A stretch of 64,000 bases of DNA from assembly GCA_900466745.1 (NCBI GenBank), contig UBNE01000003.1:186001-250000 (forward strand), read 5' to 3'. The stretch comes from Hyphomicrobiales bacterium (lineage in GTDB: Bacteria > Pseudomonadota > Alphaproteobacteria > Rhizobiales > Beijerinckiaceae). This document shows positions 1-64,000 of this stretch, in pieces. How positions within the stretch are numbered: position 1 is the first letter of the stretch; each line of letters opens with the position of its first letter. The position numbers were made by a program, and so were the translations under genes. Below the pieces are notes generated by a model. The model saw only the letters and a program-made list of their open reading frames with translations, ran no database searches and was not told where the DNA came from.

Positions 1-1453
1 CCTGCGACAGGGGATGGCGCGAATGTGCGCCCAGGGCGGCGGCCATGGCAAGCATGCCGGGCTCGATGTCGACCGCATTGGTGAGCCTCGGGCGCCCGGC
101 CGTCAGCGTCCCGGTCTTGTCGAAGACGACGGTGTCGATCTCGGTCAGGCGCTCCATCGCCGCGCCGTCGCGGACCATCACGCCGCGGTCGAACAGGCGG
201 CGGGCCGCGACCACCTGGACGATCGGCACGGCCAAGGCGAGCGCGCAGGGGCAGGTGATGATCAGCACCGCGATGGCGATGGTGATGGCCTTGTGCCAGT
301 CGCCGTCGACGAGCATCCAGCCGAGGAAGGTCAGGAAGGCGGCGAGATGGACGACCGGCGCGTAGAGCGACGAGACACGGTCGGCGATGCGCCGGTAGCG
401 CGTGCGCCCGCCCTCCGCCGCCTCCATCATGCGCAGCATCTCGGCCAGGAAGGAATCCTCGGCGCGCGCCGTGGCCTCGAGCGTCAGCGGCCCGGTGAGG
501 TTGAGCGTTCCCGCCTGCACCGGCGCGCCGGGCCCGACGCGCCTCGGCCAGCTCTCGCCATTGACCAGCGAGCAGTCCAGATCGGAGGCGCCGCCGACCA
601 CCCGCGCATCGACGCAGATGCGCTCCCCCGCCGCCACCGCCAGCCGCATGCCGGGCTCGATCTCGCCGGTCTCGCGATAGTCGCGGCTGCCGTCGGGTGC
701 GATCACGATCGCGCCGCGGGGTGCGAGGCGGGCGAGGCCGAGCACGGCGGAGCGGGCCTTGTCGCGCATCACATGGTCGAGCGTGCGCCCGACGAGGAGG
801 AAGAACAGCAGCGAGACGCCAGCGTCGAAATAGGCGTGGTCGGCGTGGTTGAAGGTCTCGTAGAGGCTCATCGCATAGGACATCGTCACGCCGATGGCGA
901 TGGGCACGTCCATGTTCATGCGGCCGTGGCGCAGCGCGCTCCAGGCCGAGCGGTAGAAGATGCGGCCGGCGAAGACCAAGGCGGGCAGGGCGATCAGCGC
1001 CGAGATCCAGTGGAACAGGTCGCGGGTGGGGCCGTCGGCGCCGGACCAGACCGAGACCGACAGCAGCATGACGTTGCTGGCGGCGAAGCCCGAGACCGCG
1101 ACCGCCCGCAGCAGCTCCGAGAGGGTCCGCTCCTTGCCGAGATCGGCCTCGTCGAACAGATGCGGCGGATAGCCCAGCCCCGACAGGGTTTCGACCAGCG
1201 GCGGCGGCCGGTCCTCCGTGAAGCGGATGGTGACGCGCCGGGTCGAGAGGTTGACGCGGGCGTCGGTCACGCCCTCCAGGCGCGACAGCCCCTGCTCGAC
1301 GGTGCGGATGCAGGCGCCGCAATGCACCGCCGGAAGCGACAATTCGATCCGTGCCGTCCCGTCGCCGAGGCTGCGGGCGGCGTGGCGCAGTTCGTCCGCC
1401 GACAGGCTGCCGGCATCCGCGAAGGCTTCGGCACCCGGCGCGCAGCAGCTCAT
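1..1453 (-). CDS. fixI: Copper-translocating P1B-type ATPase FixI (partial, C-terminus outside window)
   Basis: Inner-membrane copper pump needed for cytochrome cbb3 oxidase assembly. About 484 N-terminal residues are present, and the rest lies left of position 1. Visible parts in order: a Cys-rich start (MSCCAPG), a heavy-metal-associated domain with HCGAC (C45, C48), membrane helices, the transmembrane metal site CPC at residues 401-403 inside TCPCALALA, and the phosphorylation loop DKTGTLT with D445. The ATG at 1453 overlaps the fixH stop as ATGA, which supports this start and translational coupling. The CPC motif and the position after fixGH favour FixI/CopA2-type over a general CopA. The nucleotide-binding domain cannot be judged here. 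Confidence 0.95.
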   Translation of the reverse strand, partial: MSCCAPGAEAFADAGSLSADELRHAARSLGDGTARIELSLPAVHCGACIRTVEQGLSRLEGVTDARVNLSTRRVTIRFTEDRPPPLVETLSGLGYPPHLFDEADLGKERTLSELLRAVAVSGFAASNVMLLSVSVWSGADGPTRDLFHWISALIALPALVFAGRIFYRSAWSALRHGRMNMDVPIAIGVTMSYAMSLYETFNHADHAYFDAGVSLLFFLLVGRTLDHVMRDKARSAVLGLARLAPRGAIVIAPDGSRDYRETGEIEPGMRLAVAAGERICVDARVVGGASDLDCSLVNGESWPRRVGPGAPVQAGTLNLTGPLTLEATARAEDSFLAEMLRMMEAAEGGRTRYRRIADRVSSLYAPVVHLAAFLTFLGWMLVDGDWHKAITIAIAVLIITCPCALALAVPIVQVVAARRLFDRGVMVRDGAAMERLTEIDTVVFDKTGTLTAGRPRLTNAVDIEPGMLAMAAALGAHSRHPLSQ

Positions 1454-1944
1454 CGGATCGTTCCGCCGCGGACGGTCAGGCGCTTCCGGTCGTGATAGGG
1501 CCGGTCGAGCCCGGCTTCGGCGTGGATCTCGACGATCCAGACGCCGTCGCGCAGGGCGACCGGGGCCGCCAGCGCGCCGTCCGGCTGTAGGGTCAGGGTG
1601 ACGTCCTGGTCCTCCGACTCGTAGGCGGGGCGGCGGAAGCTCGCCGCGGCGCGGGTGGCCGGCACCGCCCGGCCCTGGCCGTCGGTCAGCCGGTAGCTGA
1701 CCCGGCCGTCGGCGATGGCGAGCGCGGAGGTCCAGCCCAGCGCCGCCTGCGCGCGGCCGGCCGCGGCCTTCTCGTTGAAGTCGCGGCTGGCGACATAGGT
1801 GTTCTCGACGATGAGGCCGGTCCAGCTCGACCGGGCGAGGAAGGCCATCGTCAGATTCACGGCGATGATGACCGAGAAGAAGGCGACCATGATGGCCAGC
1901 ACATGCCGGCCGGTCAGTTCGCGTCGTCCGCCGACAGGGCTCAT
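1450..1944 (-). CDS. fixH: FixH/CcoH cbb3 oxidase assembly protein
   Basis: Small membrane protein of 164 residues required for maturation of cytochrome cbb3 oxidase. It has a short cytoplasmic start (MSPVGGRRELTGRHV), one strong transmembrane helix at about residues 15-37, then a periplasmic beta-rich domain with the family feature of a YV.S.DFNEKA-like segment (residues about 48-58). Both ends overlap neighbours as ATGA (fixG upstream, fixI downstream), so the three are translationally coupled. Length and order match FixH in fixGHIS operons. Confidence 0.92.
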   Translation of the reverse strand: MSPVGGRRELTGRHVLAIMVAFFSVIIAVNLTMAFLARSSWTGLIVENTYVASRDFNEKAAAGRAQAALGWTSALAIADGRVSYRLTDGQGRAVPATRAAASFRRPAYESEDQDVTLTLQPDGALAAPVALRDGVWIVEIHAEAGLDRPYHDRKRLTVRGGTIR

Positions 1945-3500
1945 GGGCTCGGTTCCGGTGCGTCGAAGGTGGCGTCGTAATGGTCGCTTTCGGAGCTCGA
2001 CTTGTCCTGGACCGAGAAGCGGACGTGCTGCGTCGCGCCGGCGACCTCCCCGCGCGGCTGGCGCACATAGACGCGCAGGGTCTTGAGCCTGTCCGGCTCG
2101 AGCTCGACGATGAAGGAGCGCCCGGCCGGCTGGTTCATGCCGACGATGGTCATCTCGCCTCCAGGCAGTCCCTCCAGCGACATGGTGATGGTCCGCAGCT
2201 CGGGGACCATGTTCAGGAGCTTGACCGTGTAGCCGTTGCGGATCGCGCCGTCGGCCAGGACGACGAATTGCGGGTTGCGGTCGGCCAGGACGCTCATCTG
2301 CAGCCGGTCCCGCGTCAGCAGGGCGAAGAGCAGGCCGAGCCCGACCAGCGACCAGGCGCCGAGATAGATCAGCGTGCGCGGCCGCAGCAGATTCCCGAGG
2401 TGGAAGGTGGCGACCTTGTCCGAGAGCCTGCCGCCGGCGCCGCGCACCCGGCGGGGGTCGACGGCGGAGGTTCCGCCCGCGGTCGCCAGCGCCATGTTGG
2501 AATCGTATTCCGCCAGCGTCGCATAGGCGATCAGCCCGCGATCCTTGCCGAGCTTGTCCATGACGCTGTCGCAGGCGTCGATGCAGAGCGCGCAGGTGAT
2601 GCATTCGAGCTGCTGGCCGTCGCGGATGTCGATGCCCATCGGGCAGACCGCGACGCAGGCATTGCAGTCGACGCAATCGCCGACCGCCTGGCCGGCTGCG
2701 GCGGCCTTCTTCGCATGGCGCGTGCGCGGCTCTCCGCGCCAGTCGTTATAGGTGACGGTGAGCGAGTTCTCGTCGAGCATCGCCGCCTGGATACGCGGCC
2801 AGGGGCACATATAGGTGCAGACCTGCTCGCGCATCAGCCCGCCGAAGACGTAGGTGGTGGCGGTCAGGATCGCCACGGTGATGTAGGCCACCGCGGCGGC
2901 CCTTCCGGTCACCAGCGCGTGCAGCAATGTCGGCGCATCGGCGAAATAGAAGATCCAGGCGCCGCCCGTCGCCATCGCGACGGCCAGCCAGACCGCGTGC
3001 TTGGAGACCCGCTTCGCCAGCTTCCCGGCCGACCAGGGCGCGGCATCGAGCCTGATGCGGGCATTGCGGTCGCCCTCGATGGCGCGCTCGATCACCAGGA
3101 AGAGATCGACCCAGACCGTCTGCGGGCAGGCGTAGCCGCACCAGGCGCGCCCGATGGTCGAGGTCACCAGGAAGAGCCCGAAGCCGGCCATGATCAGCAG
3201 TCCGGCGACGAAATAGAGCTCCTGCGGCCAGATCTCGATGGGGAAGAAGTAGAAGCGCCGGTTCGCGAGATCGACCAGCACCGCCTGGTCGGGCGCGTGC
3301 GGGCCGCGGTCCCAGCGCAGCCAGGGCGTCAGATAATAGATGCCGAGCGTGACCAGCATCACGAGCCATTTGAAGCGCCGGAAGCGACCCTCGGCCCGCT
3401 TGGGGAAGATCTTCTTGCGTGCGGCGTAGAGCGGCTGGCGCACGCGCGCCGAATTGACCGCCGTTGCGTCAAACGTCTCGATATCCGACGTTTTGAGCAT
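1941..3500 (-). CDS. fixG: FixG/CcoG, cbb3 oxidase accessory iron-sulfur membrane protein
   Basis: Protein of 519 residues of the FixG/CcoG family. Family members are polytopic ferredoxin-like proteins linked to copper reduction during cbb3 assembly. Visible: membrane helices at about residues 44-62, 95-115, 168-188, 205-222 and 330-350; the CGYACPQTVW motif (121-130); CTYMCPW (228-233); and two 4Fe-4S cysteine sets (C276, C279, C282, C286 and C300, C303, C306, C310). The C-terminal part is an Ig-like periplasmic domain. It lies 89 bases after fixP and overlaps fixH, so it probably starts the second half of one fix transcript. Confidence 0.95.
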   Translation of the reverse strand: MLKTSDIETFDATAVNSARVRQPLYAARKKIFPKRAEGRFRRFKWLVMLVTLGIYYLTPWLRWDRGPHAPDQAVLVDLANRRFYFFPIEIWPQELYFVAGLLIMAGFGLFLVTSTIGRAWCGYACPQTVWVDLFLVIERAIEGDRNARIRLDAAPWSAGKLAKRVSKHAVWLAVAMATGGAWIFYFADAPTLLHALVTGRAAAVAYITVAILTATTYVFGGLMREQVCTYMCPWPRIQAAMLDENSLTVTYNDWRGEPRTRHAKKAAAAGQAVGDCVDCNACVAVCPMGIDIRDGQQLECITCALCIDACDSVMDKLGKDRGLIAYATLAEYDSNMALATAGGTSAVDPRRVRGAGGRLSDKVATFHLGNLLRPRTLIYLGAWSLVGLGLLFALLTRDRLQMSVLADRNPQFVVLADGAIRNGYTVKLLNMVPELRTITMSLEGLPGGEMTIVGMNQPAGRSFIVELEPDRLKTLRVYVRQPRGEVAGATQHVRFSVQDKSSSESDHYDATFDAPEPSP

Positions 3501-3589
3501 GTCCGTGATCTCCTAGCCGGGCCTCCTCCCGGGAGGCGCCGGCCATCGTTCCAGGGGCCGCGCGGGACCCGATCGCCTCGCGCGCGCCG

Positions 3590-4468
3590 CTACCTGCCGC
3601 CCCCGAGCGAGTGGACATAGACCGTCAGCTCCTTGACGAGCGTGTCGCCGAGGCGGCCCGCCCAGGCGGGCATGACGCCGTGCCGCGGCGCCCTGATCTG
3701 CGCGGCGATCGCCGCCGGGGTCGCGCCGTAGAGCCAGATGGCGTCGGTCAGGTCCGGGGCGCCGAGCTCGCGATTGCCCTTGCCGGCCTCGCCATGGCAG
3801 ACGGCGCAGTTCTGGGCGAACACCGCCTTGCCGGCGGCGAGATCGGCCGGGGCCGCCCCGTCCGCCTTGCCCGACAGCGACAGCACATGGGAGGTGACCT
3901 GCGCGATCTGCCGGGAGTCGAGCATGCCGCCGAAGGCCGGCATCTCGGAGATCCGGGTGTCGGGATCCTCGGTGTAGCGGATGCCGTGGGCGATGGTCTG
4001 CTGGATGTCCCTGGCGGTGCCGCCCCAGAGCCATTCGTCGTCGTTGAGGTTGGGATAGCCCGGCGAGCCCTGCGCGCCCGAGCCGTGGCACTGCACGCAG
4101 TTGACCTTGAACGCGGCGGCGCCCGCCGCGGCGGCGAAGCTGCGCAGCGTGTCGTCGGCCATGATCTCGTCGATCGTCTTCGAGGAGATCGCCGCGATAT
4201 AGCCGGCCTTGGCCTCCTGGGCGGCGTTCAGCTCCTTCTTGATCTCGCCCCGGCTGGAATATCCGAGCAGGCCGGTCGTCGCCGTGCGCAGCAGCGGCCA
4301 GGCGGGGTAGGCGACCATATAGGCCAGCGCCCAGACGATGGTCGCGTAGAAGGTGATCAGCCACCAGCGCGGCATCGGGGTGTCGAGTTCCTTGATCCCG
4401 TCCCAGGAATGCCCGGTCGTGGAGACGCCGGTGACCTGGTCGACTTCCTTTTCGCTCATCTCAGTCAT
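3590..4468 (-). CDS. fixP: Cytochrome c oxidase cbb3-type subunit III (diheme cytochrome c)
   Basis: FixP/CcoP, 292 residues. It carries electrons to the catalytic subunit through two covalently bound hemes in the periplasm. An N-terminal FixP_N segment with one transmembrane helix (about residues 35-60) precedes two cytochrome c domains with heme motifs CVQCH (C124, C127, H128) and CAVCH (C221, C224, H225). Both distal methionine regions are present (MPAFGGML near 176, and a second in the C-terminal domain). The start lies inside the last codons of fixQ (8-base overlap), the usual fixQ-fixP coupling. Confidence 0.96.
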   Translation of the reverse strand: MTEMSEKEVDQVTGVSTTGHSWDGIKELDTPMPRWWLITFYATIVWALAYMVAYPAWPLLRTATTGLLGYSSRGEIKKELNAAQEAKAGYIAAISSKTIDEIMADDTLRSFAAAAGAAAFKVNCVQCHGSGAQGSPGYPNLNDDEWLWGGTARDIQQTIAHGIRYTEDPDTRISEMPAFGGMLDSRQIAQVTSHVLSLSGKADGAAPADLAAGKAVFAQNCAVCHGEAGKGNRELGAPDLTDAIWLYGATPAAIAAQIRAPRHGVMPAWAGRLGDTLVKELTVYVHSLGGGR

Positions 4469-4613
4469 CCTGAAGCGGAATGCGGGCGGCCTCGTCGGCC
4501 TTGGCGCGGCTGCCGGGGCGGAAGGCGAAGATCACGGCGCCGACGAAGAACAGGGCCATGCCCAGCAGGCCCCAACTGTCGGCGAAATGCCGCATGGCGG
4601 TGTAGGTCTCCAT
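4461..4613 (-). CDS. fixQ: Cytochrome c oxidase cbb3-type subunit IV FixQ/CcoQ
   Basis: Small single-helix membrane subunit of 50 residues that stabilises the cbb3 complex. I chose the ATG at 4613 (METYTAMRHFADSWG) because it lies just after the fixO stop and gives the normal CcoQ length. A longer frame to 4649 would overlap fixO. One transmembrane helix (about residues 14-32) is followed by a short charged tail. It overlaps fixP by 8 bases. Confidence 0.93.
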   Translation of the reverse strand: METYTAMRHFADSWGLLGMALFFVGAVIFAFRPGSRAKADEAARIPLQDD

Positions 4614-4623
4614 CGCAGCCCCC

Positions 4624-5355
4624 TCAGCGATAGCCCGCGGTTTCGTCATAGGTGGAGAAATCGACCAGCGTGCCGAGCATCTGGAGATAGGCGACCAGCG
4701 CGTCCATCTCGGTCAGCTCCTGCTTCTTGCCGTCGAAATTGCCGATCTTGACCTTGGGATAGCGGGATTCGAGCCCGCTGCCGTCGGCGTCCGGGTCGGC
4801 CTGGGTCCGCATGTCCGACTCGGCATTGGCGATCATGTCGTCGGTATAGGGGACGCCGACCCGGCGATTGGCCACGAGATGGCCGGTGATGCCCGCGGTG
4901 TCGAGCGGCTTGTCCTTGAGGAAGGCGTAGCTCGGCATGACCGATTCCGGCACGACCGAGCGCGGCTCGACCAGATGCTGGACATGCCATTCATTGGAAT
5001 AGCGCTGCCCGACGCGGGCGAGGTCAGGGCCGGTGCGCTTCGAGCCCCACTGGAAGGAGTGGTCGTACATCGACTCGGCGGCCAGGCTGTAATGCCCGTA
5101 GCGCTCGACCTCGTCGCGGAACGGCCGGATCATCTGCGAGTGGCAGGCATAGCAGCCCTCGCGGATGTAGATGTTGCGCCCGGCCAGTTCGAGCGGGGTG
5201 TAGGGCCGCATGCCGTCGACCTTCTCGACGGTGTTCTGGAGGTAGAAGAGCGGCGCGATTTCGACGATGCCGCCGACCGTGACGACGGCGAGCGAGGCGA
5301 TCAGCAGCAGCGTCGCGTTCTTCTCGAGCTTGGCGTGGTTCTTCAGAATCGACAT
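4624..5355 (-). CDS. fixO: Cytochrome c oxidase cbb3-type subunit II (monoheme cytochrome c)
   Basis: FixO/CcoO, 243 residues, the membrane-anchored monoheme electron-transfer subunit of cbb3 oxidase. An N-terminal signal anchor spans about residues 15-38 and is followed by the heme-binding motif CYACH (C68, C71, H72). The axial methionine region is near MPSYAFL (about residue 150). It starts 9 bases after fixN and is followed closely by fixQ, as in canonical fixNOQP operons. Confidence 0.97.
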
Positions 5356-5364
5356 GGATCACAC

Positions 5365-6987
5365 TCACTCGGCAGGCTGCGCGGCCAGGCCGCTCACCGG
5401 CTGTTCCCTGCCCATCGGCGCCTCGTCGCGGACGCGCCCGCGGATGGTCTGGTAGACGTTCCACGCCATCAGGAAGCCGCCGGCGAGGTAGAGCAGCCCG
5501 CCGGTGGCGCGCATGACGTAGTAGGGGTGCATGGCGGCGACGGTTTCGGCGAAGGAGTAGATCAGGAAGCCCTGCTCGTCGTATTCGCGCCACATCAGGC
5601 CCTGCATGATGCCCGACACCCACATCGCCGCGGCGTAGAGGACGATCCCCAGCGTCGCCAGCCAGAAGTGCCAGTTGACCATGCGGATCGAGTAGAGGCG
5701 CTCGCGCCCCCACAGCTTCGGCGTCAGGAAGTAGACGGCGGCGAAGGTGATCATGCCGTTCCAGCCCAGCGCGCCGGCATGGACGTGGGCGATGGTCCAG
5801 TCGGTGTAGTGCGAGAGCGCGTTGACCGCTTTGATCGACAGCATCGGCCCCTCGAAGGTCGCCATGCCGTAGAAGGCGATGGCGGCCACCATCAGGCGCA
5901 CGATCGGGTCGGTCCGGATCTTGTCCCAGGCGCCCGACAGGGTCATCAGCCCGTTGATCATGCCGCCCCAGGAGGGCATCCACAGCATGATCGAGAAGAC
6001 CATGCCCAGCGTCTGGGCCCAGTCGGGCACGGCCGTGTAGTGCAGATGGTGCGGGCCGGCCCAGATGTAGAGAAAGATGATCGACCAGAAATGGACGATC
6101 GACAGGCGGTAGGAATAGACCGGCCGGTTCACCTGCTTGGGCACGAAGTAATACATCATGGCCAGGAAGGGCACGGTCAGGAAGAAGGCCACCGCGTTGT
6201 GGCCGTACCACCATTGCGTGACCGCATCCTGCACGCCGGAGAAGGCGGAATAGCTCTTCGCGCCGAAGATCGAGACCGGCACCGCCATGTTGTTGATCAC
6301 GTGCAGCATGGCGATCGTGATGATGAACGACATGAAGAACCAGTTGGCCACGTAGATATGCGGCTCCTTGCGCCGCAGGATCGTGCCCATGAAGACGACG
6401 AGATAGGCGACCCAGACGATGGTGAGCCAGAGATCGACATACCATTCGGGCTCGGCGTATTCGCGCGACTGGGTGATGCCGAGCAGATAGCCCGTGGCGG
6501 CCATGACGATGAAGAGCTGGTAGCCCCAGAACACGAACCAGGCGAGGTCGCCGCCGAACAGCCGCGTGCGGCAGGTGCGCTGCACGACGTAGAACGAGCT
6601 GGCGATCAGCGCATTGCCGCCGAACGCGAAGATCACCGCCGAGGTGTGCAACGGGCGGACGCGGCCGAAACTGAACCAGGGCTCGACATTGAGGTCGGGG
6701 AAGGCGAGCTGGAAGGCGATCAGCACGCCGACGAGGAAGCCGACGACGCCCCAGAACACGGTGGCGATCACGCCGTAGCGGATCGGCTCGTCGAGATAGG
6801 CCGTCTCGTCGGCGGGGGAGGCCGGCGCGAAATCGGCGTTGCGCATCAGCAGGGCGGTGAAGCCGATCAGCACGAAGAAGACGATCCACATATGCTGCCG
6901 GAACAGGTCGTCGACCGCGAATGCGGCGCCCAGAAAGGCGATGAAAGCCAGCGCCCCGGAAAGGACGATCCCTATGCCATGCTTCAT
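5365..6987 (-). CDS. fixN: Cytochrome c oxidase cbb3-type subunit I (catalytic, heme-copper)
   Basis: FixN/CcoN, 540 residues, the polytopic catalytic subunit that reduces O2 at the heme b3-CuB centre and pumps protons. I chose the ATG at 6987 (MKHGIGIV). The frame stays open upstream to 7233, but that part is not membrane-like, and this start gives the usual family length. Conserved metal-binding histidines are visible: RPLHTS (H114), [17 protein letters not shown] and the [11 protein letters not shown] segment. First gene of the fixNOQPGHI operon. A FixK/FNR box centred about 170 bases upstream indicates induction at low oxygen. Confidence 0.97.
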
Positions 6988-7608
6988 GAAGCGGCCCCCA
7001 AGCCTAAATGCCTCATGGCCGGCACCGCGCGGTGCCGGCCTTTCGTCAGATCTTCCAAACTGCCAGGGCGCTCTCACGCAGAGGGCCCATGTCCCGTCCT
7101 TCCGATCCCGCCTGGGCGCGAGGGTATAGTTCCGGCGCTCAGGCTGGACTTGATCGAGATCAAACCTGCGCGGAATGCGGCCGCGGCCCTCTGCCGCGGC
7201 GGGCGCCGGGGCTATCGCGGCGAGCGGCTTCACTGGCGACGCTCGGCGGCAACAAGGAGCGCTTGCCCCGGATCGAGGCCGTTTTACCTCCCGATGATCC
7301 GTCCTGCGCCAGGCTTGTCGGGGGGCCGGCGCCGTCCCAGCAGGCCTTCGCCGAGTAGGGCCGCGGGCTGAGACGATCCTGGGGGCGATGGCGCCGGAGG
7401 ACCGTGCGGCGCCGGAGCGCGGCGTCGAGGCCTTGCGCCAGGCGGTTCGCCGGCAGACCGAGGACAGGCGCTGACGCTTCGGCGGCAGGTCGCGGTCCCC
7501 GGGACAAGCCGATCGCTTGATCAGGGCGCGCGCGAAGGGCGCCCCTGCCGATCGCCGATACGCCGGGGCCGCCTGCGGGTGGGGTTTCGCGCGCTGACCT
7601 TCGGCGGC
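6988..7608. other. Intergenic region between fixN and the irtB-like gene
   Basis: About 620 bases without a convincing gene. It contains the anaerobox at 7150-7163 and presumably the fixN promoter. Open frames here (for example minus 7160-7663) have arginine- and proline-rich low-complexity translations typical of noncoding GC-rich DNA. I see no clear terminator for the irtB-like gene ending at 7609. Confidence 0.6.
7150..7163. promoter_or_regulatory. FixK/FnrN-type anaerobox upstream of fixN
   Basis: The sequence TTGATCGAGATCAA is a perfect TTGAT-N4-ATCAA palindrome, the known consensus of FNR/FixK activators. It lies 163 bases upstream of the chosen fixN start in otherwise gene-free DNA. 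That is consistent with a promoter having this box near -40 and a leader of about 120 bases. Confidence 0.85.
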
Positions 7609-9330
7609 TCAGGAATGTTCCTGGGCGAAGGTCCAGTTCCGAGCCGCCTGGCGATGCGTCCAATAGGCGGCGAAGCGCCCGCCAGCCGCGATCAGCTCAT
7701 CGCGGGAACCGGCCTCGACCACGCGCCCCTCTTCGACGAACAGGATCCGGTCGGCGCGGGCGATGGTCTCCAGCCGGTGCGCCACGATGAGAACCGTGCG
7801 CTGCCCGAACCGGCTCAGCGCCGTCACCACCGCGGCCTCGTTCAAGGCATCGAGCCCGCTCGTCGCCTCGTCGAGCAGCAGGATCGGCGCGTCCTTCAGG
7901 AGGGCGCGGGCGATGCTGACGCGCTGGCGCTCGCCGCCGGAAAGGGCCGCGCCGCCCTCGCCGACCGGCGCGTCCCAGCCGCCGAGGCGCTCGACGATCT
8001 CGACGACGCCGGCAGCCGCGGCCGCGGCGTGCAATTCCGCGTCGCTGGCCTCCGGCCGGGCGACGCGGATATTCTCGGCGATGCCGCCTTCGAAGAGCTG
8101 GACGTTCTGGAAGACGATGGCGAGCTGGTCCATCAGCGTCGCGGGATCGTAGCTGCGGACGTCGTGGCCGCAGACGCGGACCTCGCCGACATCGGCGTCG
8201 TGGAGCCGCGCGACCAGCGACAGGATGGTGCTCTTGCCCCCGCCCGAAGGGCCGACGATCGCGGTGGTGCTGCCGGCGGGCACGGTGAAGGAGATGTCGG
8301 CGAGGACCCGCAGCCCGTCCGGGCTGAAGCCGACATGGGTGAACGCGATCGCCGGCGGCCCCGGCCTGGCGCCGATCTGTGGCCTGGTCTGGGCCGGCAC
8401 GTCGAGGATGGCGAGCGTGCGGCCCGCGGCGCCATAGGCTCCCTCCAGCGCCGGGAACAGCTCCGAGAGCGTGTTGAGCGGCTCCAGGAAGCGCAGCACC
8501 ACGACGATCAGCGCGACCGTGCGCGCGGCGTCGGTCATGCCGCTGGCGAACATCCAGGCCAGCATCGCCACCAGCGCGAGCAGGGTGATCTGCATCGCGA
8601 GCGAGAAGACGAGCGTTCCCGGCACGGTGAACCAGAGCAGGCGCAGGCCGCTGCGGCGCTGCGCCGCGAGGGCCTCGCCGAGCGGCGTGCCGTCGACGCC
8701 GATGCGTCCCGCGGCGCGCAGCACGAGCTGCGAGCGGGCGAATTCCTCGGTGCGGGCTGCGGCGGCTTCCGAGACGGCGGCGTAATCCGCCTCGACCTGG
8801 CGCAGCAGCCGCCCCGCGAGAAGCAGCGCGCCGAACAGCAGCGGCACCGCCGCGAGCGCGGCGAGCCCGAGCGGCCAGGCGACGAAGAGCAGGCCGATGC
8901 CGATCGCCGGAGGCAGCATGACGCTGATCGAGGCAAGGGTCGCGAGGTTGACGGTGCTGGCGAACAGTTCCGGCACCGCGCCGGCGAGCGCCCGCTTCGC
9001 CTGGGACTGGCGCTCGGCGCCGAACCAGCCGATCGGCACCGCCAGCAGGTGGTCGACGAGGCGGCGGTTCATCGAGGTCATCATCGCGAAGCCGAGATCG
9101 AAGGCCCGCATCACCAGATGGCGCTCCAGCACCCAGCCGGCGACGACGCTCGCCGCGAGGGCGCCGAGCCAGGGCAAGGCGCCGCGCGGATCCGGCGAGA
9201 ACAGCTCGCCCAGCAGCGGCACCAGCAGCAGCGCCGCGGCCGCGCGCAGGATCGCGGCGGCGGCGGCGAAGAGGAGATAGGGCACGAGGCGGGGGCGGGC
9301 CTCCGCCGGAAGCAGGGCGGAGACGATCAT
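7609..9330 (-). CDS. IrtB-like ABC transporter half (siderophore import, exporter fold)
   Basis: Fused membrane and ATPase half-transporter of 573 residues. An ABC type-1 transmembrane domain (about residues 1-300) precedes an ATPase domain with Walker A GPSGGGKST (K366), signature LSGGERQRVSIA and Walker B ILLLDEAT. The ATG at 9330 overlaps the stop of the upstream gene as ATGA, so the two are made together and probably form a heterodimer. Partner architecture and length match mycobacterial IrtB and enterobacterial YbtQ, which use an exporter fold to import ferric siderophores. An export role is possible on fold alone, but the fused siderophore-reductase domain of the partner argues for import. 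Confidence 0.85.
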   Translation of the reverse strand: MIVSALLPAEARPRLVPYLLFAAAAAILRAAAALLLVPLLGELFSPDPRGALPWLGALAASVVAGWVLERHLVMRAFDLGFAMMTSMNRRLVDHLLAVPIGWFGAERQSQAKRALAGAVPELFASTVNLATLASISVMLPPAIGIGLLFVAWPLGLAALAAVPLLFGALLLAGRLLRQVEADYAAVSEAAAARTEEFARSQLVLRAAGRIGVDGTPLGEALAAQRRSGLRLLWFTVPGTLVFSLAMQITLLALVAMLAWMFASGMTDAARTVALIVVVLRFLEPLNTLSELFPALEGAYGAAGRTLAILDVPAQTRPQIGARPGPPAIAFTHVGFSPDGLRVLADISFTVPAGSTTAIVGPSGGGKSTILSLVARLHDADVGEVRVCGHDVRSYDPATLMDQLAIVFQNVQLFEGGIAENIRVARPEASDAELHAAAAAAGVVEIVERLGGWDAPVGEGGAALSGGERQRVSIARALLKDAPILLLDEATSGLDALNEAAVVTALSRFGQRTVLIVAHRLETIARADRILFVEEGRVVEAGSRDELIAAGGRFAAYWTHRQAARNWTFAQEHS

Positions 9331-11924
9331 GATGCCTTCCTCGTTTCGCCGCCGGCCTGCCAGAGGTCGCGATAGAGGCCGGGCCGGGCCAGCAGCTCGG
9401 CATGCCGCCCGCGCTGGACGATGCGGCCGGCCTGCATCACCGCGATGCAATCCGCCTGCACCACGGTATGCAGCCGGTGCGCCACGACCAGGACGGTCCG
9501 CTGGCCGAGCAGCGCGCTCAGCGCCTTCTGGACGAGATGCTCCGATTCCGGATCGGCGAAGGCGGTGGCCTCGTCCAGCACCAGGATCGGCGGATCGGCG
9601 AGCAGGGCGCGCGCGATGGAAAGACGCTGCGCCTCGCCGCCCGAAAGGCGCGCATCCTCGCCGACGACGCTGTCATAGCCGCGCGGCGCGGCCTGGATGC
9701 GCTCATGGATCTGCGCGGCGCGGGCGGCCGCCTCGATCTCGGCCATCGTCGCGCCCGGGCGGGCGAGCGCGATGTTGTCGCGCAGCGAGGCCTGGATCAG
9801 CCGCACGTCCTGGAAGACGAAGCCGACCGCGCGTTGCAGCGCCTGCGGCTTCAATTCGCGGATGTCGATCTCCTCCGCACCGGCGACGATGCGGACCGCG
9901 CCCGAGGTGACGTCGTGGAAGCGGCCGGGCAGGCCGGCGAGCGTCGACTTGCCGGCGCCGCTCGGGCCGACCAGCGCCGTCAGCGTGCCGGGCGCCAGCA
10001 GCAGGTCGATCCCGTGCAGCACCGGCCTGCGCGGGCGGTAGCCGAAGCTCGCCGCGTCGAAGCGCAGGCCGAGCGGCCCCGGCGGCAGGTCGCGATGGGC
10101 GAGGCTGCGGTCGAGCTCCCGTTCTTCCAGCAGCTTGCCGATGCGCCGCGCCGCCTGCCTGGCCTCGCGCATCGGCACGAAGCCGTACATCGCCGCCATG
10201 ATCTGCGTGCCGAAGGCCGTGCCGAGGAAAAGGAAGGGCAGGAGATCGGCCGGAGCCAGGCCGCCGGAGACCACGCGCCAGCAGCCGACCGCCATGATCA
10301 GCAGCAGGAAGGCCGGCGGCTGGATCGCGAGCTGGGAGGCGACCTTGCGCCCGGCCATGGGGCGCTGCCAGCCGTTGAGGAAGGCGGCCTGCCCGTCCAG
10401 CACCCCCCGCACGGCCCGCCCGTCGCCGCCGAAGACGCGCACGACCGGCAGGGCCTCGATGAAGGCGCTCGCCGCCGCCGTGGCCCGCTTCGTCCACTCG
10501 GCATGGGCGGCGAGCTTGTCGGCGACGCCGCGCATCATGTGGCTGAGCAGGGCGACGAAGGCGATCAGCGGCAGGAAGAGCAGCGCCGCGAGGCCGGCAT
10601 CGACCGTGAAGAGATAGAGTATCACCGCGAGCGGGGTGACGATGCCGGCGACGATGTCGGGCACGGCATGGGTCACCATGTAGTGCAGCCGTCCGGCATC
10701 CTCCTGCACGGCCTGGTGGACGGCCGCGGCATTGCGCTCGCTGAACCAGCCGAGCGGCAGCCGCACCAGCTTGCCGACGATCGACAGCCTCAGCGTGTAG
10801 CCGAAGCGGGCATCCACGGCATGCAGCCAGAGCATCAGCCCGGCCGACAGCATCGCCGCCGCGCCGAAGAGGCCGACCGCCCAGAAGATCAGCGGCGCCA
10901 GAGCCTCCCAGCGCGTCTCGCCGGCCAGGAGCCGCCGGCCGAGTTCGGCGATCAGGAGGAGAGGGGCGAGCTGCATCAGCGAGACCAGCGCCTGCATCAG
11001 GCCGGCGGCGCGGAGCTTCCAGCGCAGGGAGGCCAGCAGTTCCTCGCCCCCCTGCGAACGCCAGCGCGGGCGCCGGGCGGGGCCGGACCGCGTCGCGGCG
11101 GCGGCCGATGGCGCGGCGGCGGTCGACGGCACGGCGGATGCGGAGGGAGCCGCCTCGACGGCCTCCTCGTCGGTTCGCCCGCTCGTCTCCTTGCGCAGCC
11201 GCATCGCCTTGCCGCGGATCCAGTAGGCGGCATGCTTGATGTCGCTGAGCGGAAAGCCGTGGACGCGGTTGAGCGCGGCGCGCAATTCCTTGATCGCGGC
11301 GTTCTCGGCGGCGCACCAGGCGTACCAGTTCGACCAGTCGCGCACCGGCACGGCGGCCGCGAGGGCGCCGGTGCCGGGGCCGGTCCAGATCACCTCGGCT
11401 CCGGGATGCTTCCCGATCGGGATCAGCGCGTCGTCGGGCGCATGCGCCTGGAGGATCACCACGACCTGCGCCTCCGGCGGCAGCACGCCGAGGATGGCGT
11501 TGATCGCCGGGATCGCGGCGGGATCGCCCATCAGCAGGTAGCCCTCCGGGTCCTCCGGCGGGTCGAATTTGTGGAACATGTAGTAGGAGGCGGCGATGGT
11601 GTCGCCCGGCTTCGCCGCCGCCGCCCAGCCCGAGGCCGGGCCCATCGGCTCGTGCAGCACGAAGTCGAAGCTGACCTCTCCCGTCGTCGCGTCGGGCTCG
11701 ACCAGCGTATAGCCGCGCTGGTGCACCTTGCCCGGCTCGGCCGGGTCGGGCGCCCAGAGCCGGATATAGCTCGCCGTCGGCGTCTCGCGGCCGTCGATCA
11801 TCGTCGGGGCCGAAAAGCGGATGCGCCGGAAGCCCGGCGTGATGTCCGTGACCGAAACGACGGTCATGAGATGATCCGTGGCCCCGAAGGCCTTCATCAT
11901 CGTCTTCTGAAAACCACCGGCCAC
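9327..11924 (-). CDS. IrtA-like fusion: siderophore-interacting flavin domain plus ABC transporter half
   Basis: Protein of 865 residues with the same domain order as mycobacterial IrtA. An N-terminal siderophore-interacting FAD/NAD(P)H reductase domain (about 1-245, with RGYTLVEPD flavin-contact region) is followed by an Ala/Pro-rich linker (about 245-295). An ABC type-1 transmembrane domain (about 300-590) and an ATPase domain with GPSGAGKST (K659) and signature LSGGEAQR (about 757-764) complete it. The reductase is thought to release iron from the imported ferric siderophore. I chose the GTG at 11924 because GGAGG (reverse of 11930-11934) sits five bases before it; a TTG at 11936 has no such site. 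It is divergent from the AraC-type regulator. Confidence 0.88.
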   Translation of the reverse strand: MAGGFQKTMMKAFGATDHLMTVVSVTDITPGFRRIRFSAPTMIDGRETPTASYIRLWAPDPAEPGKVHQRGYTLVEPDATTGEVSFDFVLHEPMGPASGWAAAAKPGDTIAASYYMFHKFDPPEDPEGYLLMGDPAAIPAINAILGVLPPEAQVVVILQAHAPDDALIPIGKHPGAEVIWTGPGTGALAAAVPVRDWSNWYAWCAAENAAIKELRAALNRVHGFPLSDIKHAAYWIRGKAMRLRKETSGRTDEEAVEAAPSASAVPSTAAAPSAAAATRSGPARRPRWRSQGGEELLASLRWKLRAAGLMQALVSLMQLAPLLLIAELGRRLLAGETRWEALAPLIFWAVGLFGAAAMLSAGLMLWLHAVDARFGYTLRLSIVGKLVRLPLGWFSERNAAAVHQAVQEDAGRLHYMVTHAVPDIVAGIVTPLAVILYLFTVDAGLAALLFLPLIAFVALLSHMMRGVADKLAAHAEWTKRATAAASAFIEALPVVRVFGGDGRAVRGVLDGQAAFLNGWQRPMAGRKVASQLAIQPPAFLLLIMAVGCWRVVSGGLAPADLLPFLFLGTAFGTQIMAAMYGFVPMREARQAARRIGKLLEERELDRSLAHRDLPPGPLGLRFDAASFGYRPRRPVLHGIDLLLAPGTLTALVGPSGAGKSTLAGLPGRFHDVTSGAVRIVAGAEEIDIRELKPQALQRAVGFVFQDVRLIQASLRDNIALARPGATMAEIEAAARAAQIHERIQAAPRGYDSVVGEDARLSGGEAQRLSIARALLADPPILVLDEATAFADPESEHLVQKALSALLGQRTVLVVAHRLHTVVQADCIAVMQAGRIVQRGRHAELLARPGLYRDLWQAGGETRKAS

Positions 11925-12047
11925 GACTGCCTCCAAATGCCGGTCGCTGGGTGCACAGCCCGGCTGGCCCTGTCAAATCAGGCGGCGTCGGCCCCGGCAA
12001 TCGTAAACGCAAATAATAGACGGTGGGAAAGACTGGGTTTTGCCTCT

Positions 12048-12073
12048 TTTTCACGATTGACTATTTTCACGAT
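12048..12073. repeat. Direct repeat of TTTTCACGAT in the irtA/araC intergenic region
   Basis: TTTTCACGAT occurs at 12048-12057 and again at 12064-12073, a 16-base period, in AT-rich DNA between the divergent irtA-like gene and the AraC-type regulator. AraC-family proteins bind direct repeats, so this is a candidate operator. A related pair, TTTTCGCG, occurs upstream of the TonB receptor gene. Confidence 0.55.
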
Positions 12074-12150
12074 GCGCCAAAATGAGGTAGGCTGCTTGGA
12101 GAATACGCTAGGATGGAACTGTTCTTAATCAAGAAAGACCTTGCGCTACC

Positions 12151-13146
12151 ATGGCCTTGCAGAATCTGATCCCCTCAGGCGGCATGACGGCATCGGATAT
12201 CGTTCGCCTCGGCGCCGCCTTCTCGCTCGGGGCCCAGCCGGTCGACGTCTCGCCGCGCGAGCTCGACACGCCGCTCTATACCGGGCGCCTGCTGGCCCAT
12301 GAGGTGCAGCCCGGGCTGACGGTGACGGCGAGCGACATCACCTATGTCACGAACCAGGACCTCACCGTCGATATCGAGCCGACCCTGCTCTGCGGCGTCA
12401 TGCTGAAGGGCTGCACCACCGAGACCGAGGTGATCGGCTACGGGCGCGTCACGCGCTGCCCCGAACGGGTCCATCTGATGGGGTTCGGCGTGCCGATGCG
12501 CTATCGCAGCCCCGTCGTCAGCGGCCAGCGCTTCCTGACCGCCGGCTTCTTCCTGAAGCCGGCCTTCTTCGCGCGTTTCGGAGACGACCTGGCGGATGAC
12601 GGGCTGGCGACGCTGCAGGAGCTCGTCACCGGCGAATTCCGGATGGAGACGCTGGCGCGCTCGGCCCGACTGCTGGAGATCGCCCGCCTGTGCCACGAGC
12701 ATCCCTATCGCGGCCAGCTCGGAGAGCTTTTCCTGGAAAGCAACGCCCTGTCCTATGTCGTCGAGGTCGCGGAGCTCCTCAAGCGGGAACGCCGCATGAT
12801 CGCGCTGATGGGGCGGCGCCAGTACGAGCGGGTGCTGGAAGCGCGCGAGATCCTCGATTCCGACCTGGTGAACACGCCGACGAGCCTGCAGCTCGCGCGC
12901 CGCGTCGGCGTCAACGTCACGACGCTGCAGACCAATTTCAAGGCCGTGTTCGGCACCACGATCTTCGGCCATGTCCGCGACCAGAGGCTGCTGATGGCGC
13001 GTGTCCTGCTGCAGGAGCATGGGCTGGGCGTGGCCGAGGCCGCGCATCGCGTCGGCTTCTCGCGCCCGTCCGCCTTCAGTGCCGCCTACCGGAAATACTT
13101 CGGCTGCTCGCCGCGCTCCGAGATCAGGCAAGGTAAAGGCGCCTAG
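12151..13146 (+). CDS. AraC-family transcriptional regulator (PchR-like)
   Basis: Cytoplasmic regulator of 331 residues. The N-terminal two thirds is a sensor domain without clear motifs. The C-terminal about 100 residues form the double helix-turn-helix, with LARRVGVNVTTLQTNFKAVFG and the second helix pair VAEAAHRVGFSRPSAFSAAYRKYFG. It lies between the irtAB-like pair (divergent) and the TonB receptor (same strand), the usual place of a siderophore-sensing activator such as PchR or YbtA. The effector is inferred to be the ferric siderophore. Confidence 0.85.
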   Translation: MALQNLIPSGGMTASDIVRLGAAFSLGAQPVDVSPRELDTPLYTGRLLAHEVQPGLTVTASDITYVTNQDLTVDIEPTLLCGVMLKGCTTETEVIGYGRVTRCPERVHLMGFGVPMRYRSPVVSGQRFLTAGFFLKPAFFARFGDDLADDGLATLQELVTGEFRMETLARSARLLEIARLCHEHPYRGQLGELFLESNALSYVVEVAELLKRERRMIALMGRRQYERVLEAREILDSDLVNTPTSLQLARRVGVNVTTLQTNFKAVFGTTIFGHVRDQRLLMARVLLQEHGLGVAEAAHRVGFSRPSAFSAAYRKYFGCSPRSEIRQGKGA

Positions 13147-13177
13147 AGAACTCTGGAAGCGCTCTAATATATATTTG

Positions 13178-13200
13178 TTTTCGCGAATGTTTTTCGCGTT
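13178..13200. repeat. Tandem TTTTCGCG motif upstream of the TonB receptor
   Basis: TTTTCGCG occurs at 13178-13185 and 13191-13198, 13 bases apart, just before the receptor gene. It resembles the TTTTCACGAT pair at 12048-12073 (TTTTC-A/G-CG), so the same regulator could act at both promoters. The different spacing weakens the case. Confidence 0.4.
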
Positions 13201-13271
13201 CGAACGACAGTCCCGCCATGGCGGTCGCCGGCGTCGCGCCTGTATTGGTCGCTGAGGTTCGCGAATCCGGG

Positions 13272-15449
13272 ATGACGACGATGAATGGGGCTGTTCGGGC
13301 AAGATGGGTGGGCGGTACGGCGATGGCGCTGATCGCCGCCCATATCGGGCTGTCGGGCGCGGCGCAGGCGCAGGCGACCGGCGGAACGATCGAGCTCGAC
13401 ACCATCACCATCACGGCCACCAAGCGCCCGCAGGCCGATGCGAACCTGCCGATGGCGACGACCGTCCTGACGCCGGAGGCGGTGCCGCCATCCTCGCTCG
13501 ACGCGGTCGCGGATGTGGCGCGCCAGTCGCCCGGCACCAACTTCATGGATTTCGGCCGCTTCGGCGAGAGCTACATGACGATGCGCGGCGTCGGCACGCT
13601 CGGCACGGCGCTCAACTCGCTCGACAGCGTGATCGGTCTTTCGGTGGACGGCGTGCCGACGACGCTCTCCGCCATCGGCGCGCCCTTTCTCGACGTCGAC
13701 CATATCGAGGTGCTGCGCGGCCCGCAGGGCACCACCTTCGGCCGCAACGCCTTCGCCGGCGCGATTAACGTGGTCAGCGCTCCCGCCGACGGCAAGCGCG
13801 TGTTCAAGATCGACGCCGAGGGCGGCAGCCATGGCTACGGCTTCGTGCAGGGCACGGTGGGCGGCTGGCTGATCGAGGACAAGCTCGCCGGCCGCGCCGC
13901 CATCCGCGTGCAGAACTACAATGGCGACATCCCGAACATCATCGTGGGCGGGCGCGAGAACGGCGCGCGTCTCAGCGCCGCGCGCGGCACGCTGCGCTTC
14001 ACGCCCGATGACAGCCTGACCATCGACCTGACCGGCAACTACAACCGGGACCGGCGGACCAACTCCGCCTTCATCCTGCGGGAGCAGGCGCATTTCCCGA
14101 CCAGCAGCGCCGATATCCGGCCGAGCAACCAGCAGGAGATCGCCAGCGGCTCGCTGAAGATCACCAAGCGCTTCGCGCCCTTCATCCTGACCTCGACCAC
14201 GAGCTACCAGGACGTCTCGCTCACCAATCGCGGCGACTTCACCGATTCGATGCTGTTCAGCCGCGCGACCGGGCTGCCGGCCTTCATCTTCAACAATCCC
14301 TACACGGACAAGATCCATTTCGAGGATCGCGAGCACATCTTCAACCAGGAGCTGCGGCTGAACTCGCATGAGGGCTCGCCGATCCAGTGGGTGGTCGGCG
14401 CCAGCTACTTCCGGTCCGACTATCAGACGAAGCGCGACGCCGGCACGGCCTATTCGCCGACGCTGAACGGCCATTTCGACAACAAGATCGCGAGCGAGAC
14501 CATCGCCGCCTTCGCCGATGCGACCGTGCCGATCGGCCATGGCTTCGACCTCTCGGGCGGGCTGCGCATCGCCCACGACCGGCAGAAGCTGCGCGGCAAC
14601 TACCTCACCAACGGCTATCCCGGCACGGTCCCGTCGCTCACGCAGCGCAACAGCTTCGACGACACCTATCTGACCGGCCGCCTCGCCCTGTCCTACCACT
14701 GGAACGACAAGGTGATGAGCTATGTCTCGGCGGCGCGCGGCTATGCCTCGGGCGGCTTCGAGAAGACCACCTCCTATGCCGGCTTCGGCATGCTCTCGAC
14801 GCCGTTCCGCCCGGCGAAGTCCTGGACCTACGAGCTCGGCACCAAGGCCGAGATCGCCGATGGCGTGCGGCTGAGCGGCGCCCTGTTCTACAACGACGTC
14901 AAGGACGGCCAGCTCACCGGCGTCGACCCCGCGACCTTCCTGCCCTTCTTGACCAACCAGGCCTTCCGCAGCTACGGCGTCGAGGGCAGCCTCAATGCCC
15001 GGCTGGCGGAAGGGCTCGAGCTCACCGCGGGCGGCGCCTGGATCAAGTCCCGCATCGTCGACGTGACGCTGGCCTCGCTGCTGAGCGGCGTCAACGCCGG
15101 CAACGAGGTGCCGCAGGTGCCGGCCTTCACCGCCAATATCGGCCTGTCGTACCGCGTCGCCGCGGGCGCGGTCGGCCTGCCGGGCTATTTCACCGTCAAG
15201 GCCGACTACCAGTTCGTCGGCAGCCGCTATGCCGACGTGCAGAACAGCCAGGGCGCCAAGATGGAGGCGTACAACATCGTCAACGGCCAGATCGGCTGGG
15301 AGAACGACACTGTGAAGGTCTACGCCTTCGGCCGTAACCTGCTGGACGAGCGCCCGCTCTCCTACAGCTTCAGCTACGCGCCCGGCGCCACGGTGGCCTA
15401 TGTCGGGCGCGGGCGCGTCATCGGCGTCGGAACCTCCGTCACCTGGTAG
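13272..15449 (+). CDS. TonB-dependent siderophore receptor (outer membrane)
   Basis: Outer-membrane beta-barrel receptor of about 725 residues. It imports a ferric siderophore using energy from the TonB system. The N-terminus has a signal peptide ending near AAQAQA, a TonB-box-like stretch (DTITITATK), a plug domain (about residues 45-160, with VLRGPQGTTFGRNAFAGAIN) and a barrel ending in VGTSVTW with the terminal aromatic residue. Starts at 13272 and 13281 both precede a normal signal peptide, and neither has a strong ribosome site. A frame to 13218 is less likely. Together with the AraC regulator and irtAB-like genes it forms a complete uptake locus apart from TonB/ExbBD. Confidence 0.9.
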   Translation: MTTMNGAVRARWVGGTAMALIAAHIGLSGAAQAQATGGTIELDTITITATKRPQADANLPMATTVLTPEAVPPSSLDAVADVARQSPGTNFMDFGRFGESYMTMRGVGTLGTALNSLDSVIGLSVDGVPTTLSAIGAPFLDVDHIEVLRGPQGTTFGRNAFAGAINVVSAPADGKRVFKIDAEGGSHGYGFVQGTVGGWLIEDKLAGRAAIRVQNYNGDIPNIIVGGRENGARLSAARGTLRFTPDDSLTIDLTGNYNRDRRTNSAFILREQAHFPTSSADIRPSNQQEIASGSLKITKRFAPFILTSTTSYQDVSLTNRGDFTDSMLFSRATGLPAFIFNNPYTDKIHFEDREHIFNQELRLNSHEGSPIQWVVGASYFRSDYQTKRDAGTAYSPTLNGHFDNKIASETIAAFADATVPIGHGFDLSGGLRIAHDRQKLRGNYLTNGYPGTVPSLTQRNSFDDTYLTGRLALSYHWNDKVMSYVSAARGYASGGFEKTTSYAGFGMLSTPFRPAKSWTYELGTKAEIADGVRLSGALFYNDVKDGQLTGVDPATFLPFLTNQAFRSYGVEGSLNARLAEGLELTAGGAWIKSRIVDVTLASLLSGVNAGNEVPQVPAFTANIGLSYRVAAGAVGLPGYFTVKADYQFVGSRYADVQNSQGAKMEAYNIVNGQIGWENDTVKVYAFGRNLLDERPLSYSFSYAPGATVAYVGRGRVIGVGTSVTW

Positions 15450-15574
15450 GAGGCCGCGTCGCCGGACCGGCCGCCTCCGCATCGGGGCGGCGACGCGGAA
15501 GCCCTGTCTCGCCGCTTCCGGCCGCGGCTTGGCCGGAGCCCCCGGAGCCGCGCGGCCGGAGCGCGCCGGCGCTC

Positions 15575-16318
15575 TCAGCCGCGCCCGTCGGCCGCGTCCG
15601 GCGGCCCGTCCTGCCCGGGATCGGTCCGGCGCAGATGCATTTGCCTCCAGGTGCTGCCGACATGGTCGCGCAGCGCGACCGCAAGGGCCCGGCCGTCGCG
15701 CTTCGTCAGCAGCTCGAGCAGTTGGGCATGCTCGGCGATGGCCGTCTGCCATAGCGAAATATCGGCGCTGCCTTGCCAGCGATAGCGGAAGAGCTGGTGG
15801 TTCAACCGGGAATGCAGCGCCGTCAGCGTGCCGTTGCCGGCCGCTTCCAGGAAGGCGTGGTGGATCGCCTGGTTCAGCCGGAAATAGGCGGCGCGATCGC
15901 GCCGGGCGAAGGCCGCCATGAGCTCGTGCTGCAATGCGGAGATTTCCGCGATTTCGGCGTCGCTAGCCCGGACGGCCGCCAGCTCTCCGGCATAGCCCTC
16001 GAGGACGGCGAGAACGCCGAGCTTCTCGGCAATGAGCGCCTCGGAGAGCGTGGCGACCACCGCGCCCCTGTTGGGCTGGAGATCGACGAGCCCCTCGCCC
16101 GCCAGCGCCTTCAGCGCGTCGCGCAGAGGGGTTCGCGAGACGCCCAGCCGTTCCGCCAGGGCCCGTTCGCGCAGGGGGGTCCCGGCCGGGAGCTCCTCCG
16201 TGACGATCAGATCCCGCAATCGGTCGGCGATCGTCTCGGACAGGAGCGCCGCCGGCGGAGCTGCGATGCCTTGTTCGACATGGGTCATGCCGCGCCGCCC
16301 GTTATCCCGCTCGCCCAT
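15575..16318 (-). CDS. GntR-family transcriptional regulator, FCD (FadR) subfamily
   Basis: DNA-binding regulator of up to 247 residues. A winged helix-turn-helix lies at about residues 25-90 (AERLGVSRTPLRDALKALAGEGLV), followed by the all-helical FCD ligand domain with metal-binding histidine candidates (NQAIHHAFL, HSRLNHQLF, HAQLLELL, RDHVGSTW). It is divergent from the MFS-amidohydrolase-oxidoreductase operon. A near-palindromic TTGGAATACCAA lies 13 bases upstream of the 16318 start, suggesting autoregulation. A start at 16288 (MTHVEQG) is equally plausible and would leave room for a leader. Confidence 0.88.
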   Translation of the reverse strand: MGERDNGRRGMTHVEQGIAAPPAALLSETIADRLRDLIVTEELPAGTPLRERALAERLGVSRTPLRDALKALAGEGLVDLQPNRGAVVATLSEALIAEKLGVLAVLEGYAGELAAVRASDAEIAEISALQHELMAAFARRDRAAYFRLNQAIHHAFLEAAGNGTLTALHSRLNHQLFRYRWQGSADISLWQTAIAEHAQLLELLTKRDGRALAVALRDHVGSTWRQMHLRRTDPGQDGPPDAADGRG

Positions 16319-16330
16319 GGTTCAGGCTCG

Positions 16331-16342
16331 TTGGAATACCAA
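16331..16342. promoter_or_regulatory. GntR-type operator, proximal to the regulator gene
   Basis: TTGGAATACCAA is a palindrome broken only at the centre and fits the TGGT-N-ACCA pattern of FadR-subfamily operators. It is one of two copies between the divergent gntR-type and MFS genes and lies directly before the regulator start. Confidence 0.7.
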
Positions 16343-16408
16343 AATGATGTGGCTTACAATAATCTGTGTGGGATAAATTCGAATAAAAACAATGATTTAT
16401 TTGATTCC

Positions 16409-16438
16409 TTGACGGCTTCATCGGTTCCTGCCTTATGT
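16409..16438 (+). promoter_or_regulatory. Candidate promoter of the MFS operon
   Basis: TTGACG at 16409-16414 and TTATGT at 16433-16438 with an 18-base spacer resemble -35 and -10 elements. The operator TTGGTATACCAA starts at the last base of the -10, so repressor binding would block transcription. This is inferred from pattern only. Confidence 0.45.
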
Positions 16439-16449
16439 TGGTATACCAA
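16438..16449. promoter_or_regulatory. GntR-type operator, proximal to the MFS operon
   Basis: TTGGTATACCAA is a perfect 12-base palindrome and the second copy of the element at 16331. It is 41 bases upstream of the MFS start and overlaps the candidate -10/+1 region. Confidence 0.75.
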
Positions 16450-16490
16450 AACTGCCCTCTGGGACCGCAACCCGCGAGGCATGGGAGCTT

Positions 16491-17792
16491 ATGTCAGTGG
16501 CAACGACCTTCACCTCAACCGCGTCCGCAGGCGCCAAGCCGTCGAACATCCGCTGGCGCGTCGTCGCGCTGATGTTCGTGCTCTACACGATCAACTGCAT
16601 CGACCGCATCGCCCTTTCCGTCGGCCTGCCCGTCATCGGCAAGGAATTCGAGCTTTCGCCGGCGATGCAAGGGCTGATCCTTTCCGCGTTCTTCTGGACC
16701 TATTGCGGCTTCCAGATTCCCGGTGGCTGGGCGGCGGACCGCTGGGGCGGCCGGCGCGTCCTCGGCTGGTCTACCGCCCTGTGGGGCTCGTTCCAATGCC
16801 TCGCGGCGGCCGCGGTCGGCGGCATTTCGATGATGCTCACCCGCATCGGCCTGGGCGTGTTCGAGGCGCCCTATATGCCGACGGCGAGCAAGCTGGTCGC
16901 CGCCTGGCTGCCGCCGACCGAGCGGTCGCGCGGAATCACCCTGATCGATTCCGGCGCGCCGCTGGGCTCCGCCTTCGGCGGCCTCATCATCTCCTCGCTG
17001 ATCGTCTTCTTCGATTCCTGGCGGCTCGCCTTCCTCTGCGTCGGCGTCCTGACGCTGCTGTTCGGCGCCTATGTGATCTGGCAGTTGCGCAACCGGCCGG
17101 ACGAGCACCCGGAGGTGAATCCGGCCGAGCTCGCGGTCATCGCGGCCAAGAGCGAGGCCGTCGCCGATGACGATGGCAAGCGCCGGATGTCGGGGCGGAC
17201 CTTCGCGGCGATGATCGTCGGCCGGATCGGTTGGACGATGATCTTCTTCGGGCTGGTGACCTGGGGGCCGAACTATCTGTCCTCGGCGCGCGGCTTCGAC
17301 CTGAAGGCGATGGGCTACGCGACCTTCGTCATCTTCGCCGCGGGCGCGGTCGGCGCCGTTTTCGCCGGCACCCTCGCCGACTGGCTCCAGAAGCATCTGC
17401 CGCGCGACCTCGCCTTCAAGGTGCTGTTCGGCCTGTCCGGCCTCGTCGCGCTCGGCGGCCTGCTGGCCCTGCCCTATGTCAGCGACGCGGTGACCGCGGT
17501 GGCGCTGCTCGCGGTGACCGTGCTCTTCCACTTCTTCGGCAGCCTCTACTGGACGATCCCCGCCATGCTGGCGCCGCGCGAGCGCATCGGCCTGGTCGGC
17601 GGCGTGATGAACTTCGCCGGAACCTCGAGCGGCATCGCGGCGCCGATCCTGATCGGGTTCCTGGTGCAGTGGACCGGCGGCTTCGATGCGGTCATCACCT
17701 ATTTCACCGGCTGCGCCGTGGTCTATCTGATCGGCTCGCTGCTGATCGATTTCCGTCCGGCGCAGGCCGCCGCCGGGAGGGCCGCGGCATGA
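16491..17792 (+). CDS. MFS transporter, anion:cation symporter family (hexuronate/glucarate-like)
   Basis: Twelve-helix inner-membrane importer of 433 residues. Family features visible: YTINCIDRIALSVGLP in helix 1 and the loop 2-3 motif GWAADRWGGRRV. Helix 4-5 holds the RIGLGVFEAPYMP segment typical of the ACS group that carries sugar acids and other organic anions. First gene of a three-gene operon. Its last base pairs overlap the amidohydrolase start (ATGA). It is probably repressed by the divergent GntR protein and induced by a carboxylate substrate; the exact substrate is unknown. Confidence 0.88.
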   Translation: MSVATTFTSTASAGAKPSNIRWRVVALMFVLYTINCIDRIALSVGLPVIGKEFELSPAMQGLILSAFFWTYCGFQIPGGWAADRWGGRRVLGWSTALWGSFQCLAAAAVGGISMMLTRIGLGVFEAPYMPTASKLVAAWLPPTERSRGITLIDSGAPLGSAFGGLIISSLIVFFDSWRLAFLCVGVLTLLFGAYVIWQLRNRPDEHPEVNPAELAVIAAKSEAVADDDGKRRMSGRTFAAMIVGRIGWTMIFFGLVTWGPNYLSSARGFDLKAMGYATFVIFAAGAVGAVFAGTLADWLQKHLPRDLAFKVLFGLSGLVALGGLLALPYVSDAVTAVALLAVTVLFHFFGSLYWTIPAMLAPRERIGLVGGVMNFAGTSSGIAAPILIGFLVQWTGGFDAVITYFTGCAVVYLIGSLLIDFRPAQAAAGRAAA

Positions 17793-18739
17793 GCGGGGCC
17801 GAGCTCTACACCGGGCCGATCATCGACGCCCATCACCATGTCTGGGAACCGCGGAAGCACAACTACCCCTGGCTTTCCGGCGCGCTGCTCGTCCCGCATC
17901 GCTATGGCGACTACACGCCGGTCAAGCGCGACTACCTGCCGGCCGACTACCGGCGCGACGCCGAGGGCGTGAACATCGCCGCGACCGTCTATGTCGAGGC
18001 GGAGTGGGACCCGGCCGATCCCCTCGGCGAGACCCGCTATGTCAGCGGGCTGGCGCGGGAACACGGCCTGCCGAACGCGATCGTCGCCCAGGCCTGGCTG
18101 CATCGCGACGATGCCGGCGAGGTCCTGGCCGGGCAGGCGGCCTTCGGCCTGGTGCGCAGCGTGCGCCACAAGCCGGAAGGGGCGGCCTCTCCGGCGGAGG
18201 TCGCGGCGGGCCGCCGGACGCTGATGTCCGACGAGCGCTGGCGCTCCGGCTATGCGCTGCTCGAGCGCCACGGCCTGCATTTCGACCTGCAGACGCCGTG
18301 GTGGAACCTGGCCGAGGCGGCCGAGCTGGCCCGCGACTTTCCGCGCACCACGCTGATCGTGAACCATGCCGGCGTCCCGGGCGATCGTTCGCCGGAGACG
18401 CTGGCGGGCTGGCGTGCGGGCATGGAGGCGCTGGCGGCGCGGCCGAACGTCGTCGTGAAGATCTCGGGCCTGTGCCTTCCGGGGCGCGCCTGGTCGGTCG
18501 ACGACAATGCCGAGGTTGTCGCCACGATTCTGCGGCTGTTCGGCCCGCAGCGCGTGATGTTCGGGTCGAACTTCCCGGTGGACGGGCTGTGCGCCAGCTT
18601 CGGCGAGATCTTCGACGGCTTTCGCCGGATCGCCTCGTCCTGGAGCCCGGCCGAGCAAAGGGCGATGTTCTGGGAGACCGGCTTGCGCATCTACCGCCCC
18701 GAACTCTCCGACGCCAACCGTGGAATGCCGACCGCATGA
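17789..18739 (+). CDS. Amidohydrolase family 2 protein (lactonase-like)
   Basis: Metal-dependent TIM-barrel hydrolase of 316 residues (amidohydrolase_2). The start IIDAHHHVWEP supplies the HxH metal ligands. Further conserved histidines lie in RHKPEG, HFDLQ and the NHAG motif, and the late MFGSNFPVD holds the catalytic aspartate. Close relatives hydrolyse sugar-acid lactones (fucono-, rhamnono- or galactaro-lactones) or aromatic-derived lactones. ATGA overlaps on both sides couple it to the MFS importer and the oxidoreductase, which suggests a lactone intermediate of an imported sugar acid. Confidence 0.85.
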   Translation: MSGAELYTGPIIDAHHHVWEPRKHNYPWLSGALLVPHRYGDYTPVKRDYLPADYRRDAEGVNIAATVYVEAEWDPADPLGETRYVSGLAREHGLPNAIVAQAWLHRDDAGEVLAGQAAFGLVRSVRHKPEGAASPAEVAAGRRTLMSDERWRSGYALLERHGLHFDLQTPWWNLAEAAELARDFPRTTLIVNHAGVPGDRSPETLAGWRAGMEALAARPNVVVKISGLCLPGRAWSVDDNAEVVATILRLFGPQRVMFGSNFPVDGLCASFGEIFDGFRRIASSWSPAEQRAMFWETGLRIYRPELSDANRGMPTA

Positions 18740-20133
18740 ACAGCCATCAGCGTTTCGCCAAGGCCACGCGCCCGATTGAAGTCGCCTTGATCGGGGCGGG
18801 CGCCTTCGGGCGCTCCCTGCTCGGGCAGGGCGCCCGGATGCCCCTGATGAATGTCCGCGTCGCGGTCGATCTGACGGCCGAGCAGGCCGCGGCCGCCTTC
18901 GCCGCAACGGGCAGCGCAGCGGCGCGCATCGCGCTGTGCGGCAGCGCCGGCGAAGCCGCCGCAGCCTGGGAGGCGGGCAAGCTGGTGGCCGCCGGGTCGC
19001 TCGACGTGGTCCTGGGCCTGCCGGTCGACATCGTCGTCGAAGCCAGCGGCCATCCGGAGGCGGGCGCCGTCCATGCGCGGGCGAGCCTCGAGGCGGGCAA
19101 GCATGTCGCGCTGGTGACGAAGGAAACCGATTCCGTCGTCGGCCCCTATCTCGCGAGGATGGCGCGCGACCGCAACCTCGTCTGCACCACCGTCGACGGC
19201 GATCAGCCGGCGCTGCTCATCGGGCTGGTGACCTGGGCGGAAACGCTCGGCCTGCCGATCATCGCGGCCGGCAAATCGAGCGAGTACGACTTCGTCTTCG
19301 ACGCGACGGCCGAGCTCATGCGCAGCGAGAGCCGCCAGGCGCCGGTGCCGGGCTTTGCGCGGCTCTGGGAGATCGGCGCGGAGGGGCTGCGCGACACGCT
19401 GGCGATGCGCTCCCGCCTGGCTGCGGCCTTGCCCCAGCTCGCGGTGCCGGATCTGTGCGAGATGGCGGTGGTCGCCAATGCGACCGGATTGAAGCCCGAC
19501 GTCGCTTCCTTCCACGCGCCGATCGCGCGCATCGTCGAGGTCGCCGATATCTTTTCGACCGGCGCCGATGGCGGCCTGCTGGGCGGCGAGCGGCGGCTCG
19601 ATGTCTTCAATTGCCTTCGGGCGGAAGGCGATCTCTCCTTCGCCGGCGGCGTCTTCATCGTCGTGCGCTGCGAGGACGCCGAAACCTGGAAGGTCCTGGC
19701 CGGCAAGGGTCACACGCTCAGCCGGAACGGCAAGGCGGCGATGCTCTGGCTGCCGCGGCATCTGCTCGGCCTCGAGGCGCCGATCAGCATGCTGGACGCG
19801 GTCGTCAACGGCGTCTCGGTGGCCGGCAGCCCGAAGCCGGTGGTGGACCTGGTCGGGCGGACGACGAAGGCGCTGGCGAAGGGCACGCTGCTCAAGGCCG
19901 AGGGGCATCACCACACCATCGACGGGGTCGGGCCGGAGCTGGTCGACGCAGCCCCCCTCGGCCCTGCCAGGCCCGCGCCCTATTATCTCATCGCCAACCG
20001 CAGGCTTCTGCGAGACCTCCCGGCGAACGCGCCGGTCACCCTCGCGGATGTCGGGATCGACGAAGCGGCCCCGCTCTACAGGATGCGCCGCGAGCAGGAT
20101 GCGCTGTTCTTTGCCGCAGACCGCTCCGGGTAA
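18736..20133 (+). CDS. NAD(P)-dependent oxidoreductase, homoserine-dehydrogenase/DRL-like with C-terminal SAF domain
   Basis: Protein of 465 residues. An N-terminal Rossmann fold starts at EVALIGAGAFGRSLL (about residues 15-30). The middle domain has GKSSEYDF and NATGLKPDVASFHAP, and a C-terminal SAF-like domain has AKGTLLKAEGHHHTIDG and VTLADVGI. This organisation matches the family containing Brucella DRL (a DXR-like enzyme) and related sugar-derivative dehydrogenases. Start ATG overlaps the amidohydrolase stop. The operon context (organic-acid importer plus lactonase) favours a catabolic dehydrogenase or isomero-reductase over isoprenoid synthesis. The reaction is not known. Confidence 0.75.
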   Translation: MNSHQRFAKATRPIEVALIGAGAFGRSLLGQGARMPLMNVRVAVDLTAEQAAAAFAATGSAAARIALCGSAGEAAAAWEAGKLVAAGSLDVVLGLPVDIVVEASGHPEAGAVHARASLEAGKHVALVTKETDSVVGPYLARMARDRNLVCTTVDGDQPALLIGLVTWAETLGLPIIAAGKSSEYDFVFDATAELMRSESRQAPVPGFARLWEIGAEGLRDTLAMRSRLAAALPQLAVPDLCEMAVVANATGLKPDVASFHAPIARIVEVADIFSTGADGGLLGGERRLDVFNCLRAEGDLSFAGGVFIVVRCEDAETWKVLAGKGHTLSRNGKAAMLWLPRHLLGLEAPISMLDAVVNGVSVAGSPKPVVDLVGRTTKALAKGTLLKAEGHHHTIDGVGPELVDAAPLGPARPAPYYLIANRRLLRDLPANAPVTLADVGIDEAAPLYRMRREQDALFFAADRSG

Positions 20134-20188
20134 GCGCCAACGGGAAACCCGAAGCGAACAGTCGCCGGGAGCGAACAACCTTGAAATT

Positions 20189-20503
20189 ATGGGAGAGACG
20201 CATCTCGAGACGTTGAGCCGGAGCGTTTTTTCGCAGGTCGACGTCATTCTGCTGCCGACTTGCCCGTCTCTGCCACCGAGGCGCGACGAATATGACAAGC
20301 GGCGCGATACGGGCGCCATCCTCGATTTCAACGCACGCCTGGGGGCCTATACGCCGGCTTTCAGCTTTCTGGGCGTGCCGGCGCTTTCGCTTCCGGTCGC
20401 CGAGGGAGCGCCGGGTTTCGGGCTGCAAATCGTGGCAGACGCGCACCGCGACGGAGCCCTGCTGCAAGCTGCCCGATCGTTGGAAAGCCTCTGGGCGCCG
20501 TAG
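20189..20503 (+). pseudogene. Remnant of an amidase-signature family protein (C-terminal fragment)
   Basis: About 104 codons matching only the C-terminus of amidase-signature hydrolases: DVILLPTCPSLPP, then FSFLGVPALSLPV and GLQIVADAHRDGALLQAA. The catalytic Ser-Ser-Lys region is absent, and nothing upstream within 60 bases restores it because the preceding oxidoreductase occupies that DNA. It is therefore a truncated leftover, probably not functional. It marks an old rearrangement or deletion between the oxidoreductase operon and the rhamnose/ABC operon. Confidence 0.7.
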
Positions 20504-20862
20504 CGCGCATTCGGTCGGCATGCCGCGCGGTGCGAAACCGTCCGGCGGAAGGACGTCGGGACCGCGGTGGGAGCCGCGTTACCTGAGGCGGCGGGGCTGA
20601 AGCGGGAGAGCCGCCGCGGCTTACGGGGGTGCGGCGTCGTGCCGGTGGCAGCGCTGCCGGGTGAGCAACGGCCTCATCCTTGCTTGGAAGCTTGGCGACG
20701 ACCGAACCCGGGTGGCCGCGCTTCGCGGCCCCTCCATTAGAGGCTTGCGCCCGGAGTGGAAGGGCCCGGCAGAGCGGCCCCTTCCCGGCCGGCCTTCAGG
20801 TTCCGGACCGGCGTCAGCCCCTGCGCTGCCGCATGCCGGCTTCGCAGATGGCCGCCCAGCCC
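20504..20862. other. Intergenic region with a short perfect hairpin
   Basis: About 360 bases with no gene I can support. It lies between convergent units (the amidase remnant on plus, the ABC permease on minus). A GGCCGCG-CTT-CGCGGCC hairpin at 20714-20730 could act in transcription termination, but no T-run follows on either strand. Confidence 0.5.
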
Positions 20863-22554
20863 TCAGACAAGGGCCTCCTCCTTCTTGCCGAGCAATGTGA
20901 ACAGCACGACCAAAGGCAGGAAGGTCAGCAGGATGAGCACCGTGCCGAGCGCCGAGGCGACGCCGAAATTGCCGTTCACGACTTCATTGAAGATCTCGAT
21001 CGCGACCGTCGCCGTCGTTCCCGATTGCAGGATCAGCGTCGCGCTGAGCTCGCGGATCGTGTTCGACCAGGTCAGGAGCGCGCCCGACAGGATCGCGGTC
21101 GCCAGCAGGGGCACGGTGATCCTGAGGAAGGTCCGGCCCGGGCCGGCGCCGAGATTGATCGAGGCGTCCTCGGTATCGCGCGAGATCTGCTGGAGCATGC
21201 TGACCGAGGAGCGGACCGAGAAGGGCAGCCGGCGGATGAAATAGGCCAGGATGAGAATGGCCGCGGTCCCGGTCAGGGCGAAGGGCGGTTCGTGATAGGT
21301 CACGACCAGCCCGACGCCGAGCACGATGCCCGGGACCGCATAGGAGAACATCACCGCCGTATCGAGCAGGCTCGAAACCGGCCCCGGACGGCGCACGATG
21401 ATATAGGCGACCGCCGTCCCGACCAGCGCGCAGAGCAGCGTGGCGACGGTGGTGTAGAACAGCGTGTTCCAGAGGGGGAGCGCGAGCCGGTCCATGATCC
21501 GCGCATAGTTGTCGAGCGTGAAGCTCGCGACCAGGACCGGCCCGTTCGACTTCAGGAAGGACGAGACGACGATGTTCGCCAGCGGCAGCAACGCGAAGCC
21601 GATCAGCAGGAAGACGAAGGCGGTCGCGGCGATGCGCTTGCCCAGAGGCTGTTCCTGCACCTGCAGCGGGCGGATCGCGGCCGTCGCATGCGAGAAGCGC
21701 GCGGAAAGCCAGCGCTGGAGCAGGAGCGCCGCCGTCGTGACCAGCAGGAGCAGCACCGAGAGCGCGCTGGCGAGGACCGGGCGGCCGCCGAATTCGTTGA
21801 CGAACTCGCCATAGATCAGGACGGGCAGGACGCGAAAGCGCTCGCCCAGGATGATCGGGGTCCCGAGATCGGTGAAGGAGGCGATAAAGACCAGCAGCGC
21901 GCCCGTCGTGATCGAGGGGACGAGCAGGGGCGCGATCGCGGTCCGGAAGGTGCGGAACTCGCTGGAGCCGAGATTGCGGGCTGCGTCTTCGACGCTCTGG
22001 TCGATCGATTTCAGGCCCGAGGAGACGAGCAGGAAGACGAAGGGGAAGAATTGCAGCGTGAAGACGAAGATGATGCCCGGCGCGCCGTAGATCGAGGGCA
22101 GCGGGATGCCAAGCGAGCTGAAGAACTGGGTCAGGACGCCGCTGCGCCCGAACAGGACCACCCAGGAGTAGGAGCCGATGAAGGGCGGCGAGACGAAGGT
22201 CAGGACGACCGCGGCCCGCACGAAGCCGCGCCCCCAGATCTCGTAGCGATTGACGAAATAGGCGGCCGGAACGCCGAGGCAGACGGCGAAGACCATCGGC
22301 CAGAAGCTGACCCAGAAGCTGTTCAGCAGCGTCTGGTAGTAGAAGCGCTCCGAGAAGAAACTGACGTAGTTCTCGAAGACGCCGCCCGTCTTCGCCCCCG
22401 CCGAGAGGCTGACGCCGACGATATTGGCGACCGGCAGCAGGAGGAGCCCGGCGATGAGGACGAACACGATCGCCGTGACCACCGGCCAGAAGCCGAGATG
22501 GCGCGCCAGGCCGCCGCGCCGCGGCGGGCCGGCGGTATCGGTCAAGGCGCTCAT
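20863..22554 (-). CDS. ABC transporter permease, fused double-domain iron/AfuB type
   Basis: Inner-membrane permease of 563 residues holding two consecutive binding-protein-dependent transport domains. The first loop motif is near residues 190-215 (EDAARNLGSSEFRTF); the second is near residues 460-485 (EDASINLGAGPGRTF). Such fused permeases belong to the Fe3+/AfuB/SfuB and phosphonate-like importer groups. The ATG at 22554 shares a base with the ATPase stop. It ends the run rhaD, rhaI, binding protein, ATPase, permease, so a sugar-related cargo is more likely than iron. Confidence 0.85.
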   Translation of the reverse strand: MSALTDTAGPPRRGGLARHLGFWPVVTAIVFVLIAGLLLLPVANIVGVSLSAGAKTGGVFENYVSFFSERFYYQTLLNSFWVSFWPMVFAVCLGVPAAYFVNRYEIWGRGFVRAAVVLTFVSPPFIGSYSWVVLFGRSGVLTQFFSSLGIPLPSIYGAPGIIFVFTLQFFPFVFLLVSSGLKSIDQSVEDAARNLGSSEFRTFRTAIAPLLVPSITTGALLVFIASFTDLGTPIILGERFRVLPVLIYGEFVNEFGGRPVLASALSVLLLLVTTAALLLQRWLSARFSHATAAIRPLQVQEQPLGKRIAATAFVFLLIGFALLPLANIVVSSFLKSNGPVLVASFTLDNYARIMDRLALPLWNTLFYTTVATLLCALVGTAVAYIIVRRPGPVSSLLDTAVMFSYAVPGIVLGVGLVVTYHEPPFALTGTAAILILAYFIRRLPFSVRSSVSMLQQISRDTEDASINLGAGPGRTFLRITVPLLATAILSGALLTWSNTIRELSATLILQSGTTATVAIEIFNEVVNGNFGVASALGTVLILLTFLPLVVLFTLLGKKEEALV

Positions 22555-23636
22555 CAGGCGACCTCGGGGGCGAACAGCGCGATGGCCGCTGGCGAGACGC
22601 CGAGACGATAGCGGGTCCCGATCGCCGGAAGCGCGACGCCGGAGCGGTTCGAGCCCGCGACCTGGACGAGGTGGCCGCCGCCGAGATCGACGGCGTAGCG
22701 CACGGTGCCGCCGAGGAACTGGATATCCGCCAGTGTGCCGACCAGGCCGTCGCCGCCGCCATCCGGCGGGCACAGCTCGATATCCTGCGGGCGAAAAGCC
22801 GCTTCCAGCGCGCCGGCGGGCAGGTCTCCGCGCAGCTTTGCCGTGAACTGGCCGCCCGGCAGTTCGAGGCGGACATGGCCGGGGCCGGCCTCGCCGCGAT
22901 GCACCGCCGGCAGGAAGTTGTTCTCGCCGATGAAGCTCGCCACGAAGCGCGTGGCCGGCCTGTTGTAGATGTCGTGCGGGCTGGCGACCTGCTCCAGCCG
23001 GCCGCCGCGCATCACCGCGATCCGGTCCGACATCAGCAGCGCCTCTTCCTGATCATGCGTGACATAGATCGTGGTCACGCCGATCTTGCGCTGCAGGGCG
23101 CGGATCTCGGTGCGCAGATGGATGCGCATCTCGGTGTCGAGATTGGAGAGCGGCTCGTCCATCAGCAGCACATCGGGCTCGATCACCATGGCGCGTGCGA
23201 GCACGACACGCTGCTGCTGGCCGCCGGAAAGCTCCCGGGGCTTGCGGTGGCCGAGATGGGAAAGGCGGGTCAGCTCCAGATAGGTGTCGACCTTCCGCTT
23301 GATCTCGGCGGCCTTGAGGCCGCGGGCGCGCAGCCCGTAGGCGATGTTGTCGACCACGCTGAGATGGGGAAAAATCGCGTAGCTCTGGAACACCATGCCG
23401 GTATTGCGGTGCTGAGGCGCCAGATCGTCGATGCATGTGTCTCCGAACAGGACGCGCCCGCCCGTCTGCTTCAGGAAGCCGGCGACGATGCGCAGCAGGG
23501 TCGTCTTTCCGCAGCCCGACGAGCCGAGCAGGGTGAAGAATTCGCCCTTGGCAATAGCGAGGGAGACGCCGTCGACGGCGATGGAATCGCCGTAGCGTTT
23601 CGTCACCGTGTCGATGCGGACGGAGGTGGAAGCCAT
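22554..23636 (-). CDS. ABC transporter ATPase (FbpC/PotA-type)
   Basis: Cytoplasmic ATPase subunit of 360 residues. Walker A is GSSGCGKTT (about 38-46), the Q-loop region is MVFQSYAIFPH, the signature is LSGGQQQRVVLARA, and Walker B is VLLMDEP followed by THDQEEAL. A C-terminal TOBE-like regulatory domain (about 245-360) includes FRPQDIEL. It serves the fused permease immediately downstream and the binding protein upstream. Confidence 0.88.
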   Translation of the reverse strand: MASTSVRIDTVTKRYGDSIAVDGVSLAIAKGEFFTLLGSSGCGKTTLLRIVAGFLKQTGGRVLFGDTCIDDLAPQHRNTGMVFQSYAIFPHLSVVDNIAYGLRARGLKAAEIKRKVDTYLELTRLSHLGHRKPRELSGGQQQRVVLARAMVIEPDVLLMDEPLSNLDTEMRIHLRTEIRALQRKIGVTTIYVTHDQEEALLMSDRIAVMRGGRLEQVASPHDIYNRPATRFVASFIGENNFLPAVHRGEAGPGHVRLELPGGQFTAKLRGDLPAGALEAAFRPQDIELCPPDGGGDGLVGTLADIQFLGGTVRYAVDLGGGHLVQVAGSNRSGVALPAIGTRYRLGVSPAAIALFAPEVA

Positions 23637-23718
23637 CTGGAAACCCGGTCGGTCGCGCTGGTCATGAAAGGCGGGCGAGGGCTCGTGCCCTCGCCCGGGA
23701 TCGGCTCGGCGGCAGCGT

Positions 23719-24729
23719 CTATTGCTGCGTCCTGACGATGATCTTCTGCATCCTGTCGAGCACCTCGGCGCGGCTGGAGGCGGCCCATTTCGAGTCGTAG
23801 TCGATGACCTTGAGCTCGGCGGCGGGCTTCATCTCGGCATGGGTCTGCGTGCCCTTGCGGGTCGGCCGCCGGCCCGGGAACTTGGCGGTGAGCTCCTTCT
23901 GCGCCTCGGCCGAGAGCAGGAAATCGGCGAACAGCTTCGAGGCCTTCGGGTTCGGCGCGCCCTTGACGATGAACATGCCCTCCGGCTCCAGCAGCGTCCC
24001 GTCGGCGGGGTAGACGATGCCGGCGGTGCCGGCGAGCACGTAGTTGAACGCGCCTTCCTCATAGGTCACGCCGAGCGGATATTCGCCGCGGCCCACCTGC
24101 TGGAACACCAGGCTCGATTTGAGGATGATGTTCATGTTCTTCGTCATGTTCTCGACCATGGCCCAGCCCTTGTCGTCGCGGCCGTAGATCAGCAGCCAGG
24201 TGTTGAGCGCGGCCAGCGCGGAGCTCGACTTCGACGGGTCGGCATGGACGATCTTGCCCTTCCATTCCGGCTTGGCGAGATCGGCCCAGGTCTTGGGCGC
24301 CTGTTCGGGCTTCACCTGGCTCTTGTTGTACATGATCACCATGGTGCTCGCGGCAAACGGCGTGTTGTAGCCGCTGGCATCGAGCATCTTGGGTTCGATA
24401 TCGGCGAGTTCGGGCGAGCTGTACTTGTCGAACAGGTCGGGCGCGGAGGCGCCGGTATCGGAGAAGCCGCCCCACATGATGTCGGCCGCCGGACGGTTGC
24501 GCTCGGCGCGGATGCGGTTCAGGAGCTCGCCGGTGCCCGCCTTCACGGTGGTGACGCGGATGCCGTACTTGTCGCCGAACATCTTGGTGAAATGATCGAC
24601 CATCTCGGAAGGATGGGAAGCGTAGACGACGAGATTGCCTTCGGTGGCCGGGGCCTGCGCAAGCGCCCCCGCCCCGAGGGCAAGCGAGGCGACGGCCCCC
24701 GCGATGATCGCTTTGACGACTGAGTTCAT
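23719..24729 (-). CDS. ABC transporter periplasmic substrate-binding protein (AfuA/Fbp-like)
   Basis: Exported binding protein of 336 residues with a clear Sec signal peptide (residues 1-24, cleavage near ALA-QA). The start is supported by GGAGGG just upstream. Sequence blocks NLVVYASHPSEM, VKAGTGELLNRIRAE and PADIMWGGFSDT place it in the family with iron-, sugar-phosphate- and 2-aminoethylphosphonate-binding proteins. Lack of an obvious pair of iron-ligating tyrosines and its place directly after rhamnose genes suggest a sugar or sugar-derivative ligand, by analogy with AfuA, which binds hexose phosphates. Confidence 0.8.
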   Translation of the reverse strand: MNSVVKAIIAGAVASLALGAGALAQAPATEGNLVVYASHPSEMVDHFTKMFGDKYGIRVTTVKAGTGELLNRIRAERNRPAADIMWGGFSDTGASAPDLFDKYSSPELADIEPKMLDASGYNTPFAASTMVIMYNKSQVKPEQAPKTWADLAKPEWKGKIVHADPSKSSSALAALNTWLLIYGRDDKGWAMVENMTKNMNIILKSSLVFQQVGRGEYPLGVTYEEGAFNYVLAGTAGIVYPADGTLLEPEGMFIVKGAPNPKASKLFADFLLSAEAQKELTAKFPGRRPTRKGTQTHAEMKPAAELKVIDYDSKWAASSRAEVLDRMQKIIVRTQQ

Positions 24730-24807
24730 GGTGTCCCTCCGCTGCGTTCGTTCTGTATGGCGCGCCGGCCGGCCGAACGATCCGGCGGCGCTTCGTTCCT
24801 GCGAGGT

Positions 24808-26103
24808 TCAGACGATTCCGCCGCTCCCCGTGGCTTGCGGGCGCCGGGCGGCGACGGTCTTGCGGTAGTTCGAGACGCGGTAGGCGCCGACGGGGTCGAT
24901 CGCTCCGCCGATCCGGCGGCGCGCCTCGGCGAGCAGGGGCGTCACGTCGGTGCGGTAGGCGCGGCGCAGGGTCTCGGCCGCCATCGCGACATCGTTCCGC
25001 GCCTGGCATGCGGCGAGCTGCTCCCGATCGACCAGAAGCGCCTGGGCATGGGCGCGCCGGGCGGCATCGGCGCTCAGCATCAGGCTCTCGATCGGGTCGG
25101 TGACGTTGTGCGACTGGTCGAGCATCAGCGCCGGGGCTTCGTCCCAGGCCCCGCGCTGTTCGGCGTCGACAAGCTCGTTGAAGACGAGGAAGAGCCGGAA
25201 CGGATCGACCGAACCGGCATCGAGATCGTCGTCGCCGAAGCGGGAATCGTTGAGGTGGAAGCCGCCGAGCTTTCCGGCGGCGATCAATCGCGCGACGATC
25301 AGCTCGATATTGGTCGAGGGGGCGTGATGGCCGAGATCGACCAGGCAGCGCGTCCGGCGGCCGACGGCCTGGGCGGCCAGCAGGCACGAGCCCCAGTCCT
25401 GCACCACCGTCGCGTAGAAGGCCGGCTTGAAGTTCTTGTATTCCAGCAGCAGCCGCCAGCTTTCATCCGGCAGGGCGGCCTCGATCGCGCGGACGGATTC
25501 GACATAGCGCTCGAAAGCCTGCGCGAGATGGCTCTGTCCCGCGAAATTGCTGCCGTCGGCGAGCCAGATCGTCAGCGCCCGCGCGCCCAGCGCCTGCCCC
25601 CTGGAGATGCAGTCGACATTATGCGCGATCGCCTGAGCCCGCACCTCCGCATCGACATGGGACAGGCTGCCGAACTTGTAGGAGAGCTTCTGGCCGGGCC
25701 GGTCCTGGAAGGTGTTGGAGTTCACCGCGTCGAAGCCGAGGCCGAGCTCCTCTCCGCGCGCCTTCACTGAAGCCATCTCTGCCGTATCGTCCCAGGGGAA
25801 ATGCAGCGAGACGCGCGGCGTCGCCCGGCCGAGCTGCTGGATGACGGCGCAATCCTCCAGCTTGTCGAAGATGTCGGCGGGCTCGCCCGGGCCTGGAAAG
25901 CGCGCGAAGCGCGTTCCTCCGGTGCCGACGCCCCATGACGGCACCGCCACCTCCAGCGCTGAGACCCGCGCCAGAAGCGCCTCGCAATCGAGACCCCGCC
26001 GGGACAGCGCGCGCGCGAGCGCCTCGTAGTCCTGGGCGAGCTCGTCTCCGTTCCGCCGGTTATGCGCTTCGACAATGCCGGGATCGATCAGATGCTCCGT
26101 CAT
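24808..26103 (-). CDS. rhaI: L-rhamnose isomerase RhaI (xylose-isomerase-like TIM barrel)
   Basis: Cytoplasmic isomerase of 431 residues converting L-rhamnose to L-rhamnulose, of the Pseudomonas/Rhizobium RhaI type. The metal and substrate region is visible as VSLHFPWD, FDAVNSNTFQD, LLEYKNFKPAFY (Glu ligand), CLVDLGHHAPSTNIE (Asp/His ligands) and GGFHLNDSRFGDDDLDAGSVDPF (His/Asp ligands). It starts three bases after rhaD ends and is followed by the ABC importer on the same strand, so it is part of one catabolic operon. Confidence 0.93.
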   Translation of the reverse strand: MTEHLIDPGIVEAHNRRNGDELAQDYEALARALSRRGLDCEALLARVSALEVAVPSWGVGTGGTRFARFPGPGEPADIFDKLEDCAVIQQLGRATPRVSLHFPWDDTAEMASVKARGEELGLGFDAVNSNTFQDRPGQKLSYKFGSLSHVDAEVRAQAIAHNVDCISRGQALGARALTIWLADGSNFAGQSHLAQAFERYVESVRAIEAALPDESWRLLLEYKNFKPAFYATVVQDWGSCLLAAQAVGRRTRCLVDLGHHAPSTNIELIVARLIAAGKLGGFHLNDSRFGDDDLDAGSVDPFRLFLVFNELVDAEQRGAWDEAPALMLDQSHNVTDPIESLMLSADAARRAHAQALLVDREQLAACQARNDVAMAAETLRRAYRTDVTPLLAEARRRIGGAIDPVGAYRVSNYRKTVAARRPQATGSGGIV

Positions 26104-26106
26104 GAT

Positions 26107-28221
26107 CTATCTCGTGAAGGCGGGCGCGTGCCCGGCATCGACGTTGAGAATGTTGCCGGTGGACTTCGCCGAAAGCTCCGAGGCGAAGAAGTGGACGGCC
26201 TCGGCGATGTCCTCGGGGAAGACGTTCAGCTTCAGCATGCTGCGCTGCCGGTAGACCTCGTCAAGATCGTTGGGCGCGACATTGTAGGCGCCGGCCCGTT
26301 GCGCCCGCCACTCGCCCTCCCAGATGCGGGAGCCGCGCAGGACCGCGTCGGGGTTGACGACATTGGCGCGAATGCCGTGAGGGGCCCCCTCCAGCGCGAG
26401 GCAGCGGCAGAGCTGGATCTCGGCCGCCTTCGCGGTGCAATAGGCCGCGGCGTTGGGCGAGGCGACCAGCGCGTTCTTCGAGGCGATGAAGACGATGGAG
26501 CCGCCGCGCGATTGCGTCTTCATCAGCCGGAAAGCCTCGCGCGAGACCAGGAAATAGCCGGTGGCGAGAATGTCGAGATTGCGCTGCCAGAGTTCGAGGC
26601 TGGTTTCGTCGAGCGGCGCGGCCGAGGCGATCCCCGCATTCGACACCAGGATGTCGAGCCCGCCGAAGGCGAGCGCCGCCTCGCGGAACAGGGCGGCGAC
26701 GCTGCCCTCGTCGGTCACGTCGACGGGAAAGGCGGCGACGCGGTCGCGGCCATGGCTCCCGACCAGCGCCGCTTCGGCCTCGTCGAGGGCGGCCCTGTCG
26801 ATGTCGCAGATCACGACGCAGGCGCCTTCGCCGAGCAGCCGCCGGGCGCTGGCGAGGCCGATGCCGCCGGCCCCGCCGGTCACGAGCGCGACCCGGCCCT
26901 CGAGCGGCCTGCTCTTGGGCAGACGCTGCAATTTGGCTTCCTCGAGCAGCCAGTATTCGATGTCGAAGGCTTCCTGCTCGGGCAGCGCGACATAGGTCGA
27001 GGCCGCCTCGGCGCCGCGCATCACGTTGACGGCGTTGACGTAGAACTCCCCGGCGATGCGCGCCGTCGCCTTGTCCGCGGCGAAGGTGAGCATGCCGATT
27101 CCCGGCACGAGGACGACGACCGGATTGGCGTCGCGCATGGGCGGCGAATCGGGGCGCCGGCAGCGCTCGTAATAGCCGAGATAATCGGCGCGATAGGCCG
27201 CGATCGCCTGGCGCAGAGCGACGGCCAGCTCCTCGTCATCAGGCGGGAGGGCTCCGGCATCCAGCACCAATGGCCGGATCTTGGTGCGCAGGAAATGGTC
27301 CGGGCAGGAGGTTCCGAGCGGCGCGAGCGCGGCGAGGTCCTTGCTGCAGACGAAATCCAGCACCGCGGCCCGATCGTCGTAATGGCCGACCTTCGAGCGC
27401 CCCTCCGAGACGAGGCCGCGCAGGAGGGGCATCAGGCGGGCGGCCGCCGCGCGGCGCTCCTCCGGCGGGCGGATGGCGACCGCCGGGCCGCCGAAAGCGG
27501 GCTTTCCGGCCTCTTGCGCGGCCAGCCAGGCGATGGCCCGGTTGATGACCTCGATCGTGGTCTCGTAGCAAGCGCGCTGTGTCCCGCCCCAGGTGAACAG
27601 GCCGTGGCTGCCGAGGATCACGCCGCGCGCGTCCGGATTGTCGCGCACGAAGCCTTCCAGCATCAGCCCGAGCTCGAAGCCGGGGCGCCGCCAGGGCAGC
27701 CAGCCGACATCGTCGCCGAAGATTTCGCGCGTGATCGTCTCGCCATCGGCCGAGGCGGCGATGGCGATGATCGCATCGGGATGGACATGGTCGACATGCG
27801 GATGGGCGATCAGGCCGTGAAGCGGGGTGTCGATGCTGGCGGCGCGGGGATTCAGGCCGAAGGTGCAATGCGGGTAGAGCGCGACGACCTCGTCCTCCCT
27901 CGCCGGTCCGGCATAGTTTTCACGGATGCTGCGGAAGCGCGCCATGTCGAGCGTCGCGAAACCGTCGAGGCGGATCGAGCCGAGATCGCCGCCCGAGCCC
28001 TTGACCCACAGCACCTCGACGGGAGCGCCGGTCAGGGGATCGGGCAGGCTCAGCTTCGAGGAGGTGTTGCCGCCGCCGAAATTGGTGATGCGCCGGTCGG
28101 CTCCGAGGAGGTTCGAGCGATAGACCAGCAGGTCCTGCGGCGAAAGCGTCTCCGCCAGCCTCTCGTCCCAGGCGCTGGCGAGCAGGCGCGGCGAACCGCC
28201 CGAACTGGCGTGATCGGCCAT
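26107..28221 (-). CDS. rhaD: Bifunctional rhamnulose-1-phosphate aldolase / short-chain dehydrogenase RhaD
   Basis: Fusion protein of 704 residues typical of rhizobial rhamnose pathways. The N-terminal class II aldolase domain (about 1-345) has NFGGGNTSSKL and the zinc-binding HPHVDHVHPD. The C-terminal SDR domain (about 440-704) has the cofactor motif TGGAGGIG near 446-457, SNAGIAS and the catalytic YCTAK. The aldolase cleaves rhamnulose-1-phosphate to DHAP and L-lactaldehyde, and the dehydrogenase is thought to oxidise lactaldehyde. First gene of the rhaD-rhaI-ABC operon. The divergent DeoR regulator and the RTCAA repeats upstream point to rhamnose-responsive control. Confidence 0.94.
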   Translation of the reverse strand: MADHASSGGSPRLLASAWDERLAETLSPQDLLVYRSNLLGADRRITNFGGGNTSSKLSLPDPLTGAPVEVLWVKGSGGDLGSIRLDGFATLDMARFRSIRENYAGPAREDEVVALYPHCTFGLNPRAASIDTPLHGLIAHPHVDHVHPDAIIAIAASADGETITREIFGDDVGWLPWRRPGFELGLMLEGFVRDNPDARGVILGSHGLFTWGGTQRACYETTIEVINRAIAWLAAQEAGKPAFGGPAVAIRPPEERRAAAARLMPLLRGLVSEGRSKVGHYDDRAAVLDFVCSKDLAALAPLGTSCPDHFLRTKIRPLVLDAGALPPDDEELAVALRQAIAAYRADYLGYYERCRRPDSPPMRDANPVVVLVPGIGMLTFAADKATARIAGEFYVNAVNVMRGAEAASTYVALPEQEAFDIEYWLLEEAKLQRLPKSRPLEGRVALVTGGAGGIGLASARRLLGEGACVVICDIDRAALDEAEAALVGSHGRDRVAAFPVDVTDEGSVAALFREAALAFGGLDILVSNAGIASAAPLDETSLELWQRNLDILATGYFLVSREAFRLMKTQSRGGSIVFIASKNALVASPNAAAYCTAKAAEIQLCRCLALEGAPHGIRANVVNPDAVLRGSRIWEGEWRAQRAGAYNVAPNDLDEVYRQRSMLKLNVFPEDIAEAVHFFASELSAKSTGNILNVDAGHAPAFTR

Positions 28222-28290
28222 GAGATCCTCGGCTTCGACGTTTCCGGCAGGGGCTCTTGCGGCCGCCTTGCCATGATCTCATCGTAAACC

Positions 28291-28325
28291 ATCAAGAATT
28301 GTCAAGTTCGATCAATTTCTGTCAT
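28291..28325. repeat. Helically phased RTCAA direct repeats, candidate DeoR/RhaR operator
   Basis: ATCAA, GTCAA, ATCAA and GTCAT start at 28291, 28301, 28311 and 28321, exactly ten bases apart; ATCGT at 28281 may be a fifth, weaker unit. The array is in the AT-rich gap between rhaD and the divergent DeoR-type regulator, about 70 bases upstream of rhaD. Ten-base phasing puts all units on one face of the helix, as known for some DeoR-family operators. Confidence 0.65.
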
Positions 28326-28416
28326 CGTCTTGCAGCCCAAGACGGGTATGCGGGTGATAAAATAAAGCCGCGGGCGACCGTGGCCGGCGTCATGAGAGGG
28401 CAGAAAGCGGAAGAAG

Positions 28417-29232
28417 ATGCTCGAACGCGAACGGCACAGGCTGATCGTCAAGCTGACCAACGAACGATCGATCATCGCGCTATCCGACCTCGTCGACATG
28501 CTGGATGCGTCGGAGGCGACGATCCGGCGCGATATCGCCGCGCTCGACCGCAACGGCGAATTGCGGCGGGTTCGCGGCGGGGCGGAAGCGTTGCGGCCGC
28601 GCCACCAGCATCAGCTCGCCGGCGTGCCCTTCGCCATGAGCCGCGACGTCAATGTCGCGCAGAAGGAGGCGATCGCGCGCGAAGCGGCGATGCTGATCGA
28701 GGACGGCATGAGCGTGATCCTGAATGCCGGCTCGACGACCTTCGAGCTGGCGCGGCTGCTGCGCGGACGCAGCCTCGACGTGCTGACCAACTCGTTCTCG
28801 ATCGCGAGCGAGCTGCTTTCTGCGCGTCCGGGCTGCCGGGTGACGATCCCGAGCGGAACCGTCTATCCGGAGCACAACATCATCCTGAGCTCCTTCGAGC
28901 ATGACGGCACCGAGAGCTTCGCCGGCGAAATCCTGTTCATGAGCTGCTACGGGCTCGGCCGCGCCGGAGCGACCGAGATGGACCCGCTCATCGCCCGCGC
29001 GGCGCAGAAGCTGGTGCGCCGGGCCGAGCGCGTCGTGGTGCTGGCGGACAGCTCGAAGCTCAGGATGCGGTCCTCGATGCTCGTCGCCCCGCTCGAGGAC
29101 ATCGACATCGTCATCACCGACAGCGGCGCCGGCGAGGCCGAGATCGCGCTGCTGCGCAGCCTCTGCCCCGATGTGCGGGTGATGGAAGCGGCAGCAGGCG
29201 GCAAGGCCTCGGCGATGCGTTCAACCTCCTGA
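28417..29232 (+). CDS. DeoR-family transcriptional regulator of rhamnose genes
   Basis: Regulator of 271 residues. An N-terminal DeoR helix-turn-helix (about 5-60: LSDLVDMLDASEATIRRDIAALDRNGELRRVRGG region) is followed by a DeoR_C sugar-phosphate-sensing domain (about 80-240) with NAGSTTFELA and LADSSKL motifs. A purine-rich GGAAGAAG precedes the ATG. It is divergent from rhaDI and adjacent to rhaK, matching RhaR of rhizobial rhamnose loci, which is also DeoR type. The inducer is probably rhamnose or a phosphorylated derivative. Confidence 0.88.
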   Translation: MLERERHRLIVKLTNERSIIALSDLVDMLDASEATIRRDIAALDRNGELRRVRGGAEALRPRHQHQLAGVPFAMSRDVNVAQKEAIAREAAMLIEDGMSVILNAGSTTFELARLLRGRSLDVLTNSFSIASELLSARPGCRVTIPSGTVYPEHNIILSSFEHDGTESFAGEILFMSCYGLGRAGATEMDPLIARAAQKLVRRAERVVVLADSSKLRMRSSMLVAPLEDIDIVITDSGAGEAEIALLRSLCPDVRVMEAAAGGKASAMRSTS

Positions 29233-30585
29233 AATCATCCGCTCGGCGCTCATTCCGCGCCAAGCCTGTCGATACGGGCCGAGATCGAGATCGAGCGCCG
29301 GAATGTCCCGCGCCGCCAGGGTGTAGCCGGGCAGCAGCCCGGCCTCGGACGGCCAATGAGCGAGCAGCGCCGCACCGATCGCGGTGCCGTGCCGGTCTTG
29401 CGCGGCAAGGATGTGGGTCCCGGGAAGAAGCGTCGCGAGCGCCCCGAGGTAGAGCGGGCGGGTCGCAAAGGGGCCGTCGACGTAGAGCTTGCGGACGGGG
29501 CCGGTCAGGGCAAGGCATTCGCAGGTCATCAGGGCGCAATAGAGTTCGGCCAGCGCCGCGACCTCGGCCTGCCCGGAGGGCGTTCCGCGCATGCTTCCGC
29601 GCGCTGTCGGGAAAGGGCCGCCCGCGGCAAAGGACGGCAGCGCGAAGAGGCCCTTGGCCACGACAGCGCGCAGATCCTCGATGCGCGCCTTTCCCTCGAG
29701 CCCCGCGATCGCGGCGTATTCGCGCCCGCCCATGAAGCGGGCCGAGGCGACGGGCCGGCCGAGTGCGTCGACATTCGCCAGCGTGTCGCGCCCGTCGGCG
29801 AGGCCGCAGACGTCGCCTGCCGTGTTGAAGCAGACGAACCAGGTGCCCGTGCTCACGAGCGCGAAGGGCTCCCGCGACCCGGCGATATAGCGCAGGAGGG
29901 CGGCGTTGCTGTCATGGATGCCGGCCAGAACCCGGCACCGGCCGGGCAGGCCGAGCGCGGGGCGGGGCTCGCCGAGCGTCGTCCAGGCCGGCGCGACCGG
30001 CGGAAGCAGCCGGTCCCAGCCCATGGCCGCGGCAAGCGAGGACGGGGCGCCCTTCAAGGGGGCCCAGAGGTCGGTATGGCAGCCGAGCGAGGAGGCGTCC
30101 GAAGCCAGTTCGCCGCCGAGCTTCCACGCCCAGTACCGGGGATAGGCGACGAGCGCGCGAGCCTCGTCGAAGAGACCCGGGGCGGAGCGATCGAGCGCGA
30201 AAAGCTGCCGGCCGGCATTGAGGCCGAGAGGCAGGCCGGGCGAAAAGCTCTCCGCGAAATCCGGCCGCAAGCGGTCATAATCGGCGGAAGCGGCCGCGGG
30301 AACGGGTTTTTCATAATCGACGATGGGGTGAGCCAGCCCGTTCCTGCCCATAACGGCGAAAGCCGCGCCATGCGTCGCCGGAACGATCGCGGAGAGGCGG
30401 AACCGCTTCGCGATCTCCTTCAGGCTCGCCAGGATGAAGGCCCAGCCATGCGCCGTGTCGAGATGCGCGCCGTCGCTGATCGAGGCTGTGTCGTAGGTCG
30501 CGACGAGGTCGAGACCGGAGTCGAGCGCCAGGACCTTGCTGTTGGTCTTGCCGATGTCGAGCACGGCGGTGACGCCGGAATGCAT
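29221..30585 (-). CDS. rhaK: Rhamnulose kinase-like FGGY carbohydrate kinase RhaK
   Basis: Cytoplasmic sugar kinase of 454 residues of the FGGY/ASKHA fold. The N-terminal phosphate loop is VLDIGKTNSK (residues about 8-17). The second phosphate loop is VSTGTWF, and the adenosine region is near the C-terminal LYVDGPFATRP. The ATG at 30585 (MHSGVTAV) is preceded by a strong GGGGGGAG ribosome site; the frame stays open far upstream, but that part is not kinase-like. The last codons overlap the convergent deoR-type gene. In rhizobia this kinase is essential for rhamnose use and linked to rhamnose uptake. Confidence 0.9.
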   Translation of the reverse strand: MHSGVTAVLDIGKTNSKVLALDSGLDLVATYDTASISDGAHLDTAHGWAFILASLKEIAKRFRLSAIVPATHGAAFAVMGRNGLAHPIVDYEKPVPAAASADYDRLRPDFAESFSPGLPLGLNAGRQLFALDRSAPGLFDEARALVAYPRYWAWKLGGELASDASSLGCHTDLWAPLKGAPSSLAAAMGWDRLLPPVAPAWTTLGEPRPALGLPGRCRVLAGIHDSNAALLRYIAGSREPFALVSTGTWFVCFNTAGDVCGLADGRDTLANVDALGRPVASARFMGGREYAAIAGLEGKARIEDLRAVVAKGLFALPSFAAGGPFPTARGSMRGTPSGQAEVAALAELYCALMTCECLALTGPVRKLYVDGPFATRPLYLGALATLLPGTHILAAQDRHGTAIGAALLAHWPSEAGLLPGYTLAARDIPALDLDLGPYRQAWRGMSAERMISGG

Positions 30586-31062
30586 GGTCGCTCCCCCCGC
30601 GACATCGAAACGGATGCCGCACACTGTCCTATGCGGGCCGATCCCGATCCGATCCTCGCGGAACCGATCCGCCTCGAACGCCTTTTGGCCGGCAGGGTAT
30701 CGGAATCCTCGACAGGCGCCATGGGTCTCGGCGTGAGTTTCGGCGCGACGTCGTTGCGGCCGGTCCTTTGACGGGCGCGGAGAGAGCGGGCCGCTTGCGG
30801 CCGGTCTCGCCGCAAACGGCAGAGCCGCCTCCAGGAGAATCCGTGCGGTCTCCGCCGCCCGCAGATTCATCTGCGCTTTCTGCGTCACACTCATCGCCCG
30901 ACGGCTTCCATCGCATCTGCGGCGCGGTTGTCCGGTGCCGCCGGCGTTCCGACGCATCACCAGATCGGGGAGGTCGGGCCGCGCGGCGAATTCATCCGAA
31001 GGCAAGCACGCGCCTGTGCGCCTGTCTCCGGTTCTTGAAACCCGTTTCGGTCGCGATGCCGG
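30586..31062. other. Intergenic region upstream of rhaK
   Basis: About 477 bases with no supportable gene. The minus frame of rhaK stays open across it, but the translation is arginine/proline-rich and the kinase has a clear internal start. A GGCCGC-TT-GCGGCC hairpin lies at 30789-30802. The rhaK promoter should be here, but I cannot identify it. Confidence 0.5.
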
Positions 31063-32016
31063 CTAAAGGATCGAAACCCGGTTGTCCCTGAACCAGTTTA
31101 TCGTGAATTCGCGAAAATGCCGCGCCGCCAGGGAAAGCCGGTCGCTGTCGCAAAGCACCCCGATTTCAAGATCGATCGAAGGCTTGAACGGCCGAAACGC
31201 CAGGCGTGGATTGTTCCGCAGGTGAGGCGAGAACGGGCTGATGATGGAGAGGCCGAGCCCTGACGAAACCAGGTTGCAGACAGCTTCGTGCGTGCCGGCC
31301 GTGACACGCATGTCGCGCTCGATATCGAGGCGATCGAAGACATTGTCGGTCCGATAGCGGAAGATCGCGTCCTTGGGAAAGCTGATGAAGGATAGTCCGG
31401 CGAGATCCGCGGCCTGGATGCTGCTCTTGCCGACGAGAGGGTGGTCCACCGGCATCACGCAAACGGCGGGGCTTTCCGCGACCACGTATTTTTCGAGCTC
31501 CGGCGTTTCGTCTCCGCCGGTCGTCAGGCCGATGTCGCATCGCCGTGAAATCAGCCAGTCGACGACCTTGTCGTGCGGGCAGATTTCCAGCGTGATGTTG
31601 ATGCCCGCATGCCTGCGGACGAATTCGGCGATGATCTGCGGCAGCAGGCCGTTGCCGTAGAGACTCACGGCGCAGATGCGGACCTCGCCGACTTCGAGGT
31701 CGCGGATGGCGAGCGCGCGCCGGCTGAGTTCGTCCAGCCCGATGAAGACGCTTTCCACCTCGGCATGCAGCCGCTGGGCATCCGCCGTTGCCACCATGCC
31801 ATGGCGGCGGCGGATGAAAAGGGAGTATCCGAGCGACTCCTGCAGATCGGCCAGCAGCCGGCTGACGGCGGGCTGGGAAATGCCCAACTGCCTGGCGGCC
31901 GCCGTCATGTTGCCGAGCTGCATGACGGCCCTGAACGCTTCGATCTGCCGCGGCTTGAGGCGATGGGGAACGGATCGGGACGACTGCGTTTCGGCGATCG
32001 CCAGAGGCGGCGGCAT
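31063..32016 (-). CDS. LysR-family transcriptional regulator
   Basis: Regulator of about 317 residues. The N-terminal winged helix-turn-helix (RQIEAFRAVMQLGNMTAAARQLGISQPAVSRLLADLQ region) is followed by a periplasmic-binding-protein-like effector domain (about residues 105-300). I prefer the ATG at 32016 (MPPPLAIAE) because AAGGAAG precedes it; the ATG at 32064 would add 16 residues with a weak ribosome site. It follows the enoyl-CoA hydratase-like gene on the same strand and is the only regulator near the organosulfur island, so it probably controls it. Similar to regulators of amino-acid or opine catabolism. Confidence 0.88.
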   Translation of the reverse strand: MPPPLAIAETQSSRSVPHRLKPRQIEAFRAVMQLGNMTAAARQLGISQPAVSRLLADLQESLGYSLFIRRRHGMVATADAQRLHAEVESVFIGLDELSRRALAIRDLEVGEVRICAVSLYGNGLLPQIIAEFVRRHAGINITLEICPHDKVVDWLISRRCDIGLTTGGDETPELEKYVVAESPAVCVMPVDHPLVGKSSIQAADLAGLSFISFPKDAIFRYRTDNVFDRLDIERDMRVTAGTHEAVCNLVSSGLGLSIISPFSPHLRNNPRLAFRPFKPSIDLEIGVLCDSDRLSLAARHFREFTINWFRDNRVSIL

Positions 32017-32106
32017 CTCGATAGCTTCCTTCCGCGAAGCAATGGAATTATTACCTTTGCTCATAACACCGAGGGGTTCCCTGAGCTAGCCGCTCGGCAA
32101 TCCGCT

Positions 32107-32907
32107 TCACGCCGGATAGAGCGGGTTGCTGCGGCTGAGCGGGAGATAGTGCGGCTCTCGCTTCTCGCGAAACGCCGCCAGCGCCTCCTTCGAATCGGCA
32201 AAGCCGGCCATCCTGACGGTCGCCGCCTGCTCGAATTCATAGCCGCTGCGCAGGTCCATCCATTCGATCCGGTCGAGCACGGCCTTGCCGACCCGGACCG
32301 CCGTCGGGCTCATCGCGGCGATGCGCAGGGCGATCCGGTGGGCATGGTCGAGAGGGCTGCCGTCGGCCGCGACGATCACGGCGCCGCCTGCCGCCCGGAG
32401 TTCGCTCGCCGTCAACTGCTCGCCGGTGAAGAACATGCGCCGGACAACCGGCTGCGGCGCAAAGCGGGCGAGGTGGCGCGCCCCGCCCATGACGCCGACG
32501 GTCAGTTCGGGCAGCCCGAAGCGCGCATCGGGAGCGGCGACGATGACGTCGCAGGAGCCGGCGATGGCGAGGCCGGTCCCCAGCGCGACCCCGTGAACGG
32601 CTGCGACCACCGGCACGGCGCATTCGGAGATGGCGAAGAAAGCCTCGCGCACCTGCCACATCCGCTGCCCGCCATTCGCGGAGGTCATCGTGGCGAATTC
32701 GTCGAGATCGTTGCCCCCGCAGAAATGCTTGCCGTCCGCGCAGAGCACGATCGCCCGGATGTCGGCCGCGACGGCATCCACATCGCGGAACAGCGTGGCG
32801 ATTTCCGCGTACATCGGCTGGTCGACCGCATTCACCGGGCCGTTCGCAAGCCGGACCTCGAGAACCCCCGCCTCGGTTCGGATCGTCTTCAGACGCGTGA
32901 ATCTCAT
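32107..32907 (-). CDS. Enoyl-CoA hydratase/isomerase family protein
   Basis: Crotonase-fold protein of 266 residues. The oxyanion-hole segments are HFCGGNDLDEF (about 61-71) and ALGTGLAIAGSCDV (about 106-119). The position of the catalytic glutamate is occupied in GLPELTVGVMGG (about 131-142). It could hydrate or hydrolyse an acyl-CoA made by the AMP-ligase of the neighbouring divergent operon. It is divergent from the C-S lyase gene; the shared gap of 179 bases holds AT-rich promoter-like DNA and repeated TCAATACT. Confidence 0.88.
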   Translation of the reverse strand: MRFTRLKTIRTEAGVLEVRLANGPVNAVDQPMYAEIATLFRDVDAVAADIRAIVLCADGKHFCGGNDLDEFATMTSANGGQRMWQVREAFFAISECAVPVVAAVHGVALGTGLAIAGSCDVIVAAPDARFGLPELTVGVMGGARHLARFAPQPVVRRMFFTGEQLTASELRAAGGAVIVAADGSPLDHAHRIALRIAAMSPTAVRVGKAVLDRIEWMDLRSGYEFEQAATVRMAGFADSKEALAAFREKREPHYLPLSRSNPLYPA

Positions 32908-33015
32908 CAGATTATCCCTCCCGCTGATCCCGGCCGACAGGCGGCAGGGACGACATTCCCGATGCTGCGGCGCCCCCGCCGCGCCTGCCGAACCTAGATA
33001 TAATATAAAATCATT

Positions 33016-33048
33016 TCAATACTCATTGACTGCCTCAATACTATTTCA
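33016..33048. promoter_or_regulatory. Repeated TCAATACT and ATTTCA element before the C-S lyase operon
   Basis: TCAATACT occurs at 33016-33023 and 33035-33042. The second copy begins the 14-base element TCAATACTATTTCA (33035-33048), which resembles TAAATGTGATTTCA at 40041 and AAAATGTTATGTCA at 42453. The region is AT-rich inside GC-rich DNA and separates divergent genes. Candidate LysR binding region. Confidence 0.45.
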
Positions 33049-33086
33049 TAGCCTGCGCCATCGCATCCCTCGAAGGAGAGCCGGGC

Positions 33087-34274
33087 TTGACCCTCGAAAC
33101 CCGAATTGTGACGAGCGGCCGCGACGCAGCGAAGGCGGCCGGCATCGTCAACCCGCCGGTCCACCGGGCCTCGACGGTTCTCTTCTCGACCCTTGCCGCT
33201 CTGCGGGAAGCTCAGAAGGACCCCGTCCGCAACCTGCTCTATGGACGCCTCGGCACCCAGTCGACCTTCGCGCTTCAGGATGCTCTGGCCGAGGTCGAGG
33301 GGGGGTATGCGGCTATCGCCTGCCCTTCGGGTATGGCCGCCATCGCCGTCGCGCTGATGGCGCTGGTCAAGACGGGCGATCACATCCTGGTCGTCGACAC
33401 GGTTTACGATCCGGTTCGCGCCTTCCTCGCCCAGACCATGGCCCGCTTCGGCGTGGAGGTGACGTATTATCCGCCCTCCCTCGGCGGCGACATCGCCGAT
33501 CTGATCCGGCCGGAAACCCGCGTCGTGCTGTGCGAGTCGCCCGGCTCGCACAGCTTCGAGGTCCAGGACGTTCCGGCGATCGCAGCAGCGGCCCATGCCG
33601 CCGGCGCGGTGGTGATGATGGACAATACCTGGGCGACCCCGCTCTATTTCCGGCCCTTCGAGCATGGGGTGGATGTCTCCCTGCAGGCGGCGACGAAATA
33701 CATCGTCGGCCATTCCGATTGCGAGATGGGAGCGATCATCTGCACCGAAGCGGTGTTCCCGGCCATCAAGCAGCAGGCCATGCGGCTCGGCATCTGCGTC
33801 AGCGCCGATGACTGCTATCTCGCGCTGCGCGGGTTGCGCACTTTGGCGGCGCGCATGCCGCGCCACCAGGAAACCGGCCTGGCCCTGGCTCGCTGGTTCT
33901 CGCAGCAGCCAGAGGTCGAGACCGTCCTCCACCCGGCGCTTCCCGGCGCGCCGGGGCACGCGCTCTGGAAGCGCGATTTCCGCGGCGCGAGCGGGCTGTT
34001 CGGCGTCGTCTTCAGGGACGGCGTGAGCGAGGAAGGCATCCGCGCGCTCGTCGACCATCGCCGGCTGTTCGGCATCGGCTTTTCCTGGGGCGGTTTCGAG
34101 AGCCTCATCCTGCCGACCGATCCGCGGAAGCTGCATCCGAACACGTCCTGGCCGTATCAAGGACCGTCGATCCGGATCCATGCCGGGCTCGAAAGCCCGG
34201 ACGACCTGATCGCCGACCTGGCGGAGGGCATGGCCGCCTTGAGGAAGGCCGGCGGAAAGAGCCAGGCGGCATGA
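33087..34274 (+). CDS. PLP-dependent C-S lyase, cystathionine beta-lyase (MetC) family
   Basis: Enzyme of 395 residues of the Cys/Met metabolism PLP family. It should cleave a C-S bond of a cysteine conjugate or sulfoxide to thiol/persulfide, pyruvate and ammonia. The PLP lysine is K204 in AATKYIVGHSD; the tyrosine/arginine loop YGRLGT (52-57) and SGMAA (81-85) are also conserved. The start is TTG at 33087, supported by AAGGAG eight bases upstream. It leads a tight plus-strand operon with the glyoxalase-like, sulfurtransferase, acyl-CoA synthetase and persulfide-dioxygenase-like genes. This makes organosulfur breakdown more likely than methionine synthesis. Confidence 0.87.
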   Translation: MTLETRIVTSGRDAAKAAGIVNPPVHRASTVLFSTLAALREAQKDPVRNLLYGRLGTQSTFALQDALAEVEGGYAAIACPSGMAAIAVALMALVKTGDHILVVDTVYDPVRAFLAQTMARFGVEVTYYPPSLGGDIADLIRPETRVVLCESPGSHSFEVQDVPAIAAAAHAAGAVVMMDNTWATPLYFRPFEHGVDVSLQAATKYIVGHSDCEMGAIICTEAVFPAIKQQAMRLGICVSADDCYLALRGLRTLAARMPRHQETGLALARWFSQQPEVETVLHPALPGAPGHALWKRDFRGASGLFGVVFRDGVSEEGIRALVDHRRLFGIGFSWGGFESLILPTDPRKLHPNTSWPYQGPSIRIHAGLESPDDLIADLAEGMAALRKAGGKSQAA

Positions 34275-35182
34275 GCAGCGCGACGCAAGCCGGAGAGCGG
34301 CCGGGCGATCTTTGGCCGGACCACGTCAATCATTCCGTGCCCGATCTGGAGCGGGCCCGGGATCGCATGGTCGCGCTCGGTTTCCTGGTGACGCCGCGCT
34401 CGGACCAGCTTGCGCCGGATGCCGACGGCAAGCTCGTCCGCACCGGCATGGCCAATCACTGCGTCATGCTCGGGCGCGGCTATATCGAGCTGTCCGGCGC
34501 CATTCTCGACGACACGCCCGCCGTGCGCGGCCTGCGGGATACGCTCGCCCGCCATGTCGGGGTCCATCTGCTGGCGCTGGGGACGACCGACCCTGCGTTC
34601 CAGGCCGAGCGGCTGCCACAGGCCGGCTTCGCGCCCGCCACGTTGATGAACTACCAGCGCCTGGTCGAGGCCGCCGACAGGAGCGAGCAGCTCGCCCGCT
34701 TCACGCTGGCCTTCGCCCCGCGCGAGCTGGTGCCGGAAGCGCGCCTTCTGACGGTCCGCCACGAGACCCCGGAGCTGCTGTGGCAGGAGCGCTGGCTCGG
34801 CCATCCGAACGGCGTGACCGGCCTGCAGGAGGTTGTCTACGCCGCCGCCGACCTGCCGGCCTCGGTGGAACGGCTCTCGCGCTATGTCGGCGTGGAGCCG
34901 CAGCCCGGGACGATCGGGATGGCGCTCCCGCTGGCCCGCGGTCGTTTGAGCGTTCTCCCGGCCGGACAGGCGGCGGCGCTGTTCGCCCCGCTGCCCGGGG
35001 CGCCCTGCACCGCGGGCTATGTGCTCGGTACCGATGACCTGGACGCGCTTGTGCAGTTCCTCAAGGCCAGGAGCGTCGCGCTCTCGGGGCAGGGTGCCGG
35101 CTGGCTCGCGGTTGCCGGCGGCGAGGCGCTCGGCAGCCACATCTATTTCGCAGAACCCGGCGCAAAGCTGCCCTGGCATTGA
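34271..35182 (+). CDS. Glyoxalase-like domain protein (VOC superfamily)
   Basis: Protein of 303 residues with the glyoxalase_3-like arrangement: the opening DHVNHSVPDLERARDRMVALGF matches the first VOC module, and a second module begins near LQEVVYAAADLPASVERL (about 193-210). The metal ligand candidates are H20 in the first module and the late EALGSHIYF segment. Function is unassigned in the family; related proteins occur beside catabolic operons. ATG overlaps the C-S lyase stop (ATGA), so it is translated with it. A role in handling a reactive carbonyl or dioxygenation of the sulfur compound is only a guess. Confidence 0.75.
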   Translation: MSSATQAGERPGDLWPDHVNHSVPDLERARDRMVALGFLVTPRSDQLAPDADGKLVRTGMANHCVMLGRGYIELSGAILDDTPAVRGLRDTLARHVGVHLLALGTTDPAFQAERLPQAGFAPATLMNYQRLVEAADRSEQLARFTLAFAPRELVPEARLLTVRHETPELLWQERWLGHPNGVTGLQEVVYAAADLPASVERLSRYVGVEPQPGTIGMALPLARGRLSVLPAGQAAALFAPLPGAPCTAGYVLGTDDLDALVQFLKARSVALSGQGAGWLAVAGGEALGSHIYFAEPGAKLPWH

Positions 35183-35211
35183 GGCGGCGCGGGTCGAAGA
35201 GGGAGGTCTTC

Positions 35212-36069
35212 ATGGCGAATGCAGGAGTCGGGCCGGTCGTGAGCGCGGCCTGGCTGAAGGCGCATCTCGGCGAGGCGGATCTTCAGGTCATCGACGGGAG
35301 CTGGCATCTGCCGGTCCGCAAGCGCGATGCGGCGGCGGAATATGTCGCCGGCCATATCCCCGGCGCCATCCCGCTCGACATCGATACGGTCGCCGATCCG
35401 GCACCGCCGCCGCCGGGCCGGATGCTGCCCTCGGCCGAGCGCTTTGCCGAGCAGGTCGGGTTGCTCGGTCTCAGGCCCGAGGCCCATCTCGTCGTCTACG
35501 ACGCCGTCGGCATGTACAGCTCGGCGCGGGTCTGGTGGATGTTCAGGACCTTCGGTCACCGGGCGATCTCGGTTCTGGAGGGCGGCCTGCCGGCCTGGAA
35601 CGCGGCAGGCGGGCCGATGGAGTCCGGCGCGCCGAGGCGGCGCGATGCCGTGGCCTGGCCGGTCCGACCCGCCAATCAGGGCGTGCGCGACTGGCGGGCC
35701 GTGCTGCGCAACATCGAGACGCGCGAAGCGCAGCTCGTCGATGTCCGCCCCCCGGAGCAGTTCCGCGGCAGCACGGCCGCGAACTATCCCGGCGTGCGGG
35801 ACGGCCATATCCCCGGCGCGATCAGCCTGCCCCGCAACGAATTCCTGCTTGCCAACGATACGTTTCCGCCGCCGGAAGCGATCGAGAACGCGATCCGCAA
35901 GGCAGGCGTCGACCCGGATCGTCCGATCATCGCCTCCTGCGGCTCCGGCGTGACCGCCTGCATTCTCGCGCTCGCGCTGGAACTGACCGGCCGCCAGCCA
36001 TGCGCGGTTTACGACGGATCGTGGGAGGAATGGGGCCACCGCTCCGATCTGCCCGCGACGACGGATTGA
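35212..36069 (+). CDS. 3-mercaptopyruvate-type sulfurtransferase (two rhodanese domains)
   Basis: Cytoplasmic sulfurtransferase of 285 residues with tandem rhodanese domains (about 8-135 inactive, 160-283 active). The active-site loop is CGSGVTA with C243, the form typical of mercaptopyruvate sulfurtransferases rather than thiosulfate rhodaneses (CRKG). The ATG at 35212 is chosen because GGGAGG lies five bases before it. It would move sulfane sulfur released by the upstream C-S lyase to an acceptor thiol, giving a persulfide for the dioxygenase-like protein three genes later in the island. Confidence 0.88.
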   Translation: MANAGVGPVVSAAWLKAHLGEADLQVIDGSWHLPVRKRDAAAEYVAGHIPGAIPLDIDTVADPAPPPPGRMLPSAERFAEQVGLLGLRPEAHLVVYDAVGMYSSARVWWMFRTFGHRAISVLEGGLPAWNAAGGPMESGAPRRRDAVAWPVRPANQGVRDWRAVLRNIETREAQLVDVRPPEQFRGSTAANYPGVRDGHIPGAISLPRNEFLLANDTFPPPEAIENAIRKAGVDPDRPIIASCGSGVTACILALALELTGRQPCAVYDGSWEEWGHRSDLPATTD

Positions 36070-36082
36070 GGTCGGCAAGGCC

Positions 36083-37657
36083 GTGACGCCTCTGCAACTG
36101 CCTGGTGCCGCGACCGTCCCGGAGCTGCTGCGGAACGGTGCAGGGCGATATCCCGATCAGTTGGCGCTTTCGGCGCGCTCCGTCTCAGGAGCGCGGCTGC
36201 GCCGCAGCTATGCCGGGCTCGTGCGGGACATGGACCATGCGGCGGTCGAACTGGCCTCGCTCGGCCTGGCGGCCGGAGACCGCGCGGCGACCTTCCTGAC
36301 CAACGATGCCGGGTATGAATTCGTCATGACCGCGCTCGGCGCCGTGGCGCGCGGCGCGATCGTGGTGCCGTTCAATACCCGCGCCTCCGACGAAGAGATC
36401 CGCCATGCCTTCGCGCTGACCGAGCCCGGCCTCGTGGTCGTCGAGGCGTCCCACGCGGAAAGGCTTCGCGGCCTTGCTCCTGCGGGAACGCGCCTCGCCG
36501 TCGCCGGCGAAGACGTTTTCGCTTCGGGTCCGGGAGAGGAGGCGCCGTCGAATCCCGGAAGGGGGCCCGGAACTGCGGCGCCTCGCGCCGGCGATATCGC
36601 GGCCCTGCTCTTCACCTCCGGCACGACGGCCCGCTCGAAGGCGGTGATGGCTTCGCATGCCGGCATGATCGCATCGGGGGCCTGCTGCGCGGCGGCGCTG
36701 GGCCTGCGCCCCGGCGACGTCTATCAGGCCGGCTTTCCGGTCTTCACCTCGGCGGCCCTGAACATCGCCTGCATGGCCTGCTGGGTAGCGGGTGCCGGGT
36801 TCTGCCTGGAATCCGTGCTGAACGACGAGGGGCGTCTTGCCGCCATCGCGGCCGAGGGCACCTCCATCTATCATGGCGTACCCTCGGTCCTGGGCTTCAT
36901 GCTCGACAGCTTCGATCCCGCACGGCACGACCTGTCCGGCTTGCGGCGGATCGCCAGCGGAGGCGCGGCCCTGCCGCCGGATCTCGCGGCCCGCCTGGCG
37001 GAAACCTGGCCGCATGCCGACCTCGTCCAGATCTACGGCCTGACCGAAAGCGGCCCGACCGGGACGGTTCTCGCGCCGGAGGAGGCGCAGGCGGGCCGCG
37101 GCTCGATCGGGCGGGCGATGCCGGGCTGCGTGGTCGAGATCCTGGGCGATGACGGGCAGGCGGTCGAAACCGGCCAAACCGGCGAGATCGCCATCACCGG
37201 CCCGGCGGTTGCGGTCGGCTATTTCCGGGATCCCGAAGCGACGCGGAAGGCCTTCTCCGGCAGGCGCGTGCTGACCGGCGACCTTGGCAGGCTCGACGCC
37301 GAGGGCTTCCTTCACTTCGCGGATCGCAAGAAGGATGTGATCAATCGGGGCGGGCTCAAGATCGCTTCCATCGCCGTCGAAGATGTGCTGCACGCGCATC
37401 CGGCGGTGAGCGAAGCGGCTGTCGTCGCCGTGCCGCATGCCAAGCTCGGCGAGGATGTCGGGGCGGCCGTGGTGCTTCGCCCGGGGCAAAGAGCGGACGA
37501 GGCCGAGCTCCGCAGCCATTGCGCCGCTGCGCTCGCCGACTATGCGGTGCCGCGCCGATGGCTGGTCCTCGATAGCCTTCCGCGCAATCCCATGGGCAAG
37601 GTTTTGAAGAACGAGCTGAGGGCGCGTTTCAGCGCGCCCCCCAAACCCGGACGATGA
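36083..37657 (+). CDS. AMP-dependent acyl-CoA synthetase/ligase
   Basis: ANL-family enzyme of 524 residues that activates a carboxylic acid with ATP and CoA. Motifs: phosphate loop LLFTSGTTARSKAV (about 175-188; serine/threonine-rich but lacking the usual final GxPKG glycines), YGLTESG, LTGDLG...DRKKDVINRGG hinge region, and the catalytic lysine in NPMGKVLKNEL. The start is GTG at 36083. It sits between the sulfurtransferase and the persulfide-dioxygenase-like gene (4-base overlap of its stop with a minor ATG). The acid may be the carbon skeleton left after sulfur removal. Confidence 0.86.
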   Translation: MTPLQLPGAATVPELLRNGAGRYPDQLALSARSVSGARLRRSYAGLVRDMDHAAVELASLGLAAGDRAATFLTNDAGYEFVMTALGAVARGAIVVPFNTRASDEEIRHAFALTEPGLVVVEASHAERLRGLAPAGTRLAVAGEDVFASGPGEEAPSNPGRGPGTAAPRAGDIAALLFTSGTTARSKAVMASHAGMIASGACCAAALGLRPGDVYQAGFPVFTSAALNIACMACWVAGAGFCLESVLNDEGRLAAIAAEGTSIYHGVPSVLGFMLDSFDPARHDLSGLRRIASGGAALPPDLAARLAETWPHADLVQIYGLTESGPTGTVLAPEEAQAGRGSIGRAMPGCVVEILGDDGQAVETGQTGEIAITGPAVAVGYFRDPEATRKAFSGRRVLTGDLGRLDAEGFLHFADRKKDVINRGGLKIASIAVEDVLHAHPAVSEAAVVAVPHAKLGEDVGAAVVLRPGQRADEAELRSHCAAALADYAVPRRWLVLDSLPRNPMGKVLKNELRARFSAPPKPGR

Positions 37658-37668
37658 GGGAGGACAGG

Positions 37669-38568
37669 ATGCGCGAGAGCCGGGGAGCGAAGGCAGCGCC
37701 TGCGGTCGACGTCGCCGCCTTCTTCGAGAGCCGCACCGGCAGCCTTCAATATGTCGCAGCCGATCCGCGGACCGGGCGCTGCGCCGTCATCGATCCGGTC
37801 CTCGATTTCGATCCGAAATCCGGGAGCGTCGCGACGACCAGCGCGGACGCGATCCTCGCTCACATCGCCGCGCGCGGCTACACCATCGACTGGATTCTCG
37901 ACACCCACCCCCACGCCGATCACTTCTCGGCCGCGGCCTATCTGCGGCAGCGCACCGGGGCGCCGACCGCGATCGGCGCGCGCGTCACCGAGGTGCAGGA
38001 ACTCTGGAGCGACATCTACAACCTGCCGGATCTGGCGGGGCAGACCGACGGCTGGGATCGGCTTTTCGCGGATGGCGAGCGTTTCACGATCGGGAGGCTC
38101 GAGGCGCGCGTCATCCATTCTCCAGGGCATACCCTCGCTTCGGTGACGTATTGCCTCGCCGATGCCGCCTTCATCCACGATACGCTGTTCATGCCCGACA
38201 GCGGCACGGCCCGCGCCGATTTCCCCGGCGGCAGCGCGGCGAAGCTCTGGGATTCGATCCAGACGATCCTGTCGCTGCCGGACGAGACCCGCCTGTTCAC
38301 CGGGCACGATTATCGCCCGGGCGGACGCGAGGCTCTGTGGCAAAGCACCGTCGCGGAGCAAAAGCGGCTCAACCCGCACATCGCCGGCAAGGGGCGGGAG
38401 GCGTTCATCGCCTTGCGCGAGGCGCGCGACCGCGCGCTGCCGATCCCCCAGCTCATGCTGCAGGCGCTCCAGGTCAATCTGCGTGGCGGGCGCCTTCCAG
38501 AGCCCGAGGCCAATGGATGCCGCTATCTGAAAATTCCGCTCGACGCCTTTCCGACTGCGCGCTGGTAG
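37669..38568 (+). CDS. Metallo-beta-lactamase fold hydrolase, persulfide dioxygenase (ETHE1/Blh)-like
   Basis: Protein of 299 residues of the glyoxalase II/ETHE1 group. Metal ligands: HPHADH (H80, H82, D84, H85), HSPGHT (H154), D171 and TGHDY (H213). ETHE1-type enzymes oxidise glutathione persulfide to sulfite with a mononuclear iron. The length and long insert (DIYNLPD region) fit the Blh/PDO-type proteins. The ATG at 37669 is preceded by GGGAGG; an ATG at 37654 would overlap the ligase stop. Last gene of the plus-strand operon; the convergent flavoenzyme gene follows. Confidence 0.83.
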   Translation: MRESRGAKAAPAVDVAAFFESRTGSLQYVAADPRTGRCAVIDPVLDFDPKSGSVATTSADAILAHIAARGYTIDWILDTHPHADHFSAAAYLRQRTGAPTAIGARVTEVQELWSDIYNLPDLAGQTDGWDRLFADGERFTIGRLEARVIHSPGHTLASVTYCLADAAFIHDTLFMPDSGTARADFPGGSAAKLWDSIQTILSLPDETRLFTGHDYRPGGREALWQSTVAEQKRLNPHIAGKGREAFIALREARDRALPIPQLMLQALQVNLRGGRLPEPEANGCRYLKIPLDAFPTARW

Positions 38569-38633
38569 CATCCGGCGGACGTTCCACGACGATGGGTCGA
38601 GCGGGCGATCACGGGAGCGGCTCCGCGCGCCCT

Positions 38634-39965
38634 TCAGAAGCCGATCGGCCAGTACTGGATCTTCGTGCCGTCACTGAAGCGGCCGAAGCGGAATGGAGAG
38701 GGATCGACACAAGGCTTCGCTCCCTGCACGAGTTCGGCCATCAACTGGCCGGCGGCCGGGCCTAGCCCGAATCCATGGCCTGAGTATCCCGCCGAGACGA
38801 AAAGGCCGGGATGGCTATCGATGCCCGAGATGACGGGGATCGCGTCCGGCGTGGCATCGAGCAGCCCGCCCCAGCTTTCGACGATCCGGGCGTCCCGGAA
38901 CGCCGGAAAGATCGCGTCGAAGCTCTTGCGGGCTCCTTCCAGGACATGGCGTCCCGGTGCAGGGTCATAGACGCGATACTTCTCGAACGGGGTCACCTGG
39001 TCGCCGCGCCAGCGGCGGCGCATGACGAATTCCTCGAGGGAGCGCTTTCCGAGGCGCAGCTTGAGAGAGCTGTGCTCGGAAAACAGGGAGGGCCGGAAGT
39101 CCTTGAAGAAGCGGAAGCTGTCCGGCACCACATCGACCGGATAGCCGGTCCGCATCGACATGTTGTAGCCGCCGTCCAGCCGCTTGCGGAAGCCGAAGCC
39201 GGGGCCCGAGCCGCATCCCGCCAGGCCGGCTTCGATCGGCGCGCTGCGCATGACCTGCGACAGGATCTTGAGCTGGGGGAAGCGCAGGCCGAGATTCCCG
39301 AGGAAGAGGCTCGACCAGCCTCCCGCCGCCAGCACGACCCGCCTGCAGGCGACGCGGCCGCGCTCGGTCACCACGCCCGCGACCCGTCCGCCCTGCATCT
39401 CGACGGTCCGGACGGCGCAGTGCTGAAGGATGACGCAGCCGGCGCGCCGCGCCGCGCTCGCGATCGCCGATGTCGCCAGCGTCGGTTCGGCCATGCCGTC
39501 GCTCGGGGTGTGGAGCGCGCCATAGAAGCGCCGGGTCGCCCCGGGGGCATGGTGCGCGGCCTCCTCCGAGGACAGCACGCGCGTGTCGAGATCGAATTCG
39601 GAGATGCGCGCCAGCCAGCCTCGGTACTTCTCGATATCCGACGCGCCTCCGGCAAAATAGGTGATGCCGGTGACGCGGAAGCCGGTCTCGCCGTCGATCG
39701 CGTCGTTCAATCCGGCCCAGATCTCCATGGCGCGCAGCATCAGCGGCATCTCGCGGTGGTCGCGACCCATTTTCCGGACCCAGCCCCAGTTGCGGCTGGA
39801 TTGTTCGCCGCCGATCACGCCCTTCTCGCAAAGCAGCACGGACACGCCGGCCCGGACGAGGTTCCAGGCGGTGCAGACCCCCATGATCCCGCCCCCGATG
39901 ACGACGACGTCGACAGCGGCGGGCTGTTCGGTATCCGAGAGGACCGGCTGCAGATTCTGGACCAT
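38634..39965 (-). CDS. FAD-dependent oxidoreductase, DAO family
   Basis: Flavoenzyme of 443 residues of the D-amino-acid/sarcosine oxidase-like group. The dinucleotide motif is VVVIGGGIMGVCTAWNLVRAG (about 20-40), followed by SSRNWGWVR. The C-terminal FAD/substrate segment is YSGHGFGLGPAAGQL. It oxidises an amino or N-alkyl group, with the substrate unknown. It is divergent from the BisC/TorZ-like gene with a 116-base AT-rich shared promoter, and convergent with the persulfide-dioxygenase-like gene. A position inside the sulfur island suggests oxidation of the amino moiety of the imported compound. Confidence 0.86.
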   Translation of the reverse strand: MVQNLQPVLSDTEQPAAVDVVVIGGGIMGVCTAWNLVRAGVSVLLCEKGVIGGEQSSRNWGWVRKMGRDHREMPLMLRAMEIWAGLNDAIDGETGFRVTGITYFAGGASDIEKYRGWLARISEFDLDTRVLSSEEAAHHAPGATRRFYGALHTPSDGMAEPTLATSAIASAARRAGCVILQHCAVRTVEMQGGRVAGVVTERGRVACRRVVLAAGGWSSLFLGNLGLRFPQLKILSQVMRSAPIEAGLAGCGSGPGFGFRKRLDGGYNMSMRTGYPVDVVPDSFRFFKDFRPSLFSEHSSLKLRLGKRSLEEFVMRRRWRGDQVTPFEKYRVYDPAPGRHVLEGARKSFDAIFPAFRDARIVESWGGLLDATPDAIPVISGIDSHPGLFVSAGYSGHGFGLGPAAGQLMAELVQGAKPCVDPSPFRFGRFSDGTKIQYWPIGF

Positions 39966-40029
39966 CGCGATCTCCTACCGGGGGGCCACGCTAGCGCATA
40001 AGATATAAACATCAAGAATTTTCTATTCG

Positions 40030-40054
40030 CATTTAAGCCATAAATGTGATTTCA
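40030..40054. promoter_or_regulatory. Inverted repeat and shared 14-base element before the BisC/TorZ-like gene
   Basis: CATTTA at 40030-40035 and TAAATG at 40041-40046 form a 6-5-6 inverted repeat. TAAATGTGATTTCA at 40041-40054 contains AAAT-GTG-ATTT and resembles elements at 33035 and 42453. It lies in the divergent gap with the DAO-type gene, 27 bases before the GTG start. Candidate LysR site. Confidence 0.5.
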
Positions 40055-40081
40055 TAAAAGAACGCATCAGGGAGAGGCGCC

Positions 40082-42370
40082 GTGGCACGCATCCTTCGTT
40101 CGGCTTCGCATTGGGGCGCCTTTCGGATGCAGGTGGAGGATGGCCGACTCGTCGGGGTCCAGCCCTTCGAGCACGATCCCCATCCGACGCCGCTGATCGA
40201 GGCATGGGCCGAAATGGTCACCTCGCCCCTGCGGATCGCCGCCCCTTTCGTGCGCCGCGGCTGGCTGAACGGGGACCGCGGCGCGAAGCGCGGCGAGGAT
40301 GACTATGTCGCGGTCGATTGGGACAAGGCGCTCGACCTGGTTGCCGGAGAGCTCGGGCGAGTCAGCAGCCATCACGGCAACCAGGCGATCTTCGGCGGCT
40401 CATACGGGTGGTCGAGCGCCGGCCGGCTGCATCACGCGCGCACATTGACGCATCGCTTCCTCAATGCGATCGGCGGGTTCACCGGCCAGGTCACCAATTA
40501 CAGCTACGGCGCGGCCATGGCCTTCCTGCCGCGGGTGCTCGGCAACGCCGAAGCCATCGGGGCCTTGCTGACCGGGTGGGACGAGATCTGCACGAATGCG
40601 GACGTCATGCTCGCCTTCGGAGGCATTCCCGAAAAGAACTGGGAAGTCATTTCCGGCGGCTTCGGCCGGCATCTCTATCCCGAGCATCTGCGGCAACTCG
40701 CCGAGTCCCGCGTCAGGGTCGTCAATATCTCGCCGTTCAGGCGCGATTTTCCCGAGGGCTATCCGGCGGAATGGGTCGCGATCCGCCCCAATACCGACGC
40801 CGCCCTGGTCATGGCGCTGACCCAGATCCTGTTCGCCGAAGGCCTGGAAGATACAGCGGCGATCGATCGGCTGACCGTCGGCTTTCCCGCCTATGTCGCC
40901 TATCTCAACGGCAAGAGCGACGGCGTCGTCAAGGACGCGGCGTGGGCGGAAGGGATCACCGGGGTGCCGGCACAGGCCATCGTCGCGCTCGCGCGCAGCC
41001 TGGCGGGCAAGAAGGTCATGCTGACGGCAGCGTGGAGCCTGCAGCGGGCCCGGCATGGCGAGCAGATCTATTGGGCGATCGCCGCGCTCGCCGCCGCGCT
41101 GGGGCAAATCGGTCAGCCGGGATGCGGTTTCGCCTTCGGCTACGGCTCGATCAACGCATTGGGAAATCCCCGATACGAGACGCCGATCTCGGGCCTCTCG
41201 ACCGGGCGCAATCCGGTCGGGATCGCCATTCCGGTGGCGCGCGTCGCGGATCTGCTGCTATCGCCCGGCGAGACGATCCGGTTCAACGGCAGCAGCCTGA
41301 CCTATCCCGACATCAGGCTGGTCTATTGGGCCGGCGGAAATCCCTTCCACCATCACCAGGATCTGAACCGGTTGCGGCGCGCCTTCCGGAAGCCTGAAAC
41401 GGTCATCGTTCAGGAGCCGTTCTGGACATCGACGGCCCGCCACGCCGACATCGTCCTTCCGGCGACGACCCCCGTCGAGCGCAACGACATCGGCGGCTCG
41501 TCACGCGACGCCTTCGTCCTCGCCATGCACCAAGGCATCGCGCCCGTCGGCCAATCCCGGAACGACTACGACATCTTCGCCGATTTGGCGGAACGCCTGC
41601 AGTCGCGTGAAGCGTTCACCGAGGGGCGCGACGAAACCGGCTGGCTGCATGTGATGTGGGACAGATGCCGCGCGGCGCTGGGACGCCGCAGCATCGAGGC
41701 GCCCGATTTCGACCGCTTCTGGGAAGATGGATACTTCCGCGTCCCGGAGCCGCCGGCCGCCTATACCATGTATCAACGCTTCCGCGAGGATCCCGATGGT
41801 GCGCGGCTCGACACCGCCTCCGGCCGGATCGAGGTCTTCAGCCCGTCTGTGGCCGCGATGGAGGATCCGGAACAGCCCGGCCACCCGGTCTGGCGCGACC
41901 CCGAGGAATGGCTCGGGGCGGATCTGGCGAGACGCTACCCCTTGCACCTCCTGACGCCGCAGCCGCCGCGGCGCCTGCACAGCCAGATGGAAGCCAGCCG
42001 TCACAGCCGCGCCGGCAAGCGGCATGACCGGGAGGTCGTGACCCTGCACCCGGCCGATGCGCGCGCGAGGGGAATCGGTGATGGCGACATGGTGCGCATC
42101 TACAATGCCCGCGGAGCCTGCCTCGCTTGCGCCGAACTCGACGACGGCCTGCTGCCGGGCGTGGCGCGCCTGCCGACGGGGGCGGGCTTCGATCCGCAGG
42201 ACGGGTATCTCGACGCCTCGAGCAACGCCAACGTGCTGACGCTCGACAAGGGGACCTCGCAGCTCGGACAGGGATGCGCGGCGCAATCCTGCCTGGTCGA
42301 GGTCGAGCGCTTCGACGGTCCTCTCCCGGCGCTGTCGATCTTCGCGCCTCCGCCGCTGGGGGCCGCGTAG
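40082..42370 (+). CDS. Molybdopterin-dependent S/N-oxide reductase, cytoplasmic BisC/TorZ type
   Basis: Molybdenum enzyme of 762 residues of the DMSO reductase family that contains biotin-sulfoxide, methionine-sulfoxide and TMAO reductases. There is no signal peptide or N-terminal iron-sulfur cysteine set, so it should act in the cytoplasm with a bis-MGD cofactor. GGSYGWSSAGRLHH holds the expected molybdenum-ligating serine (S112). LVYWAGGNPFHHHQDLNRL (about 419) and a C-terminal cofactor-binding domain (about 620-755) are conserved. The start is GTG at 40082 with GGGAG upstream. It is followed by a Dpp-type importer, suggesting reduction of an imported sulfoxide or N-oxide. A paralogue lies at 57601-59913. 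Confidence 0.9.
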   Translation: MARILRSASHWGAFRMQVEDGRLVGVQPFEHDPHPTPLIEAWAEMVTSPLRIAAPFVRRGWLNGDRGAKRGEDDYVAVDWDKALDLVAGELGRVSSHHGNQAIFGGSYGWSSAGRLHHARTLTHRFLNAIGGFTGQVTNYSYGAAMAFLPRVLGNAEAIGALLTGWDEICTNADVMLAFGGIPEKNWEVISGGFGRHLYPEHLRQLAESRVRVVNISPFRRDFPEGYPAEWVAIRPNTDAALVMALTQILFAEGLEDTAAIDRLTVGFPAYVAYLNGKSDGVVKDAAWAEGITGVPAQAIVALARSLAGKKVMLTAAWSLQRARHGEQIYWAIAALAAALGQIGQPGCGFAFGYGSINALGNPRYETPISGLSTGRNPVGIAIPVARVADLLLSPGETIRFNGSSLTYPDIRLVYWAGGNPFHHHQDLNRLRRAFRKPETVIVQEPFWTSTARHADIVLPATTPVERNDIGGSSRDAFVLAMHQGIAPVGQSRNDYDIFADLAERLQSREAFTEGRDETGWLHVMWDRCRAALGRRSIEAPDFDRFWEDGYFRVPEPPAAYTMYQRFREDPDGARLDTASGRIEVFSPSVAAMEDPEQPGHPVWRDPEEWLGADLARRYPLHLLTPQPPRRLHSQMEASRHSRAGKRHDREVVTLHPADARARGIGDGDMVRIYNARGACLACAELDDGLLPGVARLPTGAGFDPQDGYLDASSNANVLTLDKGTSQLGQGCAAQSCLVEVERFDGPLPALSIFAPPPLGAA

Positions 42371-42452
42371 AGGCTCAGCGTGCTCCGCAGCGGGGAGGGG
42401 AAGAGGATGAATTGGCCTTGACATAAATCATATCTTGCCAGCTAAATCTGCA

Positions 42453-42466
42453 AAAATGTTATGTCA
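42453..42466. promoter_or_regulatory. Shared 14-base element before the peptide-type binding protein gene
   Basis: AAAATGTTATGTCA, followed by TAAAAG, closely matches the sequence before the BisC/TorZ-like gene (TAAATGTGATTTCA then TAAAAG), and both are followed by GAACG. A possible TTGACA -35 lies at 42418-42423. It is 16 bases before the chosen start. Confidence 0.5.
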
Positions 42467-42482
42467 TAAAAGGGGAACGAGG

Positions 42483-44087
42483 ATGAGCAGCTTTGGCCTG
42501 AACCGCCGTCATCTGCTTCTGGCAGGTGCGGCAATGTCTCTCGACATGAGCCTTCCCGCCGCCCTTGGCGCCGCGCCGCGGCGCGGCGGAATCCTGACTG
42601 CGGTGCTCTGGCCCGCGCCCCAGACGCTGACCGCCGCGGCGACCACGGCAGGCACCGAAATGCTGGTCAGCGCCAAGATCTTCGACGGGCTTTGCGGCTA
42701 TGATTTCGACATGCGGCCCCAGCCCTTGCTCGCCGAGAGCTGGGACATCAGCGCCGATGGCCTGCGCATGACGTTCAATCTCCGCAAGGGCGTGCGCTGG
42801 CACGATGGCACGCCGTTCACCAGCAAGGATGTCGCGTTTTCGCTGCTCAAGGTGTGGAAGGTCCTGCATGGGCGGGGGCGTTCCACGTTCGCCGATGTCA
42901 CGGAGGTGCAGACACCCGACGACAACACGGCGGTCTTCGTGCTGAAACGCCCGGCGCCGGCCATCATGAAGGCGCTGTTCTCGGCGGAATCGCAGATCCT
43001 GCCGGCTCACCTCTACGACGGCACCGACATTCTGCAGAACCCGTTCAATCTGAAACCGGTCGGGACCGGGCCCTACAAGTTCGTCTCCTTCGAGCGCGGC
43101 GACAATCTCGTGCTGGCGCGCAACGAGGACTACTGGGACAAGGAGCTGCCCTATGTCGACCGGTTCGTGTTCCGTTTCGTTCCCGACGCGGCGACGCGCG
43201 CCGCCATGCTGGAATCCAGCCAGGCACAGATCGTCCCGAACGGGCTTCTGAACGCTCCCGACATCACACGGCTGGGCAAGCTGCCCGATATCGAGCTGGA
43301 AAGCCGCGGTTACGAGCATTCCTGCGGCATGCAGCTCATGGACTTCAACCTGGACAACCCGCATCTGGCGAATCTCAAGGTGCGCCAGGCGCTCGCCCAC
43401 GCGATCGACCGCAACTGGATCCTGCGCAATGTCTGGAGCAATTTCGGCAAGGCGGCGACCGGGCCGATCCACGTCAAGCAGACCGATTTCTATACGACCG
43501 AGGGCGTGCCCGCCTATCCGTACGACATCAAGAAGGCCGAAGCGCTGCTCGACGAGGCGGGTTTCAAGCGCGGCGCCGGCGGCGTCCGCTTCACCATCAC
43601 CATCGATCCGCTCCCTTATGGCGACGAGCCGCTGCGCGCCGCGGAATACATTCGCGAGCAATGCCGCAGGATCGGCATCGCGATGACGGTGCGCACGCAG
43701 GATTTCGGCGCCTTCGTCAAGCGCGTCTACACGGATCGCGATTTCGACATCAACATCGTCTCGGCGAGCACGACGGCCGATCCGACGATCGGCGTACAGC
43801 GCTTCTACTGGTCGAAGAACTTCATCAAGGGCGTGGCGTTTTCAAACGGCTCGCACTACGCCAATCCCGCGGTGGACGCGCTTCTGGAAGCGGCCCAGAC
43901 CGAGCTCGACCCGTCCAAGCGCCGCGATCTCTTCGTCAGGTTCCAGCAGATCGCGATGGCCGACCTGCCGTCGCTGCCGCTGGTCTTCAACGATCGCGTG
44001 ACGGTCACCCGCAAGACGCTGCGCGACCATACGGTGGGCGGCGTCGGCCCGTTCGACAGCCAGTCCAAAGCCTGGCTGGCGGCCTGA
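42483..44087 (+). CDS. ABC transporter substrate-binding protein, family 5 (peptide/opine type)
   Basis: Exported binding protein of 534 residues (SBP_bac_5). The N-terminus has LNRRHLLLAGAA, a twin-arginine-like or Sec signal, cleaved near ALGAAP. Typical blocks follow: PLLAESWDISADG, RKGVRWHDGTPFTSKDV, NPVGTGPYKF-like KPVGTGPYKF and the YDIKKAEALLDEAGF motif. The ATG at 42483 is supported by AGGGGAACGAGG. The family binds peptides, opines, nickel-ligand complexes and glutathione. With the two permeases downstream it should import the substrate of the adjacent reductase and C-S lyase pathway. Confidence 0.9.
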   Translation: MSSFGLNRRHLLLAGAAMSLDMSLPAALGAAPRRGGILTAVLWPAPQTLTAAATTAGTEMLVSAKIFDGLCGYDFDMRPQPLLAESWDISADGLRMTFNLRKGVRWHDGTPFTSKDVAFSLLKVWKVLHGRGRSTFADVTEVQTPDDNTAVFVLKRPAPAIMKALFSAESQILPAHLYDGTDILQNPFNLKPVGTGPYKFVSFERGDNLVLARNEDYWDKELPYVDRFVFRFVPDAATRAAMLESSQAQIVPNGLLNAPDITRLGKLPDIELESRGYEHSCGMQLMDFNLDNPHLANLKVRQALAHAIDRNWILRNVWSNFGKAATGPIHVKQTDFYTTEGVPAYPYDIKKAEALLDEAGFKRGAGGVRFTITIDPLPYGDEPLRAAEYIREQCRRIGIAMTVRTQDFGAFVKRVYTDRDFDINIVSASTTADPTIGVQRFYWSKNFIKGVAFSNGSHYANPAVDALLEAAQTELDPSKRRDLFVRFQQIAMADLPSLPLVFNDRVTVTRKTLRDHTVGGVGPFDSQSKAWLAA

Positions 44088-44090
44088 GCG

Positions 44091-45071
44091 ATGTCGGGCA
44101 GCCCCGGCCTGTCCTACTTCCTGCGCCGCCTGTCGCAGGCGGTGCTCGTCATGTTCGTGGTCGTGCTCGGCAACTTCCTGCTGATTCGGCTCGCGCCCGG
44201 CGACCTGGTCGACGTCCTCGGCGGGACGACCGACCTCTCGCCGGAGCAGGCGCTCGCCCTGCGCCAGCGCTACGGCCTCGATCAGCCGCTCCTGATGCAG
44301 TTCCTGCGCTATGCCGGCAACCTGCTGCATTTCGACCTCGGGTTTTCTCCCCGGCAGGGCGCACCCGTCGTCAATGTGCTGCTCGAGCGCCTGCCGACGA
44401 CGCTGGCCCTGGTCTTCCTGTCGCTTTTCCTGTCCGTGGCGATCGGCACCGCCGTCGGCGTTCTTGCCGCCCGCCGGGCCGGGACCGTCGCCGATTTCGG
44501 GCTGTCGCTGGTGGTCTTGCTGTTCTATGCGACGCCGTCCTTCATCATCGCCCTGCTGCTTATTCTCGGCTTCTCGGTCTATCTGCCCTGGCTACCTTCC
44601 GCGGGCATTTCCACGCCGGGGCTGGATCTGGAAGGGTTCGCGAAGCTCCTCGACATCGGGCGTCACTTCATCCTTCCCGTCATCGCCCTGTCGACCTTCT
44701 ACACCGCCATCTACGGGCGCCTGAGCCGCGCCGCCATGCTGGAGGTCCTGTCGCAGGATTTCATCAGGACCGCCCGAGCCAAGGGCGTGCCGGAACGCAG
44801 CCTGCTCTGGCGCCACGCCCTGCGGAATGCGCTCATGCCGATCGTGACCATGGCCGGCCTGCAGGTGAGCTCGCTTCTGGGCGGCGCGGTCCTGATCGAG
44901 ACCGTCTTCGGCCTGCCCGGCATAGGCCGCACCGCCTTCGACGCGGTGATGGAGCGCGACACCAACATGCTGCTCGGCGTTCTCTTCATGTCGTCGCTGG
45001 GCGTCGTCTGCGTGAACCTTCTGGTCGATCTGATCTACCGCCTGGTCGACCCGCGCGTAGAGCTCGCTTGA
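44091..45071 (+). CDS. ABC transporter permease, DppB type
   Basis: Inner-membrane permease of 326 residues, six helices. The N-terminal segment is SYFLRRLSQAVLVMFVVVLGNFLLIRLAPGD and the cytoplasmic loop motif is EVLSQDFIRTARAKGVPERSLLWRHALRNALMPI region (about 220-255). It starts three bases after the binding protein stop. It pairs with the DppC-type protein downstream. Confidence 0.93.
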   Translation: MSGSPGLSYFLRRLSQAVLVMFVVVLGNFLLIRLAPGDLVDVLGGTTDLSPEQALALRQRYGLDQPLLMQFLRYAGNLLHFDLGFSPRQGAPVVNVLLERLPTTLALVFLSLFLSVAIGTAVGVLAARRAGTVADFGLSLVVLLFYATPSFIIALLLILGFSVYLPWLPSAGISTPGLDLEGFAKLLDIGRHFILPVIALSTFYTAIYGRLSRAAMLEVLSQDFIRTARAKGVPERSLLWRHALRNALMPIVTMAGLQVSSLLGGAVLIETVFGLPGIGRTAFDAVMERDTNMLLGVLFMSSLGVVCVNLLVDLIYRLVDPRVELA

Positions 45072-45102
45072 AACAATCGCCGAAAGCGGATGGGGAACGG
45101 AT

Positions 45103-45936
45103 ATGAGGCGGACATTCAAGGCGCTGCTGAAGCATCCGAGCGGCCTCGTCGGTCTTGTCCTCCTGGCGGGGATCCTGATCATGGCCGCCAGCGCCGGCAC
45201 GGCGTATCCCGAAGGCCCGTGGCCGATGGACGGCACGCCGACGCTGTGGCCGGGAGAGGAGCGGGCCTATCTCCTGGGCACGGATGCGATGGGGCGCGAC
45301 CTTTTGGCAGGCCTCCTCTACGGGGCGCGGGTGTCCCTCGCGATCGGGCTTGCCGCCACGGCTGTCGCCCTGCTCGTCGGCGTTACCGCCGGCGCTCTCG
45401 CCGGCTACCATGGCGGCTGGATCGACGATGCTCTGATGCGCTTCACGGACGCGATGCAGACCATCCCCTCCTTTCTCTTCGCCGTGGTGATCGTCGGGGT
45501 GCTGACGCCGTCGCTGCTGACGATCATCTGCTCGATCGCGCTGGTGTCCTGGCCGACCGTCGCCCGGCTCGTCCGCGCCGAGTTCCTGCGCCTGCGCAGC
45601 CTGGATTTCGTCCTGGCGTGCCGGACGATGGGCATGTCCGATGCGCGGATCATTTTTCGCCAGATCCTCCCGAATTGCGTGGCGCCCATCATCGTCGCCT
45701 CCTCGGTGCTGGTGGCGACCGCCATCATCATCGAGGCGAGCCTCTCCTTCCTCGGCCTGGGGGATCCCAACGCCATGAGCTGGGGGACCATGATCGGCGC
45801 CGCGCGGCCGTCCTTGCGCACGGCGTGGTACATGACGCTGGTGCCGGCGGCGGCGGTCGTCGCGACGGTACTGGCGCTCAACTTGATCGGCGACGCCTTG
45901 AACGATGCGCTCAATCCAAGGCGGCGGGAACGCTAG
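45103..45936 (+). CDS. ABC transporter permease, DppC type
   Basis: Inner-membrane permease of 277 residues. The opening HPSGLVGLVLLAGILIM is typical of DppC/OppC proteins, followed by LLGTDAMGRDLLAGLLYGARVSL and the loop motif FVLACRTMGMSDARIIFRQILPN (about 167-189). Partner of the DppB-type permease. No DppD/DppF ATPase follows: the next gene is a convergent SDR, so the ATPases must be encoded elsewhere. Confidence 0.93.
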   Translation: MRRTFKALLKHPSGLVGLVLLAGILIMAASAGTAYPEGPWPMDGTPTLWPGEERAYLLGTDAMGRDLLAGLLYGARVSLAIGLAATAVALLVGVTAGALAGYHGGWIDDALMRFTDAMQTIPSFLFAVVIVGVLTPSLLTIICSIALVSWPTVARLVRAEFLRLRSLDFVLACRTMGMSDARIIFRQILPNCVAPIIVASSVLVATAIIIEASLSFLGLGDPNAMSWGTMIGAARPSLRTAWYMTLVPAAAVVATVLALNLIGDALNDALNPRRRER

Positions 45937-45966
45937 CCCGCCCGGCGCGGCGAGCCGTGCCGAGGG

Positions 45967-46713
45967 CTAGCTGTAGAAAATGCCGCCGTCCACGTTCAGC
46001 GCCTGGCCGGTCACGAACGCCGAATCGTCCGAGGCGAAGAAGGCGACCGGACCGACCACGTCTTCCGGATTGCCGAGCCGGTGCAGGTCCGTGACCTTCT
46101 CGAAATAGGCGACGCGCTCGGGATCGCGCAGGTTGTTCATTCCCATCTCGGTCTGGATGATGCCGGGGCAGACCGCATTCACGGTGATGCCGTACTGGCC
46201 GAGCTCCATCGACGAGACGCGCGTGAAGCCGACCACCGCCGATTTCGACGCGGCGTAGTGGGACTGGCCCGGACCGCCGGTGCGCGCGGCGAGCGAAGCG
46301 ATGTTGACGATGCGGCCGTAGCGCCGCTCGCGCATATGCGGGATCAGCGCCTGCGTCATCTGGAACACGCCGCGCGCGTTGACGGCGAGCGTGGCGTCCC
46401 AGAGCGCGGGCGTCAGCTCCTCGATCGAGGCGAGCTTCAGGATGCCGGCATTGTTGACGAGAGCGTCGACATGGCCGAGCCCGCGCACCGCCTCGGCGGC
46501 CGAGCGGCGGCAATCCTCGGGGTCGCTGACATCGGCCAGGATGGTGACGCAGCGCCGGCCGCGTTCCGCGACCTCGCCGGCGACCGCCTCGAGGGTGGCC
46601 TGCTGCGGGGAGATGTCGGTGAGCGCGAGATCGTAACCGCGCTCGGCTAGTCCGAGGGCGATGGCTCGGCCGATGCCGCGGCTGGCCCCCGTCACGATGG
46701 CGTGTCTGGTCAT
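45967..46713 (-). CDS. Short-chain dehydrogenase/reductase (SDR)
   Basis: Rossmann-fold oxidoreductase of 248 residues, classical SDR. Cofactor motif TGASRGIG (about 7-14), NNAGILK (about 85-91), catalytic S-YAASK (Y about 151, K about 155) and the terminal VDGGIFYS. Probable NAD(P)-dependent dehydrogenase of a sugar, polyol or hydroxy-acid. It is the last gene of the minus-strand run that begins with the Pot-type transporter and includes kinase and aldolase. Confidence 0.9.
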   Translation of the reverse strand: MTRHAIVTGASRGIGRAIALGLAERGYDLALTDISPQQATLEAVAGEVAERGRRCVTILADVSDPEDCRRSAAEAVRGLGHVDALVNNAGILKLASIEELTPALWDATLAVNARGVFQMTQALIPHMRERRYGRIVNIASLAARTGGPGQSHYAASKSAVVGFTRVSSMELGQYGITVNAVCPGIIQTEMGMNNLRDPERVAYFEKVTDLHRLGNPEDVVGPVAFFASDDSAFVTGQALNVDGGIFYS

Positions 46714-46760
46714 GTCGGTTCTCGCTTCAGATGGGAAAGGGATGGCGACGGCCGCGGCGC

Positions 46761-47717
46761 TCAGGCGGCCTTGCGGACCGGCAGGCTGTTCATCGCCTGC
46801 ACGGTGTCGTCGAAGGAGACGAGGTTCGCTCCGGAGCCCAGTCCGGTGGCGACGAGCGCCGCCGTCGCCGTCGCGAGCCGGGCGCATGCGGTGAGCTCCC
46901 AGCCGCGGACAAGGCCGGCGATGAAGCCGCCGGAATAGGCGTCCCCGCAGCCGGTGGTGTCGCGCACCGGCACCTCGAAGGCCGGCATCGTGAAGTGCCG
47001 GCCATCCCGCGTCATCACGAAGGACCCTTCGCCCCCGAGCGAGATCGCGCAGGCTCCGGCGCCGCGCACCAGGAAGAAGCGGGCGCAGGCGGCCGGATCA
47101 TCCGTCCCGACCATGGCGGCGGTCTCGTCGATGCTCGGCATGAAGAAATCGACCTCGGGCAGGAGCGGCTCCAGCAGCGCCAGGGTTTCGGGGCGGGCGG
47201 AGATCAGGTCGAGCGTCGTGGTGCGGCCGGCCTTGCGCGCGTCGGCGAGCAGCGCCCGGGAAGGCTCGCCATCCATCGCCAGCAGCGAGCCGACGCCGCC
47301 GAGATGGACGATCCTCCCCTCGCAGGCACGGGCCTGCGCGGCCTCCGAGATGCGCCAGCGGGCGGAGGCGCCGCGGGCGTGGAGGGCGGGTCGCGACCCG
47401 TCCGGGCGGATCGGCAGGATCGTGGCCGAGGTCGGGCTGCCTGCCATGCGCTCCATCATCGAAATGTCGATGCCCTCGCGGCGCAGCGCGTCGAGCACCC
47501 AATCGGCCTTCTCGTCGGTGCCGACCGCGCCGACCGCGAGCGCCTTCAGGCCGAGCCGCGCGCAGGGCACGACGGTTCCGCCGGCCGTGCCGGCAACGGT
47601 GAGGCGGATTTCGTCGATCAGGGAGCGGGTGCCGCCGGGCGGGATGTCGCTGACCGGCACGCCAAGGATATCGAGGATGTAGGAGCCGCAGACGCTGACA
47701 TCGTGGGTGGGCAACAT
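46761..47717 (-). CDS. PfkB-family carbohydrate kinase
   Basis: Ribokinase-fold sugar kinase of 318 residues. The N-terminal substrate region includes PPGGTRSL and TAGGTVVPCARLG. The catalytic signature near residues 244-256 reads DTTGCGDAYSGGF, with the catalytic base aspartate present and Cys in place of the common Ala of DTTGAGD. It should phosphorylate a sugar, sugar acid or polyol before cleavage by the class II aldolase encoded just upstream on the same strand. Substrate unknown. Confidence 0.88.
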   Translation of the reverse strand: MLPTHDVSVCGSYILDILGVPVSDIPPGGTRSLIDEIRLTVAGTAGGTVVPCARLGLKALAVGAVGTDEKADWVLDALRREGIDISMMERMAGSPTSATILPIRPDGSRPALHARGASARWRISEAAQARACEGRIVHLGGVGSLLAMDGEPSRALLADARKAGRTTTLDLISARPETLALLEPLLPEVDFFMPSIDETAAMVGTDDPAACARFFLVRGAGACAISLGGEGSFVMTRDGRHFTMPAFEVPVRDTTGCGDAYSGGFIAGLVRGWELTACARLATATAALVATGLGSGANLVSFDDTVQAMNSLPVRKAA

Positions 47718-47792
47718 GGCTGGTTTCTCGGGCGGTCGAATCGGGAGGCGGGAGGTGATGGCGATGGCGGAGGCTGCGGCGACGGCGTCGCG

Positions 47793-48479
47793 TCAGTCCC
47801 CGCCGGCCGGGGCGGCCTGCGGTTTCCGTTCGCGCAGGCCGTACTGGCCCCAGCGCTTCAGGATGCTGTCGATCTCCGCGTCCGGCAGCAGCGGCGGCGT
47901 GCCGATCTGGAGGCAGCCGTGATACTGCTTCGCCAGGGTCTCGACCTCGACCGCGAGCCAGAGCGCCTTGCGCAGGCTGGCCCCCGTCGCGATCAGGCCG
48001 TGATGGGCGAGCAGGCAGGCGCGGCGATCGGCCAGGGCCTCCAGCGCCAGCCGCGACAGCTCGGCCGTGCCGTACTGGGCATAGGGCGCGCAGGGGATGT
48101 CGTTTCCGCCGGCGGCGGCGATCATGTAGTGGATCGCGGGGATGCCGCGCTGCATGATGGCCAGGGTCGTGCAGTAGGTCGGATGGGCGTGGACGACCGC
48201 ACCCGCCTCCGGCTTCGCCTTCAGGATGTCGAGATGGAAGCGCCACTCGGTGGAGGGCACGTTGCCGTCCCGCGCCGTCCAGCCGCCGTCCCAGTCCATG
48301 AAGACGATGTCCTCGGGCGTCATCTGGTCATAGGCCAGGCCGGATGGGGTCAGCAGGATGCCGCCCTCGACGCGGATGCTGATATTGCCGGACGTGCCCT
48401 GGTTGATGCCCGCCGCGGTCATCTCGCGGCAGGCCATGACGATGGATTGCCGCAATGCGCGATCGTCCCGGCTGCTCAT
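47793..48479 (-). CDS. Class II aldolase/adducin family protein (FucA/AraD-like)
   Basis: Zinc-dependent aldolase or epimerase of 228 residues. Motifs: GINQGTSGNISIR (phosphate-binding region, about 24-36), TPSGLAYDQM, the zinc-ligand HAHPTYC (about 98-104) and LLAHHGLIATG (about 155-165). E in PSTEWRFH matches the catalytic glutamate of L-fuculose-phosphate aldolases. Next to a PfkB kinase and SDR it probably cleaves a phosphorylated ketose or sugar acid to DHAP and an aldehyde. Confidence 0.88.
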   Translation of the reverse strand: MSSRDDRALRQSIVMACREMTAAGINQGTSGNISIRVEGGILLTPSGLAYDQMTPEDIVFMDWDGGWTARDGNVPSTEWRFHLDILKAKPEAGAVVHAHPTYCTTLAIMQRGIPAIHYMIAAAGGNDIPCAPYAQYGTAELSRLALEALADRRACLLAHHGLIATGASLRKALWLAVEVETLAKQYHGCLQIGTPPLLPDAEIDSILKRWGQYGLRERKPQAAPAGGD

Positions 48480-48554
48480 TGCCTCATCTTCCCTGGTCAG
48501 AATGCCGTTCCATCGGCGCGGCGGGGCCGCGCCTCGCCCGTGCTCCGACCCTGC

Positions 48555-49550
48555 TCAGCGGCTGACGTCGATGATCACGCGGCCGCGGACCTTGCCGGCG
48601 ACGATCTCCTCCGCCAGCGCCGGCAGGGCCGACATCGGCTCGACGCGGGCGATGCGGCCGAGCCGGGCCTTGTCGAGATGCGCGGCCAGGGTCTTCCAGG
48701 CGCGCTCGCGCCTGGCGGCCGGCGCCATCACGCTGTCGATGCCGAGCAGGCTCACGCCCCGCAGGATATGCGGCGCGACGGTCGCCGGAAGGTCCATGCC
48801 GCCCGCCAGTCCGCAAGCCGCGACGGCCCCGCCATAGGCCGTCTGCGCCAGCACGTTGGCCAGGGTGGTGGAGCCGACGGAATCGACCGCGCCGCCCCAG
48901 CGCTCCTTCTGCAGCGCGCCGCCCTTCTCCGCGAGCGCGGCGCGATCGACGAAGGCCGTGGCGCCGAGCTCCGACAGATAGGCGTGCGCCTCGGGCCGGC
49001 CGGTCGCCGCGGTGACGGCATAGCCCTTGCGGGCGAGCAGGCTGATCGCCGTCGAGCCGACGCCGCCGGCGGCGCCCGTCACCAGCACCTCGCGGCCGCC
49101 GGGCGAGATCGCTCCCCAATCCTCGAGCGCGTCGACGCAGAGCGCCGCGGTATAGCCGGCGGTGCCGATCCCCATGGCCTCCTCGAAGGTGAAGGCGTCG
49201 GGCAATCGCGTCAGCCATTGCGGCTTCAGCTTCTGGAAGCGGGCATAGCCGCCCCATTCCGTCTCGGACAGGCCCCAGCCATTGACCAGCACCTTGTCGC
49301 CCGGCGCCCAGTCGGGCGAGCGGCTTTCGACCACCGTGCCGGCGAGATCGATCCCCGCGACCATCGGCAGCCGGCGCGCGATCCGCCCCTTGCCGGTGAT
49401 CGCCAGGCCGTCCTTGTAGTTCAGCGTCGAGAAGGCGATTTCGACGAGCACGTCGTGATCGGGCAGATCGGCGGTCGTGAGATCGCGGAACTCCGCATGC
49501 GGGCGGCCGTCACGATCGACGATCATCATGGCGCGGAAGCTATCGTTCAT
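48555..49550 (-). CDS. MDR-superfamily reductase, AcuI/YhdH acrylyl-CoA reductase type
   Basis: Zinc-free medium-chain reductase of 331 residues. Features: NYKDGLAITGKG (about 46-57), AGIDLAGTV, GWGLSETEWGGYA, and the NADPH motif VTGAAGGVGSTAISLLARKGY (about 152-172). The family includes AcuI, which reduces acryloyl-CoA to propionyl-CoA and protects against acrylate. The ATG at 49550 gives the usual length. It lies between the IclR regulator and the aldolase on the same strand. With the CoA transferases of the divergent operon it could handle an unsaturated acyl-CoA product. Confidence 0.87.
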   Translation of the reverse strand: MNDSFRAMMIVDRDGRPHAEFRDLTTADLPDHDVLVEIAFSTLNYKDGLAITGKGRIARRLPMVAGIDLAGTVVESRSPDWAPGDKVLVNGWGLSETEWGGYARFQKLKPQWLTRLPDAFTFEEAMGIGTAGYTAALCVDALEDWGAISPGGREVLVTGAAGGVGSTAISLLARKGYAVTAATGRPEAHAYLSELGATAFVDRAALAEKGGALQKERWGGAVDSVGSTTLANVLAQTAYGGAVAACGLAGGMDLPATVAPHILRGVSLLGIDSVMAPAARRERAWKTLAAHLDKARLGRIARVEPMSALPALAEEIVAGKVRGRVIIDVSR

Positions 49551-49612
49551 GGCTCGACCTCGTCGCTGTGCGATGATTTGACTGGAAGGCGCGCCGGGCG
49601 CCCGGGTTGCGT

Positions 49613-50368
49613 TCAGGGGTGCGGCAGGTGTCCGAGCGCCAGGCTGATCGTGCGGGCGGCCTCCCGGACCGCTTCCGAAAACTGCTTCAGCTCCTTGCGC
49701 TTCAGCCGGGAATCCGGGCCCGATATCCCGATCGCGCCGGCGACATGCCCGGCCTGGCCGAGAATCGCGCAGGCGCAGGCCGCGATGCCGTCGCGCCACT
49801 CGCCCTGCAGGACCGTGGCGTAACCCTGCTGGCGGATCTGCCGGATGTCGGCCAGAAGCTCCTCGAGCGTCACGCGCGTCGTGTCGGTGTAGCGTTTGAA
49901 GAGCGGCCGGAAGCGCTCGAGCGCCTCGTCGGGCTCATGCGCCAGCATCGCCTTGCCGGTCGCCATCGCGAAGGCCGGCGCCCGCATGCCGACGCTGGTA
50001 TGGGCCCGGATCTGATGCTTGCTTTCGATCTTGTCGACATAGACCACGTCGGTGTCGTCGAGCACCGAGAGATGGACCGTCTCGCCGGTGGCCTGGGCCA
50101 GGCGCTCCATCGCCGGACGGGCGACCGCGACGAGGTCCAAGCGCCGAACCACGCGGTTGCCGAGCTCCCAGATCTTCAGGGTCAGCTCATAGGCGCTGTT
50201 CGGCGGCACCTGCCGGACGAAGCCCTGGGCCTGCAGGGTCGCGAGCAGGCGGTGGACATTGCTCTTGGTGAGTTCCAGCTCCTTCGCGAGATCGGTGATC
50301 CCGCGAGGCTTGTCGCTGCGCGCCAGCACCTCGAGGAGCCGCAGCCCCTTCGTGAACGCCTTGTCCAT
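49613..50368 (-). CDS. IclR-family transcriptional regulator
   Basis: Regulator of 251 residues. The N-terminal winged helix-turn-helix (RGITDLAKELELTKSNVHRLLATLQAQGFV region, about 19-50) is followed by an IclR effector domain (about 75-245) with the C-terminal SGPDSRLK segment. It is embedded in the minus-strand run between the Pot-type binding protein and the AcuI-like gene. It is the likely owner of the two inverted TGTTCT-N7-AGAAC operators at 54525 and 54690, which face both the transporter and the CoA-transferase operons. Confidence 0.9.
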   Translation of the reverse strand: MDKAFTKGLRLLEVLARSDKPRGITDLAKELELTKSNVHRLLATLQAQGFVRQVPPNSAYELTLKIWELGNRVVRRLDLVAVARPAMERLAQATGETVHLSVLDDTDVVYVDKIESKHQIRAHTSVGMRAPAFAMATGKAMLAHEPDEALERFRPLFKRYTDTTRVTLEELLADIRQIRQQGYATVLQGEWRDGIAACACAILGQAGHVAGAIGISGPDSRLKRKELKQFSEAVREAARTISLALGHLPHP

Positions 50369-50463
50369 CGTGTAAACCCGGTCTCCTGAGCCTGGCTACC
50401 TCTATTCCCGGCCGTGCGGCGCGGGAAGACGGCCGCCCCGCCGGCGGCCGTCCGCGCGATCGG

Positions 50464-51555
50464 CTACTGCGCCAGCAGCGCGTTGAGCTTCTCCTGGCCG
50501 TGCTCCTCGTTGGTCGAGCGGCCATCGGGCGAGATCGCGCCCCAATAGTCCGGGCTCCACTCGATCGCCTGGGCGAGATTCTTCGGGTTGTTGGCCCAGG
50601 AGCCGCTGATCTTCGGATCGGCGGCATCGAAGACGACGGAGGAGGGCAGCGCGACCGGGAAGTTCGAGGTCAGCTCCGCCGCGCGCTTGGGGTCGAGCCG
50701 CCAGGACAGCACCTTCAGCGCGTTGTCGTAGTTCGGCGCGCCCTTCGGGATCGAGAAGAAGTCGTAATAGACGAAGCCCTGGTTCCAGGAGATCGCGACC
50801 GGCGCGCCCTCCAGCGCGAATTTGCTCATCGAGCCGGTATAGGCCATGCACATGTCGGCCTCGCCGTCGAGCAGCAGTTGCGGCGGCTGGGCGGCGGTGG
50901 TCCACCATTTGGTCACATGGGGCTTGATCTCGGCGAGCTTCTTCAGCGCCCGCTCCATGTCGATCGGATAGAGCTTGTCCTTCGGCACGCCGTCCGCCAT
51001 CAACGCCGCCTCGAAGGTGAAGCGCGACCAGGCCGGCATGCAGCGGCGCCCCGGGAACTTCTTCACGTCCCAGAAATCGGCCCAGCTCTGCGGCTCGGCG
51101 CCGGCCTTGTACTTGTCCTTGTTCCAGGCGAGGCCGACGCCGATGACCTGGAGCGCCACGCCCTTGGGCCGCTTGAGGTTGTCCGGCATCGCGGCAAGCG
51201 TCTTCTGCGCGGATTCGGAGAGCTTCTTGTAGTCGATCTCCGCCAGGCAGCAGTCGCCGAGGATCTTGGTTTCCTGGTCGAAGATGAAGGCGAGGTCCCA
51301 GGAGGCCTTGCCGGCTTCGGCCTGGGCCTTCAGCCGCGGGCCGCTGCGCGCCTCCTGGACGGTCACGACCTTGATGCCGGTCTCCTTCTCGAACGGCCCG
51401 TACATGATCCTGCGCAGGGCTTCGCCATAGGCGCCGCCGGGATCCTGCACGATCACCTCCTTGCTCTGGGCCGCGGCGCCCTGCGCGAAGCAGAGCGGCA
51501 GGGCCAGGACCGCCAAGGCGGGAAGCGCCCGCCAGATCGTCATGCGTTGCACCAT
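50464..51555 (-). CDS. ABC transporter substrate-binding protein, PotD/polyamine type
   Basis: Exported binding protein of 363 residues with a Sec signal peptide (about 1-29, cleavage after GAAA). The ATG at 51555 is preceded by AGGGAGGAAAG; an upstream ATG at 51579 is less likely. The mature protein starts EVIVQDPGGAYGEALRRIMYGPFEKETGIKV region, typical of the spermidine/putrescine-like family 1/8 of binding proteins. YTGSMSKFALEGAP belongs to the ligand cleft. The cargo is likely a small cationic or amine-bearing organic compound, but the family is broad. Confidence 0.87.
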   Translation of the reverse strand: MVQRMTIWRALPALAVLALPLCFAQGAAAQSKEVIVQDPGGAYGEALRRIMYGPFEKETGIKVVTVQEARSGPRLKAQAEAGKASWDLAFIFDQETKILGDCCLAEIDYKKLSESAQKTLAAMPDNLKRPKGVALQVIGVGLAWNKDKYKAGAEPQSWADFWDVKKFPGRRCMPAWSRFTFEAALMADGVPKDKLYPIDMERALKKLAEIKPHVTKWWTTAAQPPQLLLDGEADMCMAYTGSMSKFALEGAPVAISWNQGFVYYDFFSIPKGAPNYDNALKVLSWRLDPKRAAELTSNFPVALPSSVVFDAADPKISGSWANNPKNLAQAIEWSPDYWGAISPDGRSTNEEHGQEKLNALLAQ

Positions 51556-51589
51556 GTCTTTCCTCCCTCCCTCTTTCATCGGATGCGGA

Positions 51590-53371
51590 TCAGGCGCCGG
51601 CGCGCGTCCGCGCGAGCACCGGGCCCGCGAGCGCGAGCCCGATCACGACCAGCAGGACCTCGAGCGACGAGACCACCGCCAGGACCGGGTTGAGCTGGTA
51701 GTTGATGTCGGCCCAGAGCATCAGCGGCAGCGTCTTGAGCTGGGCGCTCGACAGGAACAGCGACAGCACCAGCTCGTCGAACGAGTGCAGGAAGGCGAAG
51801 AAGCCCGCCGCCGCCAGACCGGGCGCGATCGCCGGCAAGGTCACCGTGCGGAAGACGGTGAGCGGAGAGGCGCCGTGCAGCGCCGCCGCCTGTTCGAGGC
51901 GCCGGTCGACGCCCTGCAGGGCGGCCGCGACGATGATCACGACGAGCGGGATGCCGCCGATCGCATGCGCCGAGGCCAGGCCCCAGACGGAGCCCACCAG
52001 ATCGAAGCGCAGGAACAGGCCGTAGAGCGACAGGCCGAGCACGACCGGCGGCACGATGACCGGGCTCACCAGCAGGAGCATGATCACCGACTTGCCGCGG
52101 ATCTCGCTGCGGACGATGCCCATCGCGGCGGAGGCTCCGAGCAGGACCGAGATCACGGCCGAGGCGGCGGCGATCACCGCGGAATGCCGGAAGGCGTCCA
52201 TCCAGTTCGGGTCGGAGAAGAACTTCTCGTACCAGCGCAGCGAGAATCCCGGCGGCGGGAAGGTGAGGTAGGAGGCGCTGCTGAACGAGATCACCATCAC
52301 CACCAGGATGGGCACGATCAGCGTGGCGATCACGGCGCCGGCGAGGACGAGGACCGTCCAGCGTCCCCAGGCGGGGCCGAGCCGGCCGAGCAGCCGCAGG
52401 ACGGGCCAGCCGATGCGGTCGGCGAGACCGCTCAGCAGGCTGCGCCGCGGCGTGGCCGCGCCCGCGCCGGCAGCTTTCGCCGCGGGGCCGGCGGCCTTGC
52501 CGCCGCCCCAGATGAACTCGAAGCCGAGGAAATGGCCGGCGACGCCGACGAAGAGCAGGGTGATGACGAGCAGCACCACCGCGAGCGCCTGGAGAAAGCC
52601 CTCGCTGTTGATGAAGTCGGCCTGCTGCACGATGTGCATCGCGAACATCTGGTCGCCCGGTCCGCCGAGCAGGGTCGGCGTGATGAAGAAGCCGAGCGCG
52701 GCCACGAAGACGAGCAGGAAGCCCGCCCCCATCCCCGGCAGGGTGAGCGGCAGCATGATGCGCCAGAAGGTGGCGATCGGCCCTGCGCCGGAAGCCTGGG
52801 CGGCGCGGGGCAGCGCCGCATCGAGGCGCGACACGCTGGAATAGATGCTGAGCACCATGATCGGCAGCAGCACCGCCGTCATGCCGAGCAGCACCGTGCC
52901 GCGGCTGAACAGCAACTGAGCGGGCTCGCTGAGGAGGCCGAGCCCGGTCAGGAGCTTGTTCACCGGACCGTTGCGGCCGAGCAGCACCATCCAGGCATAG
53001 GTGCGGATCAGGATCGCGATGAAATAGGGAAGGATCACCGCGGCCGTGACCAGGATCCGCGTGATGCCGGAGCTGCGCCGGATGAGGAGCGCGGTCGGAT
53101 AGCCCAGCAGCAGGCACAGGGTCGCGACGGTGAGGGATATCTGCATCGTCCTGACGAGCGAATCCCAGTAGAGCGGTACCGAGAACACCCGCTCGAAGAA
53201 GCTCGACCAGCTCGGCCCGCTGACGCTGAGGCGGACCAGGTCGATGACCGGCAGCAGATAGATGAAGCCGAGGAAGAGGCCGGCCGGCAGCAGGAGCAGC
53301 ACCGGGCTGGCGAGCCTGCCGCGCAGGCTGCCGCGCCTTGGGCCGGCGAAGCCGGTCGCGGCGGCGGTCAC
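51590..53371 (-). CDS. ABC transporter permease, fused PotB-PotC type
   Basis: Inner-membrane permease of 593 residues containing two transport domains normally found as separate proteins: a PotB-like half (about 20-290) and a PotC-like half (about 340-590). They are joined by an Ala/Gly-rich linker. Loop motifs: AAQASGAGPIATFWRIMLPLTLPG region and AAALHGASPLTVFRTVTLPAIAPG region. I prefer the GTG at 53371, whose GTGA overlaps the ATPase stop; TTG at 53386 is an alternative. Works with the ATPase upstream and PotD-type protein downstream. Confidence 0.87.
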   Translation of the reverse strand: MTAAATGFAGPRRGSLRGRLASPVLLLLPAGLFLGFIYLLPVIDLVRLSVSGPSWSSFFERVFSVPLYWDSLVRTMQISLTVATLCLLLGYPTALLIRRSSGITRILVTAAVILPYFIAILIRTYAWMVLLGRNGPVNKLLTGLGLLSEPAQLLFSRGTVLLGMTAVLLPIMVLSIYSSVSRLDAALPRAAQASGAGPIATFWRIMLPLTLPGMGAGFLLVFVAALGFFITPTLLGGPGDQMFAMHIVQQADFINSEGFLQALAVVLLVITLLFVGVAGHFLGFEFIWGGGKAAGPAAKAAGAGAATPRRSLLSGLADRIGWPVLRLLGRLGPAWGRWTVLVLAGAVIATLIVPILVVMVISFSSASYLTFPPPGFSLRWYEKFFSDPNWMDAFRHSAVIAAASAVISVLLGASAAMGIVRSEIRGKSVIMLLLVSPVIVPPVVLGLSLYGLFLRFDLVGSVWGLASAHAIGGIPLVVIIVAAALQGVDRRLEQAAALHGASPLTVFRTVTLPAIAPGLAAAGFFAFLHSFDELVLSLFLSSAQLKTLPLMLWADINYQLNPVLAVVSSLEVLLVVIGLALAGPVLARTRAGA

Positions 53372-54510
53372 GCGAGCACCCAGCAATCCGCCGCGCCCCA
53401 GCTCACATGCAGGCGCTCCCCGGCGGCGGGCAGGCTCCGGCCGGCCGCGTCCATGCAGCGGATCAGCAGCGTCTCGCCGCTGTCCGCCCGCGCCTCGATC
53501 CGCAGGATTTCGCCGAGGAAGAGTGCCGAGGTCACCGTGACCGGCATCGCATGCGGCCCGGGACCGTCGGCGATGGCGATCCGTTCCGGCCGCACCAGCA
53601 CCGTCGCGCGCCCGACCTCGATGCCGTGCCCGGCATCGGCCTCGAAGACGTAGCCGGCGCGGTTGCGCAGCGCCATCGTCGCGCCGCGGCGCTGGACGAT
53701 CTCGGCCTCGATCAGGTTGCTCTCGCCGACGAAGGAGGCGACGAAGCGGTTCCGGGGGTGCCGGTAGATGTCGACCGGCGTGCCGATCTGCACGATCCGC
53801 CCGGCATCCATCACCGCGATGCGGTCGCTCATCGTCAGCGCCTCGCCCTGGTCGTGGGTGACGAACAGGATGGTGCTGCCGATGGCGCGGTGCAGCTCGC
53901 GGATCTCGATCTGGATGGATTCCCTGAGCCGCCGGTCGAGCGCGCTCAACGGCTCGTCCATGAGGACGATCCGGGGGCGGCGGACGATGGCGCGGGCGAT
54001 GGCGACGCGCTGCTGCTGCCCGCCCGACATCTGCGCGGGCGTCTTCGCCGCATGCTCCGAGAGGCGCATGATCTCGAGCGTCTCGGCGACGCGGCGTTCC
54101 GCGGTGGCGCGGTCGATCCCGGCCATGCGCAGCGGGAAGGCCACGTTCTGCGCGACCGTCATGGTCGGGAAGAGGGCATAGCTCTGGAAGACCATGCCGA
54201 AGCCGCGCTTATGCGTCGGCACATGGTCGATCGGCGCGCCGTCGACGAGCATCTCGCCGCCGTCGAGCTTCTGGAAGCCGGCGATCAGGTTGAGCAGGGT
54301 CGTCTTCCCGCTCCCCGACGGGCCGAGCAGGGTGATGAACTCGCCCGGCCGGATGTCGAGGGAGATGCGGTCGGCCGCGCGGAAGTCTCCGTAGTTCTTG
54401 ACCACGTCGCGCAGCGTGATGCCGGCGCCGATCGCACCCTGCGTCCGCGCCGCCCCGGACATCCTCGCATCCGCCGACGGCTCGGCGAGAGACGCCAGTT
54501 CAGTCACCAT
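53368..54510 (-). CDS. ABC transporter ATPase, PotA type
   Basis: Cytoplasmic ATPase of about 380 residues with Walker A GPSGSGKTT, Q-loop MVFQSYALFPT, signature MSGGQQQRVAIARA and Walker B IVLMDEP, followed by THDQGEAL. The C-terminal TOBE region includes VRPERIAI. I prefer the ATG at 54510 (MVTELASL) because a GGGAAGAA ribosome site precedes it and the operator at 54525-54551 covers the ATG at 54525. First gene of the minus-strand run; promoter region shared with the divergent CoA-transferase operon. Confidence 0.88.
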   Translation of the reverse strand: MVTELASLAEPSADARMSGAARTQGAIGAGITLRDVVKNYGDFRAADRISLDIRPGEFITLLGPSGSGKTTLLNLIAGFQKLDGGEMLVDGAPIDHVPTHKRGFGMVFQSYALFPTMTVAQNVAFPLRMAGIDRATAERRVAETLEIMRLSEHAAKTPAQMSGGQQQRVAIARAIVRRPRIVLMDEPLSALDRRLRESIQIEIRELHRAIGSTILFVTHDQGEALTMSDRIAVMDAGRIVQIGTPVDIYRHPRNRFVASFVGESNLIEAEIVQRRGATMALRNRAGYVFEADAGHGIEVGRATVLVRPERIAIADGPGPHAMPVTVTSALFLGEILRIEARADSGETLLIRCMDAAGRSLPAAGERLHVSWGAADCWVLA

Positions 54511-54524
54511 CGCGTTTCTTCCCA

Positions 54525-54551
54525 TGTTCTGAAATGTAGAACGCTATTCTG
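54525..54551. promoter_or_regulatory. IclR-type operator copy 1 (before potA-like gene)
   Basis: The site begins TGTTCT-N7-AGAAC (54525-54542) and continues to TATTCTG (54545-54551). Its 27-base pattern recurs, inverted, at 54690-54716: TGTTCTGAA, then TAGAAC, then TATTCTG are identical in both. It lies directly before the likely potA-type start. Confidence 0.75.
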
Positions 54552-54689
54552 TTTTCTTTCAATAATCAGCTTGATCGGGTCGCTGTCAAGCGGTCTCGTC
54601 ACCAGCCCCCGACGGCCGGCGGGCGGCGCCGCACGGCCTTGCCCAACGCCGTATTGACAGGGCGAAGGGCAGGCCGTTACGTTATTTTT

Positions 54690-54716
54690 CAGAATATTGT
54701 TCTATAATTCAGAACA
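54690..54716. promoter_or_regulatory. IclR-type operator copy 2 (before CoA transferase gene)
   Basis: Read on the minus strand it gives TGTTCTGAA, TAGAAC and TATTCTG at the same spacing as copy 1. On plus it shows TGTTCT-N7-AGAACA at 54698-54716. It is 51 bases before the CoA transferase start and faces the plus-strand operon, so both divergent units probably answer to one regulator. Confidence 0.75.
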
Positions 54717-54767
54717 CAATCGAACCCGCATTCCGAGGGCGGTTCCGCGGGGGGACGGAGGGACGCG

Positions 54768-55583
54768 ATGGACCTGCAGGGCATGGCGCGCCGTGTCGAG
54801 GCGGGGATGCAACTGGCTCTGCCGGTCGATTATGCCGGGGTCTCGATGGCGATGACCCGGGCCCTGATCGCGCATGGCGCGGGGGATCTCGATCTCTTCT
54901 GCGTTCCCACCGGCGGCCTCCAGGTCGACCAGTTGGTCGGCGCCGGGCTCGTCCGGTCGGTCGAGACCAGCGCCGTCTCGCTCGGCGAGGCCGGCGGCGC
55001 CCCGCGTTTCAACCAGGCGATCGCGGAAGGGCGCATCGTCGTCAGGGACGCGACCTGCCCGGCGATCCATGCCGGGCTCATGGCCGCCCAGAAGGGCAAT
55101 CCGTTCCAGCCCCTGCGCGGCATCATCGGCAGCGACATCCTCCGCTTCCGGCCGGACTGGCGGGTGATCGACAACCCCTTCGCCGAGGGCGGCGACCCGA
55201 TCGTGCTGATCCCGGCCGCGCGGCCGGACGTCGCGATCTTCCATGCGCCGACGGCGGACCGGCACGGCAATGTCTGGATCGGGCGGCGGCGCGAGCTCGC
55301 CGCGATGGCCTATGCCGCGGCGCAGACCCTGGTCACGGTCGAGCGCATCGTCGAGGAGAACCTGCTCGGCAACGAGATGAGCGCCGCCGGAACCCTGCCG
55401 GCGCTTTACGTCAGCGGGATCGCGGTGGCCCCCCGCGGCGCCTGGCCCTATGGTCTGTGGGGCGAGTACGCGACCGACACGGCCGAGATCCAGCGCTACG
55501 CCAAGGCCGCGCGCACGCCGGAAGGCTTCGCCGGATACATGGCCGCCGCGCCGGCCGGGGAGATGCAGGAAGCCGCACGATGA
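54768..55583 (+). CDS. CoA transferase family I, subunit A (GctA/IpdA-like)
   Basis: Alpha subunit of 271 residues of a two-subunit family I CoA transferase or IpdAB-like hydrolase. Conserved blocks: IAHGAGDLDLFCVPTGGLQVDQLVGAG (about 34-60), FNQAIAEGRI, IIGSDILRFRPDW and IFHAPTADRHGNVWIGRRRE. A strong GGAGGGA lies before the ATG. First gene of a tight operon: subunit B, CaiB-type CoA transferase and molybdenum reductase follow with overlaps. It probably moves CoA to an organic acid derived from the imported compound. Confidence 0.87.
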   Translation: MDLQGMARRVEAGMQLALPVDYAGVSMAMTRALIAHGAGDLDLFCVPTGGLQVDQLVGAGLVRSVETSAVSLGEAGGAPRFNQAIAEGRIVVRDATCPAIHAGLMAAQKGNPFQPLRGIIGSDILRFRPDWRVIDNPFAEGGDPIVLIPAARPDVAIFHAPTADRHGNVWIGRRRELAAMAYAAAQTLVTVERIVEENLLGNEMSAAGTLPALYVSGIAVAPRGAWPYGLWGEYATDTAEIQRYAKAARTPEGFAGYMAAAPAGEMQEAAR

Positions 55584-56329
55584 CGGACATCCACCCCCGC
55601 GAGATCCTGATCACGACGATCGCGCGCCTGCTCGACGGCGTCCGGCATGTCGCGGTCGGCGCCTCCTCGCCGATCCCCGCCGCCGGCGCCATGCTGCTGC
55701 GCGCCCTGAAGCAGCGCGCCGGCGCGCCGCCGGTCAGGATCTCGATCCTCGGCTCGGTCGAGCACAATTTCTTCACGAACGGCTCGGCCGAATTGTTCGA
55801 CTGCGCCGGACAGGGGCGGATCGACGCCTTCTTCCTCGGCGGCGGCCAGATCGACGGGCATGGCAACATCAACCTCGTCGGCATCGGCGACTACCCGGCA
55901 TCGGCGCCCCGCTGGCCGGGCTCCTTCGGCTCGGCCTATCTCTATTTCGTCGTGCCCCGCGTCATCCTCTTCCGCGAGGAGCACAGCCCGCGCGTCCTCG
56001 TCGAGACGGTCGACTTCACCAGCGCGCCCGGCGTCAGCGAGCCCGGCATCCACCGGACCGGCGGGCCGGTGGCGCTGCTGACGGGCAAGGCCCTGTTCCG
56101 CTTCGACAAGGCCCGCCCCGGCTTCACGCTGGAGAGCCTCCATCCCGGCCATGCGCTCGCGGAGGTCCGCGATGCGACGGGCTTCAGCTTCGACCATGCC
56201 GGCCAGCCGCCCCAGACCGCGCTGCCCGACCGGGCGACGCTCGAGCTTCTGCGCGGCCAGGTCATGGACGAGCTCGCCGAAACCTATCCCGAATTCGCCA
56301 GCCAGATGCGGCGCGAGATCCATGCGTGA
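55580..56329 (+). CDS. CoA transferase family I, subunit B (GctB/IpdB-like)
   Basis: Beta subunit of 249 residues. Visible blocks: HVAVGASSPIPAAGAMLLRALKQ (about 22-45), GSVEHNFFTNGSAELFDCAGQGRIDAFFLGGGQIDGHGNINLVGIGDYP region, and VDFTSAPGVSEPGIHRTGGP. The usual catalytic ENG glutamate of classic beta subunits is replaced by GSVEHNF, as in the GctB/IpdB-like branch. ATG overlaps the subunit A stop (ATGA), as expected for a heterocomplex. Confidence 0.87.
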   Translation: MTDIHPREILITTIARLLDGVRHVAVGASSPIPAAGAMLLRALKQRAGAPPVRISILGSVEHNFFTNGSAELFDCAGQGRIDAFFLGGGQIDGHGNINLVGIGDYPASAPRWPGSFGSAYLYFVVPRVILFREEHSPRVLVETVDFTSAPGVSEPGIHRTGGPVALLTGKALFRFDKARPGFTLESLHPGHALAEVRDATGFSFDHAGQPPQTALPDRATLELLRGQVMDELAETYPEFASQMRREIHA

Positions 56330-56362
56330 CGCGACGATCCGCCCGAGACAGCAGGACAGGAC

Positions 56363-57604
56363 ATGACTTCTCGCACCGGCTCCCTCGCCGACATCAAGGT
56401 GATCGACGCCAGCCGCGTTCTCGGCGGGCCCTATGCCGGCCAGATCCTCGGCGACCATGGCGCCGACGTCATCAAGATCGAGCCGCCGGCGGGCGACGAG
56501 ACGCGCGGCTGGGGGCCGCCCTTCCTCGACGGCGCGGCGAGCTATTTCCTCGGCCTCAACCGCAACAAGCGCGGCATGGCGCTCGACCTGACGCAGCCGG
56601 CCGGCAGGGAATTGCTGCTGCGCCTGCTGGAGACCGCCGACGTCTTCATCGAGAACTTCAAGACCGGCACGCTCGAGCGCTGGGGTCTCGGCCGGGAGGA
56701 GCTGGAGCGCCGCTTCCCGCGGCTCGTCCATTGCCGGGTCTCGGGCTTCGGCGCGGACGGGCCGCTCGGAGGCCTGCCCGGCTACGACGCCGCGATCCAG
56801 GCCAGCGCCGGCATCATGAGCGTCAATGGCGAGCGCGGCGGCGCGCCGCTGCGGGTCGGGCTGCCGGTCGTCGACATGGTGACGGGGCTCAACGCCGTGA
56901 TCGGCATCCTGATGGCGCTGCAGGAGCGGGCCTCAAGCGGCAAGGGCCAGTTCGTCGAGGCGACGCTCTATGATTGCGGCGTCTCGCTGCTGCACCCGCA
57001 TCTGCCGAACTACTATCTCTCGGGGAAGGTCGCCGGGCGTTCCGGCAACGCCCATCCCAACATCACCCCCTATGACGTCTTCGCGACGCGCGACGTGCCG
57101 CTCTTCCTCGCCGTCGGCAACAACCGGCAGTTCGCCACGCTCTGCGAGGTCGTCGGCCGGCCGGAGCTGGCGGAGGATGCGCGCTACGCGACCAACAAGG
57201 ACCGCAACATCAACCGCGATGCCCTGAAGGTCGATCTCGAAGCCGCGATGGCCGGTTTCGACGGCGGCCCGCTGGCGGAGCGCCTGGTCAAGTCCGGCGT
57301 GCCCTGCGGCGCCGTGCGCAGCATCGACCAGGTGATGGCCGATCCGCATACGCATCACCGCGAAATGGTGGTCGATATCGGAAGCTACCGGGGCACCGGC
57401 AGCCCGATCAAGCTGTCGCGGACCCCGGCCAGCTACCGTATGGCGCCGCCGCGCTTCGGCGAGCACACTGCGGCGATCCTCGCGGAGGCCGGCGTGCAGG
57501 GCGAGCTCTTCGCCGATGCCTTGCCGGGCTTCGCGCCGCCGGACGAGGCGCAAGGTCCCGAAATCGGCGCGGAGACGGCCGGCAGGCCGGCGGTGCGCGG
57601 ATGA
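56363..57604 (+). CDS. CaiB/BaiF family III CoA transferase
   Basis: Family III CoA transferase of 413 residues with an interlocked-ring fold. Motifs: DASRVLGGPYAGQILGDHGADVIKIEPPAGDETR region (about 14-47), LGLNRNKRGMALDL, IENFKTGTLERWGLG (about 95-109), GYDAAIQASAGIMSVNG with the aspartate (about 137) that carries CoA, and the late VKSGVPCGAVRSIDQV. The presence of two different CoA transferase families in one operon suggests two acids are activated, or acid and CoA donor recycling. Last bases overlap the next start (ATGA). Confidence 0.9.
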   Translation: MTSRTGSLADIKVIDASRVLGGPYAGQILGDHGADVIKIEPPAGDETRGWGPPFLDGAASYFLGLNRNKRGMALDLTQPAGRELLLRLLETADVFIENFKTGTLERWGLGREELERRFPRLVHCRVSGFGADGPLGGLPGYDAAIQASAGIMSVNGERGGAPLRVGLPVVDMVTGLNAVIGILMALQERASSGKGQFVEATLYDCGVSLLHPHLPNYYLSGKVAGRSGNAHPNITPYDVFATRDVPLFLAVGNNRQFATLCEVVGRPELAEDARYATNKDRNINRDALKVDLEAAMAGFDGGPLAERLVKSGVPCGAVRSIDQVMADPHTHHREMVVDIGSYRGTGSPIKLSRTPASYRMAPPRFGEHTAAILAEAGVQGELFADALPGFAPPDEAQGPEIGAETAGRPAVRG

Positions 57605-59913
57605 GCGGGGTTCAGCGCTTCCCGCATTGCAGCCACTGGGGCGCCTATACGATCCTGGTCGAGGACGGCCGGATCGTCGGGATCGAGCCCTTCGCGCACG
57701 ATCCTTCGCCGTCGCCGATCAACCAGTCCGTACGCGACTGGGCGAGCCCGGAGCGCCGCGTCCTGACGCCGCTGGTCCGCTCGGGCTGGCTGGAGCGCCG
57801 CGAAAAGAGCGACCGCCGCGGCCGGGGAAGCGACCGTTTCGTGCCGGTGAGCTGGGACGAGGCGACCTCGCTCGTCGCCGGCGAGATCCGGCGGGTCTCG
57901 CAGAGTTTCGGCAACGCCTCGATCTTCGCCGGCTCCTATGGCTGGACGAGCTGCGGGCGCTTCCATCACGCTCCCTCGCAGCTCAAGCGCATGCTTAACC
58001 TCGTCGGCGGCTATACGGGCCATGTCGACACCTATTCGATCGCGGCCGGCCCCGTGATCCTGCGCCACACGCTGGGCGATGACGGCGCCTGCGGCGGCCA
58101 GGCTAACACCCTCGACACCGTCGCGGAGCATACCGAAACCCTGGTCGTCTTCGGCGCGCTCTCGCCGCGGACCGCGCAGAACGAAGCGGGCGGCATTGCG
58201 AGCCACGCGCTCGAGACGCATCTGCGCAGGATCGCCGCGCGGGGCGTGAAGGTCGTCCTGGTCTCGCCGCTGCGCGACGACATCCCGGACTGGGTCGGGG
58301 CCGAATGGTGGCCGATCCGGCCGAACACCGACACCGCCCTGATGCTCGGGCTCGCCGGCGAAATCCTGAAGCACGGGCGGCACGACCGCTCCTTCCTCGA
58401 ACGCTGCACCAGCGGCGCGGAACGGCTGATCGGCTATCTCGACGGCAGCAGCGACGGGATCCTCAAGGATGCGGCCTGGGCGGCCGGCATCACCGGGCTC
58501 GACGCCGCATGGATCGCCGATCTGGCGCTGCGCCTGGTCGAAACCCGCTCGATGCTGACCGTGAGCTGGAGCCTGCAGCGGGCCCATCATGGCGAGCAGC
58601 CCTTCTGGGCGGCCCTGGCGCTGGCGGCGATGACGGGCCAGATCGGCCTCCCGGGCGGGGGCGTCGGCTATGGCTATGCCTCGCTCGGCGGGGTGGGGGC
58701 GCCGATCAACCTGTTGAAGTCGCCGGCGCTGCCGCAGTTGCGCAAGCCGCTGGAGAGCTTCATCCCTGTCGCCCGGATCAGCGACATGCTGCTCAACCCC
58801 GGCGGCGAATACAGCTACGAGGGCGAAACCCGGACCTATCCGGATGCGCGGCTGGTCTACTGGGCCGGCGGCAACCCCTATCATCACCACCAGGACCTGA
58901 ACCGTCTGGCCGAGGCCTGGACGCGGCCGGAGACGATCATCGTCCAGGACCCGATGTTCACGGCCACCGCGCAGCGCGCCGATATCGTGCTGCCGGCCAA
59001 CACCTCGATCGAGCGCAACGACATCGCCGGCAACAAGCGCTCGGACTTCGTCATCGCCATGCACAAGGCGATCGGGCCGGTCGGCGATTCCCGCTCCGAT
59101 TTCGATATCTTTCGCGCCATCGCTGAAAAGCTTGGCGTCGGCCGGGCCTTCGACGAGGGACGGGACGAGATGGGCTGGCTGCGCCATCTCTACGAGGCGA
59201 CGCGGGCGGACGCCGCCGCCCGCCTTGGCTTCACCATGCCGGATTTCGACGCCTTCTGGGCCCAGGGCCATGCCCGCTGCCCGACGGAGGCGGAGCATAC
59301 CTATCTCGCGAAGTTCCGCGAGCGGCCCGAGGAGCATGCGCTGGGCACCGAGAGCGGGCGCATCGTCCTCGGCAGCCGGACTCTCGACGCGCTCGGCTAT
59401 GAGGACTGCCCGGCTCACCCGGCCTGGATCGAGCCGATCGAATGGCTCGGCGCCGCCGGGGCGGCCGAGCAGTTCCACCTGATCTCGCACCAGCCGGAGG
59501 GCCGGCTGCACAGCCAGCTCGAGACGAGCCCGGCCAGCATGGCCGCCAAGCGGGGCGGCCGCGAGCAGGCCCGCCTCCATCCCGAGGACGCCGCCGCGCT
59601 GGGCATCGCGGACGGCCAGACGATCCGGCTCTGGAACGAGCGCGGGGCCTGTCTGGCCACCGCCCGGCTGACCGGCGACGTGCGGCGCAGGGTCGTCGTG
59701 CTGCCGACCGGCGCCTGGTTCACGCCGACCGGCAATAGCGGCCTCGACATCGCCGGCAACCCGAACGTGCTCACCGTCGACATCGGCACCTCCCGCTTCG
59801 GCCAGGGCTGCTCGGCCCATACCTGCCTGGTCAGGGTCGAGCCCTATGAAGGCCGGGCGGGAGACGCGGTCGAGCAGTATCGCGAGCAGATGGAGCGGCT
59901 GGTCGCCGTCTAG
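57601..59913 (+). CDS. Molybdopterin-dependent S/N-oxide reductase, second BisC/TorZ-type paralogue
   Basis: Molybdenum enzyme of 770 residues, clearly paralogous to the one at 40082-42370 (for example SHWGAYTILVEDGRIVGIEPF against SHWGAFRMQVEDGRLVGVQPF). No signal peptide and no N-terminal Fe-S cysteines, so cytoplasmic. AGSYGWTSCGRFHHA holds the expected molybdenum-ligating serine (S117). VYWAGGNPYHHHQDLNRLAEAW and a C-terminal cofactor domain are intact. The start overlaps the CaiB-type gene, tying reduction of a sulfoxide or N-oxide to CoA transfer chemistry. The electron donor is unknown; no cytochrome or redox partner is adjacent. Confidence 0.9.
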   Translation: MSGVQRFPHCSHWGAYTILVEDGRIVGIEPFAHDPSPSPINQSVRDWASPERRVLTPLVRSGWLERREKSDRRGRGSDRFVPVSWDEATSLVAGEIRRVSQSFGNASIFAGSYGWTSCGRFHHAPSQLKRMLNLVGGYTGHVDTYSIAAGPVILRHTLGDDGACGGQANTLDTVAEHTETLVVFGALSPRTAQNEAGGIASHALETHLRRIAARGVKVVLVSPLRDDIPDWVGAEWWPIRPNTDTALMLGLAGEILKHGRHDRSFLERCTSGAERLIGYLDGSSDGILKDAAWAAGITGLDAAWIADLALRLVETRSMLTVSWSLQRAHHGEQPFWAALALAAMTGQIGLPGGGVGYGYASLGGVGAPINLLKSPALPQLRKPLESFIPVARISDMLLNPGGEYSYEGETRTYPDARLVYWAGGNPYHHHQDLNRLAEAWTRPETIIVQDPMFTATAQRADIVLPANTSIERNDIAGNKRSDFVIAMHKAIGPVGDSRSDFDIFRAIAEKLGVGRAFDEGRDEMGWLRHLYEATRADAAARLGFTMPDFDAFWAQGHARCPTEAEHTYLAKFRERPEEHALGTESGRIVLGSRTLDALGYEDCPAHPAWIEPIEWLGAAGAAEQFHLISHQPEGRLHSQLETSPASMAAKRGGREQARLHPEDAAALGIADGQTIRLWNERGACLATARLTGDVRRRVVVLPTGAWFTPTGNSGLDIAGNPNVLTVDIGTSRFGQGCSAHTCLVRVEPYEGRAGDAVEQYREQMERLVAV

Positions 59914-59989
59914 CTTCCCCCCTCGCCGGGCAGGGAGAGCCGCGCTCCCCGCCGCACCTGAAAAGTTCGCGCAAGAAGGAATCGAAGAC

Positions 59990-60559
59990 ATGACGCAGCC
60001 TGCCATCAGCCGCTTTCCGGTTCCGGCGATCGACGCCCTGCCGGACGATATCCGCGAACGCATTCTGGCCGTGCAGGAGAAGTCCGGTTTCGTGCCGAAC
60101 GTCTTCCTGACGCTCGCGCACCGCCCCGACGAGTTTCGGGCCTTCTTCGCCTATCACGATGCGCTGATGAACAAGGCGGAGGGCCTGACCAAGGCCGAGC
60201 GCGAGATGATCGTGGTCGCGACCAGCAATGCCAACCAGTGCCAGTACTGCGTCGTCGCCCATGGCGCGATCCTGCGCGTGCGGGCCAGGAACCCGCTGAT
60301 TGCCGACCAGGTGGCGGTCAACTACCGCAAGGCCGACATCACGCCCCGGCAGAAGGCGATGCTCGACTTCGCCATGAAGGTCTCGGCGCGGGCCTATGAG
60401 GTCGGGGACGACGATATCGCCGCCCTGCAGGAGCACGGCTTCAGCGAGGGGGATATCTGGGACATCGCCGCGATCGCAGCCTTCTTCGGCATGTCGAACC
60501 GCCTCGCCAATGTGACGAGCATGCGCCCGAACGACGAGTTCTACACGCTGGGGAGATAG
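59990..60559 (+). CDS. Peroxidase-related protein, AhpD/carboxymuconolactone decarboxylase fold
   Basis: All-helical protein of 189 residues of the uncharacterised peroxidase-related AhpD-like group. It has the redox motif CQYC (C84, C87) followed by H91 in SNANQCQYCVVAHGA. The ATG at 59990 is preceded by AAGGA; longer frames overlap the molybdenum reductase. It is 76 bases after the second BisC-like gene on the same strand. A thiol-based antioxidant role, or reductant for the reductase, is possible but unproven. Confidence 0.87.
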   Translation: MTQPAISRFPVPAIDALPDDIRERILAVQEKSGFVPNVFLTLAHRPDEFRAFFAYHDALMNKAEGLTKAEREMIVVATSNANQCQYCVVAHGAILRVRARNPLIADQVAVNYRKADITPRQKAMLDFAMKVSARAYEVGDDDIAALQEHGFSEGDIWDIAAIAAFFGMSNRLANVTSMRPNDEFYTLGR

Positions 60560-60984
60560 GCGTCCGGGAGCCGGCCGGACAGAAGGAGCGTTTCGGGGGA
60601 CGTGCCAGTGCCGGTCCTTTTCGTGGCGGGGCGAGGGGCGGGCGGCTGGCGGAGAGGGTTTGGCTGGCCGGGCCGGCGCCCTTGGTCCGGCCGTTCCGGT
60701 GCGAGGGACCGCGCGGCGCTCCCGAGCCTCACGCAAGGCGGTGCGCAGGATGATCGGCGCTCCGGAAGGAGCGGAAAAATGGCGCGCCCGACCAGACATT
60801 GAAGGGCACTTCGATCGCTGGGTAATTCGGCGTTTACGAGAGGCTCGACGCAAGGCGGGGCTTCCGGAGTGAACGGGGACCGACCCCGCCCAACAGCCTG
60901 GACGAGCCCCGCGGGCGGCCAAGCTGATCGCCATGACTAAGCTCGGCACGCAGGAGAGAGAAGCGCGAGATCGTCCGGGGCGCC
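60560..60984. other. Intergenic region without recognised gene
   Basis: About 425 bases between the AhpD-fold gene and the convergent response regulator. A 70-codon plus frame (60660-60872) ends in a basic helical stretch (HFDRWVIRRLREARRK) but has no ribosome site and no match I recognise. I call nothing here. Confidence 0.5.
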
Positions 60985-61776
60985 TCAGACGATGTCTATC
61001 CGCTTGACCAGCCTCACGCCCGCACTGTGGACCACCTGCAAGGGGCACTCCATTCCCGCCGCTTTCAGCTTCGAACGCAGGCGCGCCAGAAGCGCATCGA
61101 AACGCCGGCTTTCGGGGTCGATCCGGGCGTGCCCGAACAAGCCCATGATCAGATCCCGCGAAACCGTCTCGTCCGGCCGCGCCGCCAGATGCTCGATCAG
61201 GATCACCTCCCGAACCGACAACTTCACTGATCTGGTGTCCGGAGAGCGCAGCATCTGCGTCTGCCGATCGAGCCGCCAGCCTGCCCCGTCGGGTGCCTCG
61301 ACGACGGTGGCTCCTCGCCCGCCTGCGGGTTCGTCCGATCCGCGGCGCATCCGTCGGCCGAGGTTGAGGATCGCCAGCGCCAGCTCCTCGGTGTCGACGG
61401 GCTTGGTGAGATAGAGATCGGCCCCTTCGGCATAGCCGCGCACGCGATCGTCGCGACCGGTACGCGCGGTCAGCAGGATGATGCCCATCCCCGGCTGCGC
61501 GGCCAGGTCCCGGGCCAGCTCGAACCCGCTGACGTCCGGCAGGTTGACGTCCAGCACGGCAATGTCATAGCGCTCCTGCCGCAGCGCCTTGTAGAATGCG
61601 ATGCCGGACGGCGCCTCGGTGACATGGATGTTTCGCAGCCTTAGATAGTCGGCAAGGCTCTGACGGAGATCGTGGTCGTCCTCCACGAGAATGATTTTGA
61701 AGTCTCGCGAGAACTCCTGTGCAGCACCTTTCGGGCCGGCCGCCGCTTCCGCCATCATAATGTGCATCCACCCCAT
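60985..61776 (-). CDS. OmpR/PhoB-family response regulator
   Basis: Response regulator of up to 263 residues. The receiver domain (about 26-140) has the acidic pair EDD, the phosphoacceptor D76 in VLDVNLPD, T in LLTARTG and K in YLTKP. The C-terminal winged helix (about 165-260) has the LSVREVILIEHLAARPDETVSRDLIMGLFG and DALLARLRSKL segments. Alternative ATGs at 61767, 61758 and 61755 exist and none has a good ribosome site. It is divergent from the histidine kinase gene, whose start is only 18 bases away, so the pair is the likely signalling partner. Confidence 0.9.
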   Translation of the reverse strand: MGWMHIMMAEAAAGPKGAAQEFSRDFKIILVEDDHDLRQSLADYLRLRNIHVTEAPSGIAFYKALRQERYDIAVLDVNLPDVSGFELARDLAAQPGMGIILLTARTGRDDRVRGYAEGADLYLTKPVDTEELALAILNLGRRMRRGSDEPAGGRGATVVEAPDGAGWRLDRQTQMLRSPDTRSVKLSVREVILIEHLAARPDETVSRDLIMGLFGHARIDPESRRFDALLARLRSKLKAAGMECPLQVVHSAGVRLVKRIDIV

Positions 61777-61794
61777 CGCGACGAGATTCCGTTG

Positions 61795-63912
61795 ATGCCG
61801 GCTCCGGCGCCCCGATCTGCGGCCGGCGAGGCCACAGCGAAGCGTTCCGGCAGCGAGGCTGCCGGAAGCCCGGCGGCGCCACGCGGCCGGCTCCGGCGGT
61901 GTTTCTCGCTGCTGGCGGCGTTATTCGTCTTCGGCATCATCCATCTTGCCTTGGCGGCGGACCATCCGCCCGAGCCCGCTTCCCTGCCCTCGCTGCACGG
62001 CACGGTCTCCATCCTGGGCGATCCCGCTTCGACACTGTCGTTGGCTGAGATACTCGATTCGGCCAAGCAGGCCGAGTTTCGAACGATCCCGGGAACAAGT
62101 GTCAACTTCGGCTTCATCCGTACCCCGGTCTGGATCCGGCTGGAGTTGCCCAGCCGAACATCCGCGCAGGCGATCCTCTCGCTCTCGCCGAACTTCCTCG
62201 ACGAGGTCGATATCTACACAGCCCCGCCAGATGCCCCTCTTTCCGCGGAACGGTTTGTCCGACACGCGATGGGGGACCGCCGCCCGCTGCCGCAGGACGG
62301 CATTTCGGCGCTCGACTATGCCGTTCGTCTCGATTTCACCGAGGGCGCGACGACGCGCGTCTTCATCCGCATCCTGAACAGCAACACGGCGACCTATCTG
62401 CTTCTGCAACTCGGTTCGATCGAAGACCATACCTCGCGGGTCGTCATGAGTGCGAGCCTTTATGGCGTCTGGTTCGGCGGCATGGGCGTGCTGCTGGTGA
62501 CGCAGCTCGTCTTCTTCTACTTCGACAGGAAGGCGCAGTATCCGCTGCTGGCGGCCAGCACGCTCGGGATCATGCTGATCTATATGGGCAATCTCGGCTA
62601 CAGCCGGCTCTATCTCTTTCCCGACAACGGTGCCGCCAACGACGCTTTTCTCGGCTTCAACGCCTGGGCCGGCCTGACGGCGAGCGCGATCGCCTACATG
62701 CACATCCTCGATCTGCGCCATCGGGCGCCGCTGGTGCGTCGCCTCTATCAGGCCGCTGCCCTGGCCGGACTCGTCGGTGTGGGCTTCGCCTTTGCCGGCG
62801 AGAACATGATCTTCGGACCGATCGGCTCGGTGCTGACCATCGTCATGGCCTGCGTGAACATGGTGCAGGGCCTGCGGCAATGCAGCGAGGAAGGGACTGC
62901 GAGCCGTCTCAGGGGCGCGGCATTCGCGGCGCTTTGCCTCGGCGCCGTTCTGACGATGGCGCAGCGTCTCGGAGCAAGCTGGCTGCCGCATTGGACCGTT
63001 CACAGCTACGGCATCGCCGGATTGTTTCTCACGGTGCTGCTGACGGGGGCCCTCGCGGTTCGGCTGCGGGCCGCCGAGGCGCTTACGCTGCGGATGAAGG
63101 ACGAGGCGCTGCGGCATGCGCAGCTTGCGGAGAACATCGCGGCGGGATTGGTCGAGGAGAGAACGCGCGAGCTGGTCGATGCCAGACGCATCGCCGAAGA
63201 AGCGCTTCGTCTCGAAAAGCAGTCCCAACTCCAGCAGGTCCGTTTCCTCGAAGTGGTGTCGCATCAGTACAGGACGCCACTCGCCGCCATCCGCTCGAGC
63301 ATCGACAGCATCGGACTGGCCCTGCCGTCCGACGACGGCGCCAACCAGGGCCGGATCGAGCGCATCCGCAGAGCCATTGCGCGGCTCGTCGAGATGCTGG
63401 AGATCAATCTCGCGCGCAGCCGGATACAGGGACCGTCCTTCCGCCCTCGCATCGTCCGCATCAATGCCGGCGCCCTTGTCAGCGCCGCCCACCAGCGCGC
63501 CTGCGACCTGCTCAGCGGCCCGACGATCGAGCTGCTGCTCGAGCCGCGGGCCGCGCAGGCGACGATCGCGGCCGACGAGGGCATGATGGAACTCGTCATC
63601 ATCAATCTGCTCGAAAATGCCGTCAAATTCACCGCGCTGAAGGGCAGCGAGCCGATCGAACTCACCCTGGCCATGGCGGGCGAAGAGGTCGTCGTCACCG
63701 TCACGGATCGCGGCTGCGGCATCCCGGCCTCCGAGCTTCCCGAGGTTTTCGCGCTCGGGGCGCGCGGGCGGCATTCCGAGGCCGTCGAAGGATCCGGCCT
63801 CGGCCTGTTCCTGGTGAAGAAGATCGTCACCGCCCATAACGGCCGGGTTTCGATCGAAAGCAGCGAAGGCGTGGGCACCACGGTGCGGGTCGTCCTGCCG
63901 ACAGAGCCCTGA
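61795..63912 (+). CDS. Sensor histidine kinase with 7TM-DISM extracellular sensing module
   Basis: Membrane histidine kinase of about 705 residues. A signal anchor (about 34-55) precedes a periplasmic DISMED2 beta-sandwich (about 65-200), then seven transmembrane helices (about 215-425), a coiled-coil linker (about 430-480), a HisKA dimerisation box with H490 in VVSHQYRTPLAAIRSS, and an HATPase domain with NLLENAVKFT, DRGCGIP and GSGLGLFLVKKIV. Such modules are thought to bind carbohydrate-like ligands. I chose the ATG at 61795; a longer frame would overlap the divergent regulator. Target genes cannot be read here. Confidence 0.9.
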   Translation: MPAPAPRSAAGEATAKRSGSEAAGSPAAPRGRLRRCFSLLAALFVFGIIHLALAADHPPEPASLPSLHGTVSILGDPASTLSLAEILDSAKQAEFRTIPGTSVNFGFIRTPVWIRLELPSRTSAQAILSLSPNFLDEVDIYTAPPDAPLSAERFVRHAMGDRRPLPQDGISALDYAVRLDFTEGATTRVFIRILNSNTATYLLLQLGSIEDHTSRVVMSASLYGVWFGGMGVLLVTQLVFFYFDRKAQYPLLAASTLGIMLIYMGNLGYSRLYLFPDNGAANDAFLGFNAWAGLTASAIAYMHILDLRHRAPLVRRLYQAAALAGLVGVGFAFAGENMIFGPIGSVLTIVMACVNMVQGLRQCSEEGTASRLRGAAFAALCLGAVLTMAQRLGASWLPHWTVHSYGIAGLFLTVLLTGALAVRLRAAEALTLRMKDEALRHAQLAENIAAGLVEERTRELVDARRIAEEALRLEKQSQLQQVRFLEVVSHQYRTPLAAIRSSIDSIGLALPSDDGANQGRIERIRRAIARLVEMLEINLARSRIQGPSFRPRIVRINAGALVSAAHQRACDLLSGPTIELLLEPRAAQATIAADEGMMELVIINLLENAVKFTALKGSEPIELTLAMAGEEVVVTVTDRGCGIPASELPEVFALGARGRHSEAVEGSGLGLFLVKKIVTAHNGRVSIESSEGVGTTVRVVLPTEP

Positions 63913-63930
63913 ACAGATCTTTGACCAGGG

Positions 63931-63946
63931 GCAGCCCGGTGGCTGC
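63931..63946. terminator. Short hairpin after the histidine kinase gene
   Basis: GCAGCC-CGGT-GGCTGC is a perfect six-base-pair stem with a four-base loop, 18 bases after the kinase stop. There is no T-run, so a termination role is only possible. Confidence 0.3.
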
Positions 63947-63962
63947 GGCGTCCAAAATCACC

Positions 63963-64000
63963 TTACGGCGCGCAGTCCACTTCCCAGCCGGGCTCAGTTA
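63963..64000 (-). CDS. Possible C-terminal end of a minus-strand gene (partial)
   Basis: Reading minus from the window edge gives an open frame ending ...PGWEVDCAP and a TAA stop at 63963-63965. The twelve codons are too short to identify a family. It would be convergent with the kinase gene. Low confidence. Confidence 0.25.
   Translation of the reverse strand, partial: TEPGWEVDCAP

Follow-up and report, generated by a model that had tools for sequence, protein, structure and literature searches.

A stretch of 64,000 nucleotides from a Hyphomicrobiales bacterium (hereafter the window) carries, between positions 31063 and 45936, genes for a carbon-sulfur lyase, a sulfurtransferase, an acyl-CoA synthetase, a molybdenum oxide reductase and an importer side by side, which raises the question of whether they serve one pathway. 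On sequence comparison, we give about an even chance to the region being a single accessory catabolic unit, probably under LysR control, whose substrate is a thioether amino acid or small conjugate in S-oxidised form.

Layout of the locus and its enzyme families

Every family named in the original prediction was detected with Pfam and NCBIfam profiles, and the genes lie in compact blocks, as it had described. The proposed controller of the entire unit is a LysR-type regulator (31063..32064, minus strand; PF00126/PF03466). Directly upstream on the same strand is a crotonase-fold protein (ECH; 32107..32907, minus; PF00378), whose membership is uncertain. Five plus-strand genes follow, encoding a MetC-type C-S beta-lyase (CBL; 33087..34274), a two-module VOC protein of the Glyoxalase_3 family (GLX; 34271..35182; PF13468), a 3-mercaptopyruvate-type sulfurtransferase (TST; 35212..36069; PF00581), an AMP-forming acyl-CoA synthetase (ACS; 36083..37657; PF00501/PF13193) and an ETHE1-type persulfide dioxygenase-like protein (37654..38568), with spacings of -4, +29, +13 and -4 bp by their listed starts. 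A DAO-family flavoenzyme (38634..39965, minus; PF01266) precedes a BisC-family molybdenum S/N-oxide reductase (40082..42370, plus) and, also on the plus strand, the family-5 solute-binding protein of the importer (SBP; 42480..44087; PF00496) and its Dpp/Opp-type permeases B (44091..45071; PF00528/PF19300) and C (45103..45936; PF00528). A sugar-type SDR/PfkB/FucA block starts at 45967, just past permease C, and the flanking genes on either side of the unit resemble sugar genes. Long open reading frames in other frames (e.g. 32994-34181 minus, 35019-36086 plus and 38811-40001 plus) had no Pfam or NCBIfam match.

For the lyase, sulfurtransferase and ETHE1-type protein, sulfur chemistry is supported at the level of the protein family. 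The lyase passes the TIGR01324 equivalog cut-off (495.5 against 365.9 bits) and aligns throughout with E. coli MetC (1cl1), keeping the PLP lysine as well as Tyr56, Arg58, Tyr111, Ser339, Trp340 and Arg372, which we take to have active-site roles in MetC. The sulfurtransferase is a two-domain rhodanese with a CGSGVTA loop that falls just short of the NF008557 cut-off (235.1 against 250 bits). The ETHE1-type protein had been predicted to be ETHE1/Blh-like. Its ETHE1 part is borne out by the metal motif HxHxDH, kept as HPHADH, and by 528.8 bits to NF040641 (Blh), which is below the cut-off of 625 and covers profile positions 138-423 only; the N-terminal sulfurtransferase part of Blh is absent. 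It also matches over its full length the solved relatives 9g8t (313.3 bits) and 4ysk (294.9 bits), the latter presumably a persulfide dioxygenase. Separate copies of the lyase (47% identity), ETHE1 (67%) and BisC (48%) genes are found elsewhere in the window's genome, so those of the unit look dedicated. A sulfite-oxidase-family protein is also encoded in this genome.

The nearest solved relative of the DAO flavoenzyme, a member of a broad family, is the L-amino acid deaminase 5fjm (residues 14-431, 250.7 bits). For the BisC-type protein the best NCBIfam match is TIGR00509 (898.2 bits over positions 1-767 of 772, below the curated cut-off of 1017.55), and the nearest solved reductase is the DMSO reductase 1eu1 (residues 6-757 of 762, 622.8 bits). 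No export signal was seen on inspection of the protein by eye.

Conserved clustering, a common operator-like site and the importer

The original prediction would have been undermined if homologues of these genes never clustered elsewhere. They cluster in three other genomes: eight of the window's genes are found together on plasmid pPABY2 of Salipiger abyssi (Rhodobacterales), and eight and seven, respectively, in two genomes of the window's own order, G029 and G729. Orthologues of the LysR, DAO, lyase, reductase and importer in these units are 47-68% identical to those of the window, the LysRs at 54, 47 and 50%. A sulfurtransferase orthologue (43-44%) is present in two of the three, with none in the stretch fetched for G729. 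The four cluster BisCs form one group in a tree (support 93/93), as do five cluster DAOs (99/99); in the lyase tree, the window's lyase and the other cluster lyases do not group to the exclusion of the genome's own second MetC. The constant core comprises LysR, DAO, lyase, BisC, a PF13468 protein and the importer, and as a rule the sulfurtransferase too. The unit's LysR was found in one of 67 genomes of the genus, and the unit is therefore regarded as accessory; the genome searches scored the first 3, 5 or up to 32 candidates per genome, and absences hold at this sensitivity. A LysR in G417 (37%) was rejected as an orthologue, because it sits, by inspection, among genes resembling a cluster of the sarcosine-oxidase type.

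ACS and GLX mark one version of the unit, and a partial form (DAO-SBP-GLX-ACS, with ACS 59% identical) lies on a contig from a metagenome-assembled genome, L035. GLX proved a poor marker for wider searching, as relatives at 26-42% identity are common. Among the 80 of 156 that were kept, L035 alone has DAO, SBP, GLX and ACS (tblastn, E<=1e-8, covering 40% or more of the query). In three others (L045, L058 and L085) GLX is followed at a distance of about 5 kb by a BisC-like gene (47%), and L089 has weak SBP (26%) and ETHE (32%) matches. Relatives of LysR and of GLX both match longest contigs of exactly 82026, 10838, 9978 and 9247, and these sizes, the sole basis here, suggest common contigs for four of the eight near GLX relatives P0002-P0009.

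The crotonase was not found in the stretches fetched from the Salipiger, G029 and G729 units, and among the 120 listed of its 928 relatives there is no match to any of those four sizes. Within a unit it is seen only in the window; we do not count it as a proven member, and it may be a local addition. The same may hold for ETHE1, which is absent from the same three stretches and occurs in the unit itself only in the window. An ETHE1 gene (67%) does lie approximately 3 to 7 kb from a BisC-importer run in G763, G751 and G244; in G763 it adjoins, by inspection, a SulP-like open reading frame.

A 17-bp operator-like site occupies all three promoter gaps of the window's unit, on the minus strand in each case: ECH/CBL (33035..33051, score 20.6), DAO/BisC (40041..40057, 22.1) and BisC/SBP (42453..42469, 21.5). 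The last falls within the longest SBP reading frame (start 42435), yet 5' of the ATG at 42480. The site is missing from the other 21 window gaps examined, so that 3 of 24 score above 9.5. It recurs next to BisC in G029 and G729 and, weakly, in L035; the Salipiger unit is without the 17-mer. The motif run used five gaps and a width of 17 bp, one choice from two region sets and two widths, after the promoter regions had been viewed by eye. Its EM score of 80.6 compares with a mean of 61.8 and a maximum of 65.8 over 12 shuffles, which permuted 3-base blocks and ran from 60 starts where the real data had 120. When each operator site was left out in turn, it was the best non-training match of its source. 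A run on all eight regions scored 103.1, also higher than any of its shuffles (up to 86.9), with poor sites in Salipiger and L035. No score above 16.4 occurred across 248 other loci (2,882,346 bases, with some overlap), and the L035 scores of 13.9 and 12.4 are therefore only suggestive. The gap before SBP scores 14.6 in G751 and 8.1 in G763; the 0.2 obtained for G244 belongs to another gap, permease B having been mistaken for SBP. Orthologous clustering and the common site confirm that the arrangement is more than chance. The unit is probably LysR-controlled, and we infer that this regulator is paired with this site.

The importer had been predicted to be of Dpp type, which is correct for its binding protein and two permeases. 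It lacks the full DppABCDF composition, in which two ATPases are encoded in one operon with the binding protein and both permeases, as no ATPase gene follows permease C or occurs elsewhere in the window operon; the importer operons of Salipiger, G029 and G729 include them. Close ATPase orthologues elsewhere in the window's genome, which has 21 oligo_HPY matches, were sought in stretches covering 12 of these sites plus L126 and L127, and not found there: the best is 51.5% identical to the Salipiger or G729 ATPases, compared with 56-65% between the G029 or G729 ATPases and those of Salipiger. The six stretches holding the 12 sites (L244-L248 and L250) also carry permease matches.

The binding protein is 52-57% identical to those of the related units and L035. 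Among 11 non-cluster loci with an SBP relative of at least 43% identity, six hold a match at E<=1e-20 to a sulfur-starvation marker (LLM monooxygenase, SfnB-like protein, flavin reductase or sulfonate-binding protein); L241 and L243, which supplied the markers, were excluded from the original 13. No marker match was found in nine comparison loci with SBP at 42% or below, five of them chosen because SBP and a GLX relative adjoin. Several of the six marker-positive loci have a binding protein nearer to a Variovorax sister than to the window's SBP. This gene context weakly suggests a sulfur link for the importer's sister clade.

Proposed pathway and alternative readings

From the gene families we infer a substrate, a set of reactions and their order. 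The binding protein and two permeases would import the compound, with ATPases supplied from elsewhere, and the BisC-type enzyme would act in the cytoplasm to reduce the S-oxide. Cleavage of the C-S bond would fall to the MetC-type lyase. The DAO enzyme may deaminate the amino acid, cysteine yielding mercaptopyruvate, and the sulfurtransferase would take up the sulfane sulfur, leaving the ETHE1 protein to oxidise the persulfide to sulfite. The remaining acid could be converted by ACS to a CoA thioester and handled by the crotonase. The original prediction is partly supported, in its clustering and its family-level sulfur chemistry. Its cysteine-conjugate sulfoxide is a candidate substrate, the crotonase and ETHE1 are doubtful as constant members, and the importer may be incomplete.

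The region might instead hold two neighbours and no single pathway, with BisC and the importer serving an S- or N-oxide and the lyase, sulfurtransferase, ACS and ETHE1 forming a separate operon for cysteine or persulfide disposal. BisC does lie beside the importer, without lyase, DAO or sulfurtransferase, in G763, G751 and G244. We consider this unlikely, as the two halves are found side by side in four genomes (the window's, Salipiger, G029 and G729) and, in the window, each half has the operator-like site in front of it.

A different substrate might be indicated by a second version of the unit, which was not foreseen in the original prediction. In place of the CoA ligase, to which the window adds crotonase and persulfide dioxygenase, the Salipiger unit has the PuuE-like hydrolases PSD1 and PSD2, an isochorismatase-family protein (nearest named solved relative, N-carbamoylsarcosine amidohydrolase) and amidases, with relatives in G029 and G729. 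The substrate could then be a sulfur heterocycle such as biotin, or a thioether that includes a cyclic amide or ureide, such as a cyclic imide substituted with a thioether, the hydrolase version opening the ring (PuuE-like hydrolases plus amidohydrolase) and the window's version handling a related acid via CoA. This too seems improbable: PSD1 and PSD2 score 120.6 and 92.7 bits against TIGR03212 (PuuE), far under the cut-off of 424.6, the PSD triple elsewhere adjoins genes for carboxylic acids, in a neighbourhood where neither a lyase nor a BisC is named, and the genome of the window yielded no PSD1 relative at E<=1e-30.

More speculatively, and with a slim chance of being right, the unit may be a modular salvage system. 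A conserved core (S-oxide importer, reductase, lyase, deaminase-like flavoenzyme, usually sulfurtransferase, one LysR) would be combined with exchangeable modules that deal with the remainder of the molecule, by CoA ligation in the window and by PuuE-like cyclic-amide hydrolysis in the second version. The hydrolytic module would fit a cyclic ureide or imide that bears sulfur, for instance biotin or a maleimide-type tetrapyrrole fragment in thioether linkage to cysteine. We know of no bacterial gene set for opening biotin's sulfur ring or the thioether of a maleimide-type tetrapyrrole fragment.

BisC-family enzymes also accept N-oxides. A substrate that is an N-oxide or sulfur-free amine, with BisC as N-oxide reductase, DAO as amine or amino acid oxidase and the lyase beta-eliminating another group, is nonetheless very unlikely, since a chemistry without sulfur would hardly account for a sulfurtransferase and a persulfide dioxygenase and the nearest solved reductase is DMSO reductase, even though the reductase also scores highly with TorA-type models (654.4 and 626.8 bits, under their cut-offs), the DAO family is broad and kin of the DAO enzyme occur with hydantoinase-type genes on Agrobacterium plasmid pTiBo542.

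Relation to known systems and significance

The pairing of a sulfurtransferase with an ETHE1-type dioxygenase recalls Blh and the bigR operon, where the two activities jointly oxidise sulfide to sulfite; Blh is a single bifunctional protein, whereas in the window a two-domain rhodanese and an ETHE1 protein are encoded separately, the setting is catabolic and a LysR takes the place of BigR (PMC5823870). CoA activation followed by a crotonase-family protein is also thought to act on the thioether acid 3,3'-thiodipropionate in Variovorax paradoxus TBEA6, whose Ech-20 is stabilised by TDP-CoA (PMC6370202). A PLP lyase, a sulfoxide reductase and a peptide-type importer are not mentioned in the accessible text on that route, which describes a 3-mercaptopropionate dioxygenase and a desulfinase (PMC6370202). 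Neither the 3-mercaptopropionate dioxygenase nor the acyl-CoA-dehydrogenase-type desulfinase family is among the unit's genes. E. coli BisC, a cytoplasmic biotin/methionine sulfoxide reductase, belongs to the same molybdoenzyme family and differs in that the window's enzyme clusters with its own importer, C-S lyase and deaminase-like flavoenzyme (PMC12096835). For PSD1 and PSD2, found in the second version only, the nearest characterised relative is the PuuE allantoinase. No described pathway with this gene set was found in a literature search, and none is known to us.

The gene set is rare and apparently co-regulated, and its make-up suggests uptake of an oxidised sulfur compound followed by removal of the oxygen, cleavage of the C-S bond and disposal of the sulfur. 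A BisC-type reductase is here tied to an importer and to C-S-cleaving and sulfur-disposing enzymes by synteny across two orders and by an operator-like site in one. BisC-family sulfoxide reductases are usually treated as repair or respiratory enzymes; if the proposed pathway is true, they would also have a catabolic role, with a testable regulator, operator and operon, and with Salipiger abyssi as a named carrier in which the substrate could be sought.

Gene content and related units

The genes originally predicted at 31063-45936 were all recovered by family scans and translations, and the same genes were found by a codon-usage gene call, in which some starts moved. A crotonase and a LysR regulator run leftward. 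The genes for the MetC-type lyase, a Glyoxalase_3 VOC protein (GLX), a mercaptopyruvate-type sulfurtransferase (TST), an acyl-CoA synthetase (ACS) and an ETHE1 protein run rightward, with a 4-bp overlap or a gap of 13-29 bp at each junction. They are followed by a leftward DAO gene, divergent to BisC, and then by BisC, a binding protein (SBP) and two permeases, all rightward. Measured in 2-kb steps, GC content across the unit ranges from 64.6 to 70.8%, similar to its flanks, and no tRNA was found in the 64-kb window. General inspection of the unit revealed no sign of a mobile element.

The synteny search proposed with the original prediction showed the core (LysR, DAO, lyase, BisC, importer, a PF13468 protein and usually a sulfurtransferase) clustered again in two sampled genomes, G029 and G729, and on plasmid pPABY2 of Salipiger abyssi (Rhodobacterales). 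The plasmid record annotates DAO, VOC, sulfurtransferase, metC, LysR, a molybdopterin oxidoreductase, two ATPases, two permeases and a binding protein, and eight of these genes match window proteins at 43-61% identity. G029 and G729 carry the core plus isochorismatase-type, two PuuE-like, amidase and VOC genes. A Hyphomicrobiales MAG contig (L035) holds DAO-SBP-GLX-ACS at 54-59%, reaching the contig end; by inspection, a gamma-glutamyltransferase-like and a quinone-oxidoreductase-like ORF precede these genes. Smaller arrangements occur in G763, G751 and G244, where BisC and the importer form a single run (49-57%, the ATPases being compared with those of Salipiger), and these stretches have no lyase, DAO or sulfurtransferase. 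These three genomes belong to one genus, and in each an ETHE1 gene sits about 3 to 7 kb away from the run. The binding protein itself is found at E<=1e-100 in 79 of 397 genomes of the order sample, with identity of at least 53% in six of the 79: its own genome, G029, G729, G763, G751 and G244.

Trees agree with this grouping for two of the proteins. The four cluster BisCs fall together (support 93/93), and a wider group that also takes in the BisCs of G763, G751 and G244 is set off (100/99) from the genome's second BisC and from four others. For the DAOs, the five from the clusters form one group (99/99). In the lyase tree the window's lyase does not join those of the other units to the exclusion of the genome's second MetC.

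Distribution, flanks and a shared operator-like site

The unit is accessory. Its LysR was found at E<=1e-60 in one of 67 genomes of the genus, its own, and at E<=1e-55 in two of 385 genomes of the class sample, its own and G417; ACS at E<=1e-90 was found in one of the 385. The G417 LysR was rejected as a counterpart, having 37% identity and a different gene setting.

Genome G796 keeps the seven genes right of the unit (45967-53371) at 90-94% protein identity, and beyond the SDR gene, exactly at the unit's end on the right side compared, it has a different permease/FAD-enzyme cassette. This cassette, which also includes a LysR gene, is seen from 7296 onward in L255 (G796:C352:1-20000). The position appears to be one where cassettes are exchanged. 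Left of the unit, 26107-30624 encodes an aldolase/SDR fusion, a DeoR regulator and an FGGY-type kinase, which we take to resemble rhamnose-type sugar genes. At the far left, 1-6800 is a cbb3 oxidase block, with ~77% DNA identity to genes that are annotated on rhizobial plasmids as ccoN/ccoO/ccoP/FixH/P-type ATPase.

Expectation maximisation (EM) on five gaps, at a width of 17 bp, gave a motif scoring 80.6, against a mean of 61.8 and a maximum of 65.8 for 12 shuffles. On leaving one site out, every window site ranked 3 of 127968, below the two window sites kept in training, and the G029 and G729 sites each ranked first (of 39770 and 26168, respectively). With the five-site model the window sites score 20.6, 22.1 and 21.5 and the next-best 9.5; only these three of the 24 window gaps longer than 60 bp score above 9.5. 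The maximum is 7.6 on 133,455 bases of other DNA of the same genome and 16.4 on 248 other loci. In L035, outside the training set, the DAO-SBP gap scores 13.9 and the region upstream of DAO 12.4; among 2000 random AT-rich 200-mers, 12.4 was reached in 4.55% and 20 in none. Salipiger has no such site (best score 6.9). Because of the genes it stands with, we infer that LysR is the putative binder of this predicted site.

Enzymes and the proposed route

The lyase retains the MetC residues in alignment, BisC aligns with DMSO reductase end to end, and the closest solved structure to the DAO enzyme is an L-amino acid deaminase. The ETHE1 protein is close to 4ysk and 9g8t but has nothing corresponding to the sulfurtransferase portion of Blh, for which TST might stand in. 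GLX is predicted to be a two-module VOC protein (pLDDT 92.5). Since the genome holds additional copies of the lyase (47%), ETHE1 (67%) and BisC (48%), as well as one sulfite-oxidase-family match, the unit's copies look dedicated. The second BisC-like gene lies on the same contig but outside the window, ~49 kb left of BisC (L249 7029-9353, G000:C33). A Glyoxalase_3 protein (26-31% to GLX) adjoins a related peptide-type importer in L208, L209, L210, L212, L214 and L215, most of which were chosen for that pairing, and the pairing also occurs in G681 and G746 of the window's genus.

We propose, from gene content, the route that would employ most parts of the unit. The substrate would be imported, its S-oxide reduced, and its C-S bond cleaved alongside or following deamination; a persulfide would be formed and then oxidised to sulfite, and the leftover acid would be CoA-activated. 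Two papers offer precedents, for sulfite from a coupled sulfurtransferase and dioxygenase (PMC5823870) and for a crotonase stabilised by a thioether acid in its CoA-ester form (PMC6370202). The original reading as an organosulfur-degradation unit is borne out in part, by the clustering elsewhere; the cysteine-conjugate sulfoxide or similar S-containing amino acid that it proposed would be a candidate substrate.

The unit occurs in two versions, one (Salipiger, G029, G729) with isochorismatase-type, two PuuE-like (PSD1 and PSD2) and amidase genes, the other (the window, L035) with GLX and ACS. For the hydrolases of the former, the closest relatives are PuuE allantoinase and, counting named proteins only, N-carbamoylsarcosine amidohydrolase. 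Their isochorismatase-type/PSD1/PSD2 triple recurs beside carboxylic-acid or CoA genes elsewhere, in Comamonas, Burkholderia plantarii and Acidiphilium plasmids (L237, L238, L240), and possibly represents an imide or half-amide pathway; Agrobacterium has the PSD pair without the full triple. No relative of PSD1 reaches E<=1e-30 in the window's genome. The two versions suggest that the core may act on the sulfur end, and the modules on the other end, of differing molecules.
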